From positions 1 to 39,194 of the IMG/VR virus record IMGVR_UViG_3300042434_000598: DNA of 39,194 nt, one strand, 5' to 3'. This DNA is from a virus. Position numbers and translations under genes: made by a program. Below the pieces are notes generated by a model. The model ran no database searches, was not told the origin of the DNA, and saw only the letters and a list, made by a program, of their open reading frames with translations. Each line of letters begins with the position of its first letter. The first letter of the stretch is position 1. Below, in pieces: positions 1 through 39,194 of this stretch.

Positions 1-183
1 GGGGCCGACATGTATGAGCCAGGCGTGACCGAGATTTCGATCCAGGATAACGCTGGCGGCGAGTATGTCACGGTCAAGCAGTTGTACTACCAGGTGGAGC
101 GATCCTCCATCGAGATCGATCCCGACCAATGGCCGGTCCTGCGTCGGTCAATCGAGTGGATGCTGGGGCAGTGTAGAGGCTGA
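1..183 (+). CDS. Hypothetical small protein, 5' end possibly outside window
   Basis: The frame is open from the first base and stops with TGA at 181-183. The first ATG is at base 10, which would give a 57-residue protein (MYEPGVTEISIQDNAGG and onward), but too little upstream sequence is present to look for a ribosome binding site, so it may be the end of a longer gene. The product is acidic with a compact mix of beta-type and helical stretches (VKQLYYQVE, WPVLRRSIEWML). No family is recognised. It lies on the same strand as the following small genes and 31 bases before a possible tiny reading frame, so it probably belongs to the same accessory operon. Confidence 0.55.
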   Translation, partial: GADMYEPGVTEISIQDNAGGEYVTVKQLYYQVERSSIEIDPDQWPVLRRSIEWMLGQCRG

Positions 184-214
184 AAAGTGTTTTGCATATC
201 AATCGGAGGACAAC

Positions 215-250
215 ATGGTTTGGCGTAAATGGTGGGGATGGGGATGGTAA
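215..250 (+). CDS. Possible 11-residue Trp-rich peptide
   Basis: An ATG preceded by a strong ribosome binding site (GGAGG at 205-209, 5 bases before the start) opens an 11-codon frame, MVWRKWWGWGW, ending in TAA at 248-250. Five of eleven residues are tryptophan and the only charged side chains are Arg and Lys. A stem-loop starts two bases after the stop and is followed by the next gene. It could be a regulatory leader peptide, a small membrane-active peptide, or a chance frame. The good ribosome binding site and tight fit to the stem-loop linker favour translation, but length alone gives little statistical support. Confidence 0.4.
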   Translation: MVWRKWWGWGW

Positions 251-276
251 CGCTCGTATTCACCGAGCCGAAAGGA
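251..276 (+). promoter_or_regulatory. Stem-loop plus ribosome binding site linker 1
   Basis: GCTCG (252-256) pairs with CGAGC (264-268) across a 7-base loop and is followed at once by CGAAAGGA (269-276), the likely ribosome binding site for the gene starting at 291. The stop codon of the preceding tiny frame touches the element. The same layout recurs at 728-750, 1478-1504 and 1812-1839. Confidence 0.6.
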
Positions 277-290
277 AAAAGGTAACGAGA

Positions 291-722
291 ATGAGTGAGA
301 CGAATGAGGCTTCGGTGGAATCCGTTGTTATGTTGCCGGATTTCGTCGAGCGAATGAAGACAGGTGTTAAGCACATACAGCAGGCACAAGATATTTTTGC
401 CAGAGGACCACTTGATTACTACCTGATAAAGCTTGTTCGACACAGCGAAGCCTTGCTGACTAGATTCGCTCCAATCAAAAAGGGCGAGCGAGCTATCATC
501 GTCAAGAAAATCAAGTGCGAAGGCGGCTGGTCTGGATCAGAGAAGAATCTGGAAGTAGGTGTCGAGGGCACTGTGGTAGACGTTGACTACGGCGACGGAG
601 GATTCGTGTACACGTTCGTGCCTGATGTGCAAATGTATCGCGACCACGAAGGCAACTACAAAGACAAGACCAGCAAGAGTAGTTACGGCCTCAGGGAAAA
701 GTACCTGCATAGGTCAACATAA
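291..722 (+). CDS. Small phage-type hypothetical protein (143 aa)
   Basis: The ATG at 291 is preferred over upstream in-frame codons because AAAGGAAAAAGG precedes it and because its N-terminus (MSETNEASVES) resembles those of two neighbouring genes. The first half is predicted helical (about residues 15-55, including VERMKTGVKHIQQAQDIFAR). The second half, about residues 60-125, looks like a small SH3-like beta-barrel: KKGERAIIVKKIKC, a GGWSGSE segment, then GVEGTVVDVDYGDGGFVYTF. Barrels of this sort occur in many small phage and mobile-element proteins of unknown role. The gene sits in the rightward accessory operon between two stem-loop linkers. The function is unknown. Confidence 0.75.
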   Translation: MSETNEASVESVVMLPDFVERMKTGVKHIQQAQDIFARGPLDYYLIKLVRHSEALLTRFAPIKKGERAIIVKKIKCEGGWSGSEKNLEVGVEGTVVDVDYGDGGFVYTFVPDVQMYRDHEGNYKDKTSKSSYGLREKYLHRST

Positions 723-727
723 CGGTA

Positions 728-750
728 GCCGTCAGCGGGCGGCGAAAGGG
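728..750 (+). promoter_or_regulatory. Stem-loop plus ribosome binding site linker 2
   Basis: GCCG (728-731) pairs with CGGC (740-743) over an 8-base loop, directly followed by GAAAGGG (744-750) and the ATG at 760. The preceding stop codon (TAA, 720-722) flows into ACGG, a variant of the AACGC that opens the other linkers. This is the weakest stem of the set. Confidence 0.45.
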
Positions 751-759
751 AAGTTAACC

Positions 760-1098
760 ATGTCAAACGATTCTGCCGCCGCTCCGTTGCACGGCGTTGT
801 TCTACTGCCATGTCCCTTTTGCGGAGGCGAGGCAGTAGAGTGCTATCAACGTGACGACCTTGACGATTGGAAGATTGAGTGCAGTGGGTGTGGTGCAGTA
901 TCGTGTCCAGATGGGATGCGGTACGACAAGCATTTGGCAATTAAAGATTGGAACACGCGAATCGTCAAAGGCGTGCGAACAGTGTTCAGTTACGAAATGT
1001 TCGGCAAGATCGGATTCGTATGGATGGCAAGAACCGGTGGGGAAATGTACGGCCCATGCTTGTCGCTAGACGAATTGTACTCCGATTTAGGTCAGTAG
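760..1098 (+). CDS. Lar-family restriction alleviation protein
   Basis: The 112-residue product carries the Lar signature near residues 17-65: LLPCPFCGGEAVE, a second Cys pair CSGCGA about 20 residues later, and the closing AIKDWNTR. The four cysteines form a zinc-ribbon-like knuckle. Lar proteins of Rac and related phages reduce cleavage by type I restriction enzymes; many phage homologues share only the fold and have not been tested. The ATG at 760 follows the ribosome binding site GAAAGGGAAG. About 45 further residues (RTVFSYEMFGKIGFVWMA and onward) extend beyond the usual Lar core and contain no recognised motif. Its position in an early-type accessory cluster fits a counter-defence role, which is an inference. 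Confidence 0.8.
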   Translation: MSNDSAAAPLHGVVLLPCPFCGGEAVECYQRDDLDDWKIECSGCGAVSCPDGMRYDKHLAIKDWNTRIVKGVRTVFSYEMFGKIGFVWMARTGGEMYGPCLSLDELYSDLGQ

Positions 1099-1101
1099 AA
1101 C

Positions 1102-1137
1102 GCTGGCAATCACGGGGCCGCGACCGTGAAAGCCAGC
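1102..1137 (+). other. Two-part perfect hairpin after the Lar gene
   Basis: GCTGGC (1102-1107) pairs with GCCAGC (1132-1137) and, inside a symmetric AA/AA internal loop, TCACGG (1110-1115) pairs with CCGTGA (1124-1129), leaving an 8-base loop. It begins three bases after the Lar stop codon with the same AACGCTGGC as the other linkers, so it looks like an expanded version of them. No T-run follows, so it is not a typical intrinsic terminator; it may stabilise or pause the transcript. Confidence 0.6.
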
Positions 1138-1202
1138 CATCAGAAAAGACGTTGACGCGGCTCCCGTGCATTGCTTTGTTCGTCGTCCTTGGAGGTTTGA
1201 TT

Positions 1203-1466
1203 ATGAGAGTCGCAGAGTTGATTGAAGAGTTGAAGAAGTTACCACCAGAGTCGGAAGTCATCCTCCAGAAAGACGCGGAAGGTAATGGGTACAGTCCATT
1301 GTACAAAGTGGATGGTAATGCCATTTACATAGAGGATTTGGCATGGAGTGGCAAAGTCGTTTCGACGGAGTGGTCGGCCTGCGATGCATGTTACGAGTCA
1401 GAGGAAGAGTGGGAAGCATTTAAGGCGTCGAATCCGCGTTGCTGTGTTTTGGCACCAGTGAACTAG
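1203..1466 (+). CDS. Small phage-type hypothetical protein (87 aa)
   Basis: The ATG at 1203 has a strong ribosome binding site (GGAGG at 1191-1195). The N-terminus, MRVAELIEELKKLPPESEVI, matches a type of small phage protein that opens with 'V-x-ELI-x-x-L-x-x-xP' and continues into a beta-strand; these are widespread in phages and lack an assigned function. The rest holds GYSPLYKVDGNAIYIEDL, then an acidic stretch rich in Glu with a CDAC pair (about residues 59-62) and a CC pair near the C-terminus. It is the fourth gene of the rightward operon. The 65 bases between the preceding hairpin and this gene show no further structure that I can see. Confidence 0.75.
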   Translation: MRVAELIEELKKLPPESEVILQKDAEGNGYSPLYKVDGNAIYIEDLAWSGKVVSTEWSACDACYESEEEWEAFKASNPRCCVLAPVN

Positions 1467-1477
1467 GTAGGACGAAC

Positions 1478-1504
1478 GCTGGCGATGACCCAGCCCGAAA
1501 GGAG
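1478..1504 (+). promoter_or_regulatory. Stem-loop plus ribosome binding site linker 3
   Basis: GCTGG (1478-1482) pairs with CCAGC (1490-1494) across the 7-base loop CGATGAC and is followed by CCGAAAGGAG (1495-1504), 8 bases before the ATG at 1513. The upstream side reads GAACGCTGGC, the same as at the hairpin following the Lar gene. Confidence 0.65.
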
Positions 1505-1512
1505 ATTTCAAA

Positions 1513-1809
1513 ATGTCAGAAACCAGTAATGAGGGCTTGGGTCCATCGTATCGTTCTACGTCCAAGCGGTGTGAGTTTGTTTATGAAGTCGAAACAGCAC
1601 TGCGTTCCGTAACCCATGAATGTCGATTGGCTAATGCCGTAGAAATCAGTTACGAGATTCGAGATGGCGAAGGTTTTATTCGGATCGTGTCGGTAGAAGA
1701 TAAAGCGGATGCGAAAGCGTATCGTGCGTTGAGAAAATTGTTTAGCCGTCCCGACCAGATGAGATTGGACATCGCGCCAGTCTGGGATTCGCGAAATATC
1801 GGGCAGTAG
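1513..1809 (+). CDS. Hypothetical protein (98 aa), cassette-like
   Basis: The ATG follows GAAAGGAG with good spacing. The first dozen residues (MSETSNEGLGPS) resemble the starts of the genes at 291 and 1849 although the bodies differ. The body has a helix around residues 25-42 (VETALRSVTHECRLANAV), beta-type segments (ISYEIRDGEGFIRIVSV) and a second helix (AKAYRALRKLF), consistent with a small alpha/beta domain. No family is recognised. It lies in the rightward accessory operon, between two stem-loop linkers. Confidence 0.7.
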   Translation: MSETSNEGLGPSYRSTSKRCEFVYEVETALRSVTHECRLANAVEISYEIRDGEGFIRIVSVEDKADAKAYRALRKLFSRPDQMRLDIAPVWDSRNIGQ

Positions 1810-1811
1810 AA

Positions 1812-1839
1812 CGCACAGGATAACCCAGTGCGAGAAAGG
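1812..1839 (+). promoter_or_regulatory. Stem-loop plus ribosome binding site linker 4
   Basis: CGCAC (1812-1816) pairs with GTGCG (1828-1832) over an 11-base loop that contains a possible GG/CC pair, and AGAAAGGA (1833-1840) follows as the ribosome binding site for the gene at 1849. The stem follows GAA, four bases after the preceding stop codon TAG. Confidence 0.6.
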
Positions 1840-1848
1840 AAAGTAGCA

Positions 1849-2124
1849 ATGACAGAAGACACTAACGAGCACTTGGGTTCATCCGATTGTTCGTCGGCTT
1901 TTAATGTGCTCTCGCGAATGCTTGAATCTGGATGTGACTTGCATAAGCAATCGGGCATTTGCTGGATACATGATTGGGCTGGTCGATGTTTAGCAGAAGC
2001 AAAGACGCTTACCGACATGCGAGAACAATTGGAGCGATTCGACATCGAAGCACACGAACGTCGCTACAAGGCTAGGTGCGATTGGTATGCAAAAAACAGG
2101 AACAAGCTTTTAGGTCGGCAGTAA
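1849..2124 (+). CDS. Hypothetical protein (91 aa), cassette-like
   Basis: The ATG at 1849 has AGAAAGGAAAG upstream and starts MTEDTNEHLGSS, alike in residues and codons to the gene at 1513 (shared TTGGGT and TCATC-type triplets). An upstream in-frame ATG at 1828 lies inside the stem-loop linker and is less likely. The body is mostly helical: SAFNVLSRMLESG, then LAEAKTLTDMREQLERFDIEAHERRYKARCDW, ending in a basic tail. There are three internal cysteines but no metal-binding spacing. The function is unknown. It is the last gene of the rightward operon before the non-coding integration site. Confidence 0.7.
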   Translation: MTEDTNEHLGSSDCSSAFNVLSRMLESGCDLHKQSGICWIHDWAGRCLAEAKTLTDMREQLERFDIEAHERRYKARCDWYAKNRNKLLGRQ

Positions 2125-2142
2125 GTCCGACGAACAAGTATT

Positions 2143-2160
2143 ATATGGAATTGACCATAT
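2143..2160. promoter_or_regulatory. Inverted repeat, possible operator
   Basis: ATATGG (2143-2148) and CCATAT (2155-2160) form perfect arms around the AT-rich spacer AATTGA. A related half, TGTGGAATTCAATATATCC, follows at 2171-2189. This could be a binding site for a repressor or excisionase at the edge of the integration region, but no regulator gene is visible here. Confidence 0.3.
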
Positions 2161-2195
2161 CACCGTGTTATGTGGAATTCAATATATCCTGGGTT

Positions 2196-2218
2196 TGCGA
2201 GTCTTTGCACGACTCGCA
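2196..2218. other. Hairpin upstream of the attachment region
   Basis: TGCGAGTC (2196-2203) pairs perfectly with GACTCGCA (2211-2218) across a 7-base loop. No T-run follows on either strand, so a simple intrinsic terminator is doubtful. It lies between the accessory operon and the first GGCACCA repeat and could isolate the integrase region from read-through. Confidence 0.4.
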
Positions 2219-2233
2219 GGGACCGGAAACGCT

Positions 2234-2448
2234 GGCACCAAAACGGCACCAAACGAGTGATTTTGATACGATTTCCACAGCAATGGCACCATTGAAAAGC
2301 AGCAAAAACGCAGGAAATTGCGAGGATTTTTGCGTTGACATCGTTGAGGTCACAGATTCGAGTTCTGTACCGCCCACTAGGGAAAACGCTGAGAAAACGA
2401 ACAAAACGACTGAACGATAAATGGTGCCCGGCACCAAAATTGGCACCA
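2234..2448. other. attP: Putative attP with core and two repeat arms
   Basis: Six copies of GGCACCA occur in 215 bases: 2234-2240, 2245-2251 and 2285-2291 on the left, 2430-2436 and 2442-2448 on the right, plus the reverse complement at 2422-2428. Paired copies are 11 to 12 bases apart, about one helical turn. Between the two groups lies the 3' half of a tRNA-Val gene, and a tyrosine integrase starts 46 bases further on. This is the layout expected of an attP: arm-type integrase sites on both sides of a core identical to a host tRNA 3' end. That these repeats bind integrase is inferred from position and spacing. Confidence 0.7.
2333..2376 (+). other. tRNA-Val(GAC) 3' half, attachment core
   Basis: Read in tRNA numbering, 2335-2341 is a canonical anticodon loop TTGACAT (anticodon GAC), 2342-2346 the 3' side of the anticodon stem, 2347-2351 the variable loop AGGTC, 2352-2356 and 2364-2368 the T-stem (ACAGA with TCTGT), 2357-2363 the T-loop TTCGAGT, 2369-2375 the acceptor strand ACCGCCC and 2376 the discriminator A. 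The 5' half is missing: no GGGCGGT acceptor strand or D-arm is found upstream, and pairing of the anticodon stem fails beyond two base pairs. Such half-tRNAs restore the host gene after integration. It is not a functional tRNA on its own. Confidence 0.75.
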
Positions 2449-2494
2449 GCGATTTTCAGATTTGTTTGAGTTGCTGACCATACGTGTCAATCGC

Positions 2495-3538
2495 ATGGCA
2501 AAATCTAGGCTCATGCGTAAACCATTTTTTCGTAAAGCAAGGCAGTGCTGGTACGTCAAGGATGATCAAGGGCACTTCATACGTCTGGATCCAGACGAGA
2601 AGAAGGCGTTCGCGATTTGGGAACGTCTGCGGAACATTGCGGACTACCAGCACCATGACGCAACGCTGGAGGCGATCTGCGAGGCGTTCCTAAAGCACCA
2701 TGAGCCGGAGCTGAGTAAGGTTAGGTTTGCTGATTTGACTTGGATCCTAGAGGAATTCGCTTTGTGGTTCGGCCCGACCCGACTGGCTCGAGAAGTTGGC
2801 AAGGCAGATGTGTTGCGATGGATGCGGTCGGAGCGGGATTTGCGAGGTGGTCGAGGTGTTTGGTCGGCAGCTCGGCAACGGGACGCTGGGCACACGGTAA
2901 AGCGAGTGCTGGACTGGGCAATCAGGCGGCAATACTTGCCCTGGTCGGATGTAACGGAGATGCGGCTCCCAAGCCCAGAACCTCGGGACGAAATGATTTG
3001 CTACGCAGATCACTGCCGTCTAATCGGTGGGTGCAAGGCACGAAAATCACGTCCGTTTCGATTGGTGCTAATTGCACTGAGGTTATCGGGGGCACGGCCC
3101 GCACAAGTGCGGGAGTTGACGGCTAGCAACGTGATCGGGGATAGTTGGGTGTTTCGTCGGCACAAGACAAGTGCGAAGACGGGTAAGCCGTTGGTGGTTC
3201 GCTGTGGGCCTTGCCTGCAGACCCTGACGCGGATATTGACTCACGCTAGACCCAGCGGCCCAATGCTTCTATCGGCCCATCGCAAGCCTTGGCCGAAGGA
3301 TGGGATCGTTCTTCGTTTTCGTCGCCTTCGAGAAGCGGTTGGGCTAGACGGGGTCACGGCCTATTCGTATCGGCACACCTACGCGACAGATGCACTGCAG
3401 GCGGGTATCTCGCTGCCGACCGTTGCAGCGTTGTTGGGACATGTCAACCCGACGATGGTTTCGCGAGTGTATGGGCACCTGGAAAAGCGATCGGATCACC
3501 TGAGTGATGCGGTCGCTAAAATCAAACGGGCTGAGTGA
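2495..3538 (+). CDS. int: Tyrosine-type integrase
   Basis: The product (347 aa) is a tyrosine recombinase expected to catalyse integration and excision at the neighbouring tRNA-Val site. The N-terminal part (about residues 10-170) holds the arm- and core-binding regions; the catalytic domain follows. Catalytic residues visible are R201 (GARPAQVREL), R293 in YSYRHTYAT, H316 in LLGH and the nucleophile Y326 in SRVYGHL. The usual His of HxxR is Tyr (Y290). The first ATG is 2495; a TTG at 2462 would add 11 residues, and neither has a clear ribosome binding site. It converges on the leftward gene ending at 3522, with 17 bases of 3' overlap. Confidence 0.93.
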   Translation: MAKSRLMRKPFFRKARQCWYVKDDQGHFIRLDPDEKKAFAIWERLRNIADYQHHDATLEAICEAFLKHHEPELSKVRFADLTWILEEFALWFGPTRLAREVGKADVLRWMRSERDLRGGRGVWSAARQRDAGHTVKRVLDWAIRRQYLPWSDVTEMRLPSPEPRDEMICYADHCRLIGGCKARKSRPFRLVLIALRLSGARPAQVRELTASNVIGDSWVFRRHKTSAKTGKPLVVRCGPCLQTLTRILTHARPSGPMLLSAHRKPWPKDGIVLRFRRLREAVGLDGVTAYSYRHTYATDALQAGISLPTVAALLGHVNPTMVSRVYGHLEKRSDHLSDAVAKIKRAE

Positions 3539-3779
3539 GATGCTGGGCTTTGCGAAGAACTTCAAGCTTTCGGATTGCCGCCCGAAGGATGGTGTAGACA
3601 ACTACGTTTTCGTCAATTTCAGCCGAACCCGAGTACACAAACGAACCAATCAATAGCGACCTTCTGTCCTTACGCAGAACGGTCCCGAACACCTCGAACA
3701 CGATGTGCTGCTCGCCTTCGGAATGGTCGTCAAAAACGACCGCAACAACGTCACCAAGATTGCATGGTGTTCGCATCAT
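3522..3779 (-). CDS. Small hypothetical protein (85 aa) coupled to phosphoesterase
   Basis: This gene starts in an ATGA overlap with the stop of the metallophosphoesterase gene, so the two are probably translationally coupled. The product opens MMRTPCNLGDVVAVVFDDHSE, followed by FEVFGTVLRKDRRSLLIGSF, then a helix TILRAAIRKLEVL. The pattern suggests a small Sm- or SH3-like beta-barrel followed by one helix. No function is known to me. Its 3' end runs 17 bases into the end of the convergent integrase gene, leaving no room for a separate terminator. Confidence 0.7.
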   Translation of the reverse strand: MMRTPCNLGDVVAVVFDDHSEGEQHIVFEVFGTVLRKDRRSLLIGSFVYSGSAEIDENVVVYTILRAAIRKLEVLRKAQHLTQPV

Positions 3780-4642
3780 TTCGCCCTCATTGTCTCGAAC
3801 TTGACCCGCTCCGATCGTTCATCCCAAAAAAACCGTAGCCAGGCTGAGCCCAGTGCCTTTGGCCCGAGCATTCGCTCGACTTCCCAACCAGCGTGTCCGT
3901 CGCCCCATGCGTCTTTGTATCCTGGGCATCGAACGTGCAATTGCTCATCGTGATACAACCCGCCTCTTGAGCTAATCCTTTGGCGCGGAATTGTAAAAGA
4001 CCACTCATCGTGAGTATGACCCGTTAGCACGATGTCTGCGTCAGGAGTGAATGTCGCTATTCTCGATGGTTGGAGCGTCCCCTTGGTGATAATCCCTCCA
4101 CCACCCGACCCATGGTAGTGATAAAGAAATTTGGAATCCTTGATGCGGCTTTCAGAGGCAATAAAACGAAATACGACCCAACCACCGTAGCCACTAGACT
4201 CGACAATGCCTCCTTGCTGTCGCATTTGAGAAACAAGTCGATCGGTAAGGTCGGTTTCGTGTTGCTTTGCAATTGCTGTTTCATGGTTGCCTCGACCCAT
4301 AACTGCAAAGTGTTGCAAATATGGCTTGTAGAACTCAGCAGCAGTTTCGACGATCAAGTCAAAATAGTTATTCCCTTGGTGCTCCGGTCGCAACGCACTT
4401 TTATCTGCACGTTTATCCCAACGCCCCTGCATTACGCAGTGCAAGTCTCCGTTGTCCAAAATCGGTGCGTTGTATTCAACCGCTTCGTCGAGGTGCTTCC
4501 GCTCAAGCGCCTGATTGCATTTTGGGTTGTCGTGGTGAACGTCGCTGCGGAGCAAGACCCATTGCTCCCAGTCCGTCCGTTTTGACACCTCAACCCTGAT
4601 TTCGACAACATTTTTCGCCAGCTTGCGTAGCGACCATGACAT
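3776..4642 (-). CDS. Calcineurin-like metallophosphoesterase
   Basis: The 288-residue product has all the metal-binding motifs of the calcineurin-like phosphoesterase fold: D34-x-H36 (RSDVHHDNP), G65-D66 (DNGDLH), GNHE at 118-121, H175 and H177 (YHYHG) and GHTH at 208-211. Two divalent metal ions would be bound. Phage members of this fold act as protein phosphatases, cyclic nucleotide or polynucleotide phosphatases, or nucleases; nothing visible picks one. The ATG at 4642 is chosen because GGAGGA lies just before it; an upstream frame extending to 4735 has no such site. It is the first gene of a two-gene leftward operon, divergent from the gene at 4880. Confidence 0.9.
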   Translation of the reverse strand: MSWSLRKLAKNVVEIRVEVSKRTDWEQWVLLRSDVHHDNPKCNQALERKHLDEAVEYNAPILDNGDLHCVMQGRWDKRADKSALRPEHQGNNYFDLIVETAAEFYKPYLQHFAVMGRGNHETAIAKQHETDLTDRLVSQMRQQGGIVESSGYGGWVVFRFIASESRIKDSKFLYHYHGSGGGGIITKGTLQPSRIATFTPDADIVLTGHTHDEWSFTIPRQRISSRGGLYHDEQLHVRCPGYKDAWGDGHAGWEVERMLGPKALGSAWLRFFWDERSERVKFETMRAK

Positions 4643-4827
4643 GCGTCTTCCTCCGTGCAAGAGCACCGCAATAAAGGCTTCAATTGTCGCGATTCTGTTG
4701 TTAAAATCAAAAAAGTTGCGTTGATGGAAAATCATGAATGAAACGCAATAGGCACTACTCCAATTTGTGTTTTTTCCGCGAATTGTGAATAATCATTGCA
4801 ATTGTCGATTGCTGCAAAAAGTCAAGC

Positions 4828-4857
4828 TTGCAAATCTCACAGTTTATTACCTATCAA
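4828..4857 (+). promoter_or_regulatory. Weak candidate promoter in divergent intergenic region
   Basis: The 237 bases between the starts of the divergent genes at 4642 and 4880 are AT-rich and contain no other gene I can support. On the + strand TTGCAA (4828-4833) and TATCAA (4852-4857), 18 bases apart, could serve as -35 and -10 boxes for the gene at 4880. Nothing clearly promoter-like was found for the leftward operon. An inverted repeat GCAAT/ATTGC (centred near 4806) might be an operator. Confidence 0.25.
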
Positions 4858-4879
4858 TTACTGCGAAAATCAGAAGAAA

Positions 4880-5545
4880 ATGAATACGCACTACACGCAA
4901 AACGCTTCAGTTCCGAATCATCGTTACGGACTGGTGTCGAGAGCGATTTTGACAGGCATGGACATTTCTCAGGCAAACAGTTTTGAGCGGTGCGTAATTT
5001 TTGGAGTAACTAGCGTTCCATCTCGCGCTCTTATGTTTTCAATTATGTGCGAGTCTGGTGCGCAATGGGCAAGGATTCCATTGCACATGCTGCGACATGA
5101 GGAGCCAAGAAAAACTGACGCTCCAGTGCATTCGCTTTGCGAGCTGCAGATGTGGGATAATCACGGGTGGGAGTTTTCAATAACCTGCTACGAGTATCTC
5201 CGCGACATGTCTTGCTCTTTTATGAAGCGAGATGGTTCATCTGTTCCTGCAAGCTATTGGTTTACGCTAGATCACACGGAAAACGGATGGAGTCTTTATC
5301 CACCAGAACATAAGTGCTATCACCTTTTATTCCTTGAGGACGGTTCCGGTCAGATCGCAGCTCAGCCAAACAATCGGATTCGATGGAAAGACGACTCGTT
5401 TACTAATCACAAACTGCCATTAAATTACCGTGTCATGGGAGAGCAAACTTGGCACGCTGAAGTGAGTCGAGTCAATGCGCAAGACACTGCATTTACACAA
5501 GAGGATTTAAGTAAACATATCAACAACATAGTTGTGGCGTTGTAA
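4880..5545 (+). CDS. Hypothetical phage protein (221 aa)
   Basis: The ATG at 4880 follows AGAAGAAA and is preferred over an upstream non-ATG frame start at 4796. The product contains segments that look well conserved in kind: CVIFGVTSVPSRALMFSIM, then SGAQWARIPLHML, CELQMWDNHGWEFSITCYEY, and GEQTWHAEVSRVNAQDTAF. The strand-rich pattern with several Trp residues suggests a compact alpha/beta or beta domain. I do not recognise the family. It is the only rightward gene between the integrase and the end of the window, divergent from the phosphoesterase and convergent with the giant virion gene, whose stop lies 27 bases away. No clear terminator hairpin is visible in that gap. Confidence 0.8.
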   Translation: MNTHYTQNASVPNHRYGLVSRAILTGMDISQANSFERCVIFGVTSVPSRALMFSIMCESGAQWARIPLHMLRHEEPRKTDAPVHSLCELQMWDNHGWEFSITCYEYLRDMSCSFMKRDGSSVPASYWFTLDHTENGWSLYPPEHKCYHLLFLEDGSGQIAAQPNNRIRWKDDSFTNHKLPLNYRVMGEQTWHAEVSRVNAQDTAFTQEDLSKHINNIVVAL

Positions 5546-5572
5546 GCAAAAATGTTGCGGCACTTCTGCAAT

Positions 5573-8500
5573 CTATTTCCGTTCCAGCACTTTTCGCAGC
5601 TGCCGTAGTCTCTGCACGTAGCTTTCCCTCAAGACGTAGTTATTGCCACGCATTTCGTAAGCAGAACCGTACTGTCGCTTGTAATAATCCAGCAGCATGA
5701 GACGAGCATCGTTAAAGTCGAGTCCCATCGTGCGGAACTTCTCAATGGCTTTATCTCGCTCGGAAACCGATTTCTGGAACGACTCGTCGCTCTTGTGTGT
5801 TTTCCTCTGCGGATTGGCTAGCGCGGCATACACGACAGCTTGTTTCTTAGCTTCCCTTTGGTCGAACATCTGCTTGCGTTGTTTATCCGTCAGCAAGTCC
5901 TTGTACCCAAAGTCTGGAGTGTTGTAATCCATCGCTTCGAGGTCTTTTTCAAACTGTTTCTTTCGGTCTTCTTCTGATGCCTTTTTGTACTTAGACCGCG
6001 ATCCGTGCGTTGAAACTGACACACCGAAGAAAGCTTCCAATGCCGCGAGAGTACCTCGCTTAAGACCGAGTTCGCTCTCTGCTGCGTATATCTCTCGATA
6101 GGTCAGTGGAGTAATGCGACTCCCAACGATGTTGCGATAAATCGCTGTGGGGTCGTCCTTGTCCGCTATCACGTTGCCAACCGCATCTCGTCCGCTAGCC
6201 CATTCCAAAATTGCCGATGGAGCTGTTCCTAACTTGTATCGACCGTAGTTGATAATAAAGTCTGCTGCGGTCTTTCCACCGTACTGAACGTCATCTCCAT
6301 AAATCGACTTGATCTCACCCTCGCTCGTCTTCATTTTGCCCGTCAATATTCTTGAGGCAAGGACAATGGCTGGCATCAAACCACCTTCGTCTTTGAATCG
6401 AGTCTCGCCGATCTTCATTGCAAGAGCATCGCTCGACCGCAAGTCGAATTCAAAGGTTGGCATTTCTTCTTCGTCGTCGCCTGCAAGCAAGCGATACGCT
6501 ACGTAAGCAACCGCCATTTTCGCTGTGTGACCAACCATTGCCTGAATGTACAGCTTGGCCAATGCGACCCGCATACCCCTGTCAGCATTCCATTGCCCAA
6601 TCCATTGCGGAGTCACCAACTGGAACGGAACAATGAAGTCAGCTTGGATTCGCGACCACGTCCAGCGTCTAGCGAGGAACAACCAATCAAGCCATGGATT
6701 GCCACCCTTCAAGCCAGTCCCTCGTCCGCTGAATATGTTGGCAATCCTTCCTGTCTCTTTGATGTCGTCTTCCGTCCATCCCGTGTTGACCTTAAAAAAC
6801 TCTCTGGCGGCAAGAGTGTCTCGCTTCTGAATGTCGTACATGTCTGCCTTCATGATGTTGGAGAACGTGCGGTTGCCACGCTCTGCCATCGCATACAGCT
6901 TTGCCCATGTGCGGAGGGGGAGCAAAAGTTTTGTTTCTGTATTCTCGAGCCACCGAATGATCGCCGATTGATACAGTTCTTCTAATTTCGCCTGAGGACC
7001 AGTGACCTGCGTAAAGTCAACTTTCGCCAGTTCGTATTCTTTTGCATTGGGCCTGCTCTTCAGTCCATCTGCCGATTCCAACGCGAGTCGCTGGCTAAAC
7101 ACTGCAGGTATTGCTTCCATCAGTGCGTAAAAAGCTTTCATCGGCTGCGAATACGTGTAGAAGAAGCCTTGCCGCAGAACAAAAGACATTTCTAAGCCGA
7201 GCATTAGCGTCTTTGGAATCAACGAAGTGGCCTCAAGAATCCCTTGGCCAATCCACTGTCCCGTGTTCCATGTCGCTCGCTTTGCCTTTTCGATGGCAAT
7301 CATCGCGTCATATTGCACCTCCTCGATTTCCATGTTCTTTTCGAGGATGGCTTTTTCCGTGATAGTACGCTTCTTCAAGGGCACCGGAATACGACCAGCC
7401 TTTGCTTCCTCAAGTCGCCTCTGCCAAAACGCTAGCCGCCTTTCTTGCGCCTTGCGATAACGTTGCCAATACTTCAATTCCTCCGTAGCTTGATACACGG
7501 GATTTGCTTCTAGCGCTACTTTCCGCAGTTGCCTCAAAGATCGCAACTCGGCCATGAGTTCTTCTTTTCGCTCCGAAGTCAACTCTGAGTTTTTCGCGGC
7601 AGGAGCCCATGTGCCATCCTCAAGAGCTTTAACGTCAGCCTTGACCGCACTTATCTGCCGCTCAAGCATTCGCACCGAAGCATCGAGTCGTTGCTCTTCA
7701 GTGAGTGGCTTGCGTCCCTTCTTGGGCTTCGTGGGTGGGAAGATCTTTTCGTAGTCAGCCTTAAGCTTGTCTCTCACCCTACGCTTCTGTTCGAGTTGGC
7801 TACGAAGATCCAACAAATCCTCATCTGGCTCGAGAGGTGTCTTTTCATCGACTGGTTTGACAAGTTTCGTCCTGCTCTTTACCGCCTCGTCCAGAGCAGC
7901 GATGTCCTTATCAAGCATCTCCAGCCTGTTTTTTGCTGCCGTTTTTGCTGTTGTCAGAGCAGACTTCAGTTGACCCTCCTTCGATTCAGCGGGAACCGGA
8001 AGCGTCTTCTTTAGCTTGTTGAATTGCGAAATCAACTCTCGCTCAATGCTGTCAGGTGTTGCCCTCTCCTGGCCAGTTGCTTTTGGAAGAAGACCCTTCT
8101 CTCGTAGGCGGCGAGCCACTTCTTCTGGAGTAACGCCTTTATTGAGCCACTCTTCACTTTGCTTGATAGCGTTAATCGTGTCTTCGATTTTAAGTGATTG
8201 CCTAGCCTTGCCGCGAATCGCCCGAATGATGACTTCGACTGGCTCTGTGTTTAGCGATTGCCAGACACCGTAATCGGACATCGCCTGCATTGTTTCGTAT
8301 TTCGATATCCCAGGCACTTCGGTTGACAGTTGTTCGTACACAACATCAACGACATCCTTCCAATTTTCTTCCTCAGCGCCGTAACCCAACTCAACCGCTG
8401 CCCGCATCAACTCCTTCGCTCTTGCTCCAAGTTCTGAATCCGTAGGGTTGTCGCCAATTGGAGATTCAGGTTTGTTCTTTGAAATGCTTTCGTTCCATGC

Positions 8501-11500
8501 GTCTCGAATCGCTTGTATTTGCTCTGGAGAAGCATTGCGAAGGTTAGCTTTGATCTGCGCTTCTACCTCCAAAATGGAGCTGACGCCAGCCTCTCGTAAT
8601 GCGGAAACGACATTGTTCGCTGCAGCTTTGATGTCGTTTGGTTGCCGACTTGGTGAGTAGCGGATGTCTGGATTGTTTGGGTCGAACGTGCCTCGGTTGC
8701 CGGTGGCGGATTTGATCTGGCTCTTATCTCGAACCCAAATTACGTCACGCCCCCGTACCTGCCACTTTCCACCATCCTTGTCCCATTCGTTAACTTTCAA
8801 ATAAACAGGCAGGACTTTCTCGCCATACTGTGCAGCCAACTCCTTGTCGATCGCAAACCAAATCATCCCATGCATCGGTGTATCTTCAAACACATCAAAC
8901 TCAGCATTTGTACCATGGTAAACAACCAATGGCTTCCCATCAGCATCGACTACCTTGCTGTCGCCGAACCACTTCTTGAACTCAGGGGTATCTGTTTGAG
9001 GTCGAAGATTGCGACCAGCCGCAGGACGATTGCCACCGCTCCACAGATTCTGAAACACCGAAAACGCATCGGCAACCTTTTTAACTACCGTAGCACGCTT
9101 AGTCCCCAGCTTGGGCTTTTCTGGTTCGGGTTGCGCCGCCGCTTCCGCCTTCTTCCTAGCGATGGTCTCTTTTGCCAGTTCCTCTACAAGTTTTGCGTTC
9201 TGCGCTTCTAGCTTTTTGATGCGGTCAGCCAATTGAGCATACTCTTGTAGTTGCGATTCGGTTGGTCGCTGCTGCACTTCTCGCAAATGTCGCCGAACAA
9301 GCCCAGCCACAGAAAAATCAGATGCCAACTCAACTTGGCGAGAAACACCCGTCTGACCCCAAATACTCCCAGCTTTCTCCGAAGCTTCAGTGGCTGTCAG
9401 TATTTCATCAAGAACACTTTCGCCAGCTTGGCGGCGGTTTTCAAGATCACGGATATACCTGCCTAAAACGGCTTCTTCAACACGATCTATAGCTCTTGGG
9501 TTGTTAGCCAGCTCCTCTGCAAGACGTGCTGGATAACCTGGGGTCTTTGCAATTCGCCTAGCAGCTTCCGCCTGCCATTGATCAACCGATTCTCGCTCTG
9601 GCATCACCCGTTCACCAAGACCAGCCAAAGCCCGCAATTCGTTCGTCTTTACGTTTTTTGTACCAGTTGTTTCATCACTTGCGGGCGGAGACGGTTCTCT
9701 AACTTGCGGCTTAATCAGCCCTTCCTCTTCGAGACGCTTGTACAACCCAGCAAGGATGTCGTCCTTTGGTTTTCGCCTTGGTGAGTAGCGAACGTCAGGC
9801 AGCGTCTCGTCAAATCGCTTGCTCAACGGGACGACATTTCCAGAGTCATCGTAAGTTACAGCATCAGATGATTTGATTTGTGATGGGGTAAATGCAACGT
9901 AAGCGTCGAAGTCAGACGTTCCGTCAGTATCTTTGATAATTACCCCGTCGTAGCCCATCTTTTGAATTGCCTTGACGAGAGTTCCATCGGGATCCTCTTC
10001 CTTGTCAAACAACTCCCACGAAGCGCCCTTGCGATCAAGCCATCTCGAGTTGACACCTTTAGAAACCAACGTGTTAAACTGAGCGTCAGTTATGCCGTTC
10101 CTCCAATCCAGCAGCTCACCAAATACACGGAACTTACGTACGCTTCCGCCTTTTCTTCCTCCCTGCTCTCGATATCGAGACGCCGCCTCTTCGTCGGTCG
10201 TAAAAAACGCGGCGTTCCTGCTTACCTCGTACGAACCGAATACAGTGCTGTTGAATCCCTTGCTAGGAATTTGAAACTCGTAGAAGTTGGAGTGCGGGCT
10301 ACCGTGGTACAAAACTGGTGACACTCCACCAGCAACTTCGCCAGCACCTGCAGCCGCTGCATCAACCATACGCTGTGCCTTCGCCATGTCGCCCTGGTCT
10401 ACTGCGGCAAGATACTTGGCGTCATTATTGCGACCTGGGGAGTAACGATAGTCCTCTCGTCGTCCCAGCACAGGATTCTTAGCCAATACCATACCGCCAA
10501 CTTGCACCACTTCTTCTGCCGATACCACTGGGGTCTGCGTATCTTTATCATAGAAGTAAGTGTGACGGATGGGATTCATCCCAATCTCAACCCACCGATC
10601 CTTGTTAGTCTCTGCCAGTTTGTAGGCTTGCTGCGCCGTCATCGGCACATACTCGCCTCGCATGGTAGCGATCGTGGACTTGGGCTTACCAGCGGCGATA
10701 TTCAGAGCGGCGTTTTCGGTGACCCCGAAAGTAACATTTCTCAATACAGATGTCGGAGTATAGGCGACAACTCGACCGGCACTTCCTTTGTTCAGGTCTG
10801 GGCGAGGTTCATGCAAAGAGACTACCCAAACGTTTTCGTCATCGTAGGCAGGAATATCCAGTCGAGTTTCAAGCAATCTTCCTTTGGCAATGTCTTCAGG
10901 ATTTTGGATTAGATCTCTCTTTAGTCGATCTCCAGCTTTGCGATCACCTAATCCGCGAAGCATATCTTCCTTGCTTGCTGGAATCGGCACCTCGTCAAAC
11001 TTGCGAAGAGGCATTCGCATGTCCACGATCCTCTGATACTGATTACGATCGATCAGACCAGCTTTCAGATCCTGTGCAGCTTTCGTGATCTCGGGATCAC
11101 GTTTTCTCTTTGCTTGACGACTTGGTGAGTAGCGAACACCTTCATCGCCCGTCTCCTCCATGTCTGCGGCACGACCCTCAGTCCATGTCCACTCAGGCAT
11201 CAAGCCGATTTTGTTTTCTGCAAATACCGTGTCTAGTACGCTGGCGGTTTTATTTTTTTCTGCGTATGGACCGAAGTTCAACCAGGAGTTTTGACCGCGA
11301 GTCTCGCTAGTCATTGCACCTATGGCGGGTCCGTAGTACAACCGAACATGCGCCTGCCACGCGTTTTCCTCGCCACGGGCTCTAAAGCCAGCCCCCTCCA
11401 TGCTGTGCCCAAATGCGTCGTGTACAGCGCGAAACAAATCGTTAGCGGCGACTGGGTGAGAAACCCCTTTTTGATCCTTCCACCTCAACCCAGTATCGGC

Positions 11501-14500
11501 AAGCATTGGGTTGTTTGCTAATTCAGTAGCCGTAATGCCTTCAGTTCCGTATCCAGCATATGTGCCGTACACAGCCATCTTCTTGTTTTGACGCAAGTCA
11601 CGCACGGCAGAAGATGGATTGCCGTCATACGGATCCGTGTCGCCATCATAGAAAGTAAACGTGTATCCAGCCTTTACCAACGCATCGTACTGCGACTTCG
11701 TTTGACGAATCATGTCGTCATACGCCTCTTTGACCGCTGGGTCATTTGGCGAATGCTGCATCTCCTCAAACGCTTGCGCAATACGCTTAGCCCTCTCTTC
11801 GTCTACCCGGACGTATTTGGCTTGCCGTTTGAGATTGATGCCGTTATCGCGAGCGTACTGCTCTGCGGCGTCAACTATCCCTGGGTCTGGTCCTGACGCC
11901 CCTTGAACAGATGGTGAACCTTCAAGCGGCGTATAGCTTCGGCCCTGATCCCGTCCTCTTCCGTCTCCGGTCGATTCGGATCGTCGTCCTGGGGAGTATC
12001 TTTGGCCTGAGTCTTTGATGGGGGCTGCTGTGAATTCGGTGTTCCAGCCTTGCTCTCTGGCGAACTTTCTTGTTGCGGAAATGACGGCTTGGCGTACATT
12101 GTCACTCCTTCTTTGTAGATCGGGTCGTCCGGTCCCGCCGATCCGAGATGTGTATTCTTCCCCATTTGGATTGCTTTGCCAGCTGTTAGAGGTTGCGTTG
12201 TATTCGTTGCCTTCGCTGCGGAAGGATTTTGTTGTCGTAGTGCCACCAAGGAAGCTTGGATTGCTTCCATGGAGAGCGCTGACTACCTTTTCCATTCTAC
12301 TGTGGAAGTCTAGGTTATCAATGGAGAAGTTGAGTATTCTGGCTCCATTCGGCATGAAGGCTGGAGCGAGATCCGTATCTTTCCCGAATTCCCGAAGCAT
12401 GGCGTCGTAGAGATCTTTGAATTCCGACCCTTTCCATGCCCTATTACCTGTGATTTCAAACCCATTTTCAAGAGCAGGATCGCTCGAATAAACAGGTAAA
12501 TGCCAGTAGACACCATCTTGAGACAGGACATATCCCAAGATGTTGGCGTACAAATCCAGTTTCTTCCTGTACTCCTCAGTGATGGTCTTGACGCCACCAT
12601 TGTTCTCCAGCATGACCTCAAACTTCGATTGCGAACCAGCACCGATGTCACCCTGCCATGCAGAGAATCCGGTGATTGTGACTGGAACATCGAGTCCTAC
12701 AGCCTTCGCAATCCAATCGCCGTTCTTGAACAGGACGTCAGTAATCCTCTTCAGATATTCTTTTTTTACGGCATAACTTGCATTATGAATCTCTGGAATT
12801 ATGTCAAGCGTCTTAGATGGAATAGCTTCCCATGAAAGTTGAGAATCTTTTATTCCACGACTAACCAGCTTGCCGTAAACTTCCTGCATTGCCGGGGAAA
12901 TTTCAAGATTGACTACCGGATCCGAACTTGTCTTGTTATCAATCGATTTGTATATCTTCCTGAGCCAGCTAACAACTTTTTCAAACACAGACCTAAGAGT
13001 TTTTGATGTAAATTTCCCGCCCTTAATGTATTTAAGCAGACCGTTGGCAAACTTTTCTTCGGCCTCAGTTGTCCAGTTGCCATCAACTACACCAGACCAT
13101 TTCATTGCAACGTCAATGTCAGCGTCAGTAATCCCCTCTCGCATGTCTTTTGGAATGCTTTTATCGAACAGGAACATCCTTGCTACGTGCCCTAGTTCGT
13201 GAATCCCATCTGCAACCGTTGGCTTGTTAAACGCACGCATTAGTGCTATGCCAGAATCAGTAAGTTCTACTGACGCCTTAACAGAAGCAGTCAAAGACCT
13301 CAATACCCCGTCAGATGGATAGGAAGTATCAGTAGAAACTCCCATCATCCCGTAGAACAACTTTTCCATGTCCCACATCATCTCTTGAACGATGGCTGGT
13401 TCAACACCCAACGTTTCTGCGACCTGAACCCACGCATCTTCGAGAATTTGCCTCTTGATCCTGCCTAGCTGATTGGTGTGCTTCCAAGGAACTCCAGTGT
13501 TTGGCTCTCTGAAGTAGCGAGACATCGTTCTGGCGACCCACATGTCCTTGGTAATCGTCTTAAGTTTTTGCCATCGATTCAGGATATAAGAGCCTTGCTT
13601 TGGATTGTCGCCCAATGCAAACGCGCCAACTATTTTTAGATTTGGATCATTTGGGTTCTTAAGGTCTCTTTTGAGATACTCGTGAACCTTAAGTTTTTTT
13701 GCTGCCTTATCTCCGATGACCGAAACAATCTCGGCCCATGTGTGCTCAGACTCCATCCACTTTATGGCTTTTGCTAGTCCCGATTTACCTCCGCCGAAGT
13801 GATCGACAAGCTTGCTAAAACTTCTTGCTGACGCCAAATTGAATGTTCTGGAGATTTTCTTGAACTTACCAGGAACAAGATTTGGCTCGTTAGGAATTTT
13901 TTTGCCGCTAGAAGTTACTCGACTCGACTCAAAAGTGATCTTACCTCTCGGAGTAACATACGTCGGCTTACGTGGACGCTGCCCATTCATGTCTCTAGGA
14001 GCGTTGTAATCTGTCTTCCAGACATGCTTCGGATTGGATGTCATGCCCGTTAGCGTTCCGTGTAACATCCACTCTTTCAGGACCATTAATCCAATCAACG
14101 TATCTACACTTGGTATAGCGTTGGCAGATGAAAACGAACCCATAATGTGAAGCAGCTTAACTTCATCATCAGTAAGTTTATCCCTACCCTCCGCAGCCAT
14201 TTTAGCTGCAATGTCCTTGTCTCTTTTAGCCCATTTACTCAACCATGGGTTCGCCCTATCGATAATGTCAGTGGTATAAAAACTGATATATGATCGGTTG
14301 AGTTTTTTCCAAGCGTTAATTTCTAATAGCGTGTGCTTTACGATGGCATCAACGGCAGCTTGACGCCCATCGGATGTGTTAAAGTCAACACCTTCTGGAA
14401 CAACCTTGTTTTGATTGGCATACTCACCAATCCACGCCACCGCAGACTTTAATGTCTTTTGAACAGCAACCGGTTCTTCACCAGAGAGAATTTTGTGGAC

Positions 14501-17500
14501 TTGGAATAAAGCGTTTTCCGCAGGCATTCCGCCTTTGACTAGCTGTATCCGTGACTTGTCCAATCCCATTGCCTCGGCAATAGAACTAACAGCAGTGGCA
14601 ACATCCTTAGGGACGCCGAAAACTTTCTCGATAACACCTGGAGTAAAAGCTTTTTCAGAAAACTCTTCTTTGCCTCTTGCAGGTGCCGCACGACGACCAC
14701 CCTTGCCCTTCATGGCAACGTTGTTTCGCTTCATCGCCCTTTCGATCGCTTGGCGTGTCTGCCCAGCAAGCGTGTTTGGGTTGGTCACTCCTGGCTCAGC
14801 AAACCGCAACACTCGTCGCACCCAACGACCGATTCTTGCTAGTAATCCTGGCTTTGCCTTGCCGAGGTCGTTCCAGAACTTGAAGTAAGCCGCCCTGTCT
14901 TCTAGGTAGCGAGACAAGCCCTCGTCGTTTAGCAAGTCCTCGTCTTCGAGCAGACGTTCGTAGTATCCGGCATCTACTTCTTTCATGTCTGCGAGATACG
15001 CGACTTTAGCCTTGCCTAGCCCAACCGAATCGTTTTTGCTGACCCAGTTGTAGAGCGATCTCCATGCCTTGGGTGACGACCGCTTGATTGCATGGAACAT
15101 TTCATGGGCAAACAAACCCCATGTCATTGCCTTCTCTGGGCGACCCTCTTTCTTCAGAAGGCTATCCCATTTTTCTACATAGTTCCGAACAAGCCAAATA
15201 GTGCGAGAGTTTGGAATAAACAGCCCAGGTACTCCTTGGTCGGGACTACCTTCGACCAGCCGAAGCGTAATGCCGATCTTATTGAGTATCTGCTTCTGCT
15301 TACGCTCGTCTTCGGTAAAGTCTTTGGACGGGATCTCTTTCCCTTCCGGCTTTTTGGGGGGACTTGCGTCTTTATCGGATTCACCGCGAGGAGCTGCTTG
15401 ACGTTTCTTCTTTCTAGATGGTTTTGCTTTTGCAGCAGCGGTTTCGAGATACTCTCTGATTGTTGGTTGGCTATTAAGCTTATCTGATATTTCGTCAACA
15501 ATATCTTCTCGTTCAGTAGCCTTAACATCCAACTCTCTCGCCAAGTCTTGCAGGTCTTCCTTATTTAGACTGCGAAGGTAAGTCTTTGCTGGCGACTCCT
15601 TCGTCTCCTGCTTGGCTTTAACTTCGGGCTGCGCAGGAGCGATTTCTGGCTTATCTTCTTGCTGTGAAGCGGCTTTGTCAAAATCTTCTGCTGTTACAAG
15701 ATCGCTTGTCGGCTCCGTTCCTTTCCATGCATACACTGGCGTACCATCTGGTCGATACATTTGCGTAAGAAGCCCCGCATCAACCATTGGTCGCAACGAA
15801 CGTGCAACCCACCCACGCGAATCTTTGCCAGGCAATCTGTCAGATATTTCATTCGCTGCCAGCCAACGGTTTTCTGGCATTTTGTTTCGAAACGTGAACG
15901 CAAAAGACTTCTTGCCAGCGTCTTCTGGTCTCATCTCGCCAGACTGCACCATCGCTTCCGTAAATTGCTCTGGGGTTGGCTTTTTTTGTTTTCCTGCAGC
16001 TTTTGGAGGTTGCTCAGCGGGTTGTTTTTTAGAAGGAGCCTTTTTCTTAACCGACCTTGGCTTTGGCAATTCCTTCTGACCAGCAAAGTCATACGTGCCA
16101 GCAATCATGTCCGCCAGATACGTGTCTACCTTTGGAACACTTAGCGGCATTAGCAAACCAACCACCTCGCCGTTAACAGCGTAAACTACCGGCGTGGTTA
16201 TTTCATTACCTTTCTTCGCCTCTCCGTATATCGTTGCTTTTGGGTGTCGCTTCAATATCGTGTCGTGATAAGCCTTGCTCAAAAGAACATAATCGCCGCT
16301 ATCGTTTTTTAGCATGACTTGTCTTTCAGACATGTCTCCGCCGCGATAACCGACAACAGTCATTTCATTGCCTGGTTTAATGGTGTTTCTGGTGGGAGCG
16401 ATAACAGACTCTACCTTCACCTCCCTGCCTATGCCTTCAATTCCAGATCTTTTCTTCGATGAAGCTAATATTGCGTCCCTGTCTTTATCGGGAGCCTTGA
16501 TTAGCACTCGACCATCTGTGTAATAACCAGTAGCCTTCAGAGTTGCTGCAAGACTTTCACCCTGAGCCACATTCCACAAGCCAGCCAGCTTTTCATTTGA
16601 GTACGACATGCTCCCAGAGTCAGTCTGGGTGAACCTCTTGTCATCGTCTTTGTCAAATGCGCCTTCAAAAACACGTTCCGCTATGTCTTTTGCCTTTTTC
16701 TGGTCCGAAATGTTAGACGCCTCAAAGTCCCATGATTTCGAACCAGCTTGCCTCACGGTCCAAGTGCCGCTATCCTTGGACTTCTCAATGAGTAACACGC
16801 GGTCGCCTCGAGACGCTCGAATTGTCTGAGCAACTCCTGAAGCGTTTTGCTTAATGCTTGTGTACTCTGTGGGCATAGGCTCTGCAGAAGGTTCTGGAAA
16901 AACAGGCGACGGCGCTTCGTCCGCCGCCTGCTCCTCCATAGGACTTATTTGCCCTTCGGACGGCCTTTGCCCCCCTTCGGTTTGCACTTGCACATTAGGA
17001 TCACCTCCCCCCTTGGTTCCACGAGCATCTTGCACCTCCTCACGTTGACGATCTCCCGACACCGCATCAGGAGACTCGGAAATCTTTTGACTTCCATTCG
17101 GAACAATCCACTCCGATTCATCAGCATCAAAAAGACCAAGAGATTTTACCTCTAAACCAACGGCACCTTCCTTGGTGTAAACCGTCCCGCCGTACTCCTT
17201 GGCCCATTTCTCTGCTTGCTTTTTATCAGATGTCCAGCCCAGGTACGGACTGTCGTTTTTACTGGGGTCTTTATTATCGCCTCTGTACAAGGTCGGCGCA
17301 GCTTTGGATCGTTCGGCAACGCCATCCACAAACGCCCTAGCGAGTTCAACGCCCTCTTTGACGTTGCCGCCTTCGACATTCCCGCCTTCCAAGAAAACTT
17401 TCAGGTATCGCTTTAGATTTGAGGGACTGCCCTTCCATGTTCTTATAGCTTCTTTTAGCTTCTCGCTAACTTCAGGTTGGAAAGAAGGCGTTGGCGCTGA

Positions 17501-19696
17501 CACCGCGTCAACAGGCGTGGGCTCAATTGGATTCTGTACAGGAAACGGATCGCTTGACTGCGGTGGTGTTTGCTGCTTGCGATACGAGATCTTCTTTGCG
17601 GGCAACGGAGTCGCTGCGACCACCTCAAACGGGTTTGCGACCTCGGCCTCCGTAGGCTGCACGTTGTAGCCTGACATCGCCGTCTCCACTTGCGGCTGCT
17701 GCACCTGAGCTTCTTGTGGTGCCTGCCGCAACGGAACGTCAAACGGGTCGGTAGAAGGCGGCATGCCCTCTGGCTGCGACACTGGAGGTTGCTGTGTGGC
17801 GGGAGGTATTGCCTGTTCCGATGACGGTGGGAACGGGTCGGTAGAAGGCGGTATAGCTTCCGGTTGCACAACAGGAGATTGTGGCTGATCCAATGAAGGA
17901 ACAGCAGGTTGCGGCGTTGCGGATCGCATCCTCTCCATTTCTATCGCAGCCTGCCTAGCCACCTCTTCGTCGTTAATCAACGCTTCTTCGTTAAGCGGAT
18001 CAGTTGGAGGTTGTTGCTGAGCATTGGGTTCTGGTGCAGGCGTTTCCTCGAATGCATCGCTAGGCGGTGGCGTAACCGGGGGCATTTGTCCCGCAACTGG
18101 TGGGACAGCTTCGTCAGCTGACGAACCAAGCATGCTTCTTAGTTGCTTTTCAAGATTTGCAATTTCCTGTTGAGCACTTGCTAATCGATTTTCTTTTGTA
18201 GTGGGTTCACCTGTTGCAATATCAATAAGGGTTGTTCCGTTATTGGCTTCCCTGACAAGTCCCTGTTGTCTAGCGAGTTCTCTCGGGAAAGATTCCCTTT
18301 TTCCCGTTTTGACTTCATTAACCACTCTTTTCAGCAACTCTAACCTTGCCTGAACATTGCTCGGGTCTTCGCTTGTGTCGGCTCCAGGCGGGAGCTGTGG
18401 GATGAACGGGTCGGTAGAAGAGTCTGCGCCACGACGACCGCCACGACCGCCTCGCAACCCAACCAACTCAACGCCCGTTGTGCCAGATTTAACCGCGCCT
18501 CCAACAAGAGCCCCACCCGCAGCGGCCTCTGCCCACTGCATGAAGTTCTCTTTGTTGAACAAGTCGGACTTCGGGTCGTTGATCTCCTTGTTAAGCGATC
18601 CGAGAAATTCCTGAAAACCTTCCTGAACGCCTTCTTCTCCAGACGCCTTCGCTGTATCCCATAAATATCCAGCAGCCGCCCTCCAGCCTTCTCTGCGAGC
18701 TATTTCATCGACGCCAGATCTACCAGCAAACGACTTCAGTACACCTGGAGCGGCTCCAAGCAAAGATTCAGAAAGGCCAGAAGCCAAACCAAGCCCCATT
18801 GCAGTCCCTGGAGAGTCGTAGCCAGCTTCTCTACCCTCCATATACATGCCGCCGCCTTCATGAAGGCCTGTAACAGCAGTTGTGGCCGCAGCAGACCCAA
18901 AACGCTTAGCGACCTCTCTTCCAACGTATTGTTTAGCAAGCCCCTCAGCAGCTTCAGCAGCCATTCCTCGCTTGACATACTCCGCTGCAGCATTGGAAAT
19001 GGCTTTTTTGATAGCACCTTTGGCGAAAACACCACCCACTGCCCCAATAGGAACTGTCGCAACGTCAAGCGGGTCAGGAGCTGGCACAACAGCAGCACCA
19101 AGAGCAGCACCAGCAATACCTGTTAAAACCGACTCAGCCAATGATGGAACCGCCTCGCCTAAAGTTCCAGCAGCGTAAGTTCCAAAGTTGCTAAAACTAC
19201 CGAACGCGCCCGTTTTCGGATCTGTAGAGAAAAAATCAATGTTGTCTCGCGGGTTTTCAGACGCTTGACGCATCTCGTCTTTATACGCCTGGAAATATTG
19301 TTGAGCCGAAGGTTCGTCTCCAGCTAAGGAACTCAACATTCCTAAGCCGCCTTGATAAGTCCCTTGAAGATTGTCAAACCCGCGATACAGCCCTCGCAGA
19401 AAAGGATTGCGAGCCTCAAGGTTTATCTTTCCAAAAGCTTCCGAATTGCGACGGCGAAAATCCTCAATTTCTCTTTTTGCTTGTTCGCGATAAAACAAAT
19501 CAAGAATTGGAGTAGGTGCTCGCTTCCTGCTATCCATAATTGCCTGTTCGCGAGGGTCATCATATGCAGGGACAGGGATTTGCTCGGCCCAATTAGAAGT
19601 TAGACTTTGATCGTCTGATGCATTTATGTCGCTAGGAAGGCTTCCAGAATTCATTTCGTCCCTTATTTGCCGAAAACGATCAAGAATCTCGCCCAT
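5573..19696 (-). CDS. Giant polyvalent virion protein (4707 aa)
   Basis: One uninterrupted 14.1-kb frame, started by ATG with GGAG eight bases upstream. Approximate layout: Gly/Ala-rich hydrophobic segments at 173-240, 266-326 and 390-430, as in ejected virion proteins; a Pro-rich linker with STDPF-type motifs (428-720); ART1 at 770-880 (Y804-R805-G, WTS, E860-S-E862); a winged-helix-like stretch near 1270-1315; zincin 1 with H1531-EMF-H1535; a long helical region; zincin 2 with H2166-ELG-H2170; a block with H2759-DAFGH and TETRGQNSW; a phage domain near 2940-3060; ART2 (H3131 in YHGS); a coiled coil at 3485-3525; ART3 (H3594 in YHGT, SQIKS); coiled coils 3900-4130; and a conserved C-terminal helical domain with a SGRG motif near 4320. 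RYSP linkers lie at 2566, 2855, 3084, 3303 and 3679. Such multidomain proteins are packaged and injected to modify or protect against the host; the delivery role here is inferred. Confidence 0.9.
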   Translation of the reverse strand: MGEILDRFRQIRDEMNSGSLPSDINASDDQSLTSNWAEQIPVPAYDDPREQAIMDSRKRAPTPILDLFYREQAKREIEDFRRRNSEAFGKINLEARNPFLRGLYRGFDNLQGTYQGGLGMLSSLAGDEPSAQQYFQAYKDEMRQASENPRDNIDFFSTDPKTGAFGSFSNFGTYAAGTLGEAVPSLAESVLTGIAGAALGAAVVPAPDPLDVATVPIGAVGGVFAKGAIKKAISNAAAEYVKRGMAAEAAEGLAKQYVGREVAKRFGSAAATTAVTGLHEGGGMYMEGREAGYDSPGTAMGLGLASGLSESLLGAAPGVLKSFAGRSGVDEIARREGWRAAAGYLWDTAKASGEEGVQEGFQEFLGSLNKEINDPKSDLFNKENFMQWAEAAAGGALVGGAVKSGTTGVELVGLRGGRGGRRGADSSTDPFIPQLPPGADTSEDPSNVQARLELLKRVVNEVKTGKRESFPRELARQQGLVREANNGTTLIDIATGEPTTKENRLASAQQEIANLEKQLRSMLGSSADEAVPPVAGQMPPVTPPPSDAFEETPAPEPNAQQQPPTDPLNEEALINDEEVARQAAIEMERMRSATPQPAVPSLDQPQSPVVQPEAIPPSTDPFPPSSEQAIPPATQQPPVSQPEGMPPSTDPFDVPLRQAPQEAQVQQPQVETAMSGYNVQPTEAEVANPFEVVAATPLPAKKISYRKQQTPPQSSDPFPVQNPIEPTPVDAVSAPTPSFQPEVSEKLKEAIRTWKGSPSNLKRYLKVFLEGGNVEGGNVKEGVELARAFVDGVAERSKAAPTLYRGDNKDPSKNDSPYLGWTSDKKQAEKWAKEYGGTVYTKEGAVGLEVKSLGLFDADESEWIVPNGSQKISESPDAVSGDRQREEVQDARGTKGGGDPNVQVQTEGGQRPSEGQISPMEEQAADEAPSPVFPEPSAEPMPTEYTSIKQNASGVAQTIRASRGDRVLLIEKSKDSGTWTVRQAGSKSWDFEASNISDQKKAKDIAERVFEGAFDKDDDKRFTQTDSGSMSYSNEKLAGLWNVAQGESLAATLKATGYYTDGRVLIKAPDKDRDAILASSKKRSGIEGIGREVKVESVIAPTRNTIKPGNEMTVVGYRGGDMSERQVMLKNDSGDYVLLSKAYHDTILKRHPKATIYGEAKKGNEITTPVVYAVNGEVVGLLMPLSVPKVDTYLADMIAGTYDFAGQKELPKPRSVKKKAPSKKQPAEQPPKAAGKQKKPTPEQFTEAMVQSGEMRPEDAGKKSFAFTFRNKMPENRWLAANEISDRLPGKDSRGWVARSLRPMVDAGLLTQMYRPDGTPVYAWKGTEPTSDLVTAEDFDKAASQQEDKPEIAPAQPEVKAKQETKESPAKTYLRSLNKEDLQDLARELDVKATEREDIVDEISDKLNSQPTIREYLETAAAKAKPSRKKKRQAAPRGESDKDASPPKKPEGKEIPSKDFTEDERKQKQILNKIGITLRLVEGSPDQGVPGLFIPNSRTIWLVRNYVEKWDSLLKKEGRPEKAMTWGLFAHEMFHAIKRSSPKAWRSLYNWVSKNDSVGLGKAKVAYLADMKEVDAGYYERLLEDEDLLNDEGLSRYLEDRAAYFKFWNDLGKAKPGLLARIGRWVRRVLRFAEPGVTNPNTLAGQTRQAIERAMKRNNVAMKGKGGRRAAPARGKEEFSEKAFTPGVIEKVFGVPKDVATAVSSIAEAMGLDKSRIQLVKGGMPAENALFQVHKILSGEEPVAVQKTLKSAVAWIGEYANQNKVVPEGVDFNTSDGRQAAVDAIVKHTLLEINAWKKLNRSYISFYTTDIIDRANPWLSKWAKRDKDIAAKMAAEGRDKLTDDEVKLLHIMGSFSSANAIPSVDTLIGLMVLKEWMLHGTLTGMTSNPKHVWKTDYNAPRDMNGQRPRKPTYVTPRGKITFESSRVTSSGKKIPNEPNLVPGKFKKISRTFNLASARSFSKLVDHFGGGKSGLAKAIKWMESEHTWAEIVSVIGDKAAKKLKVHEYLKRDLKNPNDPNLKIVGAFALGDNPKQGSYILNRWQKLKTITKDMWVARTMSRYFREPNTGVPWKHTNQLGRIKRQILEDAWVQVAETLGVEPAIVQEMMWDMEKLFYGMMGVSTDTSYPSDGVLRSLTASVKASVELTDSGIALMRAFNKPTVADGIHELGHVARMFLFDKSIPKDMREGITDADIDVAMKWSGVVDGNWTTEAEEKFANGLLKYIKGGKFTSKTLRSVFEKVVSWLRKIYKSIDNKTSSDPVVNLEISPAMQEVYGKLVSRGIKDSQLSWEAIPSKTLDIIPEIHNASYAVKKEYLKRITDVLFKNGDWIAKAVGLDVPVTITGFSAWQGDIGAGSQSKFEVMLENNGGVKTITEEYRKKLDLYANILGYVLSQDGVYWHLPVYSSDPALENGFEITGNRAWKGSEFKDLYDAMLREFGKDTDLAPAFMPNGARILNFSIDNLDFHSRMEKVVSALHGSNPSFLGGTTTTKSFRSEGNEYNATSNSWQSNPNGEEYTSRIGGTGRPDLQRRSDNVRQAVISATRKFAREQGWNTEFTAAPIKDSGQRYSPGRRSESTGDGRGRDQGRSYTPLEGSPSVQGASGPDPGIVDAAEQYARDNGINLKRQAKYVRVDEERAKRIAQAFEEMQHSPNDPAVKEAYDDMIRQTKSQYDALVKAGYTFTFYDGDTDPYDGNPSSAVRDLRQNKKMAVYGTYAGYGTEGITATELANNPMLADTGLRWKDQKGVSHPVAANDLFRAVHDAFGHSMEGAGFRARGEENAWQAHVRLYYGPAIGAMTSETRGQNSWLNFGPYAEKNKTASVLDTVFAENKIGLMPEWTWTEGRAADMEETGDEGVRYSPSRQAKRKRDPEITKAAQDLKAGLIDRNQYQRIVDMRMPLRKFDEVPIPASKEDMLRGLGDRKAGDRLKRDLIQNPEDIAKGRLLETRLDIPAYDDENVWVVSLHEPRPDLNKGSAGRVVAYTPTSVLRNVTFGVTENAALNIAAGKPKSTIATMRGEYVPMTAQQAYKLAETNKDRWVEIGMNPIRHTYFYDKDTQTPVVSAEEVVQVGGMVLAKNPVLGRREDYRYSPGRNNDAKYLAAVDQGDMAKAQRMVDAAAAGAGEVAGGVSPVLYHGSPHSNFYEFQIPSKGFNSTVFGSYEVSRNAAFFTTDEEAASRYREQGGRKGGSVRKFRVFGELLDWRNGITDAQFNTLVSKGVNSRWLDRKGASWELFDKEEDPDGTLVKAIQKMGYDGVIIKDTDGTSDFDAYVAFTPSQIKSSDAVTYDDSGNVVPLSKRFDETLPDVRYSPRRKPKDDILAGLYKRLEEEGLIKPQVREPSPPASDETTGTKNVKTNELRALAGLGERVMPERESVDQWQAEAARRIAKTPGYPARLAEELANNPRAIDRVEEAVLGRYIRDLENRRQAGESVLDEILTATEASEKAGSIWGQTGVSRQVELASDFSVAGLVRRHLREVQQRPTESQLQEYAQLADRIKKLEAQNAKLVEELAKETIARKKAEAAAQPEPEKPKLGTKRATVVKKVADAFSVFQNLWSGGNRPAAGRNLRPQTDTPEFKKWFGDSKVVDADGKPLVVYHGTNAEFDVFEDTPMHGMIWFAIDKELAAQYGEKVLPVYLKVNEWDKDGGKWQVRGRDVIWVRDKSQIKSATGNRGTFDPNNPDIRYSPSRQPNDIKAAANNVVSALREAGVSSILEVEAQIKANLRNASPEQIQAIRDAWNESISKNKPESPIGDNPTDSELGARAKELMRAAVELGYGAEEENWKDVVDVVYEQLSTEVPGISKYETMQAMSDYGVWQSLNTEPVEVIIRAIRGKARQSLKIEDTINAIKQSEEWLNKGVTPEEVARRLREKGLLPKATGQERATPDSIERELISQFNKLKKTLPVPAESKEGQLKSALTTAKTAAKNRLEMLDKDIAALDEAVKSRTKLVKPVDEKTPLEPDEDLLDLRSQLEQKRRVRDKLKADYEKIFPPTKPKKGRKPLTEEQRLDASVRMLERQISAVKADVKALEDGTWAPAAKNSELTSERKEELMAELRSLRQLRKVALEANPVYQATEELKYWQRYRKAQERRLAFWQRRLEEAKAGRIPVPLKKRTITEKAILEKNMEIEEVQYDAMIAIEKAKRATWNTGQWIGQGILEATSLIPKTLMLGLEMSFVLRQGFFYTYSQPMKAFYALMEAIPAVFSQRLALESADGLKSRPNAKEYELAKVDFTQVTGPQAKLEELYQSAIIRWLENTETKLLLPLRTWAKLYAMAERGNRTFSNIMKADMYDIQKRDTLAAREFFKVNTGWTEDDIKETGRIANIFSGRGTGLKGGNPWLDWLFLARRWTWSRIQADFIVPFQLVTPQWIGQWNADRGMRVALAKLYIQAMVGHTAKMAVAYVAYRLLAGDDEEEMPTFEFDLRSSDALAMKIGETRFKDEGGLMPAIVLASRILTGKMKTSEGEIKSIYGDDVQYGGKTAADFIINYGRYKLGTAPSAILEWASGRDAVGNVIADKDDPTAIYRNIVGSRITPLTYREIYAAESELGLKRGTLAALEAFFGVSVSTHGSRSKYKKASEEDRKKQFEKDLEAMDYNTPDFGYKDLLTDKQRKQMFDQREAKKQAVVYAALANPQRKTHKSDESFQKSVSERDKAIEKFRTMGLDFNDARLMLLDYYKRQYGSAYEMRGNNYVLRESYVQRLRQLRKVLERK

Positions 19697-19739
19697 TTAC
19701 TTATCTCCGTGGCTTCTTCATGTTGCCTAAAAAATCAAG

Positions 19740-22700
19740 TCAGGAAGTTCTTCTTTGACTGGGAGAAGCGAAGCTTTTTTTCCCACCGCGATTTATGCCG
19801 TCCTTGTTCTGTGGTTTCGTTTCGTATTTTTGTTTTTTGGGTTTCGGTTCTTGACTTATGTCGCCCTCATTACTGTTTGCCGGAATTCCTCTCGGTGCCA
19901 TCTCTGCCATAGCCATCAACTTGCTTTGGTCCTCTTCGCTAAGTTGCCCGCTGTAGAAATTCACAACAGCACCGTCTTCTCGCTTGAACGTGATTACCCT
20001 TTGACCGCCAATTTCTTTCATTGGATGGGAAATCAACTCGACAGTGCCTTTCATCTTTCTGTTTCCATCTGCTGCTGTCAGTTCAACCATTGAATTATTT
20101 TGGTCTTTAGAAGACTGATAAGGTGCAGAATTTGTGCTCCACCACTCGTTCCAAAATTCGTTTTGTACTGCCGGTTGATCTTTAGGCAAACCAATAGGTT
20201 TTTTCTGTTCGAGTAAATCTTTTCTTGACGGAGTTGTCTGCGATTGATCAGGAGCAATTTCAGATGCAATTGCATCAATTGTTGGGGAACCCTGTTTAGG
20301 CACCGTAGGCTGCGGTTGCGTAGTATTTGGAGGCGCAGGTTTTTGTCCATAATCAATTACTATTGGATTTTCAAATCCAGGCACTGGTTTTACGCCAGAA
20401 GGAAGTTTAGGTGCCTTACGATTTGCAGATTTCGAAGACTTATTAGATTCTCTTTCTTTTTCAATATTAGCAATATATTCGATCGTCGCTCCTGCAATTG
20501 ATAAGGTCTGAATTGCGGAATTTATATCTGCCTGAGTCGATGCTGGATTTCTAATAACTTCAGCAGCTTTTATAGCAATTTCCGTACTTGGCTCAAAAGC
20601 ACCTTGCGGCGTTGACTGTGGTGCCTGTTGTTGCGGCGCAGACGGTGGTTGCATCACCGGACGACCTTGCGAATCACGCGGTATCGGCACCACTTGTCCT
20701 GCTTGGTTCACCATGTAGCCTCTCGAGGCAAGTTCCTCTGGAGTCAGCCGTCGTTCTTGAGCGTTAGGATCTCTCCACCCATCCCACCACGCTGGTCTTG
20801 CGGGGGGTTGAAATTGTGACTCATCACTGGGTGAAGCGTATGGTTTTCCGTATCCGTCAACGCCTCGCTTTTTGAGTTTACCTACTTTCTTTAACAACTC
20901 TTCAGAGTCTGCATCCCTAAATAACCACCGACCCTTCTTTTTCAATGCCGCCGTAAACTTTGCTCCCTCCGTTGGTCCTAGTTCAGCAAGAATTTGAGTG
21001 TATGGACTCGTATCTCGCGGGTCCATGTTCGCGCCAGCAGGCGGCAATCGTTCGCCTTTCGGACCTGTGACTCTAATTCCTGGTTGACTTGCTAAACCAG
21101 GAGATGTCGCAATTTGCCCGTCTTGCAGCACAGGCTGCTCGTAAGCCGGAGGAGCTTCTTGGCGGGCACCTCCTCGCTGAGATAAAATACCTCCGCTAAC
21201 TCCACCAACACCGTATTTGCCCTTGCGTCCGGATTCCAATTGCTCTGGCGTTGGAGTCTGCCGAGGTCGCGGCTCACGCATTCGTTGACCTTCAGGCGTA
21301 TCTGGATTAAACATCTCTTGGTAAGTTCCTTGGTTTTCACCCTCCATCCTAGTTTCGCTAGCGTAATCCGGTGTCTGCATAACGATGGCGCGATCTTTTT
21401 CGCTGAGGTCTTGCAATGGGACAACATATGTTTTTCCGTCTTTTGTGCGTATTACCGCAACGTCGCTAACTGCTGGATCGCCATCATTGAAATGACGGAC
21501 ACCACGAAGCTCACCTTTGAACGTCTTACCTTTATTGTTAGTCCAAACTCTAGGCTTGCCAATTGACGGCGTATCGCGAGCGACTGGCCTTTGATTGTAT
21601 AGCCTGTTAGCTTCATTGCGTTTCCACTGGTCGTATTCCTTTTCGTGTGCATCTATCGCATCAAGTACTTTCTGGCCATCCGGACGCTTTGCTATTTCCT
21701 TCCTAAGAGCATCAGCGGATTGCTCGTAGCTGATATTTGGGTTGTATTGAATTTCAGCAGATGGAGCGGCGGGACTTGACTGAGGACCGTTCTGCGCTGG
21801 AGCCGCTGGTTGCGCAAGAACATTCTCTCGCCCCCAAACTTGGTTATAATACGATGGAGTTGCTCGAGAAATATCGCCAGTTTTTCCCGTAACATTACCC
21901 TTTGATGTTGCATCTGTGTACTCGTTAATCACATTTGCGGATCTTCTTTGATCTTTTAAGCTTCCGTCTGGATGATCAAGCCTAACGACGGATTGTGTCG
22001 CTTTACCTCCGGTACTCATAGCCAAGGAGTCCCTTGGGTCTACCTTGCTGCCGTCACTCATAATGACATAGCCGTGTTCGTCTGTCCGATTGGTTGGTGT
22101 CGGGTCTGGCTTGTAATCTGGGTGTGCTGGAGCCAACGCTGGACCCAACGCTGTCCAATCACCATTGCGCGAAGCAGGGGGATTCGCCTGAGAACCGGGC
22201 TGCACTGGCGTGCCTTGCTGTTGTCTTGCCGACCTTAGCGCCGGAAGGAAAACATCTTGCATTAGCACCTGCTGGTCTGGTGTTAAGTAATGCTGCCAGC
22301 CACCACCTAACCCAGCCATAATCCTCGGATCGCTACCAGGGCCGAAAAGCATCTTGTTTTGCTGCGAGCCACCCTGCGGTAGAATAGTTTCCTGACTAAA
22401 GCTATTCGGATACATATCTTCCTGCATTCTAGCCATCGTCGCTGGGTTCGGCGCAACCTGAGCCACACCGTCGTACCCAACCTGCATCAGTTCTGGTCCT
22501 TCTTCCCCGACCGTTACCGTTTGGCCGGGATACACAGGACCGCCGTAACGACGTTCTCCAATCCTTCGTTCCTTTTGAAGCTCGTCAAGCACACTGTTGT
22601 ACGGATTATCGTCGTCAGCCGCCGCTGCCGGAAGTTGTGCTTGAGGTGTTGCGGCCTTGGGTTGTAAAGCGGTAATAGGGGCTCTCAATGCGTTCAAAAT

Positions 22701-23330
22701 ATCCTGGTCAGACGGCACAGCGCCATTTTGATTTTGCTCCATAAGCCGAGTCCTAGTATTGTTCCACGCCTCAAAGTAATCTTTGGGGTTTTCTTGAGCC
22801 CACTTATTAAACGCATCAGGCGCTTGACGTTGCTCGCGAACAGCATTCGCAGTAGATGGGTCCAATGTGCTCGTTCCCAAAAGAGCTTCCTTGTTTCTGA
22901 GAATTCTATCTAAGCCTTCTTGTTTCTGTGCGTCGTTAAGTCGCGTATTATTTCGCAGTGTATTTTCTCTGTCTATGAGATTTCGTAATTGCCTAGATAC
23001 TCCATAGCCAAACCCACCTGCATCGATCATCTTTTGGATTTCTGCATTGTCTTCTTGCCACGATGCCATTGACGGCTGTTGCGGCAAAACTGGGTCAACA
23101 CCAAACACTGGCTCCGCACCGATCCCTGGCTTGGCTTTTTTCTTTTGATCGCCAATGCCGATGCCACCATACGTGCCGCCAGTGTTGTACTTCAGCGGTT
23201 GCATTTGCGATGAACGCATTGCGTTATCACGTTCTTGCTGACGCTGAACCATCTGCATGCCAGCGTTGAAACGCGAGTCGTCCTTGGTTTGCATTATGCC
23301 AGCAACGTCGTGTCGTAATTTAATTCCCAT
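19740..23330 (-). CDS. Large disordered virion-type protein with SHD1-like domains (1196 aa)
   Basis: The ATG at 23330 has AAGGAG seven bases upstream; an in-frame start 21 bases earlier lacks one. The protein is rich in Gln, Pro, Ala and Asn and is mostly low-complexity. Three ordered parts stand out. Near residues 261-295 is GGPVYPGQTVTVGEEGPELM, a glycine-rich motif typical of phage tape-measure and related virion proteins. Around 592-648 (VWTNNKGKTFKGELRG to VVPLQDLSEKDRAIV) and 1079-1139 (ending SGQLSEEDQSKLM) are two domains resembling SHD1 (SLA1 homology domain 1), which is common in planctomycete proteins. The C-terminus is Lys-rich. It lies 43 bases upstream of the giant gene and 27 downstream of the trifunctional enzyme gene. 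It is probably an internal or ejected virion component; that role is inferred. Confidence 0.8.
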   Translation of the reverse strand: MGIKLRHDVAGIMQTKDDSRFNAGMQMVQRQQERDNAMRSSQMQPLKYNTGGTYGGIGIGDQKKKAKPGIGAEPVFGVDPVLPQQPSMASWQEDNAEIQKMIDAGGFGYGVSRQLRNLIDRENTLRNNTRLNDAQKQEGLDRILRNKEALLGTSTLDPSTANAVREQRQAPDAFNKWAQENPKDYFEAWNNTRTRLMEQNQNGAVPSDQDILNALRAPITALQPKAATPQAQLPAAAADDDNPYNSVLDELQKERRIGERRYGGPVYPGQTVTVGEEGPELMQVGYDGVAQVAPNPATMARMQEDMYPNSFSQETILPQGGSQQNKMLFGPGSDPRIMAGLGGGWQHYLTPDQQVLMQDVFLPALRSARQQQGTPVQPGSQANPPASRNGDWTALGPALAPAHPDYKPDPTPTNRTDEHGYVIMSDGSKVDPRDSLAMSTGGKATQSVVRLDHPDGSLKDQRRSANVINEYTDATSKGNVTGKTGDISRATPSYYNQVWGRENVLAQPAAPAQNGPQSSPAAPSAEIQYNPNISYEQSADALRKEIAKRPDGQKVLDAIDAHEKEYDQWKRNEANRLYNQRPVARDTPSIGKPRVWTNNKGKTFKGELRGVRHFNDGDPAVSDVAVIRTKDGKTYVVPLQDLSEKDRAIVMQTPDYASETRMEGENQGTYQEMFNPDTPEGQRMREPRPRQTPTPEQLESGRKGKYGVGGVSGGILSQRGGARQEAPPAYEQPVLQDGQIATSPGLASQPGIRVTGPKGERLPPAGANMDPRDTSPYTQILAELGPTEGAKFTAALKKKGRWLFRDADSEELLKKVGKLKKRGVDGYGKPYASPSDESQFQPPARPAWWDGWRDPNAQERRLTPEELASRGYMVNQAGQVVPIPRDSQGRPVMQPPSAPQQQAPQSTPQGAFEPSTEIAIKAAEVIRNPASTQADINSAIQTLSIAGATIEYIANIEKERESNKSSKSANRKAPKLPSGVKPVPGFENPIVIDYGQKPAPPNTTQPQPTVPKQGSPTIDAIASEIAPDQSQTTPSRKDLLEQKKPIGLPKDQPAVQNEFWNEWWSTNSAPYQSSKDQNNSMVELTAADGNRKMKGTVELISHPMKEIGGQRVITFKREDGAVVNFYSGQLSEEDQSKLMAMAEMAPRGIPANSNEGDISQEPKPKKQKYETKPQNKDGINRGGKKSFASPSQRRTS

Positions 23331-23357
23331 GAAACTTCTCCTTTTAATCAAGCGATT

Positions 23358-25388
23358 TTACTGCATTTCCAATTTTTTTGGTATTTTCGCTTCGAAGGCA
23401 TTAGGACAAGGTTTAGGCTCAATAGAAATCACGGTCTTTCGCAGAATCTGAGACATGACCTTAGCCTGTTCGTAGCTAGACTCTATGAACCAGCCGACAT
23501 TGAATTTTTGGCACTGCTCTGCTTTCCAAGAACCCATGCAAGAACGGTTCCGTTCTTCAAATGTGCCTGGATACATCACGAGTTGACCGTAGCTGATGCG
23601 ATATCGACTTAACCACTCCTCTGTTAAATCTCGGTACGCCTCTCGCCTAGCAGTGATAATAAAAGGGACGGTGTAATCTCGAGGAGTTCGTATGGGCTTC
23701 CGAGTCGTCATCCATTCTCGATACCTCGGCCCATCGTCGTCGTCACCTATCGGGCAGTCGTCGCATAAAACTCCGTCAAAGTCGATTCCCACATTCATCG
23801 TTCGAAACGTATAGCCATTATTGAACAAGTTCCAGTCAAAAAGGTGAGGCATTTCCAAGTCTACGGCACAACCCGTTATCTTTTGTTTGCCGCGATTGGT
23901 TGCATAGACGACATAAAAAGGCAAGTCAGTGTTTATTTCTTCAGCCGAACGTCCAGTACACGATGAATCATCTACTACGATGATTTCGCCCCCATGCTCA
24001 ATGCGTTTCCCATGTACACTTGGAACTCGAATGCGAGAACCGCCTCCGATGTATCGCAAGCCAGCGGCAGTGATTTCATACAACGGAACACCGAGTCGAA
24101 TGGATATATCGCAAGCTGCACGCATGCCAGAACGCGGGACGCCAGCAATCCCAGCCACATCTGGATGCCTGTCGAGAATAATTTGCGATAAGGTCAAAGT
24201 ATCTCGAGTAAACTGGTCCCATGTTATGACCGACTGCACCAAATCTTTACCTTGAAGCACATCGATGTACTCTTTAATGGCTTCACATCTATTTGGATGG
24301 GCAGCGAAATGTGCAATATACGCATCTCGCAAGCCAGCATCAAATTCTCCTGCGTTGTTATTGTTAAACCACCACTGCCAATTCCACTTGGAGTCTAGTG
24401 TTTTGAGCGTTGCACCATTTTTCACTGCTTTTCTAAGTTGCTCTCCCACCCAAGTTTGTTCTATGCAATGCGATGTGCCGATATACTGTTCTGGTCTTTT
24501 CCAAATGTCACATGCGAGCTTGCGAGACAAAACCACTCCAGAATTAAAACATTGAGAAGTGTGTGGAATTCTTTTTCCAGTGACTGCTGCAATCGCCTTT
24601 CGGTCCCGCCTAAGCCACTCGGCATCTCCGATCCTTGGTCCGTCATCGTGTACGCAGATTGTTTCGCTGTACTCGTCAAAAATATTAGGCGCTGTTGGCT
24701 TGACAACGCAGTCGGCGTCAAGGAACAAAACTTCGTCATATTGTTGGCAAAAGTGCCAAGTTCGGAACTTCTCCATGAGTGCCCATTCTTCTGTCTGATT
24801 ATCCAGACCGATAAAATCCGCTTCGCATCTATCGGCATACGCCTGCATCAAAGGCCACGTGAGCCTTGACATCGCGATGTAGTCATAACCAGTTGCCACC
24901 GAAACAATACATCGCTTACGTCCCGTGTCTGGCCTTCTGTGCCTCCAAAGAGCGTAAGCGCGATCGAGACTGCAAACAGGTTTATTAAGCGCCTTGTTCA
25001 CTTCGTTGTGCAAAACAATAGAAGATTCAAAAAACGCTTGCTCAGATTCAAAAGATATTGGGTGCGTTTTTTCGAGGCTCGCAAAATGATTTCCGCAACC
25101 ACATTTACTCCCTACAACCTCATCTTTCCATGCTTTATACCAAATTCGGCTACAGTCTTTATTAAGGTGCAAGGCTTTCCATCTTTTGCGTCCCTGCTCT
25201 TCTTTGAGGCGTTGCGATTCCCTGACCTTTTCTCTGTTCGCCGCACGGGCTTCGCTTTGCAGCTTTTGCAAACCAGGAATTTTCCATGTGCGCCGTGTCG
25301 TCAAAACTGCCTTGGTACATGTGCAAACATACGGCAAGCGACAGTCGCCAGGAACCTCTTTAGAACATTCTGGGCAAATCTCAAACAT
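23358..25388 (-). CDS. Glycosyltransferase / phosphoribosyltransferase / HAD hydrolase fusion
   Basis: The 676-residue product joins four parts. Residues 1-100 carry Cys pairs (CPEC, CTC, CGC) that look like zinc knuckles. Residues about 140-385 form a GT-A type glycosyltransferase resembling family 8: VSVATGYDY, LDADC (DxD, near 219) and CFNSGVVLS (near 280). Residues about 395-510 match a type I phosphoribosyltransferase, with VPRSGMRAA and the PRPP loop VVDDSSCTGRS near 470-480. Residues 530-676 are a HAD phosphatase: GIDFDGVLCDD, the Thr motif FIITARRE and a late acidic motif FIESS. A plausible activity is sugar transfer, phosphoribosyl transfer from PRPP and removal of the phosphate to leave ribose, as done by separate enzymes in butirosin synthesis. 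The target is unknown. The gene overlaps the upstream Cys-rich gene by 8 bases. Confidence 0.85.
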   Translation of the reverse strand: MFEICPECSKEVPGDCRLPYVCTCTKAVLTTRRTWKIPGLQKLQSEARAANREKVRESQRLKEEQGRKRWKALHLNKDCSRIWYKAWKDEVVGSKCGCGNHFASLEKTHPISFESEQAFFESSIVLHNEVNKALNKPVCSLDRAYALWRHRRPDTGRKRCIVSVATGYDYIAMSRLTWPLMQAYADRCEADFIGLDNQTEEWALMEKFRTWHFCQQYDEVLFLDADCVVKPTAPNIFDEYSETICVHDDGPRIGDAEWLRRDRKAIAAVTGKRIPHTSQCFNSGVVLSRKLACDIWKRPEQYIGTSHCIEQTWVGEQLRKAVKNGATLKTLDSKWNWQWWFNNNNAGEFDAGLRDAYIAHFAAHPNRCEAIKEYIDVLQGKDLVQSVITWDQFTRDTLTLSQIILDRHPDVAGIAGVPRSGMRAACDISIRLGVPLYEITAAGLRYIGGGSRIRVPSVHGKRIEHGGEIIVVDDSSCTGRSAEEINTDLPFYVVYATNRGKQKITGCAVDLEMPHLFDWNLFNNGYTFRTMNVGIDFDGVLCDDCPIGDDDDGPRYREWMTTRKPIRTPRDYTVPFIITARREAYRDLTEEWLSRYRISYGQLVMYPGTFEERNRSCMGSWKAEQCQKFNVGWFIESSYEQAKVMSQILRKTVISIEPKPCPNAFEAKIPKKLEMQ

Positions 25389-26514
25389 CTAATGCGCAAA
25401 CCTCAACTAAATATCTGCAACTTCCCCTGTTGCCTGCGTTCATAGGGTCAATTGGAACAGTGGTGCAAAAACAAAGCAAATTACTTGAAACTACAGTTAT
25501 AGGTCCAAACATTGCACACGGTTGGCTGCAATCAGTACTGTAAGCTGGGAAAGATAATTGAGCCGAACATCCAATCGACACATTCAAATTTAACAAAGTG
25601 CCGCCGTATCCATTGCTTCCGCAACTGACCTCTAACGAAAAGTATTCATCTCCTAAACAACAAAAACCATCTCCTTCCCATACGCCATCTAACCTATTCC
25701 ACTGCAACACAATTTCGCAAGGTGCGTTTATTTGCTCCATCTTGTCAAGGCGAATGCAAGGAACGTCGTCTGGGTGAACATAAATTTTAGCTACTAACGT
25801 CGGACCCCATTCAACCGAACCGTCAATACCATCGCACGTGCAAATACACGAATTGCATACGCCAAACGGAGCTGACTCTAAAAGATATCTGAAAAACGAA
25901 AACTTCCTTATAGTCATTCCGACTTCACTCAGCGAAAAACCAGAATAGTATCCGTTGGCGAACAAGCCACCATGAACTGTCGAAACAAGAGACAAGACTG
26001 CATTAGTTACACCTCCGCATAGAACATTGTCGGTGATAAACGCCCAAACAGTTCTTGTGTCTCCAGTCAAACCTATGATGTCATCCTCTTTGAGGATTGC
26101 TTCAACACCACCGCTGACTATCCCCAGCCGCAGAACAGAATTGGCTATGCCTTGCACCTCGAACTCGACAAAATAGTAATTCTCTGAATCGCACACCAAC
26201 GGATCGCCGCTTGCTGTTCTATCTACGTTGACGAGCACTCTGTATTTGTCACCGCTATCAACAACTTCATCGCAAGTGACCAAAGAAGCGATCATACTTC
26301 CTTCGGGCACTGGATGCGGGACATTAAGAATGGCAAGTGCGTTTGCGACCAAACATCTCGCTCCTCCGCACTGCTCGTCGATAATTGCCGCTGCTATTTC
26401 GTAATCGCCCTCTTCGTCGCACCAGCGTCCACGCAGAGGTGTACCAGGGGTTCTGCCGAAACCATCTTCGTGAATTAAACATGTTGCATCACAGCAACAA
26501 TTCCACCATGCCAT
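25381..26514 (-). CDS. Cys-rich virion-region protein (377 aa)
   Basis: The ATG at 26514 is preceded by AGGGAA. The product contains 26 cysteines (about 7%), among them CCC at residues 6-8, a CNSCICTC cluster in the middle and LLCFC near the C-terminus. Between them are beta-rich segments (YYFVEFEVQGIANSVLRLGI, VAKIYVHPDD) suggesting beta-sandwich domains. There is no signal peptide or transmembrane segment, which fits a virion component whose cysteines could form disulfides or bind metal once outside the cell. I do not recognise a family. It lies 10 bases after the preceding Cys-containing gene and overlaps the start of the glycosyltransferase fusion. Confidence 0.75.
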   Translation of the reverse strand: MAWWNCCCDATCLIHEDGFGRTPGTPLRGRWCDEEGDYEIAAAIIDEQCGGARCLVANALAILNVPHPVPEGSMIASLVTCDEVVDSGDKYRVLVNVDRTASGDPLVCDSENYYFVEFEVQGIANSVLRLGIVSGGVEAILKEDDIIGLTGDTRTVWAFITDNVLCGGVTNAVLSLVSTVHGGLFANGYYSGFSLSEVGMTIRKFSFFRYLLESAPFGVCNSCICTCDGIDGSVEWGPTLVAKIYVHPDDVPCIRLDKMEQINAPCEIVLQWNRLDGVWEGDGFCCLGDEYFSLEVSCGSNGYGGTLLNLNVSIGCSAQLSFPAYSTDCSQPCAMFGPITVVSSNLLCFCTTVPIDPMNAGNRGSCRYLVEVCALDV

Positions 26515-26524
26515 GAATTATTCC

Positions 26525-27316
26525 CTATTCCTCTTGCAAGCACTCGCAGTCATTCTCTCCTGCAGGTTCGCATTCGCATGCGTCAACTTCATCTGGGTCG
26601 CATTTAGCTTGTAAGATGTAGTATTTGCCCTCTTGAAACAAAACTAATCCTTTCGTACCTTCTTCCATGTTAGTAAACAGACCGTCTGGATCGTAAATGT
26701 TTGCAGTATGGGGCCAGTAACCAGACATCTGCCTTACGCAAGCCTCGCAAAATGTTCCAGTTAATGTTTCTAATGACTGAAACCTAAAGATTTTTGTCTC
26801 AGTATGAACAAACAACCAATTTATGACCTTACCGTTGTGGTCATAAAGGATTGATATTTTGTTTGTCAAACACTTTGGATGACCTCCGTATTCTGGAGAG
26901 TCGGAAACACCAGAGTTTTGCCCAACTCTCCATTTTACTTCAACTGGCGACGGAGGCACATAATGCGGGGCATAATCAGCTGTGCCTTGTGTTGGCAAAA
27001 CAGCAGGAAATATATCTCCTATGCGATATCGCTTCGCTCCACCCGATGTAACCCTACACCCATATGGCTTTGCAACGGATATTCCAGGTTTTTCAGAATT
27101 GTTTTCCTCGAAATCAATGAACTTAAGCATTCTGGGGTCGAAACCTCTGCAGATCACGTGATTCGGATAATTGTCTTCACATGCAACTTGCAGCATTGCA
27201 CAATACGGAAAAACTCCGAAAATCTCCAAATCATTATGCTCACCACGCACAGGGTTGTACGGTGGCGGTATTGTGAATTCTGGAGTAGGCCTGCGTAGTT
27301 TGCGAAAACCAGACAT
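26525..27316 (-). CDS. Hypothetical virion-region protein (263 aa) with acidic Cys tail
   Basis: The start lies one base after the stop of the coiled-coil gene, so the two are probably coupled. The N-terminal half is Pro- and Tyr-containing (FTIPPPYNPVRGEHNDLEIFG) and moves into a beta-rich region with isolated cysteines. A FCEACVRQMSGYW segment lies near residue 200. The last 25 residues are strongly acidic and hold five cysteines (KCDPDEVDACECEP, NDCECLQEE), 12 cysteines in all. The pairing with the next Cys-rich protein suggests that they act together in the virion, perhaps at a surface, but this is inference. No family is recognised. Confidence 0.75.
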   Translation of the reverse strand: MSGFRKLRRPTPEFTIPPPYNPVRGEHNDLEIFGVFPYCAMLQVACEDNYPNHVICRGFDPRMLKFIDFEENNSEKPGISVAKPYGCRVTSGGAKRYRIGDIFPAVLPTQGTADYAPHYVPPSPVEVKWRVGQNSGVSDSPEYGGHPKCLTNKISILYDHNGKVINWLFVHTETKIFRFQSLETLTGTFCEACVRQMSGYWPHTANIYDPDGLFTNMEEGTKGLVLFQEGKYYILQAKCDPDEVDACECEPAGENDCECLQEE

Positions 27317-27317
27317 A

Positions 27318-29318
27318 TTAGTTTGGAGTCAACCATCCTCCTCCAGCATCAGCAAGACCAGCTATCATAGATGCCATGTCTTTCCATTCAGGAGCCACGT
27401 CTTCGCGTCGTTCCACAAACGAATACAAACCAATAAGCAGTTTGTTGCGTTCGTCAATCTGGTAAGCCATAAGCCTTGTGTTCTCAGCGGCAACACTTTT
27501 CCATCCTTCTAGTCTCCTGACAGATGTCTCCATCAACTGCACGACTGCCCTATTTTTGTGCTCAGCCAGAGAGTTTGCGTTCTGCATCAGAAGAACCGCA
27601 TACCTTTCTTTGCCAGAAATAAATGCAGTCAAAGCTGCTTGCAATTGGCTAAGCAAAGTATGTCTTTCGGACATTTCTGTTTTCGAAACATCTTGCGAAG
27701 CTGCGTACTGGCGCTGTATCGACTCCAGAAACTGAGCTTCAATCTGTTGTATGCGTTCGTAACGCTTTCCGGCGTCGTCCATCTTCCATTTAGCAAAGAT
27801 GTCTCGCAACTGATATATCCTATCAACCGATTCGATTGTTCTCTGCCTGATATCCTGCAACTTCGCATACAAATTTGAAGATAGCTCAATCCCGTATTTG
27901 TAATTGGCATCTTTCGCAGAGAATATAGCCTGCTTGCCAGCAAGCACTCGATTTCGTACTTCATTACGCAGTGCGTATATGTTGCTGACAAGTGAAGCTT
28001 GGTATCGCAAAACCTCTTGCTGAGCTGAGTGAAGCCTATCCTTTCCGTCAAGAGTTCGCGAATTCAGCAGCGTGCTTTGTTCGTAAATCCTGTGTTGGTT
28101 TTCAAGCTTTTCTCGATTCAACCTGTCGTTTAGCAGCTGTATGTTTTCATCCCTGTCTCTGTTATTCCTAGCTGTCAAGTCGCTTATGATGGTCGAAGTG
28201 TAAAGCCCTCTACTGACAAGCTGCTGCATTTGAATTGACAGATTCGCGACAAACTGCTCGTTGATCCTCGCAAGATCCGCAGCCCCGAGATCCGTAAGAA
28301 ACTGCCGAGCCAATGCCTTGTGTTCATTGTACTCGTTCTGTAGGCGACCCAAAACAGAGTTAAAGTCGCTCGAAAATTGATTAGAAAGCGTACCAGCGTC
28401 CGTCTTAAATTTATCTAAATCTACAGCAATGCTTTGGAAATCTGTTTCAAGCAAAATAAGTATTTCGTCTACCTTGACAACATACTCGTTCACATTTACA
28501 TCTACGCTTGCCAGCTGTGTGTCAATGTCCGCTGCGTGAGATGTGTAATTGTTTGCAAGGAGTGTAAATTGCTGCGTGTAGTCTGCAATGTGACTGTTGA
28601 GCACAGTGCCAAGTGAAGTGATTTGCGACAAAACATCTGACAAGTAAGACGCAAAGTTTTGATCTAATTCGGTAAGCTTGCTATTGTAATTGTTGATAAA
28701 ATTAGACAGAAACGTCTCTTGCTCAGAAAACAACGTATTGATTTTGCTTGCGTTGGCAGTCGCGTTTTGCTCAAGCTCTCCAAGTCTGAGCAAAGTTTCG
28801 TTCAGTGCTATCTTCGCGGCTTGCGCATCAAGTATTGTCTGCGTCTTGTTTTCCTCTATCATCGTTTCAATGGCTGTCATATATGTGTCTAAGTCAGCCA
28901 AATACACGCCAGACTGCAAATTTTGCTCTTCTATTTGAGCATTGAAATGAGTCTGGGACGTATCAATCATTTGCGTCCAATTCCTGACAATCTGATTGTA
29001 CCTAAGTTCGTTTGCCGTCCTTGCGTCGTTTGCGGCAATTGTGTAGTTGTTACAAAGGTCAAGTAGCAATCGCTGTCGTTGCAATCCCTCCTTTCTTAAG
29101 CTGAAATAATTAGTCGGAGGAACGGTCGTGTTGTCTTGGGTTATTCCAGTGACCTCGAACCCCTGGGCAACAAGCCATCCCATAATGTTTTCTGGCACTT
29201 GCGAAATGCTTTGCACCACCCACCACACCCCAAGAGCTGGGTTTGGGACGCGATCAAGATCAATCTCCTGCTGACTTGGATTTAGAGCTGGAACATTAGG
29301 AATTACGTTTGCTGTCAC
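27318..29318 (-). CDS. Long coiled-coil virion protein (666 aa)
   Basis: A GTG start with AAGGAG six bases upstream is used. After a short N-terminal head (about residues 1-75, NPALGVWWVVQSISQVPENI, rich in Trp and Pro) the chain is almost entirely helical to about residue 630, with heptad-like spacing of Leu, Ile and Ala and abundant Gln, Asn and Glu (for example KINTLFSEQETFLSNFINNY and LNDRLNREKLENQHRIYEQ). It ends in a Gly-rich tail, ADAGGGWLTPN. Such long rods in podoviruses are fibre shafts or internal virion proteins. Its place between the repeat-built fibre gene and the Cys-rich genes fits either; no enzymatic motif is seen. Confidence 0.8.
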   Translation of the reverse strand: MTANVIPNVPALNPSQQEIDLDRVPNPALGVWWVVQSISQVPENIMGWLVAQGFEVTGITQDNTTVPPTNYFSLRKEGLQRQRLLLDLCNNYTIAANDARTANELRYNQIVRNWTQMIDTSQTHFNAQIEEQNLQSGVYLADLDTYMTAIETMIEENKTQTILDAQAAKIALNETLLRLGELEQNATANASKINTLFSEQETFLSNFINNYNSKLTELDQNFASYLSDVLSQITSLGTVLNSHIADYTQQFTLLANNYTSHAADIDTQLASVDVNVNEYVVKVDEILILLETDFQSIAVDLDKFKTDAGTLSNQFSSDFNSVLGRLQNEYNEHKALARQFLTDLGAADLARINEQFVANLSIQMQQLVSRGLYTSTIISDLTARNNRDRDENIQLLNDRLNREKLENQHRIYEQSTLLNSRTLDGKDRLHSAQQEVLRYQASLVSNIYALRNEVRNRVLAGKQAIFSAKDANYKYGIELSSNLYAKLQDIRQRTIESVDRIYQLRDIFAKWKMDDAGKRYERIQQIEAQFLESIQRQYAASQDVSKTEMSERHTLLSQLQAALTAFISGKERYAVLLMQNANSLAEHKNRAVVQLMETSVRRLEGWKSVAAENTRLMAYQIDERNKLLIGLYSFVERREDVAPEWKDMASMIAGLADAGGGWLTPN

Positions 29319-29332
29319 AATGAACTCCTTTA

Positions 29333-31477
29333 TTAAGCGTTAGCCGCTCTTGCCGTCATTTCAAAAACAGTCCAAGTGTCAGCCGCAGAACAGAAACACC
29401 TGACTCCCTTGTCCGCTGGAATAACGATAGCAGCGTTCGCTCCTTGACCGTTTAAGAATCCGCCAGTTGCTGGATACAACTTTGCGGAAGTGCCGCTAGT
29501 GTTGATTATTTCCATGATATCGCCAGCTACACCGTTTGGAAGCTTTACGCCTTTAACCGAACTGTCGCAAGTAATAAATGTCGTGTTGGTCGTTGCTAAC
29601 GCAGCAGCGTCTCCAGCAACGCTACCATTAGCAGCAACTGGCGTGGCAGTCAGGCTTGCGAATGTAGCCCAAGAACCATCCCCTCGCAAAAACTGTCTCG
29701 CGTTATTACTCAGTTTAGGTAGAAGGCCGTGATATGTAGACGTTGCGTTCAGATCGGTGTTGTCGTCGGGAATGGCAAAGTCATCTAACTTGATTGCTTT
29801 TGCGTCGTCCAAGAACCTAAAATCCCAAAGATTTCCTAACGACAGCTTTTTTGCTGTTCCGCCAGCAATAATGTACAAGGTGTCGGCATCTGCTGCAGGA
29901 CTTGCGCTTGACAGAGTAGGAACGTAAATCGCAAACTCAGACCAAAAGTGCGACCTCAAATTTGCTAAGGTGACTTTTGAATTTGTTGCCCCTTCATCGA
30001 CAAGGAACAAGTCATCATTGGAAAGTGTTGCACTGGTGACCAAACCGCCGATATCGATGCTGTTAGTAACAACGGAACCAATATAATTTGCGAGCGCCGT
30101 GACGCTTACCGTGTAACTTACTCCAGATCGCCGCATCCAAAAAGTATCGCCCACCAAAACGGGTGATGCAGCCGATTTGTCCCACATTTCTGTTTCCATG
30201 TAGGATGCGATAGTTGAACTAGCAACCTTCTTCGGCGTAGTGCCTTCTATAACATAAAACACATCTGCGTCTTCAAGCGGCGTAAGCGTTGTCAATCCTG
30301 AAACGTACGACTGGAAATCGGTCCACAGCTTTGTCTCAAGCTCCGTAAGCGTTGCCTTCTTTGGGGTGGCTCCATCACCAATCAGAAAAATTGAACTAGG
30401 AGCCAAAGTTGCAGGAGTTAAACCAGTAAGGTCCAATACGCCAGACTGAACTCCAACTAAGACGAATGTTCTCAACTGGTCTACGGTCACGCTATAGGTA
30501 GTTGATCCTCGACCAATGATAACTTTGTCGCCAGTCGTAACAGGGTTTCCGCTTGCTGCCGACCAGCCAGAAGCCAGCACATGCGTTGATAGCAAGCCAA
30601 TATCCAGCTTGTTCTGAGTGCCAGACCTGAATATCAAAAAGCTGTCCCCAGCTAACGCACTACCAGCCGCTGCAGCGCTATCTTGTGTCGCCACGACGTA
30701 CGAGGCAATGTTCGCTCCTGTGGCTGTCCTGCCTGTTCCGCTTCTCTCAAGAAGAAACACGTCTGTTGCGTTTGCTGGAGCGCCCAAAGCGGCGTAATTG
30801 TCCCAAGCATCAGAAACAACAGCAGCACCTACCTCTGAGCGAACGTAGGTTGCAATGGTCTGCGCTGTAACTTTGCTAGCCACGCCGCTGTCGCTTGCAT
30901 AGAACGTATCTCCGTCATCGAGAACAGATATTGCTGGCAAACCTGCAACGTAAGCAAGGTAGTCAGTGTACACCCGATCCCTGATCACCTGTAACGTCGT
31001 CTTGAGTGCTGTCGAACCCTGAGCCAAAACAAATTGATCTGTGAGATTGAGCGGAGTTGTCGCGGCAGTTAAACCGTTAATTTGCGCACCGAGCGCAACA
31101 TCGGTAGAGTTAAGAAAAGTCCTGACGGTGGCGATGTCAATCTGCTTAAGCACACCTCCGTCATTAAAGACCAGCTTGTCCCCATTGACAATCGTAGTCT
31201 CGGTAGGAAGAGCCTCGAGCTTATCAACTATCCAGTTAAAAAAGTTTTGAACTGTTATTATTTTTTCAACGTCAGACTGAAAAACATTAACTTCGTCCGC
31301 ATCGTTCAGCGTCGTAACAACTGCCGCCTTATGCAACGTTTCGACAACAAATGCCGCCAGCAAAGTAGCCGTGACATGACGCGATGTAGTGCCGTCAACA
31401 AGCGGAACCTTCTCTGGACCCGTAAGCGTGTCAGCCGCAAGTCCAGCAATCCAATTTGAAAATGTTACGTCAGGCAA
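29333..31477 (-). CDS. Repeat-built tail fibre protein (714 aa)
   Basis: The protein consists of about ten degenerate units of 40-80 residues with the pattern 'D-x-F/L-hydrophobic-x2-G-x-T-x-K-K-V/A-T-x4-I/L-x-S/T-Y/F', for example DADVFYVIEGTTPKKVASST and DDLFLVDEGATNSKVTLANL. These small beta-hairpin plus helix units are common in phage tail fibres and spikes. The C-terminal 130 residues differ, including LPKLSNNARQFLRGDGSWA, a typical fibre motif near the trimer end. I prefer a TTG start at 31477 (GGAGG five bases upstream, three bases after the preceding stop) over an ATG at 31528 that lies inside the upstream gene without a ribosome binding site. Confidence 0.8.
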   Translation of the reverse strand: MPDVTFSNWIAGLAADTLTGPEKVPLVDGTTSRHVTATLLAAFVVETLHKAAVVTTLNDADEVNVFQSDVEKIITVQNFFNWIVDKLEALPTETTIVNGDKLVFNDGGVLKQIDIATVRTFLNSTDVALGAQINGLTAATTPLNLTDQFVLAQGSTALKTTLQVIRDRVYTDYLAYVAGLPAISVLDDGDTFYASDSGVASKVTAQTIATYVRSEVGAAVVSDAWDNYAALGAPANATDVFLLERSGTGRTATGANIASYVVATQDSAAAAGSALAGDSFLIFRSGTQNKLDIGLLSTHVLASGWSAASGNPVTTGDKVIIGRGSTTYSVTVDQLRTFVLVGVQSGVLDLTGLTPATLAPSSIFLIGDGATPKKATLTELETKLWTDFQSYVSGLTTLTPLEDADVFYVIEGTTPKKVASSTIASYMETEMWDKSAASPVLVGDTFWMRRSGVSYTVSVTALANYIGSVVTNSIDIGGLVTSATLSNDDLFLVDEGATNSKVTLANLRSHFWSEFAIYVPTLSSASPAADADTLYIIAGGTAKKLSLGNLWDFRFLDDAKAIKLDDFAIPDDNTDLNATSTYHGLLPKLSNNARQFLRGDGSWATFASLTATPVAANGSVAGDAAALATTNTTFITCDSSVKGVKLPNGVAGDIMEIINTSGTSAKLYPATGGFLNGQGANAAIVIPADKGVRCFCSAADTWTVFEMTARAANA

Positions 31478-31479
31478 AG

Positions 31480-32724
31480 TTACCTCCACGCCCCAGAGGG
31501 CTCGATGACCGCGTTTGCACCTTCCCATGCCCAGTTGCCGCTTGGAGCAGAAACAAGCAGGATCATGTATTTACCCCTAGCACGGGGATAGCTTCTATGG
31601 TTTACACCGGCGACCCAGGTTCCACTGCTATGCACGTTTGCTGGAGTAGTTCCAGCAATTAACGCCTCGATAGCAGCCTTCGCATTGACGCTCACCTGTT
31701 CTGCGGTATCGGAAACCATAACCCTCCAGGTAACGTTCACGCTCCCAGACGCAGTTATACCATGCAACTGGATCAGCCTTCCGTAAGTGTTTCCGTTGCC
31801 AAGCCGCAATGGACCTATCGCCACGTAAGACCCTGAATGCCCGACCTTAAACGGCCAAAAACCCTGCCTCTCAGTATCAAACATCCAAGAAACGGAAGCT
31901 GTAGGAATGTGGATGTACACACCTCTCGTTTCGTGATCGTAATCCAGCACCGTATTGACATCCGTAACGCCAGTCAAATGCTCTGGTATGACATCTTCAG
32001 AGATCGCCTGCAGCCCTTCCCCAGACGCAGACACGGTGTAAAGACCATGCGAAGACAAGAAGTAATACCTATCGAGATGGTCACGACACCATGCCTTTGC
32101 GCCAACCATGCCTACTTCGCGAGAAATGTTTCGCAAGCCGCCATCCGCCACTGGATCTCCTTGCACAACCCAAAGCGACCCACTAGTCGCTGCCAGCATA
32201 TAAGCGTCTTTGTGCGGAATTAGTGAAACAATGTCACCTCCGATTTCGCCAGCTTCAGAAAGTTGCATCACAAACGGACGCATAACGTCTGAAACATCAG
32301 AACCCAAAAACCAATCCGAGTAATTCCCTTGACGGCTAGCGTAAATAATCTTCCCAACTGGTCTGATAAGCCTGTCTCGGTAAACACACTGAGAAGGCTG
32401 ACTTGCTGGTGCATTTGTGCCAGGATTTACGTAAACAGTACCTCCACTATGCAACGCCGCTTCTCCAGAATTACCAACAATGTAATTTCCAGAATCGTCT
32501 GTTATCCTGTTACCAGCGCCGTCAGCAAAATACTCAGCAGAAGTAGGAAGAGGAGGAGAATAACCAGACTGAGACCACGAGCCACCACGAAGACGCCCCT
32601 GGAAGTCTTCCGAACGACAGTTTACAGCCCAAGGACTGAAATACTGCTCCCTCCTGCCTGTTTCTTGTCGAAGAGACAGCCTTCTGTTTACTCCAGATGG
32701 AAACAGTATTTCTTTGTTTGACAT
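31480..32724 (-). CDS. Tail tube / nozzle-like virion protein (414 aa)
   Basis: The protein opens MSNKEILFPSGVNRRLSLRQ and continues FSPWAVNCRSEDFQGRLRGG, then shows repeating strand-turn units (YRDRLIRPVGKIIYASRQGN, DAYMLAATSGSLWVVQGDP, LDRYYFLSSHGLYTVSASG). This pattern of short propeller-like blades is typical of tail tubular B or nozzle-type proteins in podoviruses. The position two genes after the tail adaptor and just before fibre genes agrees. The start codon lies eight bases after the preceding stop. No catalytic motif is seen. The assignment is by pattern and context. Confidence 0.7.
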   Translation of the reverse strand: MSNKEILFPSGVNRRLSLRQETGRREQYFSPWAVNCRSEDFQGRLRGGSWSQSGYSPPLPTSAEYFADGAGNRITDDSGNYIVGNSGEAALHSGGTVYVNPGTNAPASQPSQCVYRDRLIRPVGKIIYASRQGNYSDWFLGSDVSDVMRPFVMQLSEAGEIGGDIVSLIPHKDAYMLAATSGSLWVVQGDPVADGGLRNISREVGMVGAKAWCRDHLDRYYFLSSHGLYTVSASGEGLQAISEDVIPEHLTGVTDVNTVLDYDHETRGVYIHIPTASVSWMFDTERQGFWPFKVGHSGSYVAIGPLRLGNGNTYGRLIQLHGITASGSVNVTWRVMVSDTAEQVSVNAKAAIEALIAGTTPANVHSSGTWVAGVNHRSYPRARGKYMILLVSAPSGNWAWEGANAVIEPSGAWR

Positions 32725-32732
32725 GTCATCGC

Positions 32733-33134
32733 TTAAGCATCAGGAACTGCAAGTTGACCAGGAGTTCCGTTCGCAGCAACAGTAAACCCCTTCCAATTAG
32801 TTGGCGACTCGCAAATCAGGATCGCCATTACATTTTGGGAGAGCGCAGACTCGAAGTTAGTACCTGTAGTTCCGTTGATACCAACAGCAGCTGGAGAAGT
32901 CGTTCGGATTTCGCCACCCGTGGCCGCTCCAGCAATGATAACAATCTTTCCTGGGTCTGGAGCAGGAAGAATCAAAATGTTATCAACCGCGCCCCAAGTA
33001 GGGATAACGAGTTGAAGCAAACGCTCCTCTGGAATCCTTGTGCCTGCTGCAGTGGCGGTCAAACGCACAACACCAGGACCGCCAGAAGCAAAGGCTTGCA
33101 ATGCGTCATTCAGAAGATTATGAGGCGACGACAT
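32733..33134 (-). CDS. Small virion-region protein (133 aa)
   Basis: The ATG has AAGGAG seven to eight bases upstream. The product is rich in Ala, Gly and Thr, with alternating hydrophobic stretches (LVIPTWGAVDNILILPAPDP, GKIVIIAGAATGG) and an N-terminal helix with HNLLNDALQAFAS. It looks like a small beta-rich structural protein. It lies in the tail module between the 109-residue gene and the tube-like gene. No family is recognised. Confidence 0.7.
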   Translation of the reverse strand: MSSPHNLLNDALQAFASGGPGVVRLTATAAGTRIPEERLLQLVIPTWGAVDNILILPAPDPGKIVIIAGAATGGEIRTTSPAAVGINGTTGTNFESALSQNVMAILICESPTNWKGFTVAANGTPGQLAVPDA

Positions 33135-33156
33135 AAAATTACTCCTTGTAAAAAAC

Positions 33157-33486
33157 TCAGTCTTTCAGCGTAACACCGACAACGCCAGCGGCATTACCTG
33201 TAATCTTGACAAAACGCGCTCCGCTTAACGCAGCGGGAATCGGATGGGCTTGGCCCGCAGCCACAGTTTGCGTAACAGCAGCACTGGAGGCATCTTCAGC
33301 CGCCAAATAAGCACCGTCGATTTTAGTGCTGGAATGCCATGTCAACGTCGTTAGAGATGACCCAGATGGGATGTGAACCATTCCAAATTCGAAATCTCCA
33401 ATGTTAATAGCTGTGCTGTCGGCAATATTGGCAACAAGCGCGACATTGATTGATTCAATTGATACACTGTATTTCGCGGTTGTCAT
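33157..33486 (-). CDS. Small virion-region protein (109 aa)
   Basis: The start overlaps the stop of the adaptor gene (ATGA), so translation is probably coupled. The sequence is strand-rich: KYSVSIESINVALVANIADS, FEFGMVHIPSGSSLTTLTW and a C-terminal FVKITGNAAGVVGVTLKD. Small beta-sandwich proteins of this kind in tail modules often decorate or plug the tail or head. No specific family is recognised. Confidence 0.7.
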   Translation of the reverse strand: MTTAKYSVSIESINVALVANIADSTAINIGDFEFGMVHIPSGSSLTTLTWHSSTKIDGAYLAAEDASSAAVTQTVAAGQAHPIPAALSGARFVKITGNAAGVVGVTLKD

Positions 33487-34733
33487 AATTCGTTTCCATT
33501 CAAAGATATTCCGCTTATTCGCTGTTCGCGACTGCGATAATCATAGTCGAAAACGCCAAATTTACCACTTTCCCCTCGCGGCATATCTCTTCCGAGGCTA
33601 GTCGGGCTAGAGCGATCTTGGTCGTTCCGAATAGCCAGAGCAATCAATTCTAAAAATCGCTTCTCGTGGACGTGCTCTCTTTCTTCGTAATTATGCTCTG
33701 CCGCAGCTAAACACGCTTCGAGAATAACCTGACTTAGCATTTCACCCCCAATTGGATATGGATTCGATTCGTCGATGTCAACTGGACGAAGAATCATTGG
33801 TACTCGCAAGGTGTAAGCCGCATCTGGGGCTGGATAAAACGCTAATGATTTGCGACTCCCAACAGTTGGGTCAAACCTTTCTGTCCTGATAGTGTAGAAA
33901 ACAGGCCTGTTAAACTCAGGGTGGTCGGCTTCAAGTTTCCTGATTGTTGAGTTGTGCCTTTGCCGAACAGATGGATACCATTGGTCTGGACCTGGATAAA
34001 ACGCTAAATCGCTGTCGTTTGCCACCGTGTCAAAGGCCGCATCCATTGGAATTTCTGGTCGAGCGAGCTTGTACGACGAAGCGCTAGCAACGGCAACGGA
34101 AGTGTCGTCAAGAGTTATTTGAGAGTTACTTTGGCGACTTGCTACTGAATAATACTTGTTGTTTACCGTAAAAACGCCACTTGCAGCCCAAGCCGGGAAC
34201 GTCCCTCCAGCCAGCGTTACAACCCCAGCGGCAATCGTCACCGTCCCAGTAGCGTACGGAGCCGTTGTGACCACATCAGCTAGCGGCCTAAAAAAAGACC
34301 ATTCGTGGGCCGAGTAAACGCGATAAAGACCGTCGTGAATGCAATATTTTATCCTAGTCAACTGATCTGCAGAAAATGAATCCCCAGACTCAGCACCGAA
34401 CAGATAATGACCAACTCGCTCTACCAGACTTGAATAGCTAGTCGGCCCAGCTGCAGCGCTTGTGCGAGCCGCAAAGTCAATTTCGAAATGATAGGTTGCA
34501 CCTTCGTAAACAAACTCAACATACCCAGTGTATGCAACATTGATCACATCAGTGAACTCGTACTGATATGTACCCGTTGCAACCTGTGTCATTGCAGTGT
34601 TGTTGGCGACAACGACCGCATTTGTGTCGTTTCGTTTCACACCAAACGTATTTGTCGGGTCTGACAAAGTTGCCGAGGTGACGTTTGTAGGGACGCCCTC
34701 AACCCTAAATGTTTTCCGTATTATTCTTGCCAT
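33483..34733 (-). CDS. Tail adaptor-like protein with N-terminal Ig-like domain (416 aa)
   Basis: Residues about 1-90 form a beta-sandwich-like domain (FRVEGVPTNVTSATLSDPTN, GTYQYEFTDVINVAYTGYVE). From about residue 95 the pattern is that of a podovirus head-tail adaptor: SYSSLVERVGHYLFG, then DQLTRIKYCIHDGLYRVYSA and HEWSFFRPLADVV, followed by a strand-rich middle and a helical C-terminal part (ILEACLAAAEHNYEEREHVH). The start lies two bases after the stop of the 106-residue gene and the end overlaps the next start. A head-tail joining role fits the family and the order of genes. Confidence 0.75.
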   Translation of the reverse strand: MARIIRKTFRVEGVPTNVTSATLSDPTNTFGVKRNDTNAVVVANNTAMTQVATGTYQYEFTDVINVAYTGYVEFVYEGATYHFEIDFAARTSAAAGPTSYSSLVERVGHYLFGAESGDSFSADQLTRIKYCIHDGLYRVYSAHEWSFFRPLADVVTTAPYATGTVTIAAGVVTLAGGTFPAWAASGVFTVNNKYYSVASRQSNSQITLDDTSVAVASASSYKLARPEIPMDAAFDTVANDSDLAFYPGPDQWYPSVRQRHNSTIRKLEADHPEFNRPVFYTIRTERFDPTVGSRKSLAFYPAPDAAYTLRVPMILRPVDIDESNPYPIGGEMLSQVILEACLAAAEHNYEEREHVHEKRFLELIALAIRNDQDRSSPTSLGRDMPRGESGKFGVFDYDYRSREQRISGISLNGNEL

Positions 34734-34735
34734 AA

Positions 34736-35056
34736 TCAGTCAATAGTTATGCTATTGTCCTCTACGGAAATGTTTTTTATACCTGTCGCTGCCGCTTCGT
34801 CTCTTGGGTAAAACGTCGCCGTGCTCAACGTGAGGTCGTACACCTCATTGGCGAACCCACCCGTCGCACCAACAAACGCATTGAGCCGATACGCACCGGC
34901 AGCAATGTCGGTAAATGCCACGCTGTAGCGGTTCTTGTCGTTTGTCTTCTCGCTTGCCGATGCGGTAGCGACGACCGTATCGCTGCCCAAGGCGAACAGT
35001 TTGCACGAAAGCGTCAATCCAGTACCGGCAGAAAACTCAAGCGTCTGCGTTGCCAT
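34736..35056 (-). CDS. Small beta-rich virion protein (106 aa)
   Basis: The product is an all-beta pattern: LEFSAGTGLTLSCKLFALGS, DKNRYSVAFTDIAAGAYRLN, VYDLTLSTATFYPRDEAAA. It resembles the N-terminal domain of the adaptor encoded next to it, so the two may share an Ig-like fold. Its ATG lies within the last 20 bases of the 52-residue gene, without a strong ribosome binding site, which suggests coupled translation. The function is unknown; a decoration or joining role is possible. Confidence 0.7.
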   Translation of the reverse strand: MATQTLEFSAGTGLTLSCKLFALGSDTVVATASASEKTNDKNRYSVAFTDIAAGAYRLNAFVGATGGFANEVYDLTLSTATFYPRDEAAATGIKNISVEDNSITID

Positions 35057-35195
35057 CCGTTTCGTCCTTCAATGCTTGGATCTTCGCTGCCAACGGCAAC
35101 AGCACACTTGCGGCTTGGAGTCCACCGTTCTTAACGGCCAAGTCTAAGCATGCCATCAGTTGCTGCTGTTCTTCTTTGGTGATTTCGAGGTTCAT
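35037..35195 (-). CDS. Small helical hypothetical protein (52 aa)
   Basis: An ATG at 35195 with GGAG upstream, two bases after the preceding stop codon, opens a 52-codon frame: MNLEITKEEQQQLMACLDLA and on to a C-terminal KIQALKDETDGNADA. The whole product looks like two helices. It overlaps the start of the 106-residue gene by 20 bases. Its fit to the spacing of the operon, exact start after stop and codon use support a real gene despite its length. No function is recognised. Confidence 0.7.
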   Translation of the reverse strand: MNLEITKEEQQQLMACLDLAVKNGGLQAASVLLPLAAKIQALKDETDGNADA

Positions 35196-35197
35196 GA

Positions 35198-35524
35198 TTA
35201 CTCCGGTAAAACGTCAGGAATCTGCAACTGGGCTACGAGTGCCGCTTGTTGCTCTGGACTTAAAGAATCAAACATCTGCAACGCCGACTTCTTCTTGAAA
35301 TCGATGAGTTGCTTGTAGTAGCTATCGCAAGCCGACCGTATTACCGAATCAAGATAGCTCTGTGCCGTGAACAGTTCCTTGAGCGGCTTCTTGTCCGCTT
35401 CGGGCAGACTCGCATTACTTGCGGTGATCTGTTCGTTCTCGGTGACGATGGGCTTGTTCGCTTCAAGGCAAGCGAAGCCTACGCCCCATTGTTGTTCTTG
35501 TGTTAACTGTGTTAGGTCGATCAT
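35198..35524 (-). CDS. Small helical hypothetical protein (108 aa)
   Basis: The product starts MIDLTQLTQEQQWGVGFACL and remains helical throughout, with EQITASNASLPEADKKPLKE, a middle helix SYLDSVIRSACDSYYKQLID and a C-terminal SLSPEQQAALVAQLQIP. Helical proteins of this length in phage tail regions are often chaperones or joining proteins, but I see no family motif. AGGAA about eight bases before the ATG may serve as ribosome binding site. The 44 bases before it, up to the stop of the next upstream gene, are AT-rich and could hold an internal promoter, but no clear boxes are visible. Confidence 0.7.
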   Translation of the reverse strand: MIDLTQLTQEQQWGVGFACLEANKPIVTENEQITASNASLPEADKKPLKELFTAQSYLDSVIRSACDSYYKQLIDFKKKSALQMFDSLSPEQQAALVAQLQIPDVLPE

Positions 35525-35568
35525 GGTTTGGGTTCCTATGTATGTATATACACGAAATTAGTTAATGT

Positions 35569-35787
35569 TTATTTAATTTGGCTGGCTGTGGTAGTCGCTA
35601 ATGATTGCTTAATTTCTGGCAAATAGAAAGCCTCGGCATCGACTACACTATTAAACCATCGCCAGCCATCGACAGGGTAGGTGTATGTATCTTTTTGGTC
35701 GCGGAACAACTGGTATTCGTTGCATCGCACGAAATTAGGTGCGTGGTGTATTGTTCCGCTTTCCAGCTTATAAAAACCGTCGCTCAT
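35569..35787 (-). CDS. Small hypothetical protein (72 aa)
   Basis: The ATG at 35787 overlaps the stop of the LRR adhesin gene (ATGA), with AAAGGATGG upstream; an in-frame start 15 bases earlier is less likely. The protein is rich in aromatic residues: MSDGFYKLESGTIHHAPNFV, then YPVDGWRWFNSVVDAEAFY. This resembles small proteins found after tail fibre genes, which can be fibre chaperones, but that is only a guess from position. Confidence 0.65.
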   Translation of the reverse strand: MSDGFYKLESGTIHHAPNFVRCNEYQLFRDQKDTYTYPVDGWRWFNSVVDAEAFYLPEIKQSLATTTASQIK

Positions 35788-37400
35788 GTTGTCACGGTCC
35801 ATCCTTTGTTGGTCGCTATTGTTTCGTCATCGGTTGCTGTTCCTGGATTTCCTGTGACCGTGATAGTTCGATTATTCTGAATTGCAGCAACGCCGCCAGA
35901 AACATATGTGCCGGTTGCCGCGTTGGTCACAGTAAATGTTCCGTTCGTCGTGTTCACCGTCGCAACCGTTGCGTTTGTCAGGTTATAAGCAACTGGACTA
36001 ACGCCCGTGATAGTCACCGTCCTGCCTGCGACGAATGCCGTGATGTCGTCCACGGTATAAGTAACCGTCGTTCCGTTGCCAGTAACATTGGTCACGTTCG
36101 GATTTAGCTTATCGAGTGCCGTGTACATTTCGTTTAGCTCTGCGGCGCTCATATTGCAGCCGTTAAACGACTGTGTCCACCGCATTCCTGTTAGCTTTGC
36201 TTTTCCGAGAGTTACAGATCCAGACAATGTCATATTGTTATTGTTTACCGAGGAGATTGCGGATAGCGTTAGTTCTGGTATTGTGCGTAACGATGAACAG
36301 CTTGAAAACATGCTAGCCATGGTTGTCACCGCAGCCGTATTAAACAGCGGGACACTCTGGAGCGATGAGCAGGTGTTAAACATGCTATTCATGGCTGTCA
36401 CCGCAGCCGTGTTAAACAGCGGGACGCTTTGAAGCGATGTGCAGTCGTTAAACATGCTAGCCATGGTCGTTACCGCAGCCGTGTTAAACAGCGGGACGCT
36501 CTGGAGCGATGCGCAGCCGTTAAACATGCTAGCCATGGTCGTTACCGCAGCCGTGTTAAACAGCGGGACGCTCTGGAGCGATGCGCAGTCGTTAAACATG
36601 CTATCCATGGTCGTTACCGCAGCCGTGTTAAACGCCGGTACGCTCTGGAGCGATGTGCAGCCGTTAAACATGCTAGCCATGGTCGTTACCGCAGCCGTGT
36701 TAAACAGCGGGACACTCTGGAGCGATGAGCAGCCGTTAAACATGCTAGCCATGGTCGTTACCGCAGCCGTGTTAAACAGCGGGACACTCTGTAATTCACG
36801 ACAACCGTTAAACATATTCGCCATTGTTGTCGTATTGTGCGAGACGATAGTTGCCTGCTCTAAAAACGTTAGTAAGCACGTTTGCGTACCGGCGCTATTA
36901 ACTCCACCTAATCTCAGCGTCGTAGCATTTGGTGCAGATACTGCGACATCTAGCCATGTCACAACCGTACTCGTCGATGACCTCGCCGAATGTCGGTAAT
37001 TAAGTCCGACCTCGGAAAACGTAGCACCCGCAGTGGTTGGCGTTACCGTGACGATTGCCTGCCGATATCCGCGAGAGCAATCTGTCGATGAGCTTAAATT
37101 AGAGTATGTGTAGTTGTATTCCGCAGTCGTGTTCGTCGTGTATGTTTGCGGTGCTGTTCCATCACCCCAATCTACGGTGTATGTGCCCGTGGAAACTTGA
37201 CATCGCAAAGCGACGTAGTTAGACGCTTGATCGAAGACAGCTATCAACCCAACAAATTTTTGTTCTGCTGCACCTGGAATAGTCAACGCTAACCAATCCG
37301 ATGGACGAACCCACTGTGCAGGCTGAACTGGATTGTTCGTCTTGTTTGGCTTGCCACCGCGTAGCGATATACTGCTCTGATTGGCACGGTACAGGGACAT
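35784..37400 (-). CDS. Adhesin-like tail protein with PKD and BspA-type LRR repeats (538 aa)
   Basis: The N-terminal region (about residues 1-60) is tail-protein-like, followed near 75-110 by a PKD-like motif, YTVDWGDGTAPQTYT. Residues about 187-367 hold seven near-identical 24-residue repeats, each with MFNGCSSLQSVPLFNTAAV, matching the DUF285/BspA-type leucine-rich repeat. The C-terminal part has beta-rich Thr/Val segments (GRTVTITGVSPVAYNLTNAT). DUF285 repeats are known from surface proteins that bind other cells or matrix, so a receptor-binding role for this virion protein is plausible. The gene begins in a TAATG overlap with the upstream small tail gene and ends in an ATGA overlap with the next. 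Confidence 0.85.
   Translation of the reverse strand: MSLYRANQSSISLRGGKPNKTNNPVQPAQWVRPSDWLALTIPGAAEQKFVGLIAVFDQASNYVALRCQVSTGTYTVDWGDGTAPQTYTTNTTAEYNYTYSNLSSSTDCSRGYRQAIVTVTPTTAGATFSEVGLNYRHSARSSTSTVVTWLDVAVSAPNATTLRLGGVNSAGTQTCLLTFLEQATIVSHNTTTMANMFNGCRELQSVPLFNTAAVTTMASMFNGCSSLQSVPLFNTAAVTTMASMFNGCTSLQSVPAFNTAAVTTMDSMFNDCASLQSVPLFNTAAVTTMASMFNGCASLQSVPLFNTAAVTTMASMFNDCTSLQSVPLFNTAAVTAMNSMFNTCSSLQSVPLFNTAAVTTMASMFSSCSSLRTIPELTLSAISSVNNNNMTLSGSVTLGKAKLTGMRWTQSFNGCNMSAAELNEMYTALDKLNPNVTNVTGNGTTVTYTVDDITAFVAGRTVTITGVSPVAYNLTNATVATVNTTNGTFTVTNAATGTYVSGGVAAIQNNRTITVTGNPGTATDDETIATNKGWTVTT
36307..36810 (-). repeat. Seven tandem 72-bp coding repeats
   Basis: Units start at 36307, 36379, 36451, 36523, 36595, 36667 and 36739, exactly 72 bases apart, with a degenerate eighth beginning at 36811. 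Each encodes one 24-residue leucine-rich repeat. The units differ by only a few bases, many at the same sites, which indicates recent duplication or exchange among units. Confidence 0.95.
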
Positions 37401-37726
37401 TACGTAATCTCCGTTCCGTAAGCGGAAAACGCAAACGAGGTATTACTCGCTTGCACCGTAATGACATCCGTCGCTGCCAAAGTGATGCCAAGAGTGAACA
37501 TCATCGAATCGTTGGCGTTTACGGCAACATCGAAAGCGATGTAATGCTGATTCGCAATTGCGGCTCCAGCAGGACGAATGGCTATCCGAAATGTTCCAGA
37601 GGTTCCGAGGTTGGCAACGGAAATCGTCGATACAACCGTCGATGTTGACGCTGGAACCGTATAAAGGGTCGTGTCAGTCGTCGCGGCTGGATTCGATTGT
37701 CCGAGTACTTTGTATGCTGATGGCAT
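37400..37726 (-). CDS. Small tail-associated protein (108 aa)
   Basis: The product starts MPSAYKVLGQSNPAATTDTT and shows a pattern common in phage structural clusters: LYTVPASTSTVVSTISVANL, FRIAIRPAGAAIANQHYIAF, a NDSMMFTLGITLAATDVITV stretch and a C-terminal FAFSAYGTEIT. This type of small beta-sandwich protein accompanies fibre genes in many marine and environmental phages. The ATG is preceded by GGGAGG eight bases upstream and its stop overlaps the start of the LRR adhesin gene. It is probably a virion component; the precise role is unknown. Confidence 0.75.
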   Translation of the reverse strand: MPSAYKVLGQSNPAATTDTTLYTVPASTSTVVSTISVANLGTSGTFRIAIRPAGAAIANQHYIAFDVAVNANDSMMFTLGITLAATDVITVQASNTSFAFSAYGTEIT

Positions 37727-37730
37727 GTTG

Positions 37731-38555
37731 CTAGCCTCCCATCAAAAGGAAGGGATCAATTACAGTTGCAGAGCTTCCTGTGCTTGCAGGAGTTTGCCAG
37801 GTAACTGTGCCTGATCCGTTGGTTGTTAAAACTTGTCCGTTAGTTCCAGTCGTTGTAGGCAGTGTATTGCCTGTTATTGTGACTGCGCCACTGCTTGCAA
37901 TCGTCAACCTCGTCACCCCATCCGTCTGCAACTCCAGTGCCCTAGCACTGCCAGTCCCCGCTTTCTCTGTGCCGATGCGGTATGCCGTGCCAGTGGTGTT
38001 GTACTCCAAGAACATGCGTTCGTAGTTCGAGGAGTTGGTAAACGTTCCATAAAGGTTGAAACGCTGTGCATTTCCGGCATTTCTCTGGGCGAGGGTGTTG
38101 GCGGCGTCGTTGATTAGCCAAGCTCCGTTAGACATACCGCCACCAGCAGCGATTCCGATTCCCAATCCAGATATTGGATCAATTTCAACGCGAGGAACTT
38201 CGTTTGCACCTAACCTCAACGAATGCGAGTAAGCAGTATAAACAATACTTTGAGCGGATACGTTTTCTGATGCAATATATGGACTACCGTAAAGCCGTAA
38301 GTAAGGCGTTCTGACCCAACCATCTTTAGTGACACGGAACCTGCTAACTCCTCCAGTTTGCAAGTCCATAAGCAGCGAATTTGCATTACTCGCCGTGTCG
38401 GTGACATTCACCTTGATGAGCGTTGGCGTTCCAGTGGTGTTCCAGGTTTGCGAAATATCTAAGGCAGATGTAGCAGATGAGCCGGTGAGGGATGCGGGGG
38501 TAAATGATACATTACCGCTAGTTAATAGATTATGCAAACCATAGTCGATAGCCAT
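37731..38555 (-). CDS. Tail fibre protein (274 aa)
   Basis: The sequence has the features of a trimeric tail fibre: an N-terminal segment with DYGLHNLLTSGNVSFTPASL, a series of beta-rich repeats (RFRVTKDGWVRTPYLRLYGS, GTAYRIGTEKAGTGSARALE) and a C-terminal region TLPTTTGTNGQVLTTNGSGT, a motif widely seen near fibre ends, closing DPFLLMGG. GGAG lies before the ATG, three bases after the preceding stop. It probably forms part of the host-binding apparatus together with the LRR adhesin. Confidence 0.8.
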   Translation of the reverse strand: MAIDYGLHNLLTSGNVSFTPASLTGSSATSALDISQTWNTTGTPTLIKVNVTDTASNANSLLMDLQTGGVSRFRVTKDGWVRTPYLRLYGSPYIASENVSAQSIVYTAYSHSLRLGANEVPRVEIDPISGLGIGIAAGGGMSNGAWLINDAANTLAQRNAGNAQRFNLYGTFTNSSNYERMFLEYNTTGTAYRIGTEKAGTGSARALELQTDGVTRLTIASSGAVTITGNTLPTTTGTNGQVLTTNGSGTVTWQTPASTGSSATVIDPFLLMGG

Positions 38556-38558
38556 AAA

Positions 38559-38897
38559 TTACTCCGCTGGCGGTACGATATTGACCGAGCCGTCTTCGTT
38601 GTATGTAAAATTGCCCACCACGGACACGCCGCGTTCTATTGCGTCTGGATTTATTGTTGCCAATAATGCCCCTAGCTTTGCGTGAAGCTCGAACATTTCT
38701 CGCGCATTGGTTCCGAGTTCTGCCGCTATTTGCTCGGGCGTTGCTCCATCGCGACCAAGCCAAAAAGACTCTGCGCCCTCGTTGAACGAATTCGTCATTT
38801 GAGCGTATAATTGTCGCGTATTATTTATTAATCTTCTGGCTATTCTTTTTGCCGGTTCTGGTTGTGGAGCATCAAAATTTCCGTCTAAAATTCCCAT
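38559..38897 (-). CDS. Small hypothetical protein (112 aa) before fibre gene
   Basis: The ATG at 38897 (MGILDGNFDAPQPEPAKRIA) is preferred because GGAG lies just before it and it starts one base after the sulfotransferase stop; an in-frame start at 38918 lies inside that gene. The product is helical: RRLINNTRQLYAQMTNSFNE, then PEQIAAELGTNAREMFELHAK and LGALLATINPDAIERG, ending in a short beta segment. Helical proteins with this wording about amino-acid residues 45-90 occur next to fibre genes in phages; the role is unknown. Confidence 0.7.
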   Translation of the reverse strand: MGILDGNFDAPQPEPAKRIARRLINNTRQLYAQMTNSFNEGAESFWLGRDGATPEQIAAELGTNAREMFELHAKLGALLATINPDAIERGVSVVGNFTYNEDGSVNIVPPAE

Positions 38898-38898
38898 G

Positions 38899-39194
38899 TT
38901 AATTTCTCCAAATCTCAAGATTGGAATATTTTTCCGTTAACGACGGCCCCAGTATTTTACTGCTATTATGCGGCACTGGTTCTACAGCAGGTTTGATTCG
39001 GTGTAAATTTGGTATTCTGTGAACTCCTTCGTCGTCTTCCTGAGTGTATTGTTGTACGTTATCAAAGCAGTGATTGTAGTAGGGTAGTTCTAGATAATCA
39101 TACACGTTTTTTAGTGTTTGCTGTGGATGTGCGGTTAAGTCGTCAAACTCTACAAACAATAACTTGTTTTTGTAACCGCGCGATATTGCGTCCT
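38899..39194 (-). CDS. Sulfotransferase, C-terminal part (start outside window)
   Basis: The frame is open to the right edge of the window, so the N-terminal part with the PAPS-binding loop is not visible. The visible 97 residues carry a typical sulfotransferase C-terminal half: KNKLLFVEFDDLTAHPQQTL, then NVYDYLELPYYNHCFDNV. Such enzymes move a sulfo group from PAPS to sugars or other hydroxyl acceptors. Phage copies have been reported, but their targets are mostly unknown. A frame start at 39159 is only a TTG inside the conserved region and not the real start. Its place beside fibre genes suggests a role in modifying virion or host glycans. Confidence 0.8.
   Translation of the reverse strand, partial: DAISRGYKNKLLFVEFDDLTAHPQQTLKNVYDYLELPYYNHCFDNVQQYTQEDDEGVHRIPNLHRIKPAVEPVPHNSSKILGPSLTEKYSNLEIWRN

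Follow-up and report, generated by a model that had tools for sequence, protein, structure and literature searches.

What kind of gene is a single open reading frame of 4,707 codons in a phage, and how is a protein of that length put together? These questions are raised by the viral DNA analysed here (IMG/VR record IMGVR_UViG_3300042434_000598, 39,194 nucleotides, hereafter the window). A preliminary description had proposed that this frame encodes one polyvalent protein with many enzyme-like domains, probably in a planctomycete phage, and had called its length striking.

The frame of the giant protein, P0001, begins with ATG and contains no internal stop across its 4,707 codons, and a GGAGA that resembles a ribosome-binding site lies about 10 nt 5′ of the start. 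An independent 73-kb IMG/VR assembly (G001) carries the same gene. Over the main 36-kb block, window and G001 are 99.9% identical with 30 mismatches, whereas all 14,124 nt of the giant gene are free of differences. Intact homologues of 4,275 to 5,163 aa were found in five further distinct IMG/VR phages (P0002, 5,163 aa; P0003, 4,497 aa; P0004, 4,275 aa; L039 and L108, 4,991 and 4,867 codons, respectively, both as stop-to-stop frames). The intact frames in these phages indicate that the P0001 frame did not arise by chance and is a real, conserved gene, as the preliminary description had assumed. Its length is not exceptional, since gp69 of the podovirus JC1 has a comparable 4,515 aa. The features of the gene are collected in Table 1.

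Table 1. Features of the giant gene and its surroundings (window coordinates; aa, residues of P0001)
Feature	Residues	Window position	Strand	Basis or remark
Giant polyvalent protein gene (P0001)	4,707 aa	5573..19696	(-)	ORF and homologues
N-terminal region	aa 1-420	18437..19696	(-)	Gly-rich hydrophobic segment aa 186-204
ART1-like region	aa 766-880	17057..17401	(-)	YRG...TSDK...ESE, R-S-E-type motifs
Zn1 zincin-like domain	aa 1460-1660, HEMFH aa 1531-1535	14717..15319	(-)	Homologue alignment
Seam 0, RAAPAR	aa 1669-1674	14675..14692	(-)	Boundary of Zn1 and cassette array
DUF7178-like module	aa 1700-2150	13247..14599	(-)	Homology to proteins that pass DUF7178
Zn2 zincin-like module	aa 2155-2300, HELGH aa 2166-2170	12797..13234	(-)	Sequence alignment
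Seam 1, RYSPGR	aa 2566-2571	11984..12001	(-)	Motif search
HDxFGH module	aa 2572-2850	11147..11983	(-)	Homologue alignment; best-modelled domain of the aa 2560-3690 model
Seam 2, RYSPSR	aa 2855-2860	11117..11134	(-)	Motif search
L5_gp82-like cassette	aa 2861-3083	10448..11116	(-)	PF25735, 5.5e-10
Seam 3, RYSPGR	aa 3084-3089	10430..10447	(-)	Motif search; identity with P0002 drops here
ART2 cassette	aa 3090-3302	9791..10429	(-)	PF18760 ART-PolyVal, 1.4e-10
Seam 4, RYSPRR	aa 3303-3308	9773..9790	(-)	Motif search
Coiled-coil module	aa 3309-3560	9017..9772	(-)	Present in 6/6 giants
ART3	aa 3564-3678	8663..9007	(-)	Start of ART-PolyVal present
Seam 5, RYSPSR	aa 3679-3684	8645..8662	(-)	R-Y-S and final R in place in 6/6 giants
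Constant C-terminal region	aa 3685-4707	5576..8644	(-)	No family matched
Co-oriented tail/virion gene block upstream of the giant		19740..38918	(-)	Giant is its last gene

To characterize the chain, the whole protein and successive slices were scanned against Pfam, and most of it was not assigned to any family. ART-PolyVal was recognized in two stretches, with an E-value of 1.4e-25 and 91.2 bits for the whole protein (cut-off 31.2). The slice that holds ART2 reaches 42.5 bits to PF18760 against the same cut-off, and the domain is complete in the alignment. ART3 falls about 50 residues short of its homologues; relative to them its central to C-terminal part is deleted, and it lacks the segment around GYDG. 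ART1 gave no Pfam match in the sliced scan; a motif alignment shows its homology to a cassette in the array of L039, with which it shares the YRG, TSDK and ESE motifs. Of the at least three ADP-ribosyltransferases (ARTs) proposed earlier, one appears to be complete, one is truncated and one is assigned by motif only. The two zincin motifs that had been proposed are real, and HExxH and a downstream glutamate are conserved in the homologues of both. The H, E, H and downstream E of Zn1 are invariant in 6/6 giants, in regions only 46-54% identical to that of P0001, and Zn1 is the better-modelled part of an AlphaFold2 model of aa 1395-2340. Zn2 aligns with zincin-like regions of four other polyvalent proteins. 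For the zincin fold itself, neither domain gave a match in Pfam or in PDB searches by sequence or by fold, the latter made with a weak model. Several hydrophobic N-terminal segments had also been suggested; only that at aa 186-204 passes a simple hydropathy threshold.

The remaining modules are a mixture of recognizable families and of regions conserved among phages. The DUF7178-like module matches L066 (phmmer, 8e-12), and L066 and L060 match PF23802 at 1.3e-8 and 2.9e-9. The P0001 slice itself stays below the cut-off for this family (13 bits, E 0.096), while P0003 and P0004 pass. The HDxFGH module is a very widespread phage domain, with at least 576 relatives in IMG/VR and enzyme-like invariant residues (VHDxFGH, GEENAW and TSETRGQNSWLN). 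It occurs twice in tandem in P0002, and its distant relatives include gp205 of Rhodococcus phage E3, which its depositor annotated as a structural protein. The N-terminal region is common to L039 and L108 and of a different type in P0002-P0004, and identity among the six giants is 64-82% over the final 643 aa. With the C-terminal 947 aa and aa 1411-2399 as queries, tblastn returned no match in 50,697 phage records, and a scan of genome contigs with the P0001 C-terminus revealed no relative. Methylase and helicase families were not matched in whole-protein or sliced Pfam scans. LPD38 (PF18857) gave no match in hmmscan slices, nor in a genome profile search of the window in which the positive control was likewise silent. 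AlphaFold2 models of aa 2560-3690 and aa 1395-2340 had mean pLDDT values of 51 and 58, respectively, and neither found a PDB fold at E <= 0.001. Matches of the aa 2560-3690 model in BFVD were phage proteins only, several of them polyvalent, mainly via the HDxFGH domain.

The part of this architecture that the preliminary description overlooked, and that we consider unusual, is a short peptide that recurs between the modules, together with an exchange of the modules that it separates. The hexapeptide RYSPGR and its variants, here called seams, occur six times in P0001, and five of the six are of RYSP type. Seams of the relatives stand at module ends as well. In a shuffle test, RYSP or SPGR ranked first among the repeated 4-mers of P0001-P0004 (p 0.01, the lowest value that the test can give), as did RYSP in L039 (p 0.02); a different, non-significant 4-mer ranked first in L108. 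Among other open frames of 100 or more residues in four phages, none contained the strict motif. A seam-like R-A-[SA]-x-x-[RK] directly follows Zn1 in 6/6 giants, so that the cassette array is bounded at both ends. The motif is degenerate (Y/A, S/A, P/V/A), and at the DNA level the R-Y-S codons share 73-93% of their nucleotides, compared with about 64% expected from codon usage (P 0.0002-0.07), the copies being more alike than predicted in three of the four giants tested. All five RYSP seams lie in segments with pLDDT below 50, which is weak evidence as 62% of the model is also below this value.

To relate the seams to the divergence of the giants, the edges of BLASTP blocks among the six proteins were compared with seam positions. 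Within 20 aa of a seam lay 93 of 287 edges, whereas 23.2 were expected, which is an about four-fold enrichment; none of 5,000 shifted seam sets reached 93. Block edges are interdependent, and the shift control keeps this dependence. The seams are therefore module boundaries that coincide with homology breakpoints. Moreover, cassettes have been transferred recently among giants that are otherwise diverged. The ART2 cassettes of P0001 and P0004 show 99.5% amino acid identity and are identical at 77/77 four-fold degenerate sites, while four-fold identity between the same two proteins is 0.29 in Zn1 and 0.29-0.40 in the C-terminal region, which is near saturation. The neighbouring L5_gp82 cassette has a four-fold identity of 0.83 in this pair, and the similarity collapses about 12-25 residues past seam 4. 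Across three pairs, the L5_gp82 cassette reaches 0.73-0.84, compared with 0.23-0.29 for the last 640 residues. Its amino acid sequence is 91-96% identical in three other phages (93% in P0002, where similarity stops at seam 3). When exact DNA matches were sought, the ART2 probe occurred in two phages only and the L5_gp82 probe in four, every one of them a member of the family, and the shared ART2 cassette stands on contigs of different metagenomes. The simplest reading of these sequence comparisons is that seam-bounded cassettes are exchanged within the family.

Similar punctuation was looked for in other polyvalent proteins. In ART-bearing proteins whose ART end could be used, the tetramer found at that end (mostly [RT][YF]S-x) recurs 13 times elsewhere in the same protein, compared with 0.94 times expected from other proteins (Poisson P ~3e-11). 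Five of these recurrences follow ARTs that the search pattern had missed, and eight follow no recognizable ART. In Planktothrix phage Pag-Yong1, ESAR is repeated four times (p ~0.04). One universal seam was not found among 49 other polyvalent proteins, and in most of them no repeated 4-mer was significant. Each lineage appears to use its own seam.

The genomic surroundings place the gene in a virion context. The phage has a recognizable terminase large subunit and portal, and its relatives are contigs of 50-73 kb; the gene order across them suggests that the contigs begin at different points of one arrangement. Giants occupy the same gene place in the podovirus ctQRb9 (MW202722; 3,209 aa, within a virion gene block) and in cyanophage Mel-JY33 (a 12,039-nt gene of about 4,012 codons). 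Polyvalent proteins have been described by Iyer et al. in 2017 as mosaic architectures, and these authors had already put forward that embedded metallopeptidases release the domains (PMC5512222). P0001 resembles the proteins described there in its many disparate domains, ART-PolyVal, zincin-like regions, virion context and mosaicism. It combines at least two biochemically disparate domains (ART-PolyVal, zincin-like, DUF7178-like and L5_gp82-like in one chain) in a portal-terminase phage, as the last gene of a tail/virion block, and the label polyvalent, given to it earlier, is well founded. The word ‘linker’ does not occur in the text of that paper, and in the sections consulted we found neither a recurrent seam peptide nor seam-bounded exchange.

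Among individual proteins, P0001 is similar in size and in its last place in the virion block to JC1 gp69 and Bcep22 gp75. JC1 gp69 takes up 22% of its genome, closes the virion module and was detected by mass spectrometry in CsCl-purified virions (PMC9144972). Both gp69 and gp75 are DarB-like proteins with a HepA (helicase-type) region, whereas P0001 lacks, by Pfam, the methylase-helicase dyad that is characteristic of DarB-like proteins. The HDxFGH module is shared with the ctQRb9 giant and with the 2,772-aa ‘large polyvalent protein’ of Pag-Yong1 (58% and 50% identity); an ART is also shared, in ctQRb9 additionally Zn2, but the ends and the module set of both proteins differ from P0001. P1 DarA and DdrB are internal virion proteins that are proteolytically processed, and Dar proteins are ejected with the DNA, according to PMC12810830 and PMC5512222. 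They are much shorter than P0001, and the cut that the prohead protease Pro makes in DarA lies close to the N-terminus and not at repeated seams.

Taken together, we favour an explanation, to which we assign a probability of about 0.6, in which P0001 is a polyvalent protein that is produced late, associates with the virion and is probably both packaged and ejected together with the DNA. The virion location is suggested by the place of the gene in the tail block, by the giants of ctQRb9 and Mel-JY33 and by the presence of JC1 gp69 in virions. The injected multi-enzyme package considered in the preliminary description would agree with this gene position and with precedent. Between conserved parts, namely Zn1, the coiled coil and the C-terminal region, would lie an array of exchangeable, enzyme-like cassettes that mostly end at the lineage-specific hexapeptide, and recombination at or near the seams would swap the cassettes. 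The tradable enzymes (ARTs, zincins and others) may target the host at an early stage of infection, as is established for Alt of T4 and proposed for polyvalent proteins (PMC5512222). The chain might be loaded as one piece and then be released as separate enzymes by cuts at the seams. That the seam is a cut site, for Zn1 as the invariant peptidase or for another protease, we regard as a tentative proposal with somewhat less than an even chance. It is prompted by the fixed junction of Zn1 and seam, by the uniformity of the lineage peptides within each protein and by the processing of DarA and DdrB. On the other hand, the degenerate motif is loose for a protease site and the likeness of the seam codons suits copying or recombination, both of which count against processing. 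The explanation as a whole is weakened by the negative Pfam and PDB searches for Zn1 and Zn2, by the low confidence of the models and by the failure to find one seam common to the 49 other polyvalent proteins.

It is also quite conceivable, at slightly worse than even odds, that the chain works intact and that the seams are flexible linkers providing shared sequence for homologous recombination, with no proteolysis at all. The excess similarity of the R-Y-S codons points to copying or DNA homology more than to selection at the protein level alone, and the recent exchanges stop at a seam or shortly after it. In addition, the vRNAP of N4 is packaged unprocessed despite containing a zincin, as stated by Iyer et al. 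(PMC5512222). However, seam codons still vary between copies, and six phages keep the hexapeptide at one and the same junction, among them P0003, in which the preceding ART has been replaced, which argues for a constraint at the protein level. The recombination and processing roles of the seams can coexist. An origin of the seams as scars, that is, as ART-PolyVal tails (..NPDIRYS..) left behind when duplicated ARTs were replaced by other modules, seems unlikely to us. The ART tail does end in R-[YF]-S in many phages, and P0003 has NPDIRYSPGR at aa 3469 with no PF18760 match before it. Yet three of the five RYSP seams of P0001 follow modules other than ARTs, eight of the 13 recurrences in other proteins follow no recognizable ART, and the end of Zn1 is seam-like in all six giants.

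Two further explanations concern the nature of the gene as a whole. A structural or tape-measure protein of the tail that carries decorating domains would fit a long, partly coiled-coil product encoded at the end of a tail block, but such a role is difficult to reconcile with the ART-PolyVal domains in the chain. When the lengths of the giants alone were compared, they ranged over the full span given above among close relatives as a result of module swaps and were not fixed. We consider this explanation very improbable and rejected it. An artefact of assembly or gene prediction is less probable still. A cassette that is identical in two genomes could in principle be a chimera, but the ART2 cassette was found on contigs from separate metagenomes; for the frame, this explanation was discarded, as two independent assemblies agree base for base and the frame is intact in six phages.

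How the modules of polyvalent proteins are joined, exchanged and released was previously open, and only their mosaicism had been described. The novelty of P0001 lies in its punctuation-like seams and in the seam-bounded exchange, and not in its size or content; in a partial search of the literature, we found no description of either. A peptide that predicts boundaries would allow giant proteins to be parsed without homology and would account for the exchange of cassettes in frame. The seams also make the earlier proposal of polyprotein-like processing directly testable. As judged from sequence, the layout suggests a general rule for building giant proteins, perhaps also for cutting them apart. 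The broadest form of this idea, which we consider doubtful, is that polyvalent proteins are polyproteins with a lineage-specific punctuation peptide that is cut by an embedded zincin and doubles as an exchange joint. If this were true, exchanged cassettes would stay cleavable wherever they land.

With regard to the host, a scan of 84,980 genomes placed the relatives of the terminase on MAG contigs of Pirellulaceae (64% identity) and Planctomycetaceae (50%), bearing in mind that MAG binning is fallible. The virus therefore probably infects planctomycete bacteria, and the host suggested in the preliminary description gains indirect backing. The phage may be temperate, as a tyrosine integrase is encoded at 2462-3538 (+) of the window (Phage_integrase, 2.4e-13).

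Several other observations were made in the window and in related contigs. The 13,494-nt gene of P0003 is identical at 32726-46219 of G003 (IMGVR_UViG_3300017754_001906) and 11304-24797 of G004, contigs from different metagenomes. At 5595-8402 (+), G003 also encodes a terminase large subunit with an intein-like insertion of about 300 aa, which begins after C and ends in VHNC and which G001, G002 and G005 lack. The direct neighbour of the giant gene in the window, at 19740-23351 (-), encodes a Pro/Gln-rich protein of 1,203 aa that contains a GGPVYPGQTVTVGEEGPEL segment; relatives have a frame of a different length here (980 in G002, 561 in G003). At 23358-25388 (-) lies a 676-aa fusion that may be a second multi-enzyme protein of the virion block, judging from weak similarity to glycosyltransferase family 8, phosphoribosyltransferase and polynucleotide-kinase/nucleotidase-like regions. 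Finally, a tail-region gene at 35784-37400 (-) contains BspA/DUF285 leucine-rich repeats. It encodes 538 aa in the window and 682 aa in its counterpart at 69136-71184 of G001, with a different number of repeats in assemblies that are otherwise 99.9% identical, which suggests a receptor-like array that expands and contracts.
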